From positions 1 through 45,155 of the IMG/VR virus record IMGVR_UViG_3300024999_000175: 45,155 bases of DNA. One strand, written 5' to 3'. The notes below the pieces were generated by a model, which worked only from the letters and a program-made list of their open reading frames with translations, searched no databases and was not told the DNA's origin. Position numbers and translations under genes: made by a program. Positions 1 through 45,155 of this stretch are shown in pieces (the stretch's first letter is position 1; each line of letters starts with the position of its first letter). The stretch is from a virus.

Positions 1-52
1 AAGTGCCATATATCAATCATATCGTAATGGAGCTTGTTGATATATGGCACTT
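1..52. repeat. Perfect 16-bp inverted repeat at the window start
   Basis: Bases 1-16 are the exact reverse complement of bases 37-52, with a 20-base loop. The right arm encodes the conserved VDIWHF segment of the dUTPase, so the right arm is genuine coding sequence. The left arm could be natural or a fold-back artefact at a contig end. Confidence 0.85.
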
Positions 53-479
53 TGGTATAAGTGACATGCTTATCAATTTTAAAGAAATAGATAAGACGGC
101 TGCAATCATAAGTAAGTTATGCGATGTGCCCTATGAAGAGACTACTCAGAAACAGGACTTACCATTTTTGATAGAGGGTCTGGTAGAGGGAACTTTATTA
201 AGTAGAAGTTTTAACGTGAGTAATTTTTTATCACTATGTAGGTGTTTAAATATAGATATCGATAAATTATATAATCTTTATATAGGAAAAAATATATTAA
301 ATATATTTAGACAAAAATATGGATATGATAAAGGGCATTATATTAAAATGTGGGATGGTAGGGAAGATAACGATTATCTTATTGAATTTACTAAGACTTT
401 AGATATGAGTAGCTCATCCGACCAAAATATACTTATTACTCGCTTAACAGAAACATATGAGAAGATGATAAATAACTAA
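3..479 (+). CDS. Dimeric (all-alpha) dUTP diphosphatase, 5' partial
   Basis: This enzyme family hydrolyses dUTP (often dUDP as well) to dUMP, keeping uracil out of DNA and feeding dTMP synthesis. The visible part carries the two signatures of the dimeric dUTPase family: an ELVDIWHF helix (residues 11-18, metal-binding E and D) and the downstream RQKYGYDKGHYIKMWDGRED segment (residues 104-123), with its closing DNDYL. The N-terminal metal-binding helix expected in this family is missing, so the true start lies left of the window and the GTG at position 3 is only the first possible start seen. It ends 9 bases before the next gene, in the same orientation. I am confident of the family and less so of substrate preference (dUTP versus dCTP). 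Confidence 0.82.
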   Translation: MPYINHIVMELVDIWHFGISDMLINFKEIDKTAAIISKLCDVPYEETTQKQDLPFLIEGLVEGTLLSRSFNVSNFLSLCRCLNIDIDKLYNLYIGKNILNIFRQKYGYDKGHYIKMWDGREDNDYLIEFTKTLDMSSSSDQNILITRLTETYEKMINN

Positions 480-488
480 GGAGAAATT

Positions 489-920
489 ATGAAAAAAGAA
501 TTGCAAGATAAGATTATAAATGATTTTCCTAAACTATTTAAGTGTAGAGATACTCAATATGAATTTTATTTTGAAACGGAAAATGGATGGTATAATCTAA
601 TTTATACTGCATGTAAAGAACTACAAGAATGGAGTGATACAACTACAGCACAGATAACTATCCGACAAATAAAAGAAAAATTTGGGGCGATTAGAATCTA
701 CACCAATGTAGATAATGATAAAGACCTAGATATCGATACATCTGAAATAACTGCCATAGTAGATAGAGCTGAAGACCTGTCAACGCAAACTTGCGAGAAG
801 TGTGGTAGTATGGAAAATGTAGAACGCACTAATTTTGGTTGGATAAAGCATCTGTGCACTGTGTGTAAAACCAAAAGAGCCGTAGCAAAAAATGCGCATG
901 AATTTTGGAGCGCTACCTAA
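489..920 (+). CDS. Conserved phage hypothetical protein with zinc-binding C-terminus
   Basis: A 143-residue protein preceded by a GGAGAAA ribosome site at 479-485. The N-terminal half contains FETENGWYNLIY and the middle contains QIKEKFGAIRIY, followed by a helix ending AEDLSTQTC. The C-terminal part has a four-cysteine arrangement, CEKCG then CTVC about 20 residues later, after a GWIKHL segment, which should bind one zinc ion. This layout resembles a common family of uncharacterised phage proteins that I know only as hypothetical. No catalytic motif is visible. It lies between the dUTPase and another small cysteine protein in one rightward operon. Function unknown. Confidence 0.75.
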   Translation: MKKELQDKIINDFPKLFKCRDTQYEFYFETENGWYNLIYTACKELQEWSDTTTAQITIRQIKEKFGAIRIYTNVDNDKDLDIDTSEITAIVDRAEDLSTQTCEKCGSMENVERTNFGWIKHLCTVCKTKRAVAKNAHEFWSAT

Positions 921-931
921 TTGGGGGGTGT

Positions 932-1129
932 ATGATAACAAAGTATGAACGTAATTTATTATACGCATTAGCAAGAGACTTATCGGAAGATAGAGTAGGA
1001 TTATACTTACATTGTATGAAATGTTCTGCTACTCCCTTATATCAATTAAAAAGAATTAAAGAAGGAGAAGAGGTTGTGGGCTACGAATGCCCAAAATGCA
1101 AAAATATATGGATGATAAAGGAGGTTTAA
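932..1129 (+). CDS. Small zinc-ribbon-like protein
   Basis: A 65-residue protein with two cysteine pairs, CMKC (about residue 30) and CPKC (about residue 57), spaced as in a minimal zinc ribbon. The ATG at 932 is chosen because it follows the purine-rich GGGGGG ribosome site at 922-927; an earlier TTG at 905 would overlap the previous gene and lacks a site. It ends directly before the next gene, whose AAAGGAGG site lies inside its last codons, so the two are probably co-translated. The function is not recognisable; nucleic-acid or protein binding is a guess. Confidence 0.7.
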   Translation: MITKYERNLLYALARDLSEDRVGLYLHCMKCSATPLYQLKRIKEGEEVVGYECPKCKNIWMIKEV

Positions 1130-1813
1130 ATGCTATTTATACCAAAAACATCAAATAAGAAAACAGGAGCAATACCAGTATCATACTCACCTGAAGATAC
1201 CTGCCCAGCTACTTGTAAACTAAAATACCATGGGTGCTATGCTAAATACGGGCCAACATCATTAGTGTGGAAGAAATATTCACAAAGATTATCTTATAAT
1301 GAATTTATAGAAGAAATAAAAAAGCTACCCAAGAAAACATTCTGGAGGTCCAATATTGCTGGGGATCTACAGGGCAGGAACAATAAAATAGATATTAAAA
1401 AACTAAACATATTAGTAGCGGCTAATAAAGGAAGTATAGGGTATACTTATACGCATTACCCACTACACACCAAAGCCGAGAAAGATGCTATAATGAATGC
1501 CAATAAGAATGGATTTACAATAAACTTATCCGCCAATAATATTAAGCATGCGGACGAATTAGTAAAACTAAAAATAGCTCCTGTAACAGTAGTGGTAAAC
1601 TCAAATGTAATTAAAAATTTTAAAACCAAGGAAGGAAATAATGTCATAATTTGCCCGGCTATTACTAAGGTAGACATAACATGTGACAAATGTAGGTTGT
1701 GTGCTAAGGCTAATAGAAAATCAATAATAGCATTTCCAAGTCACGGTGCAGGAAAGAAAAAAACTAATAAAATAGTAGGAGGGGATAATGTATATAACCG
1801 CTTCTCCAGATAA
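1130..1813 (+). CDS. Cysteine-rich phage protein with DTCPATC...GCYA motif
   Basis: A 227-residue protein. It has an N-terminal segment DTCPATCKLKYHGCYAKYG (about residues 23-41) with three cysteines and a C-terminal segment CDKCRLCAKA (about residues 185-194) followed by a conserved-looking IIAFPSHG. Such paired cysteine clusters often bind zinc or an Fe-S cluster, and GCYA is reminiscent of Gp37/Gp68-type (DUF5131) phage proteins, but the overall sequence does not let me place it there. The central part alternates short hydrophobic strands (SIGYTYTHYP, FTINLSANN, PVTVVVNS), which suggests a barrel-like alpha/beta core. It has a strong AAAGGAGG ribosome site at 1119-1126 and its 3' end overlaps the next start by 26 bases. 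Function unknown. Confidence 0.72.
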   Translation: MLFIPKTSNKKTGAIPVSYSPEDTCPATCKLKYHGCYAKYGPTSLVWKKYSQRLSYNEFIEEIKKLPKKTFWRSNIAGDLQGRNNKIDIKKLNILVAANKGSIGYTYTHYPLHTKAEKDAIMNANKNGFTINLSANNIKHADELVKLKIAPVTVVVNSNVIKNFKTKEGNNVIICPAITKVDITCDKCRLCAKANRKSIIAFPSHGAGKKKTNKIVGGDNVYNRFSR

Positions 1814-2591
1814 GACGAACATACCAGTCGTTAGTGCACAGCAACCAAAAGTCTGTGTATGTGGGGCGACAATAAGCCAGTATGACATAAAATGTAGTAA
1901 TTGCCTTGCTAAAGAAAGGTATATTCCTATAAATGTAAAATGGGAAAAACTTATATCTGACATGCGCCAATTCAACCCACACTATAGGCTAGAATACAGA
2001 AAAGAAGAAATAATAGGAATAATTAGAGAAAACCCATTTGATAACGTATATGCAAAAATATATAGGCGTAACATCTATGGTAGTGGTAAATATGCTTTAA
2101 GAATAACTACTAATGCGTGGCATAAAGCTAACAGGCTAAAGAAGGATTTTGATGCGAAAGATATAGCTAAAACACTACACAAAAGATGTAGTGATATACT
2201 AGGTAAAATGACTGATGAGATTACTCTGCAGCAAGCAAGGGAACGCAAGAGAAAAGAAACATCAGAAAAATTAAAAAATGAGTTCTCTACTATCAAAAAT
2301 TACTCAAACAATACTGACACCATTATTAATCTTAAGCATACTAAAATCTATACTAATATCAATACTACTACGCTAGGGGATGGTACGACAGAAGAAAAAT
2401 TTATTGGCACGGTAACTATGAACTATAGCAGAAATTTTAGTTTAAAAGAATGCAAAGAATTGATAGATAAATTATATAATATGTTTGGTGACTTACATAC
2501 AGAGAAATGCTGCTCACTTATATTATGTAAAGAATTTAATTTAGATGATACAAAAATTATAGTATCTACTATAGAAAATATGCTAGCTTAG
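1788..2591 (+). CDS. Zinc-finger hypothetical protein, copy 1 of a tandem pair
   Basis: A 267-residue protein that I do not recognise. An N-terminal zinc-finger-like module (CVCG about residue 23, CSNC about residue 36) is followed by the segment VKWEKLISDMRQFNPHYRL, an IRENPFDNVYAKIYRR strand and a highly charged helix LKKDFDAKDIAKTLHKRC. The C-terminal quarter is a helix-strand domain ending in a LIDKLYNMF-type helix. The next gene is a full-length paralogue with the same order of elements. The start overlaps the previous gene by 26 bases and has AGGAGGGG at 1772-1779. A DNA- or protein-binding role is possible but unproven. Confidence 0.75.
   Translation: MYITASPDKTNIPVVSAQQPKVCVCGATISQYDIKCSNCLAKERYIPINVKWEKLISDMRQFNPHYRLEYRKEEIIGIIRENPFDNVYAKIYRRNIYGSGKYALRITTNAWHKANRLKKDFDAKDIAKTLHKRCSDILGKMTDEITLQQARERKRKETSEKLKNEFSTIKNYSNNTDTIINLKHTKIYTNINTTTLGDGTTEEKFIGTVTMNYSRNFSLKECKELIDKLYNMFGDLHTEKCCSLILCKEFNLDDTKIIVSTIENMLA
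2137..2179 (+). repeat. 43-bp exact direct repeat, copy 1 (partner 2950-2992)
   Basis: These 43 bases are identical to 2950-2992. They encode the KKDFDAKDIAKTLH helix in the two adjacent paralogues, whose remaining sequence is much more diverged. Confidence 0.9.
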
Positions 2592-2603
2592 GAGGGTAAA
2601 AAA

Positions 2604-3410
2604 ATGAGCTCGGAAGAAGCTGTACACTGTGCGTGTGGTACAGAAAAAAAATCATATCAAGTTATCTGCAATGATTGCGCGGCAAAAGAAAGCTACACCA
2701 CTAGAAATGTAAAATGGAAAAAGTTCTTTTCTGAAATAAAGCAATTTAATCAACATTACAAACTAATATATTCTAGTATGTACCCTGAAGAGGTGATAGG
2801 TGTGCTCAGAGAAAACCCATTTGATGAGACATATGTAAAAATATATAGACAGATTATGTATGGTATTACACACAGTAATGGTAGTAGTACACTAAATAAG
2901 TACGCTCTAAGAATATCTACTAATTCACGGAAATGTGAAGCTGCTAGATTAAAGAAGGATTTTGATGCGAAAGATATAGCTAAAACACTACATAAAAAAT
3001 GCGATGATATGCTAGCAAAAATGTCGGATGACATAACAGCAGAATATAATAGGGCGCGCGAAAAAGGAGAAAAAATAAAAAATATAAAAAATGAGTTCCG
3101 GAATATAAAAAATTATAAAGATAATGATAGTAAGTTTGTTAGTTTCAAGAACACAAGAATAACGCTGTCAGAAGAAAAGAAAATGCTAGAAAACGGTATA
3201 CTAGAAATTACTCCATATAATACAATTAATATAAATACAGTTACTCGTAAGTTTAGTTTAAAACAAATTAAGGGTATGGTAGATATACTATATAATAAAT
3301 TTGAGAATGTCAGAGACAAAAAAGATTTTGAATTTAACATTGGCACAAGTTTTGATATAGAGGGTATTAAAGAGGTAGTAGAAGTTGTGGAAACTATTTT
3401 AGAAAAATAA
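2604..3410 (+). CDS. Zinc-finger hypothetical protein, copy 2 of a tandem pair
   Basis: A 268-residue paralogue of the protein encoded just upstream. It keeps the CACG/CNDC finger (about residues 9-25), the NVKWKKFFSEIKQFNQHYKL segment, LRENPFDETYVKIYRQ and the charged helix LKKDFDAKDIAKTLHKKC. An extra loop of about 15 residues follows the NPFD segment, and the C-terminal domain has drifted. The AGGAGGG ribosome site (2591-2597) sits 6 bases before the ATG. The two copies probably arose by tandem duplication and the helix has been held constant since, at the DNA level too. Function unknown. Confidence 0.75.
   Translation: MSSEEAVHCACGTEKKSYQVICNDCAAKESYTTRNVKWKKFFSEIKQFNQHYKLIYSSMYPEEVIGVLRENPFDETYVKIYRQIMYGITHSNGSSTLNKYALRISTNSRKCEAARLKKDFDAKDIAKTLHKKCDDMLAKMSDDITAEYNRAREKGEKIKNIKNEFRNIKNYKDNDSKFVSFKNTRITLSEEKKMLENGILEITPYNTININTVTRKFSLKQIKGMVDILYNKFENVRDKKDFEFNIGTSFDIEGIKEVVEVVETILEK
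2950..2992 (+). repeat. 43-bp exact direct repeat, copy 2 (partner 2137-2179)
   Basis: Identical to 2137-2179. It marks the most conserved segment of the duplicated gene pair and could be a recombination or gene-conversion tract. Confidence 0.9.
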
Positions 3411-3445
3411 CATTCTAAGTTAACTACTTTGTAAAGGAGCACAGC

Positions 3446-4681
3446 ATGCACAGACACGCAATAAATAGTGAAAGATTAAACAAAGAAATTAGTAGATTGA
3501 TTGACCCTGTAAAAAACAAGACCAATACAGAAACCGAAGTGAAGCCACCACAGCCTCTAAATAGATCAATAGATAAAACATACAATATGTACACCTGGTC
3601 CTCTCATAGCAGAGCTACATTTTTAATTAATGCTTATGTAATACAGAACTATGTTAAATCAATTGCTGGAGAAGTATTGTCCTACAATGTAGAGGCTACA
3701 CAGGAATTTGAATATGACTATAAGAAGCAAGATATAATTAATGTTCACGGTCAGCAGGTATTTAATTATGAAAATAAATTGTATGTAATAGACATTAACA
3801 GCAACTGTGGTACAGTTACAATAAATAGTAACAACGATATATCTGAGATTATAGAAAAAATAAAATATGAAATAAAGTATAATAATCCAATAAGAAATAA
3901 ACATATTCAAATAACTAATGGTAGTGATAGCGTCAATTATATATTTAAAAATCCGCCGTCAACTACATTTGATGATATAATAATGGATGAAAAAATTAAG
4001 GAGGACATATATGATAATACTATATTTCATTTAGAAAATCTAAATGATAATAATGGAATAATATTTTATGGAAATCCTGGTGTGGGTAAATCTGCAATAT
4101 GTCAAGCTATAATTAATAAAGCATTAGAAAAGAAATATTCTACTTGTTTTGTTATATCACAAGTATATTATACAGCATTGTCAGAATTTATAAATAACTT
4201 CCTTGCACCATGTATATTAATATTTGAGGATATAGATTCCTTTGGGCAAAGCAGAGATGTAGTACGGGATCATGGTGGAGGCTTAGCTGATTTCCTACAA
4301 TTTATGTCAGGACTATATGAAAGAGATGATGCAATAATTGTAATAGCCACTACCAATTATATTGAACATTTAGACTCTGCTATCGCAAATAGACCTTGTA
4401 GATTTAATAGAAAGTATGAATTTAAATTACCCACTAATGATGAGATAAATAAAATGATTGATATGTTCTTTGGTAGTGATATTGTAGATTATGATCTTAA
4501 AAAATTATGTCATAACAAAAAACTAACAGGATCACATATCAAAGAAATACAAAGGACTTCTATGTTATTATCTAAGAAAAGACAAAAAGAAATTTTAGAT
4601 GTATTTGAAGATTCTGTTAACATAGTATTAAATAACTTTAGTGTAGCAGGAGAGGCTAGTAGTGTGGGGTTTGGGAAATGA
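3446..4681 (+). CDS. AAA+ ATPase (Cdc48/Bcs1-like fold)
   Basis: A 411-residue protein with a C-terminal AAA+ module. Walker A is GNPGVGKS (residues 209-216), Walker B is ILIFEDIDS (257-265), sensor 1 is ATTN (301-304), and RPCRFNRKYEF (316-326) carries likely arginine fingers, as in the classical AAA clade (Cdc48, FtsH, Bcs1). The first 190 or so residues form a family-specific alpha/beta domain with no transmembrane segment. AAA proteins of this type remodel proteins or complexes using ATP. The target here is unknown; its location among small zinc proteins and DNA/RNA ligases suggests replication or takeover functions. AAAGGAGC (3433-3440) precedes the ATG. It overlaps the next gene by 4 bases (ATGA), implying coupled translation. 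Confidence 0.88.
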   Translation: MHRHAINSERLNKEISRLIDPVKNKTNTETEVKPPQPLNRSIDKTYNMYTWSSHSRATFLINAYVIQNYVKSIAGEVLSYNVEATQEFEYDYKKQDIINVHGQQVFNYENKLYVIDINSNCGTVTINSNNDISEIIEKIKYEIKYNNPIRNKHIQITNGSDSVNYIFKNPPSTTFDDIIMDEKIKEDIYDNTIFHLENLNDNNGIIFYGNPGVGKSAICQAIINKALEKKYSTCFVISQVYYTALSEFINNFLAPCILIFEDIDSFGQSRDVVRDHGGGLADFLQFMSGLYERDDAIIVIATTNYIEHLDSAIANRPCRFNRKYEFKLPTNDEINKMIDMFFGSDIVDYDLKKLCHNKKLTGSHIKEIQRTSMLLSKKRQKEILDVFEDSVNIVLNNFSVAGEASSVGFGK

Positions 4682-4956
4682 TACCCTCTTATGTGTCAAT
4701 CTGTAGAGGATGTACACATGCAGTATACTGCGCTACAAACAAATATATTGATACCAAGAACAAATCTAGTTTACAAATAAAACTACTGTGTAGGGTGAAA
4801 AAATCTGATAAAGGGGTGATCCGAGTAGAAACTAGACAACCAACTAAAGAACCCAGATTATATAATTCATTACAAGACATGATAGAGAATTGTGAAGAAC
4901 TAACATTAGAAGATACATTAATGTGGACTAAATTTATAAAGGAGAATAAAATATGA
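4678..4956 (+). CDS. Small cysteine protein with C-terminal LTLEDTLMWTK module
   Basis: A 92-residue protein. The N-terminus has CRGCTHAVYC and a further cysteine near residue 38, a plausible zinc site. The C-terminus (about residues 62-92) has LQDMIENCEELTLEDTLMWTK, which resembles the last 30 residues of five other small proteins in this window (8780-9382, 9363-9695, 11043-11264, 11267-11494, 12808-13164). The shared order, CxxC-type N-terminus then LxLEDAIxxTK helix, suggests one phage-specific family. It overlaps both neighbours by 4 bases, so translation is coupled to the AAA+ ATPase and the DNA ligase. Function unknown. Confidence 0.7.
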   Translation: MIPSYVSICRGCTHAVYCATNKYIDTKNKSSLQIKLLCRVKKSDKGVIRVETRQPTKEPRLYNSLQDMIENCEELTLEDTLMWTKFIKENKI

Positions 4957-6083
4957 AAAAATTTCCTACACTTTTTAAACTCACATCCACTAATGCCATA
5001 CAATATTGGAAAATATCTGTTGAAGAGTTCATATGTAACTATGGTAAAATCATCACAGAGTATGGCCAACTGAGGACGGATAAGCCTCAGATAACTACTG
5101 ATATTATTTCTGTAGGAAAGAATAATGGTAAAACTAATGAGACTACACCATATGAACAGGCTATTAAAGAAGCAGAAGCAACATGGAATAAAAAATTAAA
5201 AAGTGGTTATGTAAAATCAGAAGAAGAAGCTACTAGTGGAAAAGTAGATAGCATAGTAGAAGGTGGTGTACTTCCTATGCTAGCCTTTACATTCGAGAAG
5301 CAAGGGAGTAAAATTAAGTACCCATGCTTCTCTCAGCCCAAACTTGATGGATTAAGAATTATCTGTATTTTAAAGGATGGTAAGGCTACTCTGTGGAGCC
5401 GCACCAGGAAACAGATTTTCTCACTTCCACATGTCATTGCTGAGATAGAAAGAAATTTTAAAGAAGATATTATACTAGACGGTGAGGGCTACTCCGATAA
5501 ATTAAGTAATAATTTTGAACACATAGTTCATTTAGTTAAGCAAGAAGAGCCGGATAAAGATTGTACAGAAATATCTTATCATGTCTATGACGTAGTTAAT
5601 AAAGATACATTTGAGAATAGATATAAAAGTTTACTTAAACATTTTGAGAATACTTCTAAATTTAAATATCTAAAATTAGTAGAAACATTTATAGTAGACA
5701 ATGAGGAACAAGTAACAGACTTCTACACTAAATTTAAAGCAGAAGGAAAAGAAGGAGCAATGCTGCGTAATGCTAAAGGCCTCTATGTAAACAAACGTTC
5801 TTCGGACTTAATAAAGGTGAAAGAAATGCAGGACTCCGAATTTAAAATTGTGGGGATAGAGGAGGGCAGAGGAAAGCTCGCAGGGCATGTTGGGGCTTTT
5901 GTTTGTGCTATAGGAAATGAAATATTCAAAACTAAGATGTCGGGGGGTACTGCTAAGTTAAAAGAGTATTTTGAAAATCATAGCTTATGGAAAGACAAGC
6001 TGCTTACGGTGCAATTTCAAGATTACACATCTTATGGCATACCAAGATTCCCAATCGGTTTGCGTATTAGGGAAGATGTATGA
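4953..6083 (+). CDS. ATP-dependent DNA ligase with N-terminal WGR-like domain
   Basis: This enzyme seals 3'-OH/5'-phosphate nicks in DNA using ATP. The adenylation lysine is K130 in motif I (SQPKLDGLR). Further nucleotidyltransferase motifs are LDGEG (about 175-179, motif III), EGAMLR (about 271-276, motif IV) and LIKVKEM (about 288-294, motif V), and an OB-fold domain ends in FPIGLRIRED. The first 90 residues match the WGR-like module known from some phage ligases (TEYGQL; GKNNGKTNETTPYEQA), which probably binds DNA. AAGGAG at 4938-4943 sits 9 bases before the ATG. It overlaps the upstream gene and the downstream GIY-YIG gene by 4 bases each. It is a replication/repair enzyme, distinct from the two RNA ligases further right. 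Confidence 0.93.
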   Translation: MKKFPTLFKLTSTNAIQYWKISVEEFICNYGKIITEYGQLRTDKPQITTDIISVGKNNGKTNETTPYEQAIKEAEATWNKKLKSGYVKSEEEATSGKVDSIVEGGVLPMLAFTFEKQGSKIKYPCFSQPKLDGLRIICILKDGKATLWSRTRKQIFSLPHVIAEIERNFKEDIILDGEGYSDKLSNNFEHIVHLVKQEEPDKDCTEISYHVYDVVNKDTFENRYKSLLKHFENTSKFKYLKLVETFIVDNEEQVTDFYTKFKAEGKEGAMLRNAKGLYVNKRSSDLIKVKEMQDSEFKIVGIEEGRGKLAGHVGAFVCAIGNEIFKTKMSGGTAKLKEYFENHSLWKDKLLTVQFQDYTSYGIPRFPIGLRIREDV

Positions 6084-6715
6084 TAGTATATAAAATTGTT
6101 AATTGTGTGAATGGTGATTTTTATATAGGTAAAACTACCAAAAAACTTTCCCACAGAATTCAAAGACATTTCTCTAACAGTAGTGGGTGTGTTAAATTTA
6201 AAGCAGCCGTAGCCAAATATGGAAAAGAAAATTTTTTAGTAGAAATATTAGTAGTATGTTCTTCCGTAGAGGAACTAAATAATACTGAGATTAGATTGAT
6301 TAGAGAATTAAAACCAGTCTATAATATAACCTGTGGTGGAGATGGTGGGGCTACTAGGATTGGTTATAAGCACCGAGAAGACGCTAAACAAAAAATTTCT
6401 AAGGCCTTAACGGGTGGCAATCACCCGATGTATGGAAAAAAGCATAGCAAAGAATCTATCTCTAAAATTTCAGTAAAATTAAAAGGAAACAAAAATCATA
6501 AACTAGGTAAAGAATTTTGGTTAAAATATAGAGATAAAATAATTAAAGGCTCATATAAACCTTTAATAGATAAAATTACAGGAAAACAATATGCTTCACC
6601 TAAAGAATATTCAGAGGCAACTGGTTACTCTATGAGTTATTTATACTGCATCCTATCTGGGCACAAGAAAAGTAAAAAATTAAATATTGAATATTTATTA
6701 AAAGGAGGTGGTTAA
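6080..6715 (+). CDS. GIY-YIG homing endonuclease with NUMOD3 repeats
   Basis: A 211-residue free-standing homing endonuclease. The GIY-YIG nuclease domain spans residues 1-90: VYKIVN...FYIGKT (GIY as VYK and YIG intact), a catalytic arginine in SHRIQRH, and a glutamate in NNTEIRLI. The DNA-binding part contains NUMOD3-type motifs, KISKALTGGNHPMYGKKHS (about 108-126) and ISVKLKGNKNHKLGKEF (about 131-147), then a helix-turn-helix-like C-terminus. It begins inside the ligase stop codon (ATGA). The ligase is intact, so this gene is inserted next to it and is not in an intron. Its likely target is an allele of a neighbouring gene in a competing phage. Confidence 0.9.
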   Translation: MIVYKIVNCVNGDFYIGKTTKKLSHRIQRHFSNSSGCVKFKAAVAKYGKENFLVEILVVCSSVEELNNTEIRLIRELKPVYNITCGGDGGATRIGYKHREDAKQKISKALTGGNHPMYGKKHSKESISKISVKLKGNKNHKLGKEFWLKYRDKIIKGSYKPLIDKITGKQYASPKEYSEATGYSMSYLYCILSGHKKSKKLNIEYLLKGGG

Positions 6716-6716
6716 A

Positions 6717-7046
6717 ATGGAAATACCTATAACAATTTTTGTGGTAATTGGAATAGTAGTTCTGTGTACGTTTGGGATAGTAAATATCGTAGACTATGAT
6801 TACTATAAGAAAGGGATAATAAAATTCATATGTGCATTGCTACTTCTTGGTGTAATAATAGGAGTGCATCATCATAGACAAATATTGATTCAGACCAGCC
6901 CCAAATATATATCATCAATATCAATAGCCAATTCTAATGATCAAATTTATATAGTTTCTATTACTACTGAAGTTCCTTATTATACAGACCCCATAGAGAT
7001 TTTGTATACTACAAGGCTGCCTAAATTGGGGGAACAAATAAATTAA
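6717..7046 (+). CDS. Small membrane protein
   Basis: A 109-residue protein with two predicted membrane helices near the N-terminus (about residues 4-24 and 35-51) and a mostly polar C-terminal half of about 55 residues with several short beta strands (YISSISIANS, IYIVSITTEV). The ATG at 6717 follows an AAAGGAGGTGG ribosome site (6700-6710), which beats the GTG at 6708. The HHH cluster just after the second helix is unusual. There is no cleavable signal peptide. It may act in the host inner membrane, for instance in exclusion or envelope modification, but no family is recognisable. Confidence 0.65.
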   Translation: MEIPITIFVVIGIVVLCTFGIVNIVDYDYYKKGIIKFICALLLLGVIIGVHHHRQILIQTSPKYISSISIANSNDQIYIVSITTEVPYYTDPIEILYTTRLPKLGEQIN

Positions 7047-7056
7047 AGGGGGGGAA

Positions 7057-8415
7057 ATGTTTCTATCAATAAAAACTAAAGGGACAAATGCTGATAAGTT
7101 ATCTTACGCACTAATGAAGCACCCAGCTAAAATATTTACTAAAGATAATCTTACATGTTTCTTTCCTAAATATTTACAAGATGAATGTGAAGTAGTAATA
7201 TCTTGCAAGTTTCCAGAATACAAACTATGGAAAGAATCTAATGCATATGATATAGACGGCTACGTAACAGATCGGGAGTATGCATTGTCCTCCTTATTTT
7301 TAAAAGAATTGAAGATCTCATTCAATACAGCAATTAACAACAGCTATGCAGAAGACATTATAGAATATAAAGATATAGTTTTTAATTTTGAAATAAAATT
7401 ATTACCTTTTACCACGTCGTTACCAACAGATATAATAGAACAGTTATTTACTGGTTGTGGCTATACTGGTGTGGTGGTTACACAGCTATCAGAAGATATA
7501 GAGTATCTGCGGAATAAATTTAAAGTATATTCTATAGAATATAAATCTATAGGAACCATCTCAGATTTGTTTAGTAAGCTGATGATACTGATTCCTACTG
7601 TAGATAACTACATTCATTTCAATCCAGATGCTGAACTGTTATCAAACCAGTTTGAAAAACATGGGCAGGGCTGGGTGAAGAAGCATCCACTACAGACATT
7701 GATACTAAATAGATTTATGAGGTATAAAAAGAAGTTAGTAGAAAAGTACTTTGCCAATACTACAGAGAACCAGGAAACAGAAACTTCCTTAGAAGAAAAA
7801 GTAAACTTAGAAGAAAAAGTAAACTTAGGAGAACACAGACTGAGGTGGATAGAAGAACAGATAAAAAATCTTAACGTAACTTCAGTGGTTGATTGTGGCT
7901 GTGGGAGCGGAAGATTATTAGAAAGACTAAGTCCTAATAAAAATTTAGAATTATATGGAGTAGATTGTAATCCAACGTCAATAATACATGCTAAGAGACA
8001 TAATAGAAAACTACAGGATAACATATGGTTTAGTTCTTTACTATATAAAGATGAAAAATTATTAAACAAAGATTGCTTTGTGCTGCAAGAGGTTATCGAG
8101 CATATGGAAGAATTTCAATTAAGTAAAAGTATAGATAATATATTTGGTTATTATAAGCCTAAATACGTTCTTATAACTACACCTAATACGTTATATAATA
8201 GTATCTTCGGGATTACTGGGCTGCGGCATAAAGATCATAAGTTTGAGTTTACAGATACAGAGGTGACTAACTGGGCTTTCGGTGTACAAGATAAATATAA
8301 ACAATATCAAGTACTAGAAGTACCCTCCCCTATAGGAGAAGGTAAAGAAGTAACACAAAAAGGAGTCTTAGATTATCCTACGTTTGGAGTTGTGCTTAAG
8401 AGGAGGGCGGTATGA
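7057..8415 (+). CDS. hen1: Hen1 3'-terminal RNA ribose 2'-O-methyltransferase (bacterial type)
   Basis: Bacterial Hen1 methylates the 2'-OH of the 3' end at an RNA break before Pnkp reseals it, so the junction resists re-cleavage. The 452 residues show both domains. The N-terminal Hen1_L domain (1-230) has HPAKIF, YVTDREYALSSLFL, LFTGCGY and ILIPTVDNYIHF. The methyltransferase has motif I VVDCGCGSGRLLERL (277-291), VDCNP (302-306), the metal-binding EVIEHME (345-351; E345, E348, H349), TTPNTLYN (374-381) and RHKDHKFEFT (390-399) with the second metal histidine. All expected ligands are present. A doubled 18-bp unit (7789-7824) lies in the linker. Pnkp parts are encoded at 9673 and 13637. It is followed by a 4-base ATGA overlap with a micro-ORF. 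Confidence 0.92.
   Translation: MFLSIKTKGTNADKLSYALMKHPAKIFTKDNLTCFFPKYLQDECEVVISCKFPEYKLWKESNAYDIDGYVTDREYALSSLFLKELKISFNTAINNSYAEDIIEYKDIVFNFEIKLLPFTTSLPTDIIEQLFTGCGYTGVVVTQLSEDIEYLRNKFKVYSIEYKSIGTISDLFSKLMILIPTVDNYIHFNPDAELLSNQFEKHGQGWVKKHPLQTLILNRFMRYKKKLVEKYFANTTENQETETSLEEKVNLEEKVNLGEHRLRWIEEQIKNLNVTSVVDCGCGSGRLLERLSPNKNLELYGVDCNPTSIIHAKRHNRKLQDNIWFSSLLYKDEKLLNKDCFVLQEVIEHMEEFQLSKSIDNIFGYYKPKYVLITTPNTLYNSIFGITGLRHKDHKFEFTDTEVTNWAFGVQDKYKQYQVLEVPSPIGEGKEVTQKGVLDYPTFGVVLKRRAV
7789..7824 (+). repeat. 18-bp perfect tandem duplication in the Hen1 interdomain linker
   Basis: The unit ttagaagaaaaagtaaac occurs twice in tandem (7789-7806 and 7807-7824) and encodes LEEKVN LEEKVN between the N-terminal domain and the methyltransferase domain. 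It keeps the frame and lengthens a charged linker by six residues. It looks like replication slippage. Confidence 0.9.
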
Positions 8416-8480
8416 AAGTAGTATTAAATGTTTGTGACAGCTATAGTGTAAATTGTCCTAAGTGCTTTCCGAGGTGTTAA
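8412..8480 (+). CDS. 22-residue cysteine-rich micro-ORF
   Basis: A micro-ORF starting in the Hen1 stop codon (ATGA at 8412-8415). The product has four cysteines and ends NCPKCFPRC, a CxxC...C pattern that could hold a metal ion. An AGGAGGGCGG ribosome site (8401-8410) lies just before the ATG. A start-coupled position and a strong site argue that it is translated. Its small size leaves real doubt, and it could also simply be a coupling leader for the next gene. Confidence 0.45.
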   Translation: MKVVLNVCDSYSVNCPKCFPRC

Positions 8481-8483
8481 CAT

Positions 8484-8744
8484 ATGGAACATGTGATTAG
8501 AAATTTTGATAAGGATATGCATGTGTCAAGAGTAACTGTGAAAAACGATTCTACTAGTAGGATTTTTGTATTAGTAATGGAGAATATTAAAATACTCGAT
8601 ACAGCCATTAGTAGTTTACAAAACTTTAGGTACGAATTTAATCAACAATTAATAGTCAAAGCTAATGCCGCACTAAAAGCAAACCACCCATTTAGTATAG
8701 ATAGAGACACAGAAGTTGCCGAAGAAAGAAATCGAGAGGGCTAA
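8484..8744 (+). CDS. Hypothetical protein
   Basis: An 86-residue protein of unknown function. The N-terminal half is probably two short strands (VSRVTVKND, RIFVLVME) and the centre is a helix (DTAISSLQNFRYEFNQQLIVKANAALKA in two pieces). The C-terminus is acidic and charged. A CCGAGG site (8470-8475) is 8 bases before the ATG. It is co-oriented between the Hen1 micro-ORF and the chimeric XRE gene. No family recognised. Confidence 0.6.
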   Translation: MEHVIRNFDKDMHVSRVTVKNDSTSRIFVLVMENIKILDTAISSLQNFRYEFNQQLIVKANAALKANHPFSIDRDTEVAEERNREG

Positions 8745-8779
8745 AGAACTGAGAATTGCCTTCTATCAGGAGAAATGAA

Positions 8780-9382
8780 ATGACAAATAAAACTGCCGCA
8801 GAATGGATGAAAGAAAAAATAGCAAAATATGAAGACTCCTTTGATTTCAAGCACGAAGAGTTGGTATTGGGTATCACCGAACAGATATGCAACGCGATGG
8901 AGGAAAAGGGTATCGACAGGGCGGAGCTGGCTGACAAACTGGGCGTATCTCGCGCTTTTATTTCCAAATTGCTGAACGGGACGCCTAATCTGACCACCGA
9001 GACGTTGCTGAAGATAACACTTGCATTGGGCCGGGAACTAAGCGTAAAGCTGCCTCCAGCCGGTTTTACAACAGCCCATCAGAGTTACACAACTATATCT
9101 AGTCTAGCCAGTAGGCTGGATTCTGCCCCATGTGGGTGGACTAATTGTAACAAAGAACTATGTACAATATTTAAAACAAATGAATTAGCAAGCGATGAAT
9201 GGAAAATGTTACCTCCATGTAAATCTACAGTAGATAATAAATTTATGCTATATGAATTTGGAAGGAGTTATGAAATAGATATCAATGATAACTTAAGTAT
9301 GTTATTATTTCAGATGAAAAATCTTAGCTTAGAAGATGCAATCACAATTACAAAGGTGAAAAATGAAATGGGAAACTTGTAA
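8780..9382 (+). CDS. Chimeric protein: XRE/antitoxin-like HTH fused to phage LEDAI-family domain
   Basis: A 200-residue protein made of two parts. Residues 1-95 resemble bacterial XRE antitoxin-like regulators: WMKEKIAKYEDSFDFKHEEL, then a helix-turn-helix IDRAELADKLGVSRAFISKL (about 47-66), NGTPNLTTETLLKITLALG and LSVKLPP. Residues 105-200 match the window's small cysteine-protein family: WTNCNKELC, a second cysteine, and the end LSLEDAITITKVKNEMG. DNA for the HTH part (about 8870-9065) is GC-rich and uses codons such as CTG, GGC and GCG, unlike the AT-rich flanks, a clear sign of recent capture from a bacterium. AGGAGA (8768-8773) supports the ATG at 8780. It may repress host promoters or mimic an antitoxin; that is inference. 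Confidence 0.82.
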   Translation: MTNKTAAEWMKEKIAKYEDSFDFKHEELVLGITEQICNAMEEKGIDRAELADKLGVSRAFISKLLNGTPNLTTETLLKITLALGRELSVKLPPAGFTTAHQSYTTISSLASRLDSAPCGWTNCNKELCTIFKTNELASDEWKMLPPCKSTVDNKFMLYEFGRSYEIDINDNLSMLLFQMKNLSLEDAITITKVKNEMGNL

Positions 9383-9695
9383 AAAATGTCCTAAATATTT
9401 ATGTGATGAGTATAAAGATAAGACCAAAGATATTAACAGTCCTACTTGGCTTATTTGGATAACTAACATCTTAGTATTCCCGAAATGTGAATGGGGTGTT
9501 ATGGCAAACAAATTTAGACTATATTTAAAAACAGCTGACGCACTTCGTTATGTCCCGCATAAAAATTTTGATACATTAAAAGAATGTATTGATTACATAG
9601 ACAAAAAATTTAAGAAAGAATTAGATTTTGAAAGTGCGCTACAGTTAACTAAAATTAAACAGGGGATAAAGAATGCTAATAAAAATACCAAATAA
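9363..9695 (+). CDS. Small cysteine protein of the LEDAI family
   Basis: A 110-residue member of the window's paralogous small-protein family. The N-terminus MKWETCKKCPKYLC gives a CxxC...C site, with another cysteine in FPKCEWG (about residue 42). A FRLYLK strand follows, and the C-terminus has LDFESALQLTKIKQ, the equivalent of LSLEDAITITKVK in the neighbour upstream. It overlaps the upstream XRE fusion gene by 20 bases and the Pnkp gene by 23 bases, so expression is tightly linked to the RNA-repair genes. No known family. Confidence 0.68.
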   Translation: MKWETCKKCPKYLCDEYKDKTKDINSPTWLIWITNILVFPKCEWGVMANKFRLYLKTADALRYVPHKNFDTLKECIDYIDKKFKKELDFESALQLTKIKQGIKNANKNTK

Positions 9696-11046
9696 TTCTT
9701 TAATAGCAATGGTAGGTATTTCTGGTAGCGGTAAAGACTACTTTGCTAATAAATATTTTAAATCTGTAAGAAATATTAATGCAATAGTATCATCAGATAA
9801 GTGTAGAATAATGTTACATACAGAATATAATAATCTCACACAACAAGAATTACAAAAATTTAACGATGGCGCTTTCACTATTTTCCACGCAATGATAGAA
9901 GCTAAGTTAAAGCATAATCAACTTACAGTAGCTAATGCTACTAATCTTAGCCCTGAGTCTAGACACAAACTAGAGGAAATAGCTAAGGCTAGTCATGTTC
10001 CTATATATTATATAGTAATGAATACTCCACTAGAAACTTGTATTGAAAGAGACAATCTTAGGGATGAGTTTGCTAAAGTAGGGGAAAGCGTGGTCAAAAA
10101 ACACGCAACAAGATTTAAGTCTGCATATTCTTTCCTCGAAAAACAAAATAATGTTTTCATAGTAAACCCAGAAGATGAAATTACTGTAGAATTATTAGAT
10201 ACAAATAATATAATTAATATAGACCACGGAATAGACATAATAGGAGATGTTCATGGAACGTTCTCAGAGCTTAATGAATTACTCGGTAAGTTAGGGTACA
10301 TAATAGGTGGGCAAAAAATATGGCACCCTAGTGGGCGTAAGATAGTATTTGTTGGGGACATTGCAGATCGTGGCCCGGATAATTGGCGGTGTTTAGAACT
10401 GGCTAGACATATGATGGAAAATAACACCGGATGGTGGGTCATGAGCAATCATGATAATAAACTTATGAGATGGCTATCAGGAAGAAAAGTTAGGATAGCG
10501 GACGGCCTACAGAAAACAATAGATCAAATTCCGGAAGAAGCTAAAGAATCTTTAAGAGAGTTTATGTATAAGAATTTAAAATCTTATTATCATTTTAAGC
10601 ATACTAATGGAGAAGAGATAGTAGTAACTCATGGTGCGTTTAATAAAAAATTTATAGGAAAATATCATAGAGACATATCAGATTATTGTATGTATGGTCC
10701 TACCCAAGGAGAAGATGATAATGGTCACCCAATAAGAATTGATTGGGCGAGGTCCTATACTGGTCCGTTTGTAGTCTTTGGTCATGCGGTATGCGGGGTA
10801 TCCCCCAAAAAGTATAAGAACGCAATCAACATCGACACTGGCGCGGTTTTCGGGGGAATGCTAAGTTCTTATTCTTTTCCTGCGAAAGAAATAGTACAAG
10901 TAAAATCTAAGCAAATTTATGATGGTAGTAAACCTGAGTTGTTTGAGATACAGGAGAATACAGATTTAACAATTCAGGATATGATAAATACTTCTATGAT
11001 AGAAGTAGAAAATCATAGAGGCGAAATTATTAATTTGAGGCTATGA
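9673..11046 (+). CDS. pnkp: Pnkp kinase-phosphatase half (5'-OH kinase plus 2',3'-phosphatase)
   Basis: This is the N-terminal two-thirds of bacterial Pnkp as a separate 457-residue protein. The kinase module has the P-loop GISGSGKD (15-22), SSDKCR (the acid/base aspartate), VANATN and an LRDEF...KKHATRF lid; it phosphorylates 5'-OH RNA ends. The calcineurin-type phosphatase has DIIGDVHGTFSEL (about 188-200), FVGDIADRGPD, SNHDNKL, VVTHGAF, VFGHAV and INIDTGAVFGGML; it removes 2',3'-cyclic or 3' phosphates. Two departures from the usual motifs: Asp replaces the Ser/Thr after the P-loop lysine, and Ser replaces Gly in GNHD/E. The tail (LTIQDMINTSMIEVENHRGE) matches the segment just before the ligase domain in full-length Pnkp, so the break is at a domain linker. 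The ligase half is at 13637. Confidence 0.93.
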   Translation: MLIKIPNNSLIAMVGISGSGKDYFANKYFKSVRNINAIVSSDKCRIMLHTEYNNLTQQELQKFNDGAFTIFHAMIEAKLKHNQLTVANATNLSPESRHKLEEIAKASHVPIYYIVMNTPLETCIERDNLRDEFAKVGESVVKKHATRFKSAYSFLEKQNNVFIVNPEDEITVELLDTNNIINIDHGIDIIGDVHGTFSELNELLGKLGYIIGGQKIWHPSGRKIVFVGDIADRGPDNWRCLELARHMMENNTGWWVMSNHDNKLMRWLSGRKVRIADGLQKTIDQIPEEAKESLREFMYKNLKSYYHFKHTNGEEIVVTHGAFNKKFIGKYHRDISDYCMYGPTQGEDDNGHPIRIDWARSYTGPFVVFGHAVCGVSPKKYKNAINIDTGAVFGGMLSSYSFPAKEIVQVKSKQIYDGSKPELFEIQENTDLTIQDMINTSMIEVENHRGEIINLRL

Positions 11047-11264
11047 TGTGGAAAGCATTTATAGTGCCTGAACTTACGCTAGCGTGGGACACAGTAGCTA
11101 ATAACTATATGTTGTATCTCGTATCTGCACAGTACAGGCAGTTTAATACGTATGAAGATGCAATTTGTTACATCTATAATATGGTGTATAATAATGCCCT
11201 AGAACTATCGTTAGAATCTATGATAAAACTTACTAAGGAATATAATAAATTAAAGGCGGCGTAA
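11043..11264 (+). CDS. Small LEDAI-family protein, duplicated copy A
   Basis: A 73-residue protein starting in the Pnkp stop codon (ATGATG). Its C-terminal half (FNTYEDAICYIYNM ... LELSLESMIKLTKEYNK) is nearly the same as that of the next gene, while the N-terminal 33 residues differ. The LSLESMIKLTK segment is the family module seen in several other small proteins of the window. It lacks the N-terminal cysteine cluster of the longer members. Function unknown. Confidence 0.62.
   Translation: MMWKAFIVPELTLAWDTVANNYMLYLVSAQYRQFNTYEDAICYIYNMVYNNALELSLESMIKLTKEYNKLKAA
11142..11250 (+). repeat. 109-bp imperfect direct repeat, copy A (partner 11381-11489)
   Basis: This aligns without gaps to 11381-11489, 239 bases downstream, including exact runs of 20 bases or more such as aatacgtatgaagatgcaat. 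It is the duplicated 3' half of two consecutive small genes; the upstream halves do not match. Confidence 0.85.
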
Positions 11265-11266
11265 TA

Positions 11267-11494
11267 ATGGGACCATATTTTAATCTACCAGAAGTAGAAA
11301 TAAGCACCGTATGCCCAAACAGCTTCCAGCAGTACTTTAGAGTATGGTACGATAAAGAGACTCATGAGAACCGGAATAAATTCAATACGTATGAAGATGC
11401 AATCTGTTACGTATATAATATGACTCTTAATAATGAACTTGAATTGTCATTAGAATCTATGATAAAACTTACTAGAGAATATAATAAAATATGA
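11267..11494 (+). CDS. Small LEDAI-family protein, duplicated copy B
   Basis: A 75-residue paralogue of the preceding gene. The C-terminal module (FNTYEDAICYVYNM ... LELSLESMIKLTREYNK) is conserved at DNA level, whereas the N-terminus (GPYFNLPEVEIS...CPNSFQQYFRVWY) is different and has one cysteine. This suggests a conserved docking helix carrying a variable head. It overlaps the HNH gene by 4 bases (ATGA). Function unknown. Confidence 0.62.
   Translation: MGPYFNLPEVEISTVCPNSFQQYFRVWYDKETHENRNKFNTYEDAICYVYNMTLNNELELSLESMIKLTREYNKI
11381..11489 (+). repeat. 109-bp imperfect direct repeat, copy B (partner 11142-11250)
   Basis: The second copy of the repeat described at 11142-11250; most differences are single-base changes at third codon positions. 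Confidence 0.85.
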
Positions 11495-11805
11495 GTGCAT
11501 CTATCAGACAAAAAATTAAAGATAATAGTGCTTACAAAAATTGGAAAAACGAATTAAAAATTAGTAACGATACTTGCAGGGAGTGCGGTGCCTATTTACT
11601 CCTCGAAGAAAAACAAGTACACCATATGATAGAATTAAACATGTTAATAAAAAATGCTAAATTAAAGTTTACAAACTTAGGTTTGCGCAATAGAGATTTT
11701 ATTAAAAATGTTATAGTAGATGTATTAAAATATCAGCATGATAATAATATAGGAATAATAGTATGTGATGATTGCCATAACAAACTACATGGGAGGTTGG
11801 GATGA
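11491..11805 (+). CDS. HNH endonuclease
   Basis: A 104-residue HNH nuclease. It has the zinc-binding pair CRECG (about residue 29) and CDDC (about residue 94), the first catalytic histidines in QVHHMIELN (about 46-54), and the closing HNKLHGRLG (about 96-104) with the last HNH histidine. A long helical insert lies between the two halves. It cuts DNA and may be a homing or mobility nuclease. It lies in the block separating the two halves of Pnkp, so it is a candidate for the agent that moved that block. It overlaps both neighbours by 4 bases. Confidence 0.82.
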   Translation: MSASIRQKIKDNSAYKNWKNELKISNDTCRECGAYLLLEEKQVHHMIELNMLIKNAKLKFTNLGLRNRDFIKNVIVDVLKYQHDNNIGIIVCDDCHNKLHGRLG

Positions 11806-12440
11806 GAGAATACCATAAAATTAATACAATATACAAAAGGGATGAGCATACTAAGAAAATACTAGAGGGATATTATTCTATTCCTGAATTTGAATATCTT
11901 AAAAATAACATGTGGTCTTTTAGTGAGAAGCTTGATGGAATGTGCATAAGAACTCTATATGATGGTAATCGTATAACATTTGGTGGGAAGACAGATAATG
12001 CTAGTATCCCCGCCAAATTATTAAATAACCTTAATTCATTCTTTCTTCCATTGGAAAATAAATTCAAAGAAATATTTAGAATAGAAGAAGGCGCTCCATG
12101 CAACATATGTCTGTATGGAGAAGGAATAGGCGCAGGTATCCAATCTGGGGGAGGCTATTCTACTGTTCAAAAGTTTGTTTTATTCGATATTAAAATTGGT
12201 GAGTGGTGGCTTCAGCGTAAAGATGTAGAAAATATTGCTAATAAACTAAACTTAGAAATAGTCCCTATTATAGGAGCAGGAACTTTAGATGATGCAGTAA
12301 CTTTAGCTAAAACTGGTATGCAATCTACATATGGAAATTTTAAAGCAGAGGGAATAGTAGCACGTCCTGTCATAGAACTTTTTACACGCGGAGGCCATCG
12401 TATTATAACTAAAATAAAATGTAGAGATTTTAAATCATGA
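11802..12440 (+). CDS. Stand-alone RNA ligase (Rnl2-like nucleotidyltransferase)
   Basis: A 212-residue ATP-dependent RNA ligase of the short RNA_ligase family common in phages. Motif I is SEKLDGMCIR with the adenylation lysine K43. It is followed by FGGKTDNASIP (motif Ia region), LYGEGIG (about 106-112, motif III), FVLFDIKIG (about 127-135, motif IIIa), AEGIVARP (motif IV) and ITKIKCRDF (motif V). It has no C-terminal accessory domain beyond motif V. The enzyme joins 3'-OH and 5'-phosphate RNA ends, the state that the Pnkp kinase-phosphatase leaves. It is separate from the Pnkp-type ligase at 13637, giving the phage two RNA-sealing enzymes. It overlaps both neighbours by 4 bases. Confidence 0.88.
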   Translation: MREYHKINTIYKRDEHTKKILEGYYSIPEFEYLKNNMWSFSEKLDGMCIRTLYDGNRITFGGKTDNASIPAKLLNNLNSFFLPLENKFKEIFRIEEGAPCNICLYGEGIGAGIQSGGGYSTVQKFVLFDIKIGEWWLQRKDVENIANKLNLEIVPIIGAGTLDDAVTLAKTGMQSTYGNFKAEGIVARPVIELFTRGGHRIITKIKCRDFKS

Positions 12441-12811
12441 AAACCCCTATATTATACTATCTTAACAAAGCAAAAATAGAAAGCAAAAAATCAAATCATT
12501 ACAAAGTTAAGATAGGAGCAATACTTGTGAATAAAGGAAAGGTAGTAAGTACTGGTTTTAATAAACTTAGACACAACAGACATAGACAATACAGTAGATG
12601 GCAAAACTCTGTTCACGCTGAAATAGATTGTTTGTTAAAAGCAGGTAACTCCGCCGGAGGAACTTTATATGTTTATAGAGAAAATAAGAATGGCGAATTG
12701 GCTATATGTAAACCTTGTATATTTTGTCAAATACTTATAAGGGAAAAGAATATTAAAAAAATAATATATACTACCTCTTACTACCCTAATTATGTGGAGG
12801 AATATATATGA
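12437..12811 (+). CDS. Cytidine/deoxycytidylate deaminase family protein
   Basis: A 124-residue zinc-dependent deaminase. The HAE motif (SVHAEIDCLL, about residues 56-65) supplies the zinc histidine and catalytic glutamate, and CKPCIFC (about 93-99) gives the PCxxC zinc pair. The core VKIGAILVNKGKVVSTGFNK is typical of the fold. dCMP deamination to dUMP would fit with the dUTPase at the left edge, since both make dUMP for thymidylate synthesis. It is short for a phage dCMP deaminase and lacks an obvious extra allosteric segment, so a free-nucleoside or RNA-editing role cannot be excluded. ATGA overlaps at both ends. Confidence 0.83.
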   Translation: MKTPILYYLNKAKIESKKSNHYKVKIGAILVNKGKVVSTGFNKLRHNRHRQYSRWQNSVHAEIDCLLKAGNSAGGTLYVYRENKNGELAICKPCIFCQILIREKNIKKIIYTTSYYPNYVEEYI

Positions 12812-13164
12812 ATAGTGAATCTTATTTAGAGAAATGGGAAGTTTGCAAAAGGTGCATAAAAGAGATATGTAAAAATGTTCATGACAATACAGATGTGGAC
12901 TATGTTCCTTTAGATAGTGAATTTAGATTTTTAGTTGATGGTGTAAATTTTAATATTGATACGATGTGTATGGCCAGCAGCAGTATTATAGGACATTCTA
13001 TTTCGCCTAGGTTGAGTGGGCCAGTTATTTATGAAAATAAGAGTTTATTATTAATATTTACTTATATATTAAATGATTTTAAGGAATTACAATTAGAAGA
13101 CGCAATTAAAATTACCAACCTAAGAAATAAGCAACTAAAATTTATGGTAGACAAAGGAGAGTAA
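12808..13164 (+). CDS. Small cysteine protein of the LEDAI family
   Basis: A 118-residue family member. The N-terminus KWEVCKRCIKEIC parallels KWETCKKCPKYLC of the protein at 9363. A further cysteine is in DTMCMASSS (about residue 55), and the C-terminus has FKELQLEDAIKITNLRNKQ, the shared module. It overlaps the deaminase gene by 4 bases and is followed directly by the next start codon. Function unknown; the family seems to be specific to this phage group. Confidence 0.68.
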   Translation: MNSESYLEKWEVCKRCIKEICKNVHDNTDVDYVPLDSEFRFLVDGVNFNIDTMCMASSSIIGHSISPRLSGPVIYENKSLLLIFTYILNDFKELQLEDAIKITNLRNKQLKFMVDKGE

Positions 13165-13500
13165 ATGTTAACAGAAAATCTTATGCACAAATGGTACAAT
13201 CTAAAAAGAGAGACTTTACGTACACATAGGTCGCATAGTCCCGCTCTAACATCAGCTTTATCCTCTTTTGGGGTGAATAAAGAATTGACAGAGTACGAGA
13301 GTATACATAAGCTAAATTTTATTACAATAGAAAATAAATGGGATTTTAAATTTGACTGCTGGTTAGACATAGTAGAAAAAAACATTAGTATGTATAAACC
13401 ATCGCAACTGGATACCATAATAAATAATTTCGCTAATAAATTCTATAATGATATTATAAAAGAATTTCCAAAAAAAGAGTTGATATTAAATGAAGAATAA
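13165..13500 (+). CDS. Hypothetical protein
   Basis: A 111-residue protein with no recognised family. It is probably mostly helical (LMHKWYNLKRETLRTH at the start; LDTIINNFANKFYNDIIKEF at the end), with a tryptophan-rich centre (NKWDFKFDCWLDI). The ATG directly follows the previous stop and has AAAGGAGAG upstream. The 3' end overlaps the start of the frameshifted small gene at 13490. Confidence 0.62.
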   Translation: MLTENLMHKWYNLKRETLRTHRSHSPALTSALSSFGVNKELTEYESIHKLNFITIENKWDFKFDCWLDIVEKNISMYKPSQLDTIINNFANKFYNDIIKEFPKKELILNEE

Positions 13501-13647
13501 AAAATAAAAATTAGAAATCCACTAGTAGAAGCTGCTAAATTTAGAAACTCGGCTGGAGTTATGGATAGTAAATATGATAAGCAGAACCGTAATAAATTAA
13601 AAGGAAAACTTAGACAAGAAGTAAAGGAGCTTACTAATGAAAATTGA
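13490..13647 (+). pseudogene. Small conserved basic phage protein, interrupted by a -1 shift in an A6 run
   Basis: ATG at 13490 starts a short frame that stops at 13505. One extra A in the A6 run at 13499-13504, or a ribosomal -1 slip there, joins it to an open frame that runs to the TGA at 13645-13647. The joined product of about 52 residues would read MKNKKIKIRNPLVEAAKFRN and then a basic tail, resembling the small basic NP...A..F..G proteins found in many phages. It may be a sequencing under-call, a real mutation or recoding. The next gene's ribosome site lies inside it. Confidence 0.6.
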
Positions 13648-14728
13648 AATAGTACAAGACATTATAAATAAGCTATCAACAAAAACAATACCACCAAATA
13701 AACTTATATGGTTGTCACCGACAATGTGTCCAGGTCCAGTATCAGACCTCCCTCAATATATGGAGGATCCTATTACTACTGCGGAATGGATGTTTAATAA
13801 TTCAGATGAGCCTAGTACTGAGTTGATTGCTGAAGTAAAGCACATGGGTAGTCGATGTACATTTGCATTTTGGAGGGACGGTGAGTCTGTGGCGTGGTCT
13901 AGAAATGGATTTACTTTTTTTGGTAAAGAATATGAACCATTACTAGATCAAATGAATAAAGATATATTTGAAAAGATAGAGGAGGATTTTATATGTATAG
14001 ATGCGGAAGTACTTCCTTGGAATTTTAAAGCCGCAGGATTAGTAGAAGAAGATTTTTTACTAGCAGGATACAGCGGTCTAGTCACTAAAAAAGAACTAAA
14101 CAACTATCTAAATGATGCTAACTTAAATAATGATATCAGCAATTTAAAAGACTATATCGAAGTGATTAAAAGATATTGTTGGGATGTTAACATAGATAAT
14201 ATTAGAATAGCTCCATTCTTTATATTAGCTATAGGAAATAGAATGGGCAAAAATGTATATAAAACTCATAAAGAACACCTGGTAGCTTTGGGCAGTATTT
14301 TTGAAAACAAAAATTATTATCAATACGTATTTTCAGAAGTTATTAGTAAAGATCAACTTGACATATTAAATTCTTTATGGTATACTATTACAGATAAATT
14401 TAAATATGAAGGATTCGTATTGAAATATAATAATGTACATCAATACTCTAACACAAAATATCCACAGCAACAACTAAAAGTACGAAGTAGCGACTACCTC
14501 AAAATAATATATGGAGCTAATTATCAAGAACCTGAAATATTAGAAAAATTAAAACATAATAGAAGACTAGATAGAAAAATGAAAATTGCTTATTATGAGA
14601 CTATACTAAGTGATAATGCTCTTAAAGTTTATCTAAATAATCCCGATAAATTTGAAGCTTATCATAAATTCATAATAGCCTGCATGGCGGTAGACTACGG
14701 TGCAAGAGAAATAGATCCTCGACTATAA
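13637..14728 (+). CDS. pnkp: Pnkp-type RNA ligase (adenylyltransferase) half
   Basis: The C-terminal ligase domain of bacterial Pnkp as a separate 363-residue protein. The start IWLSPTMCPGP corresponds to the LPPTMSP segment opening this domain in full-length Pnkp. Motif I is AEVKHMGSR with adenylation lysine K68, followed by WSRNGFTFF, CIDAEVLPWNFKAAGL (about 135-150), KYEGFVLKY (motif IV), QLKVRSSDYLKIIYG (motif V) and the family's own C-terminal module ending VDYGAREIDPRL. With the kinase-phosphatase at 9673 it would rebuild an 820-residue Pnkp, close to the natural length. In bacteria this ligase module works with Hen1, which is encoded at 7057. AAAGGAG (13623-13629) precedes the ATG. Confidence 0.92.
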   Translation: MKIEIVQDIINKLSTKTIPPNKLIWLSPTMCPGPVSDLPQYMEDPITTAEWMFNNSDEPSTELIAEVKHMGSRCTFAFWRDGESVAWSRNGFTFFGKEYEPLLDQMNKDIFEKIEEDFICIDAEVLPWNFKAAGLVEEDFLLAGYSGLVTKKELNNYLNDANLNNDISNLKDYIEVIKRYCWDVNIDNIRIAPFFILAIGNRMGKNVYKTHKEHLVALGSIFENKNYYQYVFSEVISKDQLDILNSLWYTITDKFKYEGFVLKYNNVHQYSNTKYPQQQLKVRSSDYLKIIYGANYQEPEILEKLKHNRRLDRKMKIAYYETILSDNALKVYLNNPDKFEAYHKFIIACMAVDYGAREIDPRL

Positions 14729-14746
14729 ATTATTAGGGGGGTTTGT

Positions 14747-14968
14747 ATGAATTGGTATACAATAATATTTGAGATGCTAATACTTACTTTAGCATTATTG
14801 GTTGGTATGTACTACGGAATAAAAATAGGAGTTGGTTTGGGTAAACGCTATATGTTGTTAGAATTTACTAAAAATAAAAAACTTATAACTGATTTACTGT
14901 TTGATGACTATATTAAAACAGATAAGGATAGCCTAGTGGAAAAGCTAAAGAAAAGCGGCATACTTTAG
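14747..14968 (+). CDS. Small single-pass membrane protein
   Basis: A 73-residue protein with one N-terminal membrane helix (about residues 5-30, glycine-rich at its end: GMYYGIKIGVGLGK), followed by a charged cytoplasmic tail of about 40 residues. The AGGGGGGT ribosome site (14734-14741) is strong. This shape is common for small phage membrane proteins (spanin-like, holin-like or exclusion proteins), but no specific family can be assigned. Confidence 0.62.
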   Translation: MNWYTIIFEMLILTLALLVGMYYGIKIGVGLGKRYMLLEFTKNKKLITDLLFDDYIKTDKDSLVEKLKKSGIL

Positions 14969-15009
14969 CTATCTTTGTATAAGTAAATAAACTTAATAGG
15001 AAGGAATAA

Positions 15010-15198
15010 ATGCCAATAAAACAGTATCATCTCAATAAGATAATACGTCAAGTAACTAAGTCTCCTGATCATGGGATAGAAATGAGGGCACTAACAAATC
15101 TATTAGTTAAATCTTTTTTATCTATAGGAGATCTAGCTCCTTACATAGATTGTGTTACACATAATAAAATATTTTTTAAATCAAAAAAACATAAATAG
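15010..15198 (+). CDS. Hypothetical protein
   Basis: A 62-residue basic protein, helical in appearance (HLNKIIRQVTKS; MRALTNLLVKSFLSIGDL), ending with a lysine-rich tail KSKKHK. A GGAAGGAA ribosome site (14999-15006) precedes the ATG. No family recognised. Confidence 0.55.
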   Translation: MPIKQYHLNKIIRQVTKSPDHGIEMRALTNLLVKSFLSIGDLAPYIDCVTHNKIFFKSKKHK

Positions 15199-15208
15199 GA
15201 GTGTAGAT

Positions 15209-15412
15209 ATGCAGTTATATTGTCCAGTTTGTAATTGTCTAAAAAATAGCACTGAGTCCTCATCCGTTATTCCTATAGTACTAGAAGACGGCGGTAGACA
15301 GTACAAAACATATTTTAATTATTACTGTGAAGAGTGTGGGGTATTTCTAAGAAGCGAAGAACAAAAAAGTGAATTTAAAAGATCAACTGAAGAGATAAAA
15401 CCAGGAGTATAA
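15209..15412 (+). CDS. Small zinc-ribbon protein
   Basis: A 67-residue protein with CPVC (about residue 5) and CEEC (about residue 39) pairs separated by two short strands, the classic zinc-ribbon spacing. The ATG at 15209 has AGGAGTG upstream (15197-15203); a longer frame beginning at 15152 would overlap the previous gene without a ribosome site. Function unknown. Confidence 0.65.
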   Translation: MQLYCPVCNCLKNSTESSSVIPIVLEDGGRQYKTYFNYYCEECGVFLRSEEQKSEFKRSTEEIKPGV

Positions 15413-15435
15413 TACAAATATTTAAGGAGAAATCA

Positions 15436-15627
15436 TTGACTGAGATCAGAAGATGTAGAAACTGTAAATATTATGTGCCCTATGATAAAGATTCTAGATT
15501 TGCTAAATGCAGTAAAGAATTAAATTCTATGGGTGCTCCTAAATACTATTGTTCTACACAAAGACTTTCCCCAACCTCATGCGGAAAAGAAGGTAAATAT
15601 TGGGAAACTAATAATAGATATTATTAA
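15436..15627 (+). CDS. Small zinc-finger phage protein (CxxC...CG type)
   Basis: A 63-residue protein read from TTG at 15436, supported by AAGGAGA at 15424-15430. Cysteines are placed as RRCRNCKYYVP, AKC, YYC and SCG, followed by KYWE. This matches a small zinc-binding protein type often seen in phages and carried as hypothetical. It is the last rightward gene of the left block; its stop codon overlaps that of the convergent ClpP-like gene (15624-15627). Confidence 0.65.
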   Translation: MTEIRRCRNCKYYVPYDKDSRFAKCSKELNSMGAPKYYCSTQRLSPTSCGKEGKYWETNNRYY

Positions 15628-16196
15628 AGAATATCATCTATTATACCATACTTAAGGGCTTCTTTAGCACTGATATACCAATCTGTCTCCATTTTATTTC
15701 TAAGCTTGTGTTTAGTCATGTTGGTTTTACTAACAAGTAAATCATAGATGCTATCGTCTAGTAATTTTAATCCATGCCCTTGGGCCATAAGATCTTTTCT
15801 TTTAGTTGAAACTTCCCCTTCCATACGAACCAAATGAAGCATGACGTTTGAGTACTTATAAGCGAATCTTTTATGCCCACTAACTAATAGAAAAGCAGCG
15901 GCACTTCCAGCCATACCCATACAGTAAGTATACACAGGGGTTGTAGAAGACAAGATATATGAAATGACAAAAAATGCAGTAGTAATATCCCCACCAGAAG
16001 AATTGATATAAAGGTGAATTGGACTCTTCTTACTATCCTTTTTCATTAGCTCCATATTGTGAAAAATAGTATATATGATATCGTTTGTTACATCACCGTT
16101 GAGTATTATTTTTCTATCCTCAAATAGCTCCACCTGAATTTTGTCTGTACTATACTCTATAGTCTCTTCTGCTACATCTTCTGTATACCCCATCAT
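15624..16196 (-). CDS. ClpP-like serine protease
   Basis: A 190-residue ClpP-family protease with a complete triad: S98 in GMAGSAAAFLL (usual form GQAASMGA), H121 in VMLHL and D172 in METDWYISAKEA. The oxyanion-hole segment INSSGGD (about 64-70) and the C-terminal AKEALKYGIIDDI are typical. Host ClpP degrades proteins with a Clp ATPase; phage homologues often act in head maturation instead, but there are no head genes here. It lies at the far end of the leftward unit with a TPR protein and a secreted protein. An AAGGTGA site precedes the ATG. Whether it joins host ClpP rings or works alone is open. Confidence 0.88.
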   Translation of the reverse strand: MMGYTEDVAEETIEYSTDKIQVELFEDRKIILNGDVTNDIIYTIFHNMELMKKDSKKSPIHLYINSSGGDITTAFFVISYILSSTTPVYTYCMGMAGSAAAFLLVSGHKRFAYKYSNVMLHLVRMEGEVSTKRKDLMAQGHGLKLLDDSIYDLLVSKTNMTKHKLRNKMETDWYISAKEALKYGIIDDIL

Positions 16197-16202
16197 TCAC
16201 CT

Positions 16203-16670
16203 TTACTTACTAAGTTTAGTAAATTCATTAAGCATATTCAATACATCAGGTTGCTCTTTATTTATCAGTAAAGATTTATTCCATATGTCTATAGCAGCAG
16301 ATTTATCTCCAACACCACTATAAGCGATACCCAGTAAATTATATGCTTCATAGTCGTATGGTGCCAATAATATTAATCTTTTTAAAATAACTACCGCTTC
16401 TGCTGGGTTATTTACTTTTAAATAAATTAATCCCAAGTTAAAAAGACTATTAATATTATCTGGATTGTGTAGTAATGCTTTTTTGTATTCTACTGAAGCT
16501 CTATCAAAAATTCCCTCTTCATCGTAGTACAGTGCCTTATTATGATGTTCTATAGAAAGTTTTTCACTAACATCAGATAGCTGTGAGTATTTGGGGATAG
16601 AAGCTATCGATGTATTGAATTGCAGGCAAGCAACTATTATATAATTAAATATCACTCTCCGCATCAGCAT
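16203..16670 (-). CDS. Exported TPR-repeat protein, possible lipoprotein
   Basis: A 155-residue protein with about three tetratricopeptide repeats (ALYYDEEGIFDRASVEYKKA; SLFNLGLIYLKVNNPAEAVV; YNLLGIAYSGVGDKSAAIDI) covering residues 45-140. The N-terminus has arginines followed by a hydrophobic stretch with IVAC, which fits a lipobox (cysteine 15), so it may be a lipoprotein or otherwise exported. TPRs bind partner proteins. It overlaps the upstream gene by 26 bases. Such bacterial-looking envelope proteins are unusual next to a phage ClpP gene. Its partner and role are unknown. Confidence 0.72.
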   Translation of the reverse strand: MLMRRVIFNYIIVACLQFNTSIASIPKYSQLSDVSEKLSIEHHNKALYYDEEGIFDRASVEYKKALLHNPDNINSLFNLGLIYLKVNNPAEAVVILKRLILLAPYDYEAYNLLGIAYSGVGDKSAAIDIWNKSLLINKEQPDVLNMLNEFTKLSK

Positions 16671-17046
16671 CTAATCGTATCCCCCATGAGTCAGTATCCT
16701 TATCAAGAATCAGATGAACATCCGATAATACTTCAAGTGCCCCACCAACATATGATGGTACTGTACACTTAATAGTGACTATCGCGTAGGAACTTACTAT
16801 TTTCTTGCTTACTATAGTCACGGTCATATCTTTACTAAAAGATAATACAACATGTTTAAATGTATCTATATCTAATACCGTATGATTCTTAGCTAACATT
16901 GCATATGCTTTTTCTAAAGAAGCATCATCTTGCTGTCTTATACTAGCATAAAATTCTTTAACCACCTTTTCAGGCGCTTTTATTTCCTTACAAAATCCAG
17001 TAACAGGAATAAATAATAGCATAAATATAAGTAATAATTTATTCAT
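16645..17046 (-). CDS. Secreted small protein (NTF2-like in appearance)
   Basis: A 133-residue protein with a clear signal peptide (MNKLLLIFMLLFIPVTGFCK) cleaved near residue 19-21. The mature part begins KAPEKVVKEFYASIRQQDDASLEKAYAM in two helices, then beta strands (TVTIVSKKIVSSYAIVTI; VLSDVHLILDK). This order resembles the DUF4878/NTF2-like fold of many exported bacterial proteins, but that is a judgement by eye. GGAGG lies upstream of the ATG. It is probably periplasmic and acts with the TPR protein encoded next. Confidence 0.65.
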   Translation of the reverse strand: MNKLLLIFMLLFIPVTGFCKEIKAPEKVVKEFYASIRQQDDASLEKAYAMLAKNHTVLDIDTFKHVVLSFSKDMTVTIVSKKIVSSYAIVTIKCTVPSYVGGALEVLSDVHLILDKDTDSWGIRLDADAESDI

Positions 17047-17065
17047 TTTATCCTCCTACATCTAT

Positions 17066-17377
17066 TTAATAATAGACCTTAGTGTTTATGGTGATAAGTT
17101 CTTCTACAGCAATTTTAGGTATTGGCTGCATAGCGTAACAAAGTTTAAGCTGTTCTGTATCTAATGTAAGTTTAAACTTTCTCTTTTCTAAAATACTATG
17201 CACCTCTTGCTCCCATAACTCATAACTAAATGGTGTTAAATGCCCATAAGTAAACCATGTGGGCAGCACCCATAAATTATTTTTATTATCTTTAAATAAA
17301 ATTTTAATAGTAAAGTCATTCTTTTTCTGGTTAATCTCTGTGCTAACTATATCAAGACCACCATCAGGTTTATCCAT
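17066..17377 (-). CDS. Hypothetical protein
   Basis: A 103-residue protein of unknown function. It has a strand-rich start (FTIKILFKDNKNNLWVLP), a WFTYGHLTPFSYELWEQEV segment and a C-terminus with IPKIAVEELITINT. The ATG at 17377 is preferred to the GTG at 17380 because AGGAGG is 4 bases upstream of it. It sits 8 bases after the metallophosphoesterase gene in the same leftward unit. Confidence 0.6.
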   Translation of the reverse strand: MDKPDGGLDIVSTEINQKKNDFTIKILFKDNKNNLWVLPTWFTYGHLTPFSYELWEQEVHSILEKRKFKLTLDTEQLKLCYAMQPIPKIAVEELITINTKVYY

Positions 17378-17385
17378 CACACCTC

Positions 17386-18621
17386 CTATACAAAAAGTAT
17401 TGGGGCTACAATTGTTTTAAATCTTTTTTTATCTATTAGAAAAAATGCTTGTTTTGGTGGCTCAAAATTTGCTTTAATTGAAAGAGCAAAAGGTGAGTAG
17501 CCTATTAAACTTCCATTAGATATAAATTTACCGCCGTCTAAGAAGCTATGATAATGCCCAAAGCAATCAAGGTCCGCCCTTTGTAATTTATCCCACTGAC
17601 TAACTGCTTTATTAACAGGTACAGATAGTCCTAAAATCCCACCGCTGTATTGAATACAGTGACCATGATGCATACGAACTTTGTATGAATACACGTCTAT
17701 ATAGGAATGGTAACCTTCTGCAATAAGGAAAGTAACACGCGGTTCATTTCTAAAATGGTTGGCTATCTGATGGTATATAAAATACTCTAAACTATTACCA
17801 GCTTCAGTAGATATTCTTCTGTCAATTGTTTGACGGCCATGATTACCTGAGTGGCATGGGACAATTATATGTTCTAATGATTTATCTTCTAATAGAAACT
17901 CTATACCAGAAGCTAACAAATTTTGTACAAATATAGCCTCTTCAATGGGAAGAAGATAGTTGCTTTCCATCAACTCCGGATGGATATTATTTGAAATGAA
18001 ATCCCCCAGCAAAGCTAAGACAAGAGTGTTTATCGTAACGTCTCTTTGTTGTAGTTTAAGTAATCTAAGGCCATTTCTAAAGAATGTTTCAGCACGTTTC
18101 TTGGCAATTGTTAGATTATATTCGTTAAGTCCATTTACCTTATGGGAATCAATTCTTTCTGCTATGTGCCAATCTGATGCCAGCATAAATGCAGTGGCCT
18201 CTGATTTTAGCATTGTATCATGCTCTATTGAATAGGTTTTAAAGTTTTGCCCTAGTTGTAGTAAAGCATCTCGTTCTTTTTCTACCTTATCTATTCTACT
18301 CAAAAGTATTTTGTACTTCTGATCAGTGTTCTTTTTATCATCTCGCAAGCGCCTTTGTATGATATCGTCTTCTACTTCTTTTTCAAAATCTATTTTTTCT
18401 TCTACAGAAACTACTTTCTTCTCCGTTTTCTTAAACGGTTTATCATAGTAATTTCTATTTCTATTCACATGTTTTCTAATCCCATTCCTAGTCCTCGCCA
18501 CACTTAGCCGCATAGATACCTCTTCGGCCACCTCTCTATAGGCATATTCTTTATTAAGTAACTCTTTAATCAACTCCATTTCTTCACTGCTATAAAAGCC
18601 ATCAGTACCACGGTTAGCCAA
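17386..18621 (-). CDS. Calcineurin-like metallophosphoesterase with N-terminal HTH
   Basis: A 411-residue protein. The TTG at 18621 is taken as start because AAGGAG lies 7 bases before it; a longer frame to 18693 would run through the promoter. The N-terminal 55 residues look like a helix-turn-helix (YAYREVAEEVSMRLSVARTR), followed by a charged coiled coil (about 75-125). The phosphoesterase domain has DWH (D150, H152), GDF (206-207), GNHGR (259-263), HHGH and GHYHSF, a complete two-metal site. Similar phage proteins are annotated as metallophosphoesterases or Mre11-like nucleases; the substrate could be DNA ends or a nucleotide. It is the first intact gene after the promoter at 18659-18687. 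Confidence 0.83.
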   Translation of the reverse strand: MANRGTDGFYSSEEMELIKELLNKEYAYREVAEEVSMRLSVARTRNGIRKHVNRNRNYYDKPFKKTEKKVVSVEEKIDFEKEVEDDIIQRRLRDDKKNTDQKYKILLSRIDKVEKERDALLQLGQNFKTYSIEHDTMLKSEATAFMLASDWHIAERIDSHKVNGLNEYNLTIAKKRAETFFRNGLRLLKLQQRDVTINTLVLALLGDFISNNIHPELMESNYLLPIEEAIFVQNLLASGIEFLLEDKSLEHIIVPCHSGNHGRQTIDRRISTEAGNSLEYFIYHQIANHFRNEPRVTFLIAEGYHSYIDVYSYKVRMHHGHCIQYSGGILGLSVPVNKAVSQWDKLQRADLDCFGHYHSFLDGGKFISNGSLIGYSPFALSIKANFEPPKQAFFLIDKKRFKTIVAPILFV

Positions 18622-18658
18622 TTTCGTGCTCCTTAAAATGAGATATACTACTAACAAT

Positions 18659-18687
18659 AGTATACACAAATTTTTTATAAAATGCAA
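18659..18687 (-). promoter_or_regulatory. Leftward sigma70-type promoter for the 18621-15624 gene set
   Basis: On the minus strand TTGCAT (18682-18687) and TATACT (18659-18664) are 17 bases apart. The start site would be near 18652, leaving a leader of about 30 bases with the AAGGAG of the metallophosphoesterase gene. It is placed between a decayed gene and an intact operon. Confidence 0.65.
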
Positions 18688-18699
18688 GTACAAAAAAAA

Positions 18700-19182
18700 T
18701 TATTCAGGCCATAGCGGATTATTAGCTATATCATAGTTCTGTATCTCTTCTACTGTTTGAAGACTATTTATCCTAGCTTCTATTAAATTTGAGGCTTCTC
18801 TCATAGCTTCTATTTTATTCCACAGTGACTGATTATCTCGTAATTCCTGTTCTTCAATTACAGTCAGTGAAAGTGCCACCTTTTTACCTAACAATTCTGT
18901 AGAACGTGCTAAGAGATTGCGCTGCTTATATTCTGGACATAGTGTTGAAATCTTATCAGCCGCAAATATTTTTACCTGTGTTTTTTACCAATTTTTGTAT
19001 TAGCTAAATACGTAGAGTCAATATCACCAAAAGAATTTGAAGTTTCATTATAAATAGTCCCTAATAAAATATTTTTATTTGTTACTTCTACCGCGTAAAT
19101 ACCATCTGGTGTATTTTGGCTTATCTTCTACGTGGGTAAAATTAATAACACAATTATTTTGTATGATAGCAAAAGTTTTCAT
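18700..19182 (-). pseudogene. Tail-fibre-assembly-like protein, broken by two single-base shifts
   Basis: Reading left from ATG 19182, three segments in different frames join into one protein of 160 residues if one extra C is removed at 19118-19119 and one A is added to the A6 run at 18981-18986. The product would start MKTFAIIQNNCVINF, continue TPDGIYAVEVTNKNILLGT, then KIFAADKISTLCPEYKQRNL, and finish with helices ending in PLWPE. The YKQRNLLAR ... IEAMREASNLIEARI ... WPE pattern is typical of C-termini of phage fibre-assembly or fibre-associated proteins, and the gene follows the fibre gene. As given it is interrupted. It may be a true pseudogene or have sequence errors; the two shifts cancel, which hints at error or compensation. 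Confidence 0.7.
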
Positions 19183-19201
19183 TTAAATCCACTTTTTATA
19201 A

Positions 19202-21790
19202 TTACCACATGACTATAACAATACCCTGTTTTCCATCCCCACCATCACTAGTGACCCCACCAGCTCCGCCCCCACCATAAAGCTTTCCATCGGCACCAAC
19301 AGCAACACCACCAAATCCAGCAAAAGTTGCTGGGAAGTCTCTGGCAGCGTTCCCACCAGCTCCATGAGCTACACCAGGGTTAGCGTTACCACCAGTTGTC
19401 CCTGAGCTACCGAGCGACCATCCCGGAATGATAGCTCCTACGGTCCCCCCATCCCCACCATAATCTCTATCAGAAGCCTGCCCACAGCCAACCCCACCGT
19501 AAGCTAAGTCATTCCCATTAAAAGAAGTTGTTCCGCCACTTGTTCCATTGGGAGTACCGAAGATTCCGCCAGGCCCACCAGCTCCAATAACAACACTAAT
19601 GGGTGACGCCCCCGCAGTGGTAACAGTCCCGTGCCAATAGGCTCCGCCACCACCCCCACCAGCATAGCCACTGGTCTGTCCAGAGTAACCCCCACCACCA
19701 CCACCCCCTATACCTATTACCACAAAACTCACAATCCCAGGAGCATCAGTAGCGGCATCCCAGGATGTACTGCTTGTAAAAACTCTCATTTTATGGAAAT
19801 TAGATGAGACAGCAATATCAGCGTCAGATATTGCTGTATTCAATTGTGCAAGAGTAAAACTTCCAAGTGCTGTAGCGTTACCCACAGAAGTAACATGACC
19901 AGTCAAATTAGCATTGGTAGTTACGGTAGCTGCATTACCCGTGATATTACCGGTAATAGTTCCAGCAGAAAAATTGCCACTACCATCACGTTTAACTAAA
20001 GTATTCGCTGTATTAGAGGATGTAGCAGATGCAGTTAAATTCAACTCAGCAGCAGTAGCAGTTACTCCGTTTTTATCTATAAGTTTTATATTGTCTATAT
20101 AAATAGCTTGCGCCGCCCCGGATTCATTTCTAAGTACTACTCTGGCATATTTTATATTAGGCAGATCTGCTGAAGTGTGATTCCCACCATAAGCTGGTGT
20201 GGTATACGTCCAGTTAGCTAATAAAATATCCCCCGCTAATGATGCCCAAGAAGTAGTTACTGCCCCATTATAGAACGCATAGTTATACCCTATGTTAATC
20301 GGGTATGTTGCATCAGCATTAACTTCTGCGGCTATATAATCTTTACTTGGATAGCCTCTAATATAGGAAGAAAAAAATGATTCACTAGTAGCCCCTTTTA
20401 CTACTGCTTTTATTTGATAAATATTGTTACTATTAAAAGGGATAGGAGCAGAAATAACATATTGTCCTGGAGTTAATTTAAGGACTTTACGCCCAGCATC
20501 TAAAGAACTATCTAAAGTACCTGTACCAATCCATCCAGTAGGAAGCCCCCCAATAGTACCTTCCTCAAAGTCCCCATTGACTATTAGGCTATCTCCATTA
20601 AAACTATTCTTGCCATCATCACTAAGTCTATCCGCCCCCATCGTACCGAAAACTCTTAAATCAGTTATAGGATTTGTAGAGATACTAGCATCGTATCTTT
20701 TGTCTCCATTAAACGCAGAAATCTTTGGGGTAGTAGTATCTGCATACACAGACCCCAAAATCAAAACTCCATACCCAGTACCATCTGTTGGGTATGCGAT
20801 ACTGATTTCAGAAGTTAACTCATTAGTTGTCTCATTATATTTTAAATAGATATAATATGTATTAGTGGTTGCAAAATCAGCCATTAAAATTTCTCTCTCT
20901 GCCAGAGGAAGATCATTTATACCAACTCTATTTCCCTTAATAAAAGCATATTCATCTGATAATAAATCTATAATAACTATCTTATCTGTAGTTACACTGG
21001 CGTCTATAAAACATTGGTATGCACTATGACTACCTATAATTCCAGTAGAATGTTCTTCCCTAACATGTGCAGTTTGTGCACTCTGTAATATACTGCTTAC
21101 ATCTATAACATCATTATCTAATGTAAACTTAGTGCGGCCACTACCATCTACAGTATTTGCTGGACTGACTAAAATTCTTCCTAAAAATACAGAATTATAT
21201 TTTGTAACAGACACCCTAACTCTTGGGGATGGTACGTCTGTGTACTTACCAGCACCGAATGTATCCCCAAGTTCCTCTTGAGTTAATGATGTTATCGCGG
21301 AGTGATTAACCGCCGTCCAGTCAGATTCTATACCAGTAGTAGCTACCTGATTATGCTCCCCAGTAGATAATTGGGCTATAACATACCCATCCTCTTTTTT
21401 AGTATAGTAGTTAACCCCAGCCTCATCCGCCTCTCTATTTTTATGTATTTCTATGTATACAAGGTACACATAGGTGTCCTCTGCTGTTAACCGTCTACTA
21501 ATATTTGTCAATGCAGAGGGGACATAAATACGTTCCCCACTTCCAGTGTACATCTCATCAGCACTATCAATATTAAAATCAGTATATGCCTCCCCAGCAG
21601 TTACATTGATGACAGAGGCGGTTGGGGCTGGGTAGAGGTATAAAGGACCACTAACACCGTCCTCATTAACAATGCCTTTACCTGCGACTGTCCCAAAGCG
21701 TTCTTTAATTCCAGCTGTTTTAGAATTATCTGAAGTTTGTAAATGTTCTTGTGTAGCAAGAACACCATTTAAATAACGTGTACCTTTCAT
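19202..21790 (-). CDS. Large tail fibre/adhesin with glycine-rich C-terminal tip
   Basis: An 862-residue fibre protein. The N-terminal part (1-130, MKGTRYLNGVLATQEHLQ) resembles baseplate-attachment segments. The middle (about 405-585) starts LIVNGDFEEGTIGGLPTGW and looks like a carbohydrate-binding jelly roll ending in YIDNIKL. A short stretch TATAAELNLT then LVKRDGSGNFSAGTITGNI (about 600-625) is the classic fibre shaft linker. The last 170 residues are a glycine-rich domain (IGGGGGGGYSG; YAGGGGGGAYW; YGGGGAGG) similar to polyglycine receptor-binding tips of T-even-like adhesins. This is the probable host-recognition protein. GGGGGGG precedes the ATG; the broken gene at 18700 may be its former assembly factor. 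Confidence 0.85.
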   Translation of the reverse strand: MKGTRYLNGVLATQEHLQTSDNSKTAGIKERFGTVAGKGIVNEDGVSGPLYLYPAPTASVINVTAGEAYTDFNIDSADEMYTGSGERIYVPSALTNISRRLTAEDTYVYLVYIEIHKNREADEAGVNYYTKKEDGYVIAQLSTGEHNQVATTGIESDWTAVNHSAITSLTQEELGDTFGAGKYTDVPSPRVRVSVTKYNSVFLGRILVSPANTVDGSGRTKFTLDNDVIDVSSILQSAQTAHVREEHSTGIIGSHSAYQCFIDASVTTDKIVIIDLLSDEYAFIKGNRVGINDLPLAEREILMADFATTNTYYIYLKYNETTNELTSEISIAYPTDGTGYGVLILGSVYADTTTPKISAFNGDKRYDASISTNPITDLRVFGTMGADRLSDDGKNSFNGDSLIVNGDFEEGTIGGLPTGWIGTGTLDSSLDAGRKVLKLTPGQYVISAPIPFNSNNIYQIKAVVKGATSESFFSSYIRGYPSKDYIAAEVNADATYPINIGYNYAFYNGAVTTSWASLAGDILLANWTYTTPAYGGNHTSADLPNIKYARVVLRNESGAAQAIYIDNIKLIDKNGVTATAAELNLTASATSSNTANTLVKRDGSGNFSAGTITGNITGNAATVTTNANLTGHVTSVGNATALGSFTLAQLNTAISDADIAVSSNFHKMRVFTSSTSWDAATDAPGIVSFVVIGIGGGGGGGYSGQTSGYAGGGGGGAYWHGTVTTAGASPISVVIGAGGPGGIFGTPNGTSGGTTSFNGNDLAYGGVGCGQASDRDYGGDGGTVGAIIPGWSLGSSGTTGGNANPGVAHGAGGNAARDFPATFAGFGGVAVGADGKLYGGGGAGGVTSDGGDGKQGIVIVMW

Positions 21791-21804
21791 ACATACCCCC
21801 CCGA

Positions 21805-23835
21805 TTAAATAACTTTAATAACAATACTCTCTATCTCTATATCATTTTTATTTTTTAATTTATTGTGATATGCAGTTACTCGAACATATTGCTTAATATC
21901 TGTTGTTATAATTGTAAAATTATCTCCAGTATCTATAAGAGAACTAAACGTATCTGTTACTACTACCTTAGTAGTCGCATCATATGATAATATTTTTTCG
22001 TAATAACTTGCATTTACTCCAGTAGTAAATTTTAAATAACTTCCCGCATAATAATCATCAATATTACTTAAGTGATTTAAACCACTTGCAGAAATAGTAA
22101 ATGTATTATATGGGTAGGAACCAATTCCTACAGTTACAGTACCATCTACTGTCGTGTTCAACCTTTCATTCTGCTGTACTCTTCTGGGAAGTGTGTATAT
22201 GACTCCATCATCACTAGATTCTATATATAGATATTCCTCTATAGCAGGATCCAACTTTCTAGTAAACCACCCAAAAGTGTATAGAGAATTAGTCAAATTT
22301 ATCCCTAATTCAACTGGTTGTATATTAATTAATGGTGTGACATACTTTGTTTGATACGCTATATGTTCTACCCTAAATATATCTCCTGGCATTATTGTAT
22401 ATGGGAATGAGTCAGTTGTGAACTGTTTTTCTCCACCCAAGTAGCTCAGTACTCTCTTGCTTATTCCGGCGTTATTTCCTGTTAAAAATAGGATATCTTT
22501 ATTCTTATAATAATTGTACTTAGTAGTGATATTATCCCCAGTAAAAACATAGTCACCACTAACTACAGTGGTTACTGTACTGTTAAAATTATCTGAAAGT
22601 CTACTATATTCTAATAAGCTATCAACTACTGGTACTAAAGTGTTAGTCTCATAATTGACCTCCAGATTAGTCTTATCCCCCATCCACTTATCCCATGAAG
22701 ATTCTCCTAAGACAATAGGTTGATAGGTTGTTATATAGTCTACATGAAGTGGCATAAACTTACGTAACAATGTTTCAAATGATGTTTTATCAGTATCATC
22801 TAAGTATGGCCCGTGCACTGTTACTCTAGCCCCAAATGTATATGATAATGTGCTGTGTGGTGATGTATTAAAATTGGTAGATGTATCTGTATTAAATAAT
22901 TGTACTACTGCACCTACAGGTATTTCATAGTCAATAGATTCAATAGTAAATGTTGCATTACCACCACTAGTACTATAGTTTATAACAGAAAACATCTCAC
23001 CATACAATGATTGATTAAACACAACCCCAGTTGGAACAGATACAAATGCTATATAATCACCAGTGTGATCCACATCCAACCCAGATGAAGATGTAGTAAA
23101 AGTATAATATCTCTCTGGCCCAATCGGTACCGCAGTAACAGTTAATGACTGCGCTGATTGTGCGTAACCTAACCTATTTCTCCCGTACCTCCACCCAGTT
23201 TGTGCTAACGATTCAATTTGTGGGGTAATCCTATAAAATGCTCTTACAATATTATATAATCCCTCTGTGGTTCCTGTGTTTCTAAATCCAGAAATTAAAT
23301 CCATAATACTTTTTCTGTATCGTATATAAGAAGTATTTGTATTTTTTTCAAAACCAAAGTTTATACCAAAGTTATTATAAAGTTTTATATCTCTAACTGT
23401 CTCTATCCCAAAATCAGAAACTTGATCTTTTACCTCTATCTCAGCTCTAGCATGCCCTTCTTTTGTAACACTATGCACCAAACTGTACACATTTGTATTT
23501 AGATTAGTATCCCAATAACCATTATTAAGTGTAGTAAGATAATTCTGTGTGCTTACTGCTGGGTAGGTTACAGTCTCAGTGCCAAGTATAGGTTGCCATG
23601 TAAAAGTGGCGGACGCAACATTAGAATAACCAGAATCTCCTCCCGTATTAAATGCTTTTACTCTAAAATAAATAGGTTCCCCATCTATTATACCGGTAGC
23701 GGTATATGTATTTACACTGGGGGCTACTGTGTCTATTTGCACCCATGATACACCATCAGAGCTCTTCTCAATTTTAAATCCATCCTCATCGAGAGAATTA
23801 TCTTGCCATACTAGTATAACACTGTGAGTCGCCAT
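21805..23835 (-). CDS. Tail/baseplate protein with FnIII domain and repeated beta modules
   Basis: A 676-residue structural protein. The ATG at 23835 (AGGGGG upstream) is preferred over GTG 23850. Residues 1-80 are a fibronectin type III domain (SVILVWQDNSLDEDGFKIEK ... YFRVKAF), closely related to the one at the C-terminus of the protein encoded at 24922. Residues 120-200 have SIMDLISGFRNTGTTEGLYN, a helical segment like that of tail proteins connecting baseplate to fibre. The second half has two copies of the window's TGxNxG...GDxF module (ILFLTGNNAGISKRV; LKFTTGVNASYYEKI). It probably links fibres to the baseplate. It lies between two further baseplate-periphery genes. Confidence 0.75.
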   Translation of the reverse strand: MATHSVILVWQDNSLDEDGFKIEKSSDGVSWVQIDTVAPSVNTYTATGIIDGEPIYFRVKAFNTGGDSGYSNVASATFTWQPILGTETVTYPAVSTQNYLTTLNNGYWDTNLNTNVYSLVHSVTKEGHARAEIEVKDQVSDFGIETVRDIKLYNNFGINFGFEKNTNTSYIRYRKSIMDLISGFRNTGTTEGLYNIVRAFYRITPQIESLAQTGWRYGRNRLGYAQSAQSLTVTAVPIGPERYYTFTTSSSGLDVDHTGDYIAFVSVPTGVVFNQSLYGEMFSVINYSTSGGNATFTIESIDYEIPVGAVVQLFNTDTSTNFNTSPHSTLSYTFGARVTVHGPYLDDTDKTSFETLLRKFMPLHVDYITTYQPIVLGESSWDKWMGDKTNLEVNYETNTLVPVVDSLLEYSRLSDNFNSTVTTVVSGDYVFTGDNITTKYNYYKNKDILFLTGNNAGISKRVLSYLGGEKQFTTDSFPYTIMPGDIFRVEHIAYQTKYVTPLINIQPVELGINLTNSLYTFGWFTRKLDPAIEEYLYIESSDDGVIYTLPRRVQQNERLNTTVDGTVTVGIGSYPYNTFTISASGLNHLSNIDDYYAGSYLKFTTGVNASYYEKILSYDATTKVVVTDTFSSLIDTGDNFTIITTDIKQYVRVTAYHNKLKNKNDIEIESIVIKVI

Positions 23836-23865
23836 ATCCCCCTGCTGCACTACGTTTAGTAGTAG

Positions 23866-24873
23866 TTAAATTCCGTTAGTAAGTATCATTTTAAACAAGT
23901 AATTCTCAATATCACTAACCAAAGGCAAACTGAATGTGTTTACCGAAAAGACATCTCCTATTTCTATGATATTAGGAAAATAATCCGTGGTGAATTCTCT
24001 TGTATTCATATCAAAATTTCTTACTGTCCTTGACAAGCCTTTGTTAACCCCAGTAATAAATGTTATTACTGACCCTATATAAAATACAGGATCAGTAATA
24101 TTTAGCAATGTAGAATTTTCGTCTCTAAAAGAATTGTAATAATAGTTACTCTCTAGTAAAGTTCCCGTTGGGAGCGCAGACACCATATAAGTTAAATGTG
24201 CACTAACATCAAAGGTCTCACCTTTATTCTTGCTAATATATAGTTTAGGATAGTATGCATTTGTTAATACGAAATTTTCTCCGGGGAGTAGTGTTAACCC
24301 ACCAGATACAGTAAAGGTTTTTGTGCTGCTATCATAGTTAGTAAGAGTATGCTCACTATCTGTATAAGTTATAGTACTACCGACATACATCAAAGAGTCA
24401 TCAATTAACCCCATGCTCTCCACCAAACCAAACCTGTCTCCGGTAGCAATAGGGAACTCTAATTTATCAGTAGTAAATGTTCTACTACTTCCTGCGTAAT
24501 CTTTTATTTTCTTTGGTGGAGACCCAAAATTCATACCAGTAAAAAATATAATATTACTATTATTGTATATGTCGTCTATACTACTTACTCCAGCAGAAGC
24601 CGCTACAGTAAACGTATCATACGGATATGTACTATCACCCACATCTACTATAGTAGATAGGTGTATGTCATTACCATCCACAGCTAAAGCTTTGAATGGT
24701 ATACTTCTACTAATAGGATCCCAATATAATAATATTCTTTCCTTATCTGCTAGTACTTGAAAGTTGGTTACTTTATCATTAATAGATTTAAATATCCGGA
24801 TTCTACTTATAGCAATAGATTCTCCTAAGCTATACGTACCACTTCCATATACACCTGATCCATAAGTAGACAT
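23866..24873 (-). CDS. Tail periphery protein built of repeated beta modules
   Basis: A 335-residue protein of unknown family. After a short glycine/tyrosine start (MSTYGSGVYGSGTYSLGES) and a strand-rich part, it has three copies of a module of about 70 residues: IIFFTGMNFGSPPKKI ... FTTD ... GDRFGLV; a shorter one around TITYTDSEHTLTNYD ... GENFVL; and VITFITGVNKGLSRTV ... FTTDYFP ... GDVFSV. The same module is in the proteins encoded at 21805, 39810 and others. It is likely a structural component of the tail tip. An AAAGGAA site precedes the ATG. Confidence 0.62.
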   Translation of the reverse strand: MSTYGSGVYGSGTYSLGESIAISRIRIFKSINDKVTNFQVLADKERILLYWDPISRSIPFKALAVDGNDIHLSTIVDVGDSTYPYDTFTVAASAGVSSIDDIYNNSNIIFFTGMNFGSPPKKIKDYAGSSRTFTTDKLEFPIATGDRFGLVESMGLIDDSLMYVGSTITYTDSEHTLTNYDSSTKTFTVSGGLTLLPGENFVLTNAYYPKLYISKNKGETFDVSAHLTYMVSALPTGTLLESNYYYNSFRDENSTLLNITDPVFYIGSVITFITGVNKGLSRTVRNFDMNTREFTTDYFPNIIEIGDVFSVNTFSLPLVSDIENYLFKMILTNGI

Positions 24874-24921
24874 TTAATATATTCCTTTAATAGTTACTAG
24901 ATATATCATATTAACCTTAAT

Positions 24922-26271
24922 TTAGCTTCCCCGGATGAGTTTTAAGCCAGTCGGGCTGACGATCCAGCTACACTGTATATAAACTATGTTGCTATAGCTG
25001 CTATTATCCTCCCCCTGGTAGGCTCTTACCCTAAACCACCGTTCTTGCCCACTGCCAACCCCAGTGATGACATAAGAAGTTGTACCTGGCCCTACAGTGG
25101 CTATCTGAGTAAAATCAATACCATTAATACTTTGCTCTATCCTAGAACCATCCTCTCCTATATTGTTATCCTGCCAAGTAAGAACAATTGTATTAGGACC
25201 AGAAGCTGTCTCACTATCCACCCATCTTGCTATATAAGTTCTCGTCTCCCCATTAACGATATTAAATTTTCCGCCAATTAGTAATTTACCGTCTGTCTGT
25301 GTAAGCAGTACGCTCCCTGGCCAATTTAAATCTGGATTAAAATCAGGGTCTAAAATACCATCGGGGGTGATTCTAGCAATATAGTTTCTTCGTGTTGTTC
25401 CTATTGAATTAAAACTACCAACAAATATAACTTTACCACTGAGCTGAACTACAGCATCATATACAGCTGTTGGCCACGCATACCCAAAAAGGGCCCCCAC
25501 ACCAACATTATTAAATTCTGTGTCTAAGTTACCATTTGAGTGTACTCTAGTAACACATTGCTGTGCAGTATTATCCACTTGTGTAAAAGTACCACCTAGT
25601 ATAAATCTATTATTTGGGTATGCTTCAATAGTATAAACATACCCATTAATCGATGTTACAGCAAAAGAATTATCTAACCCACCATTAGAAGTAAGTCTAG
25701 CTATGTAGTGCTTAGTAGTACCATTTACTGTGTTAAATTTTCCTCCGATTAGTAACTTCCCGTCCGACTGTATATACATAGCATGCACAGATCTATCTGC
25801 GTCCGCAGTGAAAGACGTGTCTAAACTACCTGTTGAGGTTAGTCTTGCTATATGATTTTTTACTACACCGTTAACTGTGGTAAATTCTCCGCCAATTAAT
25901 ATTTTATTGTCTGGTTGAACTATTATTGAGTGCACATACCCATTAGTATAACCAGTAAATGTATTATCCGTTGCACCTGTAGAGGTAAGCCTGGCAAGAT
26001 AATACCTAGTTACTCCATTAACGGTCGTGAACCTCCCCCCTACCAGAATTCTACCATCTGACTGTATCACTATAGAATTAACTCCGTAAGAAAGCAACGC
26101 AGAAAAAGAAGTATCTAATGACCCATCTGAATTTAACCTTGCTATACACACTTTAGAAACAGAATTTACAACAGTAAACTCACCGGCTATTAATATTTTA
26201 CCATCTGTTTGTACTGCTATTGCCTGAGTGTAACTGTTTACATCTGGTATAAAGGTTGCATCTAAACTCAT
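24922..26271 (-). CDS. Delta-60 repeat beta-propeller tail protein with C-terminal FnIII
   Basis: A 449-residue protein. Residues 1-350 contain seven Delta-60 repeats, each with a core like IQSDGKLLIGGKFNTVNG followed by IARLTSTGSLDTSFT, which should fold as a seven-bladed propeller. Residues 355-435 are a fibronectin type III domain (TIVLTWQDNNIGEDGSRIEQ ... WFRVRAY). Such domains in tail proteins usually bind surface polysaccharides or proteins. The next gene upstream encodes another seven-repeat propeller, apparently a duplication followed by divergence. GGGGAATAA precedes the ATG. A receptor-binding or decoration role is likely but inferred. Confidence 0.82.
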   Translation of the reverse strand: MSLDATFIPDVNSYTQAIAVQTDGKILIAGEFTVVNSVSKVCIARLNSDGSLDTSFSALLSYGVNSIVIQSDGRILVGGRFTTVNGVTRYYLARLTSTGATDNTFTGYTNGYVHSIIVQPDNKILIGGEFTTVNGVVKNHIARLTSTGSLDTSFTADADRSVHAMYIQSDGKLLIGGKFNTVNGTTKHYIARLTSNGGLDNSFAVTSINGYVYTIEAYPNNRFILGGTFTQVDNTAQQCVTRVHSNGNLDTEFNNVGVGALFGYAWPTAVYDAVVQLSGKVIFVGSFNSIGTTRRNYIARITPDGILDPDFNPDLNWPGSVLLTQTDGKLLIGGKFNIVNGETRTYIARWVDSETASGPNTIVLTWQDNNIGEDGSRIEQSINGIDFTQIATVGPGTTSYVITGVGSGQERWFRVRAYQGEDNSSYSNIVYIQCSWIVSPTGLKLIRGS

Positions 26272-26284
26272 TTATTCCCCTATT

Positions 26285-27349
26285 TTAAACAGCGTAAATC
26301 CCGCATTGTGCGACTAAATTAGTTGGCGCAATTAGGTTAATTGTCTCTGTCCATCTTGCTATATAATTACGTAATACACTGTTAATTACAGTAAAATTTC
26401 CACCTATAAGGATATCATTATTTGATTGAACACCTATAGAGTATACTTGATTATTAGCGTTTGGATTGAAAGATGTATCTAATGTACCATTTGAATGTAT
26501 CCTAGCAATATAGTTACGTGGTACAGTATTAACTGACTGTATTAACCCACCCATTAAAATTTTTTCATCCACTTGCTTAGTTATAACTAATATATCACCT
26601 GAAACATTTGGGTTAAATGACATGTCTAATGTCCCCATAGAAGTAAGTTTAGCCATATTATTTCTGCTCTCATTACCCACAGAAGCAAAATTACCCCCTA
26701 CTATCATATCACCGTTTGGTTCTACGATTATTGAATAAACTGTGCCTAATATGTTAGGATCAAATGTCATATCCAAACTTCCGTCTGGATATACCCTGGC
26801 CATGCCATTTCTTGTTATTCCATTTACGGTACTGAATGAACCCCCTATTAGTATATTTCCATCCGATTGTGTAATAGTATTTCTTACCCAAGAATTTATA
26901 GAAACATTGAAGGACGTGTCTACTGTGCCATCTATATTTAACTTAACTACTCTACTTTGCGGATTACCATTAACAGTGGTGAAAGCCCCACCAACAAATA
27001 ATGCCCCATCACTTTGTAGGTTTAAGGATAATATATAATCATTCATGGTAGGAATAGAAAAAGTACTATCAGAAGTGCCATTGTAATTTAATTTTTGTAT
27101 GCTAGCATTAGCAATACGTACAATAATTTTGTTGTCTGGCTGGATGACTATTCCCGAAGTAAAATCCGGCAATGTAGCCGTGAATCCAGTATCAACTGTA
27201 CCATCTAAATTTAAACGAGCTAGGCCATTCTTAGTGTGCCCACCTATGGTAGAAAAACCTCCACAAACTAAAATCTTCCCATCACTTTGTGTTGCTATTC
27301 CTAGTATGGCTGCACTGGCACTGGGGTCGAATGTTAGATCTAAGGGCAT
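26285..27349 (-). CDS. Delta-60 repeat beta-propeller tail protein
   Basis: A 354-residue paralogue of the propeller encoded at 24922. It has seven repeats, with cores such as TQSDGKILVCGGFSTIGG, LQSDGALFVGGAFTTVNG, TQSDGNILIGGSFSTVNG and VQSNNDILIGGNFTVINS. One blade is degenerate (IIVRIANAS). It ends soon after the last blade (APTNLVAQCGIYAV) without the FnIII domain of its neighbour. Delta-60 repeats are better known from large bacterial secreted proteins, so a bacterial source is plausible. The gene lies in the fibre region between fibre and baseplate genes and is probably part of the virion. Confidence 0.82.
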   Translation of the reverse strand: MPLDLTFDPSASAAILGIATQSDGKILVCGGFSTIGGHTKNGLARLNLDGTVDTGFTATLPDFTSGIVIQPDNKIIVRIANASIQKLNYNGTSDSTFSIPTMNDYILSLNLQSDGALFVGGAFTTVNGNPQSRVVKLNIDGTVDTSFNVSINSWVRNTITQSDGNILIGGSFSTVNGITRNGMARVYPDGSLDMTFDPNILGTVYSIIVEPNGDMIVGGNFASVGNESRNNMAKLTSMGTLDMSFNPNVSGDILVITKQVDEKILMGGLIQSVNTVPRNYIARIHSNGTLDTSFNPNANNQVYSIGVQSNNDILIGGNFTVINSVLRNYIARWTETINLIAPTNLVAQCGIYAV

Positions 27350-27388
27350 TATTTATCCTATTTTTAATAAAGTGGAAAATACTTAATA

Positions 27389-27823
27389 CTAATTCATCTC
27401 AGACTTAGTCTTCTTCTTAAGTTTTGCCCCATCCCATTTGTAAGCAATCTTCTTAATCTGTTTTCCATCTGGCAGAGTTACGTCTACTATAAAGTCTGCG
27501 GGGATATCGGAGGCCCGAACCTCCACAGACATGCTCTCCATCCCGTCTGGTCCTTTAGCCTTGATTGACTGAATCCCCTCAAGTTCTACGGCCTCAACAA
27601 AACCTTGATTAAGTCCCATCACTTCCCCCGTTATGGGATGAACCATAAGGATATTCCGAGGGACAAAAAACTCTGCATCTCCTTCTGTCCCGTCAGGGTT
27701 TAATGTAACCTTGATAGTCTTGTTTGCCACGCTATAATATTTGTAAGGATGTTTATCTATGATGCTTCCTGCTTCGTCAATCTTTAACTTTCCTGCTTGT
27801 GAATCAATCCATTTATGTGCCAT
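27389..27823 (-). CDS. Small structural-region protein of unknown function
   Basis: A 144-residue protein. It starts MAHKWIDSQAGKLKIDEAGS, has a strand-rich centre (TIKVTLNPDGTEGDAEFFVP), and ends in a lysine-rich tail KLKKKTKSEMN. Its DNA is visibly richer in G+C than the flanking genes and its codons are less AT-biased, hinting at different ancestry. AAAGGAGAG precedes the ATG. Being in the fibre cluster it may be a virion or assembly protein, but no family is recognised. Confidence 0.62.
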   Translation of the reverse strand: MAHKWIDSQAGKLKIDEAGSIIDKHPYKYYSVANKTIKVTLNPDGTEGDAEFFVPRNILMVHPITGEVMGLNQGFVEAVELEGIQSIKAKGPDGMESMSVEVRASDIPADFIVDVTLPDGKQIKKIAYKWDGAKLKKKTKSEMN

Positions 27824-27834
27824 TGAGCTCTCCT

Positions 27835-28956
27835 TTAAGATTCTGTGAGTTTGTAGACTTTATATTCTATAGTTTTACTCGCCCCATAGCCGTTGATAAT
27901 GTCAATTATCGTTCCTACATCTGCCCGCCTTGTTAGAGTAAAATGCACAGAAGCATTAACAGTTTCTGTTTCTGTGACTCTAGCACCATACGTTATGATG
28001 TCAGACGTAGGGGAACTACTTAAATATGCAGAATAATGATAGAACTCATGCGCCGCCCCACTACTACCGCTAATAGTTATCCCATATGCTGTATCTGCAT
28101 TAACTGTCTGGCTCCCACTCGCCACCGCAGTCCCCATCCTCGCCAGAGGCACGACTGTACTCCCTAACGTCCCTCCTGATATAGTTGACCCATTCTGGGT
28201 TCCTGTATGGTTGCCTCTTGCAAGTAAATCCGAGGCATGGTAACTGTCCACTGTATCGGCATTAGTTATAGATATAGAATGCCCGTGTAAGCTATCTGCA
28301 ATGCTACCACTTCCGGCAGTTAATGTTGTAAGGTTAGCTTGTGTAACTGTCCCTGATATAGCTATCTTACTGCTTAATTGTCCTTGTATACCAGATGTAA
28401 CCCCAGAAGAATAATTTATTTCTGCAGTGGTAGCTGTTACACCATCCAAAATGTTTAACTCTGCAGCTGTTGCAGTCACATCAGTAGCTCCGGCGGATAC
28501 AGCGTGTGTATGTGTGGTACTCGCCTTACCACTTAATTGTCCTTGTATACCAGATGTAACCCCAGAAGAATAATTTATTTCTGCAGTGGTGGCTATTACA
28601 CCATCCAAAATGTTTAATTCTGCGGCTGTTGCAGTCACATCAATAGCTCCAGCAGATACAGCATGTGTATGTGTAGTACTTGACTTACCACTTAGTTGTC
28701 CTTGTATACCAGATGTAACCCCAGATAGATAACTTAATTCGGCTGCTAAAACAGTCCCAACATTGGTGTTAGCTGGGAGGTTGGCTGCTGTAGCGCTATT
28801 TAGGTTAATAGTGCCTGTAAAAGATATTCCATTTAATGCAGATGTTTTAAGTTTACCGCCATTGGCACCGGCTGATTCGTGTGCAATAGACATAAAATCG
28901 TTAAGCTCTTGTCCCCATGTGTTATTACTTCCTCCTACTGCAGGTAAATCTGCCAT
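27835..28956 (-). CDS. Tail fibre protein with 53-residue shaft repeats
   Basis: A 373-residue fibre protein. The ATG at 28956 (GGGGGAT upstream) is chosen over TTG 28968. The start DLPAVGGSNNTWGQELNDFM is the typical N-terminus of phage fibre proteins that begin with a capsid/baseplate anchor. Residues 75-200 hold repeats of 53 residues with the core SGVTSGIQGQLSGK ... HTHAVSAG ... VTATAAELNILDGV, familiar from many fibre shafts. The C-terminus (about 275-373) is a beta-rich head domain (GSSGAAHEFYHYSAYLSSS; VHFTLTRRADVGTI). It is probably a side or accessory fibre. Confidence 0.85.
   Translation of the reverse strand: MADLPAVGGSNNTWGQELNDFMSIAHESAGANGGKLKTSALNGISFTGTINLNSATAANLPANTNVGTVLAAELSYLSGVTSGIQGQLSGKSSTTHTHAVSAGAIDVTATAAELNILDGVIATTAEINYSSGVTSGIQGQLSGKASTTHTHAVSAGATDVTATAAELNILDGVTATTAEINYSSGVTSGIQGQLSSKIAISGTVTQANLTTLTAGSGSIADSLHGHSISITNADTVDSYHASDLLARGNHTGTQNGSTISGGTLGSTVVPLARMGTAVASGSQTVNADTAYGITISGSSGAAHEFYHYSAYLSSSPTSDIITYGARVTETETVNASVHFTLTRRADVGTIIDIINGYGASKTIEYKVYKLTES
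28381..28734. repeat. 159-bp tandem repeats in the fibre gene
   Basis: The sequence tccttgtataccagatgtaa begins at 28381, 28540 and 28699, giving an exact period of 159 bases (53 codons). The units between are nearly identical at DNA level. They encode the fibre shaft repeats and are a likely hotspot for gain or loss of units. Confidence 0.85.
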
Positions 28957-28969
28957 GCCATCCCCCAAA

Positions 28970-30670
28970 TTAATTAATAGTTAAAGTTTTTAAAATCGCA
29001 TACTCTCTATTAGAGAGTGTTATTATGTCAACAGCAGAAAAATCATCTATAGTCTCATCCCAATGTTCAAAAAAAGTACTACTTGATAAAGTGTCTACGG
29101 ACACGTAGTCTACTTCTGTTATAACATAATCAGTACCTATTCCAGTCTGTGCGGTAACAATAATATCTGATGTCTGTATATCATCTCCAAATTTTAAGTT
29201 ATTTATGTACTGTGACACCGCCCCCTCTACTTTTGTTTTAGCAGCTACGAAATCATAGCCACTAAATACTTTAATAGATAGGGTTAGTGCCAACTTTCCA
29301 CGTAGTCCATTTTTAACTAATGTATTAGCCCCTACAACATTATATTGTGATTGTTCTACAAAATCCTGTAATACTGCAATGTCTGGATTATAATTATAAT
29401 TTATACTTACTGAATCTCCTATATTTGGTCTTGGGTCTAACGTAAATGGGTCTCCTGCATTAATTGCGTTAGTGAAGGGGGTAGTTGTAAAAGTCACAAT
29501 ATTAGATGTAGTATTATAGCTATAAGTTAAAACAGTCTGCGTCTCCCCCGGATTGTTGCTCCCAAGAGTCATAGTTACTCGTGTGTTTACATATGCATCA
29601 GCAGAAGTTACACTAATTTCCCCACCAGATACAGCATAGGTAAATGTGTCACCTCCTATAGAGCCTATTAAAGTTACCCCAGCCCATGAAGGAACCCAAT
29701 CTATTCTAGCTACTGTGGAATCTGATATAGTCGAGTTTGCATAAGCCGATTGTGCTTGCTTATTAAATTGATAAGAAACATTTTCTAACATACTCCATGT
29801 ACCATATGCTATTACACTATTAATATCTAGTACTGGCTGGTTGATTAACTCTGTAAAATTAGCCCCCCCATATGTATTGGTTTGCGTGTACGTTACAGGG
29901 GCTGAAACCGTGAGCGCATATATATCAACCCCGGACCTTACTGATTCCGTATCAAAAGGCCCAACAGCATATACGTCTTTAACTACTTCGTTATCTAGTA
30001 TTAACTTTTTATAACCATCTTGTGTTCCTACAGAAGACACTACTAAGGATAGAGCACACCTTTGTTGCAAATCGACATCTGTCTCCTCATCAGTTCCACC
30101 ACTTATAGCATCATTATTTGTAATACCTTCTATTTGTGGAATATTCGTCTGGAGAGTGGTAACAGTTCCCATATCTACGTTACCCACCTTACCCGGAATG
30201 GTACATGCTATGGGGATAGCTGTAGACTCATATCGTCCGGTAGTAGAATTAAAATATGCAGATTTATTGCTGAATAATAGAGAAATGTCTCCTATAGTTC
30301 TGAAAGTGACGTTCGGAAGTCCTACAGTATTCTTAGTGCTAAGTACAGTACCCTCTGGTATAATTATATCAGTTGTCCAAGTTGTGGTGTAAAATATAAC
30401 ATATCCTAAACTTACTGTGGCTGGTTTTCTTACTAGACTATAGTTCCTAGATACTGTATCCAAACTGCTGCCAAATGTAGTAAAAACACTTTGTAGATTT
30501 TCCACCTCTTGTATAGATTCAAAGATTCTAGCAGAGGTCTGTGCATTACCTCCAAAAATCAGATCATAAATGTCAGTCCCAGTTTGCACATCTATCTGAG
30601 GATTTTTAGCTTTAATGAAAGATTTTATGTAGTTAAGTATATCACTAGTAGTTAGTATGTTAGTTGCCAT
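28970..30670 (-). CDS. Baseplate J-like protein
   Basis: A 566-residue baseplate wedge protein of the gpJ family. Family features are the N-terminal ILNYIKSFIKAKNPQIDVQT and the TGTDIYDLIFGGNA segment, a central jelly-roll part with IIPEGTVLST, CTIPGKVGNVDMGTVT and NNDAISGGTDEETDVDLQQR, and the C-terminal GLRGKLALTLSIKVFSGYD. An inserted beta-rich part around residues 270-420 (DTFTYAVSGGEISVTSADAY; GDPFTLDP) looks like the module seen in other tail proteins here. This is longer than the common 300-400 residues, in line with that insertion. It follows the gp25-like gene directly, as in other contractile phages. Confidence 0.88.
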   Translation of the reverse strand: MATNILTTSDILNYIKSFIKAKNPQIDVQTGTDIYDLIFGGNAQTSARIFESIQEVENLQSVFTTFGSSLDTVSRNYSLVRKPATVSLGYVIFYTTTWTTDIIIPEGTVLSTKNTVGLPNVTFRTIGDISLLFSNKSAYFNSTTGRYESTAIPIACTIPGKVGNVDMGTVTTLQTNIPQIEGITNNDAISGGTDEETDVDLQQRCALSLVVSSVGTQDGYKKLILDNEVVKDVYAVGPFDTESVRSGVDIYALTVSAPVTYTQTNTYGGANFTELINQPVLDINSVIAYGTWSMLENVSYQFNKQAQSAYANSTISDSTVARIDWVPSWAGVTLIGSIGGDTFTYAVSGGEISVTSADAYVNTRVTMTLGSNNPGETQTVLTYSYNTTSNIVTFTTTPFTNAINAGDPFTLDPRPNIGDSVSINYNYNPDIAVLQDFVEQSQYNVVGANTLVKNGLRGKLALTLSIKVFSGYDFVAAKTKVEGAVSQYINNLKFGDDIQTSDIIVTAQTGIGTDYVITEVDYVSVDTLSSSTFFEHWDETIDDFSAVDIITLSNREYAILKTLTIN

Positions 30671-30683
30671 GGATACCTCAGTA

Positions 30684-31457
30684 TTATCTTGTTTTCAATA
30701 AGTTAATTTGTGATTGTGTCATACTTTTATTTGTGACTTTTATTTTTATGTTTAATCCCCTAGGATCCCCAAATTGTGTAAGTATAATGTCTATAATACT
30801 CCTTAATTGCTCTTCCTCATTTAACTTCACTGGGATGCTCCAATACAAAATAGCTGACTTATTTCCACTAACTAGTACAAAAGTATCATTAACTTTAGCC
30901 TGAAGAGAGTTGACGGTGCTAGCAATAATGTTCTCGTACTTATCTATATTAGTTTCTGATGTGTTCCCAAGAGTATCCCTGTACACAGTAGTTACTGCAT
31001 AATAATAAAATATGCTAGGTATTAGATTACTATCTGTATAAGTATTAGAAGAGATAATATGAGAATTTATTTTTCTCCAAGAAGAGGCGTCTGTTATATC
31101 CATTGTCCTGTATATATTTTTACCTAGTACTTTTAAAAAAGAAGTGCTAGTTTGTTGTTGTAGTTTAGCGTAGGTAGCTAGTGTCTCCCTAATCTCAGCA
31201 TTCAGAAAAATTTTATCCTTAATAGTAGCATTAATAATATTAGATCCCAAAGATTTGGCGGTCGGATAACTGCCTTTTTTTACTATAACAGCTTTTTGAA
31301 CTTGTTGCTCAAGTTTATCTAGCCCGATAAGTCGGCTTATCGCGCCCGATGAGTTAATATCTATATCATAGCCATACCCAGTCTTAATAGACTTAGAATC
31401 AAATAGTTGTGTACCATCCGGAATTAATTTACTATTATTTGTATAATATATCGCCAT
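30684..31457 (-). CDS. Probable baseplate wedge protein (gp25/GPW-like N-terminus)
   Basis: A 257-residue protein. Residues 25-100 (DIDINSSGAISRLIGLDKLEQQ; VIVKKGSYPTAKSLGSNII) are like the gp25/GpW baseplate fold, in which a substituted core K-G-S segment precedes the conserved helix. The remaining 150 residues include strands and a C-terminal helix absent from classical gp25. Position supports the call: gp25-like genes usually precede the gpJ gene. The start overlaps the previous stop (TAATG). The assignment rests on weak similarity and gene order. Confidence 0.55.
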   Translation of the reverse strand: MAIYYTNNSKLIPDGTQLFDSKSIKTGYGYDIDINSSGAISRLIGLDKLEQQVQKAVIVKKGSYPTAKSLGSNIINATIKDKIFLNAEIRETLATYAKLQQQTSTSFLKVLGKNIYRTMDITDASSWRKINSHIISSNTYTDSNLIPSIFYYYAVTTVYRDTLGNTSETNIDKYENIIASTVNSLQAKVNDTFVLVSGNKSAILYWSIPVKLNEEEQLRSIIDIILTQFGDPRGLNIKIKVTNKSMTQSQINLLKTR

Positions 31458-32107
31458 TAAGTTTTTTGTACCTCAGTACCTTTAAATTGTTTTATGTCCC
31501 CGGTATCATCTAATTTCACAACAATATTAATCCCGACAATAACAGCACTTGGGTATTCTCCAACAGTAGGAATGTGTCCCGATAACGTTACAGGATATTT
31601 ATTGCCTTTAGAATCTTCATTCTGTGTGTATACACGCACCACATCTCCGCGCTCTAAATTAAAGGTTGCTAAATTATCTAAATAGTTAAGCATGGCTGTG
31701 ACCTGATCTAGCTGATTTTCTAACTTGCTACGGTAATCTCCAAAGTAAGTATTTGCAAACCCAAATTGTGTATACTTATACGTAAGAGACCTTAGTTCAT
31801 TTTTTCTATCAAAATATATGTTCTGTATATCCAAGTCTAATTTAGAAACCGACTCACATGCTTTAAATTCTTTAAAGGGTATTTGATTAAGAGCCTCTTC
31901 CAAAGGTTTTAGTGTTTCTTCAAACCCACTGATAACTGTGGTAAACGTATTAGCTAACACATCCTGTTGTGCTAGCATAGCTTGAATTCTAGCCAATTCA
32001 ATTTGAGTAAGTGTCTTTACTGTAGACAGCAGTACTCTTAATTGCTGCCGTGGTCTGGCTGTTAGTGCATTAATAAATCCTTTTGTACACTCCGCTAATG
32101 CTGACAT
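31457..32107 (-). CDS. Baseplate protein with coiled-coil core
   Basis: A 216-residue protein of unknown family. The first 150 residues are helical and likely coiled-coil (TVKTLTQIELARIQAMLAQQ; FEETLKPLEEALNQIP; SKLENQLDQVTAMLNYLDNL). The last 60 residues form a beta-rich part (GDVVRVYTQ; NKYPVTLSGHIP; AVIVGINIVVKLDD). TAATG overlaps couple it to both neighbours. It probably sits at the spike-wedge junction, judging from its place between the OB-fold spike gene and the gp25-like gene. Confidence 0.62.
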   Translation of the reverse strand: MSALAECTKGFINALTARPRQQLRVLLSTVKTLTQIELARIQAMLAQQDVLANTFTTVISGFEETLKPLEEALNQIPFKEFKACESVSKLDLDIQNIYFDRKNELRSLTYKYTQFGFANTYFGDYRSKLENQLDQVTAMLNYLDNLATFNLERGDVVRVYTQNEDSKGNKYPVTLSGHIPTVGEYPSAVIVGINIVVKLDDTGDIKQFKGTEVQKT

Positions 32108-33333
32108 TATGTCGCCTTTACATTCTGTGTTTTGTAGTCACCAATATTTATAGTTATGCTTCCGGGGTATACTGGTTCCACAGCAGGTATCGCTGTTATA
32201 GGTACGGGTGTGCCAGTCCCAACAGCAACTATAGGAACTGTAGTGAATCGCTTGTCAGTTGTGGCCTGGGTAACATCGACATACCCGTGCAGATGATTAT
32301 TAAATTTAGTCTCTATCTCAGCCAAAACCTCTGCTTTAACTAAAGCTTTTAGGTTCGCTAATGTAGCATCGGTAAAATTACCTAAGTTTACTTCATTACT
32401 TACTATATTAGCTACTTCAAATTTTATAGTTATATTACTATTATCCCCGATTATCTCTAATCCACCAGTAAGTTTGCTAGTGGGATTTATGGGGTTAGTT
32501 GCAGTTGTTGGTAACTTTAGGTATGTATTACCTAGATTATCTACCAATTGCTCTACACCAATACTACCATTCACATAGTGAATAGTTTCGGATATAAGGG
32601 GGACAAGTGTGGAAGGGTGCACCTTAACTTCGTAGGTTTCTGCAGTGGTCTGTGTATCTGCTACTACATAGTTTCCAATTTTTTTTGTATATATAGTTTG
32701 CCCAGTCAAACCAACTTCAGTTATTTTAGTAGAATCTTCTACAATAGTTTTTAACCCCGTAGTAGTTGTAGCATCAGCTACACCACCTAAACCAGTAACA
32801 GTTGATATATTGGTATCTTTGTGTAGTAAAAAAGAATACCGTTTAGCATACCCAGTAGCCCTATCTATCCCTGCAGTATCTTGTTCAAGTGTGTTTGACC
32901 GTAACACAGCTAGGCCATCATTTTGAAAAATCTCAAGCCCTTGGGACAGCCAATTTGTTAGAAAAATTTCTCCACGTTTGTTGAAGAGTAATTTTTGTCC
33001 GTATCTCGACTGTGTGACAACCTCTCCCTCTTGTACATTATAAAATCTATTTTCATCTAGCTGATCCTTATAGTACGCTGGGTAAAAACCAATTACACAC
33101 GGAGTACTTTTATTATCCCAAATAACAACACATATATCGCCAATCTTAGGTAAATTAAAATTTCCTGGATCGCGTATCAATAATACGTCATGATACTGTT
33201 CTGTACCTCGTAAGAGTTGCACACTACAAGTATGATTATTTGTATTAACTGCCTTTATCTCAGCTAAATAATATGAGGGAATAAATCCCATCGAACTTCT
33301 ACTACCGAACATAGTCGTTGCCTTTTCTGACAT
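32107..33333 (-). CDS. Baseplate spike/gpV-like OB-fold protein
   Basis: A 408-residue protein. Residues 20-100 show an OB-fold like that of phage baseplate spike proteins (AEIKAVNTNNHTCSVQLLRG; FNLPKIGDICVVIWDNKSTP). The region 110-150 (GQKLLFNKRGEIFLTNWLSQ) has the strand pattern that begins the beta-prism stalk. The C-terminus (ETKFNNHLHGYVDVTQATTD) has histidines typical of spike ends with metal binding. It probably forms the central membrane-piercing spike of the tail. It overlaps the hub gene by 32 bases. Confidence 0.78.
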   Translation of the reverse strand: MSEKATTMFGSRSSMGFIPSYYLAEIKAVNTNNHTCSVQLLRGTEQYHDVLLIRDPGNFNLPKIGDICVVIWDNKSTPCVIGFYPAYYKDQLDENRFYNVQEGEVVTQSRYGQKLLFNKRGEIFLTNWLSQGLEIFQNDGLAVLRSNTLEQDTAGIDRATGYAKRYSFLLHKDTNISTVTGLGGVADATTTTGLKTIVEDSTKITEVGLTGQTIYTKKIGNYVVADTQTTAETYEVKVHPSTLVPLISETIHYVNGSIGVEQLVDNLGNTYLKLPTTATNPINPTSKLTGGLEIIGDNSNITIKFEVANIVSNEVNLGNFTDATLANLKALVKAEVLAEIETKFNNHLHGYVDVTQATTDKRFTTVPIVAVGTGTPVPITAIPAVEPVYPGSITINIGDYKTQNVKAT

Positions 33334-35122
33334 TAGAGTTTTGAGTTGCTGTTGTTGCTACCTCTTTTGTCTTATCCTCGCTGTTCCTGTTTGTAAGTTC
33401 CTTAACTCCAGTACTACGTAAATCCTCTAAATCTAATGATATAATACTCTTGGTTCTTAAATCAGCAAGCATTTCTTTTACGTTTTTATACTTATGCGCT
33501 ATAGCAAATACATTACCACTGATGTCTTCCCCCTCACGTCTGCCAGCAAAGCAATCAATAGATGTCTGCCATTGCCCACCACTGTTGACAGACCCTGATA
33601 TATACGTGTGCGTTACTTGCCTTATCTGGTAAAACTTACGCTTACCATAATCCCAAATAGGTCTATCTATTTGTAGTTCGGGGCGCAGAGGAATAGTAGC
33701 TGACATTTGAAATCTTTCTTGATTTCTCTTTAAAAGAAAAGCTGCCGTGTACACATCCAGGACAAAGTTATCGGTTGTAGATGCTGTGTCTATGGTGGCT
33801 TCTCTGTAGCCAAATCTACGTATTCCATCCGGCCACACTATTGTGGCTGTATAACTATTAGGCAATTTTTCTCCGGTTTTTTCAATTATTCCAAAATGAC
33901 CTTGTGCGTTGCCTATGGCTACTGTTACTATCTCCTGCTCATTCTGGCTGTAGGATTGCTGAGAAACTTCGTCTGGGGCTAAAAAATGCGTATACGGATG
34001 CTCCAGGTTTTTACTAGTTAAATCAGTTCCATTTTTAACTTGTAGGTATACTTTCTCATTATACTTAGCAGGGTGATAATGTATATTTCCCGCCCCGTCT
34101 ATATAGGATAGGTAGTGTGTTAAATTGGCAGTATCAGTTATTATATCTTTTCTTGTCTTCCATTCGCTATTATATAAATTAGAAAACTTGAATAACTGTT
34201 GATACACTACTCCAGTATTTCCCCAAATCAATCTTTTGGGATAAATGTTAGCTCTAAAACTGTAATCATTAGCTGACGCCACTGGAATTACAATATGATA
34301 GTTATAGTTGTAATCATCTTTAATATCCCCATTATTGTCGTCAACATCATCAGGCAACGCTTCTGTCCACTGAACGGTTAAATCCTCTAATTTTCTTAAC
34401 TCTTTTTCTACTAAATTCTTTGGGTTTAAATCCGTCATTAGCCTTACTATTTCGTCTCCCGGTTTTCCAGCTAACACATTAGAATATGTTGTATAGCCTT
34501 TAGGTATACTAGCTAAATTAGCTTCAAAAACAGCAGGATGTACATTATACCTAGTGTAAGACAACCATCTACTAGCATCTGATGACGATATAGAGATATT
34601 TTTTTCAGTCGGATTATCAACTTCATTAGTACCTGTAATGTACCCTGTCCATATTCTGTATAAGTTATCAGTATCTATACGACCTCTAGCATCGATTGTA
34701 AAACGTAATCCCTCTTGGAAGATAGACTGCCCATAAAAGTAATTGTCTAGGTTAGTAACTATCCATTGATAATTAATATTTTCCACAGTAAACGTACAAG
34801 AGTTCCCACCCAGAGTAGTACGTAATGTTACAGTAAAATTTGTTATAGACTCATTTATCGCTTTATTTAGCAGCGCTCCATAACCACTACCACCCTGATA
34901 AGCCCCTGGATAAATCTTGTCTAGGGCCCCCCAAACAGCCTTCTTAAATTGCTCCTCTAAGTTTTTATTATTACTCAATATTAGTGTGTGGAACTGCTCC
35001 CAATCAAATAATATCAAAAAAGAGTTACCACGTAACCCATGATCGACATCATCATTAACAATAATATAGTTAGATGGGGCATAATGTAATTCGTCTGCTC
35101 CCGGCTGATCAATCTTGCTCAT
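33302..35122 (-). CDS. Baseplate hub protein (gp27-like position)
   Basis: A 606-residue protein. The ATG at 35122 is taken because it comes 5 bases after the stop of the upstream gene; the longer frame to 35176 overlaps that gene. The sequence is strand-rich with an N-terminal part holding LILFDWEQFHTLI and a region (VDNPTEKNISISSSDASRWL, about 185-205) typical of hub proteins that make domains around a ring. The C-terminal third has FQMSATIPLRPELQIDRPIW then KRKFYQIRQVTHTYISGS, which also appears in tail hub or gpD-like proteins. Its place between a tail initiator-like gene and the spike gene supports hub function. Confidence 0.7.
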   Translation of the reverse strand: MSKIDQPGADELHYAPSNYIIVNDDVDHGLRGNSFLILFDWEQFHTLILSNNKNLEEQFKKAVWGALDKIYPGAYQGGSGYGALLNKAINESITNFTVTLRTTLGGNSCTFTVENINYQWIVTNLDNYFYGQSIFQEGLRFTIDARGRIDTDNLYRIWTGYITGTNEVDNPTEKNISISSSDASRWLSYTRYNVHPAVFEANLASIPKGYTTYSNVLAGKPGDEIVRLMTDLNPKNLVEKELRKLEDLTVQWTEALPDDVDDNNGDIKDDYNYNYHIVIPVASANDYSFRANIYPKRLIWGNTGVVYQQLFKFSNLYNSEWKTRKDIITDTANLTHYLSYIDGAGNIHYHPAKYNEKVYLQVKNGTDLTSKNLEHPYTHFLAPDEVSQQSYSQNEQEIVTVAIGNAQGHFGIIEKTGEKLPNSYTATIVWPDGIRRFGYREATIDTASTTDNFVLDVYTAAFLLKRNQERFQMSATIPLRPELQIDRPIWDYGKRKFYQIRQVTHTYISGSVNSGGQWQTSIDCFAGRREGEDISGNVFAIAHKYKNVKEMLADLRTKSIISLDLEDLRSTGVKELTNRNSEDKTKEVATTATQNSNVRKGNDYVR

Positions 35123-35127
35123 TATTC

Positions 35128-35907
35128 TTAGATAAGCATCTGTTCCATCTGCGCAGTAGATGCCATCTCCTCCCATGATAGTATTGTAAAGTTTATACTA
35201 TATTTCCAATTCCAGGGGTCCTTAGCAGAATCAGTAAATCCAAAAGATTCAAAATACCCATCAAATATATAATGACGGTATACTACTTGGATTAAGTTAC
35301 TACTAGCACGAGAGTTTTCATAAAATTTTTGAAGTTTTTTAAATAACTGATATTTTGGTGATAGTTTTAAAACATCGGTGTGAGACGTATTTGCAAAAAC
35401 TGATTGGCTTAAAAAATTTTCCCCCACAAATGGTAATGGTGTTCCCATATCTATAGCTCTTGAGTTTATAGTTGTTTGCGCAGTATTTAACTCAATCTTA
35501 TATTCTTGTAATTGTCTATCTGCTTCGGCCACTTGAAAACTTGTTTTGCCATATCTTTCAGCTAGTACAGTTATATTGTCTTCTAATTCAGATATTAGGC
35601 TAATTAATTCATCTTGTCTTTTTGAAAAAAAATCAATATCAGCAGTAGCTTCATTATTTTTTGTGGCTACATGCGCGGATCTAAGTTCTTCACTTGGGTA
35701 GAGATTGCCTGTCTGTCCTTGATATGTAAAATTTATAGGTTGCTGCCCCCAATAGAATGTAACAATCCGTGTTTTAGTTCTTACTGGAGTAACTATTTTT
35801 TTGAAATTTAAAGTAAGTGCCTCTGGGTTGATGCTTAGCGTAATGGCTGTAGAGTCATCTGTTGGTGGTTTGTATCTAAATCTTAAAGGCTCTTGTACAT
35901 ATCCCAT
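35128..35907 (-). CDS. Tail/baseplate initiation protein
   Basis: A 259-residue protein. The first 75 residues (LSINPEALTLNFKKIVTPVR; IVTFYWGQQPINFTYQGQTG) match a pattern of baseplate proteins that follow the tape measure (often LysM-containing in relatives, although none is visible). The middle has a coiled coil (LISELEDNITVLAERYGKTS; QVAEADRQLQEYKIEL), and the end has a YRHYIFDGYFESFGFTDSAK ... WKYSINFTILSWEEM segment typical of this group. It is the first leftward gene after the extended -10 promoter at 35957-35965. AAGGAA precedes the ATG. Confidence 0.7.
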   Translation of the reverse strand: MGYVQEPLRFRYKPPTDDSTAITLSINPEALTLNFKKIVTPVRTKTRIVTFYWGQQPINFTYQGQTGNLYPSEELRSAHVATKNNEATADIDFFSKRQDELISLISELEDNITVLAERYGKTSFQVAEADRQLQEYKIELNTAQTTINSRAIDMGTPLPFVGENFLSQSVFANTSHTDVLKLSPKYQLFKKLQKFYENSRASSNLIQVVYRHYIFDGYFESFGFTDSAKDPWNWKYSINFTILSWEEMASTAQMEQMLI

Positions 35908-35956
35908 TAAAAAATTCCTTGACAGTACTATATTTACTATGGTACTCTATAACAGA

Positions 35957-35965
35957 AGTATAGCA
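35957..35965 (-). promoter_or_regulatory. Leftward extended -10 promoter before the baseplate genes
   Basis: The minus strand reads TGCTATACT here, an extended -10 box. A good -35 hexamer is not present. The predicted start is near 35950, leaving a leader of about 43 bases with AAGGAA. It lies in the short divergent gap between 35907 (leftward) and 36012 (rightward). Confidence 0.45.
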
Positions 35966-36011
35966 TATATAAATTTTAAAAATTTTTAAAAAAGTAAAAA
36001 AAGGAGAGTGT

Positions 36012-36497
36012 ATGCCCACCAATAAAAAAACTATAAACGTTAATAATCCAACCCAGATAAACATAGAGCACACAGAAAATGGGTATCAATCTTTAAAAAA
36101 TGATGTACGAAATTTTGATACAACGTCTTTCCTGAGCGGTGCTTTTGACAGTATTCTTTCTGGATTGTTACTTTTTATTCGGTCTTCTGTTGTTCCAGCT
36201 ATCGTAGCTATACTAGCATTTGTTGGCACCATGGCGTGGTGGCATAATCAAAAACTAACCATGGCATACAGGGAAATGTTCAAAATATTCATATTTATTG
36301 TAATGAAAGTTATTCCATTTCTATTTGTTAAAGGGTTTCCATTTATAATTATATTGGGATGCTGTTTCCTATATGCTTATCTGGGTATAAATAAAATGGC
36401 AAAGATTCTATACAAAAATGATGTTAAAAAACAAAAAGACTATATTAAAGCGTCATCTATAATAGGAAGTTTGCTGTTATTTTTAAATAGAAGATAG
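36012..36497 (+). CDS. Membrane protein inserted against the tail operon
   Basis: A 161-residue protein with two or three membrane helices (about residues 50-78, 88-126 and possibly 147-158) and a polar 40-residue N-terminus that starts TNKKTINVNNPTQINIEH. It is the only rightward gene within the tail block, and its stop codon abuts the tape-measure stop without a spacer. AAAGGAGAG (35998-36006) is a strong ribosome site. It could be a holin-like or superinfection-exclusion protein. Orientation suggests separate timing from tail proteins, but I see no clear rightward promoter. Confidence 0.68.
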   Translation: MPTNKKTINVNNPTQINIEHTENGYQSLKNDVRNFDTTSFLSGAFDSILSGLLLFIRSSVVPAIVAILAFVGTMAWWHNQKLTMAYREMFKIFIFIVMKVIPFLFVKGFPFIIILGCCFLYAYLGINKMAKILYKNDVKKQKDYIKASSIIGSLLLFLNRR

Positions 36498-38509
36498 TTA
36501 CTGTCCTGGAGTTACTTTATCCATTAATTGCTTAGTATTTGTAGCCCAGGAAACTATTACATTAGTAATACCATTCAATGCATCTCTTGCGCCGGCTTCA
36601 TAGGCATCAGGTATTTCACGCATAACATAATTAGGCACTCCCCCCGCAGCTACTTCAGCATTTATTTGCGTTGCTTTTTCTTTCCATTCTTTTTGTTGTT
36701 GTATTTCTGACTTTATACGTTCTTCTCGCTCCTTCTTTACATCTCTAGTTGGATCGAATTCCCCCACATCTCCCCAGCCTGCCATGGACGCCTTCTCTAT
36801 CCCATAACTCCCCAACGCTGCCATAGTAGCAGCTTGTTGTCTAGTTAACCCATATTGTTTCATTAACTCTTCTGTGGACAATGGCTTACCTTGACTTACG
36901 CTTTCTGCGTAGGCTTCCCCAGCTATAGACAAAGTTTGTGTAACGCCCATAGCATGCGCAGACCACCTACCAAGTATAGATTCGATATTACCTACTGAAG
37001 TGGCCATAGTCTGCGTTGCTACAGCTACGGTGGCTGCTTGTTGTTCCCTAGCCTTGAGCATGTCTTCTGTGCTTTTTGCACTATCTCTAGCTTCTTTAAA
37101 TCTGGCTACGAGTTCTTTATTAAACTCTTTTGGTGCCACTTTGTCCATAACATCAGCAAACTGACCCATTGCTGCTTTAGAAAATTCCATACCTAATGTC
37201 GGGCCAGCCAATTCAAGAAAAGACATAATCCCAGCACGCCCACCGCCCTCTACTGTTGTCCCCATCTGTTCTTTATATCTTTTCTGCAGCCATTCCACCT
37301 GGGATTCAATTAATGTCTCTGGGGCGTACTTCTCAGCCACACCATAAGCACCGACCTCTCTCATACCAGCAGGTAGTTTTTGCATTTTTTGATACTCTAT
37401 TACTAATCCAGCCTCTCGTTCTGAGAGAGCCTCTCCCTCAGCGGCTTTAGCTTGAATCCTTCTATACTCAGCTCCCATCTTTGGGAGCAAAAGTTCTTGC
37501 GTCATAGCCGCTCTAACTGCAGTTTGTTCCAATGCTATAGTACCGATACTCTTGGCCAATTCAGGAATTCTAGCCTGTTCTACTCCCAATCTTGTTAGTG
37601 TGGACGTAAGTGCTACAGCTTCTGCTGCCTCCAATCCATATTTTCGCATGTGTAAAGCTACTTCTGCTGTCTGCTCAGTAAATTTACCAGCATCCATGAC
37701 TAAACTTGGGTACTCACTCTTTAAATGCTGAGCTGTCTCGAAAATCCCAATCATAGTAGCCCCAGCCTCTTTGCCAGTCATATTAAATTCTTTCATAAAA
37801 GTACTCATCAAAGCTACTTGTTTTTCTGGGGTTAGCTCTGACCATAATTTAGAATAGGTGTATACGCCCCTAACAGCATCATCCATATCTTTCTGATGAA
37901 CCCCGGCTTTAGCTAATAGATTGACAGTATTTGCTACATTGTCTGTATTCTCTTTAAATTTCCATGCTGTGCTAGTAATTGTATCCTCAAACTTACTTCC
38001 AGCAATACCTAAGTCTCCCATGGCGGCATTAGTATCATAAATATTTCTATTAATAGCTGCAGTGTGCTCGTACCAATCAAATAATGTTTTTGCTGCGAGC
38101 ATAGCTATTTGATAGAAAGAACCTATTCCAGTAACCCATTTAGCTATGTCTAAACTACCTTGCCCCAATGTATTTCCTAGTTTACCAATAGTGTTATCTA
38201 ATATACCAAATACATTTTTTAGATTATTAGAAGTTTTCTCCCACCCAAGCAAAGCCTCATTAACAGTTTTAGCTTCTTCAGATATTTCCTCCATTTTAGC
38301 TTGTATCTCAGCATAAGCTTCCTTACCAGCTTTTGTGTGTTTATTTAATGTTTCTGCTTGTACATTTTCTCAAGAAGCTTCAATCTATCAATAAGTTCAC
38401 GAGCCGCTGATGCGCCCTCTTTTTCTAATGCGCTAATTCCCATTTGCGCGGAAAAATCTGCTTTAGCTGTTGTAGAAGCTGATTTTATTCTGTCGTCTAA
38501 GTCAGACAT
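36498..38509 (-). CDS. Tape measure protein, split by a one-base shift near its 5' end
   Basis: The tape measure sets tail length and guides DNA release. An intact frame of 598 residues runs from 38294 to 36498: helical and alanine-rich, with a mid-section of long amphipathic helices and hydrophobic stretches (GIGSFYQIAMLAAKTLF). The gene's natural start is ATG 38509 (GAGGAATA upstream), whose first 54 codons (SDLDDRIKSASTTAKADFSA ... ELIDRLKLLEK) end in a stop at 38343. Adding one A in the A4 run at 38365-38368 fuses both parts into 670 residues. Without this the protein would lack its N-terminus or start internally. The length is on the short side for a contractile tail. Confidence 0.8.
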
Positions 38510-38515
38510 AAGTTA

Positions 38516-39315
38516 CTATTCCTCAATTATTATATTATCTCCAGTAGGATCTTCAATAACATTTTGTACTGGGAGTCGTTTTTTGCCCCAATTAGAATTG
38601 ATATGCGTATTTTCTTCCTTTTCTTTAATATCAAAATACATATCTTTGTCTAACCAAGGTTTTAAAGCATTGAAGCATGACGTGATTAACTTCATTAACT
38701 TATCATCTTCTTTATTTATTTTATCATATAATAATAATTTTTGATATATACTGAGAGAGGTAAATCTTTGTTCGGTGGGTAAAACTTTGAAGTGTTCACA
38801 TATGGCTAAATCTATCTGTAAAAGAGAATTATCTTCTATTTTTTTTTTAGATTATCGAACTTAGTTTCTTGTTCTTTTAAAAGTTCCATATATTTTTCAT
38901 AAATAATATGAAGTAATTCTGGGGAAAATTTATGTCTAAGATAATATCTTTGTTGTTCTATTTCAGAAGGATTTTCTTTTGTATTTCTAAAATCTTTCCA
39001 TGGTTCTATCTCAGAATCAGGGAACCGTAAAAGTTGCCCATTAATCCTAACAATAGCTCTAACTAATACTTCTACTCTAAGAAGTATTTCTTTAGTATGT
39101 ACACTGGCCTCGTTGTCCAGTGCCCTAGATACTTCTATGTTCTCCGCTACAGTAAGAACCCTAAGTGTAACTTTAAACCCATCAAATATTTCAAATGTCT
39201 TATTTTCTATATTACCAAAAGTAAAAAGATGATTTAAGAAATTATCATAGAAAGCAGAATTAAAATCATCCTCGTGTGGAACCCCTAAAAAATTTTGCTC
39301 TTTTGAGCGCCCCAT
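38516..39315 (-). CDS. Tail assembly chaperone long form (gpGT-like -1 frameshift product)
   Basis: A -1 slip in the A10 run at 38839-38848 joins the gpG-like frame to an open frame that has no start of its own and ends with TAG at 38516-38518. The product would have 266 residues: the first 159 as in the short form, then KIEDNSLLQIDLAICEHFKV ... LLLYDKINKEDD ... PWLDKDMYFDI ... DNIIIEE. In many dsDNA phages the tail-tube and tape-measure genes flank exactly such a frameshifted pair whose long form binds the tape measure. The extension has no other explanation as a gene. Confidence 0.82.
38836..38850 (-). promoter_or_regulatory. Programmed -1 ribosomal frameshift site
   Basis: The minus strand reads CTA AAA AAA AAA TAG in frame 0. 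Slipping back one base on the run of ten A gives ...AAA AAA ATA GAA and continues for 107 codons. The heptamer A AAA AAA satisfies the X XXY YYZ rule. The stop codon follows the slip site directly, which favours pausing there. Confidence 0.8.
38836..39315 (-). CDS. Tail assembly chaperone short form (gpG-like)
   Basis: A 159-residue protein encoded between the tail tube and the tape measure, the usual place for the tail chaperone. It has a strand-rich start (KTFEIFDGFKVTLRVLTV) followed by helices (EILLRVEVLVRAIVRINGQL; RYYLRHKFSPELLHIIYEKY), ending LKKK at the slippery run. It should coat the tape measure during tail assembly and be absent from the finished virion. The AAGGGG site lies before the ATG. 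Confidence 0.8.
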   Translation of the reverse strand: MGRSKEQNFLGVPHEDDFNSAFYDNFLNHLFTFGNIENKTFEIFDGFKVTLRVLTVAENIEVSRALDNEASVHTKEILLRVEVLVRAIVRINGQLLRFPDSEIEPWKDFRNTKENPSEIEQQRYYLRHKFSPELLHIIYEKYMELLKEQETKFDNLKKK

Positions 39316-39330
39316 ATTGTTCTACACCCC

Positions 39331-39783
39331 TTAGCTTACTTTTCTGACCCTAGTTACCCAAAAAGCTGCTGTAGCCGTTATTACATTACCACCAACAGTG
39401 ATTCCGGCCCTTGAGTACGTATTAATCTTACATCCCTGCCAGTCAAGCACAGAATCTACACCATTAGGATCAGTCCTAACTTCTCTTATATCTATGGGGT
39501 CTTTAAGATCTTCAATGGAAGCAAAATTACTATACCCCATAAATTCTAAAACCTCTTTTCTATACAATTCTAAAGCAGTAACTGATATAGTGTGGTCTGT
39601 TACCCCCTCTACTATCTCAAGGCACTCCCCTGCTATAGAACCTTGGGCCAGCGCCCTTACTCTTGTCAAGGCCCTTGATGAGCTCGGGGTAAAACTTTGA
39701 AAGTTACCTACTTCATTACCATTAAAAAGTACACTATAGCTAAATGCACTCACAGTCTGCGTACGGGGTATTAATAACGCCAT
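39331..39783 (-). CDS. Tail tube protein
   Basis: A 150-residue protein that follows the sheath gene. It has features of contractile-tail tube proteins (gp19-like): an N-terminal AFSYSVLFNGNEVGNFQSFT, an SRALTRVRALAQG loop, VTDHTISVTALELYRKEVLE, a central loop and a C-terminal IDIREVRTD ... DWQGCKINTYSRAGITVG ... AAFWVTRV. The tube forms stacked hexamers inside the sheath and conducts DNA. AAAGGAGAG precedes the ATG. Length is typical. Confidence 0.88.
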   Translation of the reverse strand: MALLIPRTQTVSAFSYSVLFNGNEVGNFQSFTPSSSRALTRVRALAQGSIAGECLEIVEGVTDHTISVTALELYRKEVLEFMGYSNFASIEDLKDPIDIREVRTDPNGVDSVLDWQGCKINTYSRAGITVGGNVITATAAFWVTRVRKVS

Positions 39784-39809
39784 TTTTACTCTCCTTTATA
39801 AAAGGTTAA

Positions 39810-41435
39810 TTATACATAGAATGAAAAATCAAGTGAAACCCACCACAAAGAATACTGTGGGGAAACTTGTGCACTAACTTCTATAAGCCTAGGCTCAGCT
39901 AAACTCTGTCTCACCTTAATATCCTTATACGCTGTAATTACTTGGGAATTTATCATACCTTCAAATAATGAAGATAATTTAGCTCCCATAGCACCCACAA
40001 GTCTACTAGTTATAGCCTGTCCTATAAATGTTCTACCTAAATCCTCTCTTGTTACTTTCTTTATATGATCGGCTATACTCACTACAGCAACATCTTCTGT
40101 GTCTGCAGTAGAGGTGTCTGTAGTCTTACTTGCTATTATTCTAACCACTCCAGCATCAGCCACTAAGAAAGAAATACCTTTCCCAGTTAAACTTCTCTGT
40201 TGAATTGGATTATAAAATGTTGACGCCACAGAAACCCCAGTTAAAGACTCATTCAGCATCGACCTAAAATCACTTCTACTGCAGTATTTACCAGCCCAAG
40301 CCGCCGCTCCTATAGAACCATTTAGTGTCTTACTAGAAACCTCATTGAAACGAAGGTCCCCTGGTGCGATAACTACCATTCTCTGGGAAAAATAAGCTGG
40401 ACCAAACCCTTTAAAATCTGCTTCTGTAGTAGTAGATAAGAAACCAGCGATACAGGTCCTCTCACCTTTATTTTCTGGAGTGGACATTAATTTGCAATGA
40501 TTCCAAACAAGATTAATAGCATTTGTCTGTGCGCTGGAATTTAGCGTAAATGTAGTGGTATTATCTGGTAACATTGGGACTATGAAATACGGCTGCTCCG
40601 CTATACTCTTTAGAGATTCTAGATGTGTGGCTAATGCAGTACCATACTCGCTAGCCGATGGTGCCAATTTATCAGAAAAACTAGCATTGCTCAACTGACC
40701 TACTATAGCACTCTGCGCCCCGTTTCTTAGAGCTAGTAGTGTTCCTGTTGTAAGCATGTTAACCATTGGACTGCTATTTTGTATTAAAAATATATCACCG
40801 ACAGAAATAGCACTAGGGAAAGCCGTGGAAAATGTAAAGGTGCCGGTACTATAATTAGATACAGTTCTACTAATACCGGCGTTACTCCCAGAAACAAATT
40901 GTATACTCCAGTTAGTGTATGGAGTATTAATAGTCTCTTGGTTATTCCAGGCTAAAGTATTACCACCAGTAGACCCTACCGTGGCTGTAGCAAACTGCTT
41001 CGTCGCTGAAAAGACTATATCGCCGTGGGCAGACTTAACATCAGATTCAGCTGAATACTCGGTGAGAATAAAATTAGAGATACTCTTATAATATGTTATA
41101 TAGTACTCTGCCCCTGTCGATGGTGCGCCACTTACCCAGGTGATCTGATTTCCAGAAGCAGTAAAAGTTGTAGTTTTTGCATAATCAGAACTATTTGGTG
41201 TGTCACCTATTCTTACTACATTGGCTAGGTACTCATTAGCAGTAAGAGTACCTGCGTAGATAGTTTGTGATAAGGTATCACTCCCGCTAGATCCTTTAAG
41301 TACTTTCTCATTTTCTACTAAAACTTTAACATCTCCAGCACCCAAAATTATGGGAGTCCGTATGCTAGCGATTCCCGAAACCAGGGCTTGGTTGGTTGTT
41401 ACAGACGCAATAACTCCCGGAAGTCTATCAGACAT
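39810..41435 (-). CDS. Tail sheath protein
   Basis: A 541-residue contractile sheath subunit. The N-terminal arm (VIASVTTNQALVSGIASIRT) and the C-terminal domain (LTGKGISFLVADAGVVRIIA; LGRTFIGQAITSRLVGAMGA; RQSLAEPRLIEVSAQVSP; WWVSLDFSFYV) are typical. The handshake-like central part has FIVPMLPDNTT, TCIAGFLSTT and MVVIAPGDLRFN. An inserted beta module (about residues 150-220: FVSGSNAGISRTVSNYSTGT ... GDIFLIQ) matches the modules in several tail proteins here. It lies at the sheath surface by analogy. AGGAGGAA precedes the ATG. Confidence 0.92.
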   Translation of the reverse strand: MSDRLPGVIASVTTNQALVSGIASIRTPIILGAGDVKVLVENEKVLKGSSGSDTLSQTIYAGTLTANEYLANVVRIGDTPNSSDYAKTTTFTASGNQITWVSGAPSTGAEYYITYYKSISNFILTEYSAESDVKSAHGDIVFSATKQFATATVGSTGGNTLAWNNQETINTPYTNWSIQFVSGSNAGISRTVSNYSTGTFTFSTAFPSAISVGDIFLIQNSSPMVNMLTTGTLLALRNGAQSAIVGQLSNASFSDKLAPSASEYGTALATHLESLKSIAEQPYFIVPMLPDNTTTFTLNSSAQTNAINLVWNHCKLMSTPENKGERTCIAGFLSTTTEADFKGFGPAYFSQRMVVIAPGDLRFNEVSSKTLNGSIGAAAWAGKYCSRSDFRSMLNESLTGVSVASTFYNPIQQRSLTGKGISFLVADAGVVRIIASKTTDTSTADTEDVAVVSIADHIKKVTREDLGRTFIGQAITSRLVGAMGAKLSSLFEGMINSQVITAYKDIKVRQSLAEPRLIEVSAQVSPQYSLWWVSLDFSFYV

Positions 41436-41468
41436 TTATTCCTCCTATTATCCTATAAGCATAATTTA

Positions 41469-42329
41469 TTAACTTCCGCCACGAAGTTCAAATGTAGCAT
41501 TATTTGGTATCACAATACCTACATTATCTACTACAAATGTTCCCGTAGCAGCCGTATATCCTAGTACATTAACTACTATACTATTAACCGTATCAGATGT
41601 AAATCTTAATGTAAAATCGGTGTAATACCCATCTGCATTTGTAAATATATCCGGGGCTACAGCCACAGCAGTAAAAGTATTATACGCCGGGGAATTGTCT
41701 CCAACTACTACTTTTCCATGTACTACTGGGGTGTATGCTATTACATCTTCTAATGTAATACCAATGTTACCTAATGTATCTACTATATCCTGACCTTCTT
41801 CATAATCACTTTCAAACGTCAGAGACAAATTAATAACAAATTGTTTTACATTTGTCTGTGGATCATCCTCAGATGATTCTCCTGTATAGGACGGGGCCCC
41901 TAAAATCCGCATACCATATGTCTTAAGCAAAAAACGTTTTGTTTCTACACTAGTTAGATAAGAGCACACTATGTCCGCTAGATTATTCCTCTCATCCTCA
42001 CTTTGTGCACGAATTTGAAAATTTAATGTGACAGTCGCAAACCCTCCATATATAGCCGATACAATACCTAATTCATCTGTGTAGTAGTCTTTAAACTTAT
42101 TTAAAGAACAATCTTTAGTAGCAACATTACTAACTCCTATTAAAAGAACAGGGAAGTATTTAAAATCATATGTATCTACTACTTGGCATTTAGGTGATTT
42201 ACTAAATACTATTTTATTATAACCATCATTTAACTGAACTTTATTTTCACTATATAAAACAAAGATCTTCTGAAAAAAATCTACAAGGTGTCTTTTCTGC
42301 CGCTCTGCTATACGAAAATTAAATGCCAT
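41469..42329 (-). CDS. Tail terminator/completion-like protein with C-terminal beta module
   Basis: A 286-residue protein upstream of the sheath gene, where tail terminator genes usually are. The N-terminal 190 residues alternate strands and helices (CQVVDTYDFKYFPVLLIGVS; YGGFATVTLNFQIRAQSEDE; ERNNLADIVCSYLTSVETKR; VKQFVINLSLTFESDYEEGQ), like gp15/gpU-type terminators. Residues 205-286 are the repeated module (SPAYNTFTAVAVAPDIFTNA; DFTLRFTSDTVNSIVV; VVDNVGIVIPNNATFEL). It overlaps the small gene upstream by 11 bases. The assignment rests on position and fold impression. Confidence 0.65.
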   Translation of the reverse strand: MAFNFRIAERQKRHLVDFFQKIFVLYSENKVQLNDGYNKIVFSKSPKCQVVDTYDFKYFPVLLIGVSNVATKDCSLNKFKDYYTDELGIVSAIYGGFATVTLNFQIRAQSEDERNNLADIVCSYLTSVETKRFLLKTYGMRILGAPSYTGESSEDDPQTNVKQFVINLSLTFESDYEEGQDIVDTLGNIGITLEDVIAYTPVVHGKVVVGDNSPAYNTFTAVAVAPDIFTNADGYYTDFTLRFTSDTVNSIVVNVLGYTAATGTFVVDNVGIVIPNNATFELRGGS

Positions 42330-42516
42330 AATCTATTTCTATTCTACCATTCCTTACTATATGTTTTGGTTTGATAGCCTGTTCCAGCATAATAATTTTG
42401 TACTGTAGTTGTGCAACTTCCTGCTCTAAAGTAAAACACCTATCACAAATAGAGTATTTTTTTATCCATGCTATAACTTTATACATATAAAATTTTATAT
42501 ACATAAATAAAACCAT
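42319..42516 (-). CDS. Small protein with basic start and coiled coil
   Basis: A 65-residue protein with a hydrophobic, tyrosine-rich N-terminus (MVLFMYIKFYMYKVIAWIKK), a CDRC pair and a helix LEQEVAQLQYKIIMLEQAIK. It may be membrane-associated. It overlaps the terminator-like gene by 11 bases. No family recognised; short size leaves some doubt that it is a real gene, but it fills an otherwise empty gap in a dense operon. Confidence 0.5.
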   Translation of the reverse strand: MVLFMYIKFYMYKVIAWIKKYSICDRCFTLEQEVAQLQYKIIMLEQAIKPKHIVRNGRIEIDYGI

Positions 42517-42528
42517 AATTTTTAGACC

Positions 42529-43389
42529 CTATAGTAACTGAAATTGTCTTATACTATCTGTTGGGCTAACTAGTGCCGTGGTAAAACTTTGTGTTGCCAA
42601 AATACTTTGGTGATTAAAATATAAATAGTTAGGATTATATGTTTTTATTTCATACCATTCTTGTGTGTCAGTTCTGTAAATAATATCAAATTCACTTAAC
42701 TTTGGGTATCCTATTCTATCCCCCATAGTCCAACAGGTTGCTTCTTGTTGTTGATATTTACCACCACCGATATAAACAGTCTCAAACGGATTAACTGGAA
42801 ATGTTATTAATATAGTATTAGGATAACTTCTTCCTCTAAACTTGCTACTAGCATTTATATACTGCGTGAATCCATCTACAAATTCTGTTCTAAATGTATT
42901 TGGATAGTCACCGGGGTGTAAATTTTCCACTACATTTATATTCTTTGCTATAGTAGTGTAGAGGAAAGTTACTATTTTTCCAGCTAAATCAAACCCATCC
43001 TTAAGATATATTGCGACATTATCTACTATGTCTACTATATTAACTTGGGCTACTACATAAAATTCATTGTTAGTCTGTATAGTGGTGGAGTCATATGTTT
43101 TAGTTAACTCTATCCCATCCACCCATACTCTTAGTGATCTCACATCAGGGAAGATATCCTCATCATTCCCTGTCTGCCATATTATCTTTTTAGGAGCGGG
43201 GGAAGAAGCATCCCATGTAGATATAGTAATAGGCTCCACTTCATTACCTACTTCCTCCCCTCTTGTTTTCTTAAATAGAACTTTACAAGGGAATCCACTT
43301 ACTTCTAAGAGCTGCTTATGCTGGCTAAGGGCATGTGACCAGTTTGTCCAGCTATCAATACTTTTGTAAGGTGCGACCCAGAAGCTCAC
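42529..43389 (-). CDS. Head-tail/neck-region protein
   Basis: A 286-residue protein, read from GTG 43389 (AAAGGA upstream). It is strand-rich with many aromatic residues (FYVVAQVNIVDIVDNVAIYL; KIVTFLYTTIAKNINVVENL; PNTILITFPVNPFETVYIGG; FDIIYRTDTQEWYEIKTYNP). It is encoded between a core/scaffold-like gene and the tail terminator-like gene, where neck or head-completion proteins are found in related gene orders. No family recognised with confidence. Confidence 0.6.
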   Translation of the reverse strand: MSFWVAPYKSIDSWTNWSHALSQHKQLLEVSGFPCKVLFKKTRGEEVGNEVEPITISTWDASSPAPKKIIWQTGNDEDIFPDVRSLRVWVDGIELTKTYDSTTIQTNNEFYVVAQVNIVDIVDNVAIYLKDGFDLAGKIVTFLYTTIAKNINVVENLHPGDYPNTFRTEFVDGFTQYINASSKFRGRSYPNTILITFPVNPFETVYIGGGKYQQQEATCWTMGDRIGYPKLSEFDIIYRTDTQEWYEIKTYNPNYLYFNHQSILATQSFTTALVSPTDSIRQFQLL

Positions 43390-43406
43390 ATTATACGTCC
43401 TTTATA

Positions 43407-44033
43407 TTACTTAAGTCCTTCTTCGAGTATCTCTTCTGCTTCCTCTTCTATCTCTTCTTCAAGAGAATCCTCTTCTCCTTGGGAAATAGATATCTCAATA
43501 GCATTACCAGCTTCAGGACCTTCTGGACCGTGCAAGCAGATTGTAAATCCACCCTTTTCTTCTTTTACGCTATATCCAGTGACAGCCTTAAGAAATTCCT
43601 GCTCTTCTGGAGTGAACTCCTTAGATACTTCTGTATCCTTGGCAAACTTATAATTATTGGCCTCCATCCACATAAGAAATCCATCAATAGGATCTGTAGG
43701 TAGCGCAGCAACTTCTTCCGCAGAAGCTGTTTTCATTACTTCATCTGTATCCTTTAGGAATGCTTCTTTGAATGCAGCAAGTGGACCTTTCTTCTTGGGG
43801 CCGTGCTCCTTAGTAGGCTTCTCTAAAAACTTAGCAGGAACCTTATCCCAGGCAGTCTTTGCGGCTGCGGCTTTAGCCTCTTTATCAGATCTACCATCCT
43901 TGATATAACCATTATATGTACCAACATAAGTCTTGAGCCACTTCTCCTGCTCAGGCTTAGGAAGTTGGTCTATCTTCTTCATTACTGCCTTATCCTTTTT
44001 TACATCACTGATACTTAATTTTGCATCGGCCAT
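43407..44033 (-). CDS. Acidic protein with ChaB-like N-terminal domain
   Basis: A 208-residue protein. The N-terminal 70 residues (LPKPEQEKWLKTYVGTYNGY; KDGRSDKEAKAAAAKTAWDK) resemble the ChaB domain (W/F ... YN ... G ... A ... AW). A lysine-rich linker follows (KEHGPKKKGPLAAFKEAFLK). The C-terminal 30 residues are nearly all acidic (EEDSLEEEIEEEAEEILEEG). The gene is richer in G+C than its neighbours. The acidic tail and position upstream of neck genes may fit a scaffold-like or DNA-mimic role; this is inference. AGGAG precedes the ATG. Confidence 0.65.
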   Translation of the reverse strand: MADAKLSISDVKKDKAVMKKIDQLPKPEQEKWLKTYVGTYNGYIKDGRSDKEAKAAAAKTAWDKVPAKFLEKPTKEHGPKKKGPLAAFKEAFLKDTDEVMKTASAEEVAALPTDPIDGFLMWMEANNYKFAKDTEVSKEFTPEEQEFLKAVTGYSVKEEKGGFTICLHGPEGPEAGNAIEISISQGEEDSLEEEIEEEAEEILEEGLK

Positions 44034-44057
44034 TTTATACTCCTATAAATTTATTTG

Positions 44058-44276
44058 TTAATCATATTTAAGACCAGGACAATCATTTACACAAATTTTT
44101 AAAAATGCTCCCATGAGCTCATTATCGTATTCATAATTATCTAATCTATTTTTACATTTTTCCTTCAGAGCTTTACAACTCTCCTCTGATATTTTGGCTC
44201 TAAAAGTGGGACATTTACCTAAACAATTAGTTTTAAGCCATTTGTCTATAAGATTTTTTTCTGTAAAATTATCCAT
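44058..44276 (-). CDS. Small cysteine-rich protein
   Basis: A 72-residue protein with six cysteines: NCLGKCPTF, SCKALKEKC and ICVNDCPGL. The spacing allows one or two metal sites or disulphides. No family recognised. It is the first gene of the leftward block and lies only about a dozen bases after the predicted transcription start, without a clear ribosome site, so translation could be near-leaderless. Confidence 0.58.
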   Translation of the reverse strand: MDNFTEKNLIDKWLKTNCLGKCPTFRAKISEESCKALKEKCKNRLDNYEYDNELMGAFLKICVNDCPGLKYD

Positions 44277-44295
44277 TATATTTTTAGACTCTTAT

Positions 44296-44304
44296 ATTAT
44301 AACA
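44296..44304 (-). promoter_or_regulatory. Leftward extended -10 promoter (TGTTATAAT) heading the tail block
   Basis: The minus strand reads TGTTATAAT, the perfect extended -10 consensus, inside a very AT-rich gap (44277-44356). A TTGAAA lies 21 bases upstream (44323-44328), too far for a normal -35, so the extended box probably suffices. It is the most likely start for the late tail transcript. Confidence 0.6.
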
Positions 44305-44356
44305 CATTATTTTTTAAAAAATTTTCAAAAAATGAAAAAAATTTATAATTTATTTT

Positions 44357-44473
44357 TTATATTTGTTCCTTAATCCGCCAATAAGTTTTAGTAATACCCA
44401 TGCCCCCCATATATGTGCCAACAATACTAACCCCAATAAAACCAGATCTGCCTGTAACTAATACTTTGGTCAG
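44357..44473 (-). CDS. 38-codon Rossmann-type micro-ORF (NAD-dependent epimerase-like N-terminus)
   Basis: A short frame from CTG 44473 to TAA 44357. It reads TKVLVTGRSGFIGVSIVG, which is the N-terminal beta-alpha unit of NAD(P)-dependent sugar epimerases and reductases (usual form KVLVTGxxGFIGxxL), then GTYMGGMGITKTYWRIKEQI and stops. The CTG overlaps the TGA of the radical SAM gene (CTGA), in the same geometry as the ATGA overlaps elsewhere. It is either the remnant of an epimerase gene or a small protein that keeps the nucleotide-binding unit. Confidence 0.5.
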   Translation of the reverse strand: MTKVLVTGRSGFIGVSIVGTYMGGMGITKTYWRIKEQI

Positions 44474-45155
44474 TACAACATTCCTTTAAAATCAATTAAA
44501 AATTTATTATAATATTTTGTTATTTTTTCTCTAGTTAAAGAGGATGTAGATACTTTGGATAGTATTTCATTTCTTTTTCCGCCATAATAACATTTATCAA
44601 AACTTTCTTTTTCAAATTGTATGTCGTATCTTTGTGGGTTATCATAAATATCACATCCTGGCAGCGGATAGAACACGTATAAACCTAACTTGTCGGGTCT
44701 ATTTTGTCTTATCCAGTCATATGTTTCCTGCACACTTTCTTCACCTTCTCCAGGATTCCCAAGCATCATAAACGCTTTAAACTTTAAGCCCTGCTCATGA
44801 CAAATTTTAATAGCTTCGCTATTGTCAATAACTTTAGTTTTCTTCTGAAGATTATCTAATATTCTTTGACTCCCACTCTCCACACCTACACAGACTTCAA
44901 CAAATCCTGCTGATTTCAATAATTGAACTACTTCAGGAGTCAATCTGTCTGCTCTTGTAGAGCATCTAAAGGATTTTTTAATACCAGCGTCAATAATTCC
45001 ATTACATAATTCTTCTAACCATGATTTCTTTAATGTAAATGTATCGTCATAAAAAATTATATTATCATTTGGTATTGTTAATAATTCTTCAATAACTGAT
45101 TTAGGATTTCTAAATCGTGTTTTGGCCTCACCGTCTATCTTTGCACAAAAAGTAC
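44470..45155 (-). CDS. Radical SAM enzyme, 5' partial
   Basis: The gene runs off the right edge; the visible 228 codons read leftward and end at 44470. The first codons give TFCAKIDGEAKTRFRNPKSV, in which the cysteine is probably the last of the CxxxCxxC iron-sulphur motif. They are followed by IIFYDDTFTLKKSWLEELC, the CSTRAD segment, VCVGVESGSQRILDNLQKKT, AFMMLGNPGEGEESVQETYD and YPLPGCDIYDN, all typical of the B12-binding/Elp3-like radical SAM group. The internal TTG at 44943 is not the start. Reaction unknown; possibly a methyltransfer or sulphur-insertion on nucleic acid or sugar. Confidence 0.85.
   Translation of the reverse strand, partial: TFCAKIDGEAKTRFRNPKSVIEELLTIPNDNIIFYDDTFTLKKSWLEELCNGIIDAGIKKSFRCSTRADRLTPEVVQLLKSAGFVEVCVGVESGSQRILDNLQKKTKVIDNSEAIKICHEQGLKFKAFMMLGNPGEGEESVQETYDWIRQNRPDKLGLYVFYPLPGCDIYDNPQRYDIQFEKESFDKCYYGGKRNEILSKVSTSSLTREKITKYYNKFLIDFKGMLY

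Follow-up and report, generated by a model that had tools for sequence, protein, structure and literature searches.

Among phages, repair of nuclease-cut tRNA is carried out by the Pnkp/Rnl1 pair of T4, whose phosphatase and ligase come from families other than those described below. The methylation step is absent from the T4 system (PMC4411300), and tRNAs restored without a mark are open to a second cut. The canonical bacterial Pnkp/Hen1 system comprises a Hen1 protein with Hen1_L and methyltransferase domains, a P-loop kinase, a calcineurin-type phosphatase, and a ligase whose C-terminal Pnkp fold has been solved in a heterodimer with Hen1-N. In the sister Pnkp1-Rnl-Hen1 system of Capnocytophaga gingivalis, the end-healing enzyme (a T4 Pnkp homologue), the ligase, and Hen1 are three separate proteins, all of which are required for the repair of cut tRNA, and the product made with SAM shows better resistance to colicin D (PMC4411300). 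The 2018 publication on phage XacN1 reported a "PNKP" and a Hen1 homologue (PMC5852040), and a putative Pnkp1-Rnl-Hen1 complex has been reported in Borgs (PMC11208441).

Here we compare these systems with a locus in a 45,155-nucleotide stretch of viral DNA, hereafter the window. The first-pass annotation read this locus as a Hen1/Pnkp set without a phage precedent; its assignment of the parts to these families and to a phage stands, but an unprecedented find is ruled out by XacN1 (PMC5852040) and the Borgs (PMC11208441). What is new relative to XacN1 is the canonical Pnkp/Hen1 type with a split Pnkp in a phage, a smaller novelty than had been claimed.

Locus and phage context

The locus spans 7.7 kb on a single strand, with intergenic gaps of -23 to +136 bases, and contains the following features:

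7057..8415, plus strand: Hen1, with an N-terminal Pnkp-ligase-associating domain (residues 1-231) and a predicted RNA 3'-terminal ribose 2'-O-methyltransferase domain (PF12623, TIGR04074, phmmer, alignment, AF2)
9673..11046, plus strand: N-terminal half of Pnkp, with a predicted P-loop polynucleotide kinase (about residues 1-184) and calcineurin-type phosphatase (about residues 185-425) (TIGR04075, AAA_33, Metallophos, PDB matches, alignments)
11802..12440, plus strand: Rnl2-like RNA ligase domain of 212 aa, between the two Pnkp halves (PF09414 RNA_ligase, 55 bits against a cut-off of 27; phrog_548 RNA ligase, E 4.7e-22)
13637..14728, plus strand: C-terminal half of Pnkp as a gene of its own, a predicted ATP-dependent RNA ligase with motif I KHMGSR (PF16542, TIGR04075, phmmer, AF2)

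The open reading frames of Hen1, the kinase-phosphatase, and the ligase start and end exactly at these positions, and AAAGGAG precedes the ATG of the ligase. Judged by their sequences, the three predicted protein parts of the bacterial Hen1/Pnkp RNA-repair kit are here borne by a phage, with one usual gene split in two; membership of the Rnl2-like ligase in the kit is uncertain.

The carrier of the locus is a large tailed phage. The locus is flanked by phage replication genes and tail genes, sheath and baseplate genes are present in the window, and a second copy of the locus was found in a 194-kb phage contig (99.96% identity), which also encodes DNA polymerase, UvsX, and a head protease. That the genes are passengers from a bacterium or were joined to the phage by faulty assembly, to which the fragmentary state of the window and the plentiful bacterial relatives of Hen1 might point, is very improbable given the occurrence of the locus between phage genes in two contigs and the identity of only 32-39% between the three proteins and the nearest bacterial rows. 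The DNA polymerase and the sheath protein are closest to those of Bacillus/Lysinibacillus phages, at 23-29% identity, which is too weak to name a host. Scans of the sequence for promoter-like sites (71 versus a shuffle mean of 55.7, sd 7.7) and terminator-like sites (4 versus 4.1) were not informative.

Domains, motifs, and predicted folds

Sequence matches of all three proteins to solved relatives are far beyond chance, and family and PDB matches together cover almost the whole of each protein. Hen1 had been described in the initial reading as an N-terminal domain joined to a methyltransferase with complete metal ligands, and the profiles bear out both domains: Hen1_L (PF12623) covers residues 1-231 (E 4.8e-27, 95.1 bits versus a cut-off of 23) and TIGR04074 spans residues 2-429 (E 2e-69), although its score of 234.3 bits lies under the curated NCBIfam equivalog cut-off of 340. 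The alternative N-terminal profile Hen1_N (PF22032) gave no match in the Pfam listing at E up to 1. Phmmer matches include CtHen1-C (3jwg) and Hen1-N (4dqz/4drf), and the AF2 model, which at pTM 0.52 informs single domains and not their packing, matches 3jwi/3jwh and 4e6n_B when each domain is compared separately.

The motifs EVIEH (from residue 345) and RHKDH (from residue 390), which we take to be the metal ligands, are both present, as is VDCGCGSG (from residue 278), presumably the SAM motif of the methyltransferase. Alignment with six bacterial Hen1 proteins showed EVIEH and RHxDH to be preserved, and residues E345, E348, H349, R390, H391, D393, and H394, among others, are invariant in 27 of 27 Hen1 rows. 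Of the 70 Hen1 columns with at least 95% conservation among bacterial rows, the window protein retains 53 and deviates at the other 17, including letters beside RHKDH.

The claim that kinase, phosphatase, and ligase modules are all present also held. TIGR04075, a profile of 851 positions, matches the kinase-phosphatase at positions 2-454 (E 3.1e-99) and the ligase at positions 473-851 (E 1.7e-45); the two halves score 333 and 156 bits, below the equivalog cut-off of 750 that applies to the whole protein. In the kinase-phosphatase, Pfam matches are AAA_33 and Metallophos (PF00149), with no HAD_PNKP match listed at E up to 1, and PDB matches are 4jst for the kinase and 4j6o for the phosphatase. 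The phosphatase motif letters are present, and 55 of 71 columns that pass the same 95% conservation threshold among bacterial rows are retained.

The kinase differs from its bacterial relatives in the magnesium-site letters. Its P-loop reads GISGSGKD and its Walker-B-like motif NATN, so that Asp fills the Ser/Thr position of the P-loop and Asn the Walker-B Asp position, compared with P-loop S/T and Walker-B D in 75 of 77 bacterial kinase rows (the remaining two being unread). All three phage kinases bearing GKD, that of the window and two others, also have the Walker-B Asn, and the two changes may therefore have been swapped in as a pair rather than reflect decay.

The ligase matches PF16542 above its cut-off (E 6.7e-52) and, by phmmer, 3ty9/4drf. 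Its AF2 model (pLDDT 89.8, pTM 0.88) has 4e6n_A (TM 0.88) and 4drf (TM 0.87) as top PDB matches; the predicted fold is thus closest to that of Pnkp-C in complex with Hen1. Motif letters are present, with K68, E124, E258, K263, K281, and R283 among the residues invariant in 46 of 46 aligned rows. The ligase retains 48 of 60 columns at this 95% conservation threshold among bacterial rows; the 12 deviations include G284, adjoining the motif KVR.

Split Pnkp compared with bacterial loci

The canonical bacterial proteins share about 25-39% identity with those of the window and differ in that the window Pnkp is phage-borne, carries the GKD/Asn kinase, and is formed by two proteins with genes 2.6 kb apart. 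We rejected a frameshift or assembly error as the source of the split: both halves have starts of their own, the interval between them contains seven further open reading frames, and the two contigs agree. In the best 80 of at least 543 bacterial relatives, kinase, phosphatase, and ligase lie in one frame at 73 loci, a count that includes L073 and L105 (with part of the ligase end in a second frame) and L111 (truncated at the contig end). Of the remaining seven, L076, L085, and L104 reach the sequence end, L114 has two adjacent overlapping frames, and L093, L112, and L122 have no Pnkp in the stretch examined. The window layout occurs at none of these best 80 loci.

In the phylogenetic trees, the window Hen1 and ligase rows stand beside Bacillota, and the kinase-phosphatase row has no comparably close neighbour by path. 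The end branches are long (Hen1 3.45, ligase 2.79, kinase-phosphatase 1.39), which together with the odd composition makes the Bacillota placement of Hen1 and the ligase unsafe.

Proposed role and recurrence in phages

From homology we infer the enzyme chemistry of the three predicted phage proteins, and we suppose that they would be active, form a complex, and benefit the phage by acting on a particular RNA. The most likely role of the set is to mend tRNAs that host nucleases cut during infection and to 2'-O-methylate them (probability about 0.6). A metal-independent nuclease would leave 2',3'-cyclic phosphate and 5'-OH ends, both of which the kinase-phosphatase would heal. On the 5' fragment, Hen1 would 2'-O-methylate the terminal ribose, and resealing of the RNA would fall to the ligase, activated by the Hen1 N-terminal domain. 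The methylated junction would resist the same cut, and the likely use would be to restore and protect tRNAs cleaved by the host. A role in countering host anticodon nucleases is plausible, and a phage that methylates the mend would break the cycle of cut, repair, and cut. The window shares with T4 the phage setting of tRNA repair but differs from it in having Hen1 and a ligase of PF16542, not of the Rnl1 family.

The RNA repair could be real with another substrate, such as mRNA of the phage or RNA damaged by nucleases that the phage itself or a rival phage encodes. This is unlikely, though the discussion in PMC4411300 describes a wide substrate range of the bacterial complexes in vitro and in vivo substrates that are not established; among the events that set off RNA repair in phages, anticodon-loop tRNA damage has been described best (PMC7824862), beyond which nothing specific speaks against other substrates. 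In a phage infection the damage would arise naturally, giving an occasion to seek the in vivo substrate of these complexes.

Hen1 and a Pnkp-type ligase occur together in 24 of 28 viral contigs (20 after near-identical pairs), a tally that gives no prevalence, as the contigs were gathered by Hen1 or ligase scans. It relies on custom HMMs, each made from 2 to 7 rows that included the window, with calls checked by Pfam for six contig proteins and eight named-phage proteins. Scanning viral contigs with single proteins recovered none but the 194-kb one of this phage; the others needed alignment scans. The Hen1 RHxDH motif was not found in four of the 24 contigs with both genes (L136, L139, L140, L150). 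Several architectures were observed, including Hen1-ligase fusions in one chain.

These contigs bear on the possibility of partial repair, in which one step, perhaps that of the divergent kinase, would be dead, leaving the Hen1-ligase pair to act by itself or together with host enzymes or the Rnl2-like ligase, or Hen1 would cap RNA 3' ends like eukaryotic HEN1. Besides the GKD and NATN letters of the window kinase, partial repair is favoured by five Hen1-ligase fusion contigs (L033, L133, L135, L136, L138) with no kinase or phosphatase match in the stretch examined, and by the phage relative L032, which has lost the P-loop and carries an altered second phosphatase motif but keeps the ligase and Hen1. 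We regard it as quite unlikely for the window, given the pairing of the swap in all three GKD kinases and the presence of the phosphatase and ligase motif letters.

Resealing with methylation may extend beyond this phage. It is about an even bet that methyl-marked RNA repair is a recurrent counter-defence of large phages, with Hen1 and a Pnkp-type ligase acquired and remodelled on several occasions (through gene splitting, fusion of Hen1 to the ligase or to kinase and phosphatase, and swapped kinase Mg-site letters) and the mark making phage-repaired tRNAs immune to host anticodon nucleases, an effect beyond the reach of plain T4-type repair. In a review of 224 jumbo phages (PMC7824862), the main text has no word matches to Hen1 or PNKP and the RNA-repair section names neither Hen1 nor 2'-O-methylation; therefore, this branch of phage counter-defence looks under-recognised. 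A text match in PMC11437452 is the bacterial strain name HEN11 only.

Among named phages, Xanthomonas phage XacN1 resembles the window in encoding Hen1, a Pnkp-type ligase, and a kinase with GKD/Asn (ORF197-199), but its Hen1 is of the Capnocytophaga type (Hen1_N, PF22032) by profiles, whereas the window Hen1 is canonical. ORF197, published as PNKP (PMC5852040), matches the ligase half only, and no custom-HMM match to a phosphatase was found in the two stretches of XacN1 examined. The C. gingivalis system is similar to the window in its three separate proteins and differs in its T4 Pnkp-like end-healing enzyme (PMC4411300), compared with the calcineurin-type phosphatase and PF12623 Hen1 of the window. 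In Vibrio phages RYC and vB_VpaM_sm033, the gene of a Pnkp-type ligase likewise adjoins Hen1, which is fused there with a kinase and a HAD phosphatase in a protein of 717-726 aa annotated 'polynucleotide kinase'. The Hen1 of both Vibrio phages is of the Capnocytophaga (Hen1_N) type, and C. gingivalis Hen1 is the best match of the PF22032 phages.

Divided Pnkp and Hen1 of the window phage

The three open reading frames that the first-pass annotation had named as a Hen1/Pnkp set are present on the + strand, and in Pfam and NCBIfam profile searches all three proteins fall within the Hen1 and Pnkp families. The kinase, phosphatase and ligase modules of Pnkp are all there, divided between two proteins that are separated by seven ORFs, of which three are included here.

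Features of the Hen1/Pnkp region
7057-8415, +: Hen1; Hen1_L, residues 1-231; TIGR04074 (bacterial Hen1), residues 2-429
9673-11046, +: first half of Pnkp; positions 2-454 of 851 in TIGR04075
11491-11805, +: HNH-like ORF (by eye), between the Pnkp halves
11802-12440, +: Rnl2-like ligase domain, between the Pnkp halves
12437-12811, +: deaminase, between the Pnkp halves
13637-14728, +: other half of Pnkp, ligase; TIGR04075 473-851; PF16542, E 6.7e-52

Scores under the NCBIfam equivalog cut-offs point to divergence of the window proteins. By sequence, their PDB matches are to the kinase and phosphatase chains of Pnkp, to the ligase of CthPnkp, to methyltransferases of bacterial Hen1, and to Hen1-N as it occurs in the Pnkp-C/Hen1-N heterodimer. 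Structure prediction, which the annotation had proposed as a check, agrees for both proteins modeled. In particular, the AlphaFold2 model of the ligase, built from 46 of the 74 available ligase rows (pLDDT 89.8, pTM 0.88), is nearest to Pnkp-C bound to Hen1-N (4e6n_A, TM 0.88; 4drf_A, TM 0.87), as compared with TM 0.74-0.76 to the free Pnkp ligase and 0.68-0.73 to Rnl of the Capnocytophaga complex. Taken separately, the domains of the Hen1 model (27 rows; pLDDT 81.4, pTM 0.52) match methyltransferases of bacterial Hen1 and Hen1-N as in chains 4e6n_B and 4drf_B. Among viral models, the best fold matches of the window ligase include proteins of the giant viruses Yasminevirus, Terrestrivirus and Hokovirus, named metallophosphoesterase or calcineurin-like phosphoesterase; Pnkp-type ligases may thus also occur in giant viruses.

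We scanned the genomes of 84,980 species and examined the best 80 of at least 543 Hen1 relatives. Kinase, phosphatase and ligase lie in one frame near Hen1 in 73 of these 80, Pnkp is absent from the stretch in three, and separate Pnkp genes with genes between them were found in none. The top identities to the window rows in the trees are 32% (Hen1), 33% (ligase) and 39% (kinase-phosphatase). The window Hen1 and ligase each belong to a set of ten rows, eight from Bacillota and one viral (support values 95 and 96), but sit on very long branches.

The window is 45,155 bases long and comes from IMG/VR. It is contained at 126634-171795 (99.96% identity) in the 194,269-base contig G001, which is classed as linear in IMG/VR and whose first 30 bases are identical to its last 30. 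PHROGs names among the ten large G001 proteins scanned include DNA polymerase, UvsX-like recombinase, SbcC-like protein, ribonucleotide reductase, head maturation protease and head closure; within the window there are genes for tail sheath and baseplate, and a phrog_2 search found no terminase in G001. A search of 50,697 phage records with the first 25 kb of the window found no close match at the DNA level. G001 carries tRNA-Thr(TGT) and tRNA-Gln(TTG), neither of them in the window, where no tRNA gene was found. All ORFs at 4678-14968 are on the + strand, separated by -23 to +136 bases. Shortly upstream of Hen1, an ATP-dependent DNA ligase gene (4953-6083) is overlapped at its end by a GIY-YIG/NUMOD3 homing endonuclease (6080-6715). 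Elsewhere, the adjacent ORFs 1788-2591 and 2604-3410 look duplicated (75.8% DNA identity over part), ORF 28366-28740, in the structural region, contains an internal repeat (91.7%), and ORF 15624-16196 on the - strand is a candidate ClpP-type serine protease (by eye).

Active sites and proposed repair of cut tRNA

The window proteins were aligned with plasmid-borne bacterial relatives, five full-length Pnkp and six Hen1. In this alignment the window ligase keeps KHMGSR, the acidic letter of DAEVLPW, EGFVLK and KVR, the phosphatase keeps GDVHG, GDIADRG, NHD and GHA, and the kinase keeps SSDxxR. EVIEH and RHxDH, the presumed metal-ligand motifs, are kept in Hen1. Of the columns that are conserved in 95% or more of the bacterial rows, the window keeps 53 of 70 in Hen1 (80 rows), 55 of 71 in the kinase-phosphatase (77 rows) and 48 of 60 in the ligase (74 rows), the lost letters including the Gly directly after ligase KVR and those flanking Hen1 RHKDH.

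The most important departure from the conserved active sites is in the kinase. Its P-loop reads GKD, against GKS or GKT in bacteria, and Asn takes the place of the Walker-B-like Asp in DATN. Of the 77 bacterial rows, 75 combine S/T with D and two are unreadable. GKD occurs in three distinct phage kinases (window 9673-11046, Xanthomonas phage XacN1 at L021 7602-8093, and contig locus L038), each time with Asn. The remaining readable phage kinases have S/T and Asp at the same place (by script and by eye), the Asp being shifted one place on in the HAD-type kinases of Vibrio phages RYC and sm033 and of locus L150; the P-loop is unreadable in L032, L132, L139/L140 and L151. We read GKD with Asn as a probable coupled swap of Mg-site letters, which favours a working kinase, though three cases are few.

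The cited parts of PMC4411300 report that in the sister system, Pnkp1-Rnl-Hen1 of Capnocytophaga, all three proteins are required in vitro to repair colicin-cut tRNA, and that the product made with SAM, about half of it methylated, resists a second cut much better; they also cite earlier work on activation of the Pnkp ligase by the Hen1 N-terminal domain. Given its homology, the phage set should act likewise: its three proteins would jointly repair cut tRNA, and repair with SAM would yield a product resisting a second cut. We infer that the target in infection is cut tRNAs, as these are the established reason why phages repair RNA (PMC7824862, section 21). It is somewhat probable (about 0.6) that the set reseals and 2'-O-methylates tRNAs cut by host nucleases. 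This reading is slightly weakened because a phage relative, the Pnkp-like protein L032 11269-13920, has lost a phosphatase motif as well: its ligase is well kept (PF16542, 391 bits), the P-loop is absent, the second phosphatase motif is altered (NDETGKG), and Pfam detects neither kinase nor phosphatase at 0.001.

Related systems in phages and viral contigs

The observation of the first-pass annotation is confirmed and its interpretation partly supported; of greater interest is the wider pattern seen in large phages. A phage Hen1/Pnkp set has a precedent in XacN1, for which the cited part of PMC5852040 already names a PNKP and a Hen1 homologue and points to the bacterial pair. A putative Pnkp1-Rnl-Hen1 cluster is named for Borgs in the cited part of PMC11208441, and Hen1 and PNKP do not occur in the main text of PMC7824862. 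In the literature searched (PMC), we found no publication on the canonical split set or on Hen1-ligase fusions in phages.

Fused Hen1 proteins
L002 5158-7308 (RYC): Hen1_N fusion, annotated 'polynucleotide kinase'
L003 4485-6662 (sm033): Hen1_N fusion, annotated 'polynucleotide kinase'
L033 9992-12427, viral contig: Hen1-type methyltransferase-ligase single chain
L133 8474-11128, viral contig: the same
L138 8393-11059, viral contig: the same
L136 8807-11038, viral contig: the same

In tblastn against the 50,697 phage records, the window Hen1 matched only RYC and sm033, and the ligase only RYC. According to profiles, both Vibrio phages have a Pnkp-type ligase gene, annotated 'hypothetical', followed by a Hen1_N (PF22032)-methyltransferase-kinase-HAD phosphatase fusion; in RYC, the fusion has matches to both Hen1 and Pnkp1 from the solved complex of Capnocytophaga. 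XacN1 has consecutive genes for a ligase (ORF197), Hen1_N with methyltransferase (ORF198) and a kinase (ORF199). ORF197 (L021 5022-6233), labelled PNKP in the publication and metallophosphoesterase in the deposit, matches only the ligase half of Pnkp in profiles. PF12623 is present in G001 and was not found in RYC, sm033, XacN1 or Agrobacterium phage Atu_ph07; with PF22032 in the first three of these, there are therefore two phage-borne Hen1 types, of which the window has the canonical one.

When 2.9 million viral contigs were scanned with alignments, 28 were obtained, with the window phage taken as one. In 24 of the 28 the same stretch carries a methyltransferase of the Hen1 type and a ligase of the Pnkp type, which is no prevalence, the contigs having been gathered via Hen1 or ligase; four pairs at least 99% alike in Hen1 reduce 24 to 20. 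The Hen1 motifs E-x-x-EH and RHxDH are both readable in 20 of the 24, RHxDH not being found in L136, L139, L140 and L150. The contigs without the pair have Hen1 alone (L031), Hen1 and kinase (L146, a 9-kb piece), methyltransferase only (L155) and Pnkp without Hen1 (L132, a 6-kb piece). Terminase matches in 12 of the 28 (6/11 and 6/17) are only supportive, since of 14 cellular controls 11 also gave a match in this search. The Pnkp/Hen1 pair of L030 looks bacterial and has no terminase match, and it may be cellular DNA.

Several layouts are seen. L034, L038, L039 and others combine Hen1 with a one-chain kinase-phosphatase-ligase of the alternative ligase type. In the methyltransferase-ligase single chains, where L133/L135 form a shared entry, Pfam confirms Hen1_L, methyltransferase and ligase for L033 and L138, ligase and methyltransferase for L133, and ligase only for L136. 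L150 has the RYC-like layout; the terminase match of its contig (G026:C1:23073-24200) runs through eight TAG codons, which suggests that this phage reads TAG as an amino acid.

Finally, a kinase-phosphatase scan gave 15 loci, two of them on contigs included above; at the other 13, neither Hen1 nor ligase was matched in the stretch. Among these 13 are stand-alone kinase-phosphatases on L157, with 41% identity and with GKS and Asp, and on L158. In Atu_ph07, a kinase-phosphatase (L023 5992-7245) resembles the first half of Pnkp, and neither Pnkp ligase nor Hen1_L was found in its record; Sinorhizobium phage Phosso gives a similar tblastn match.
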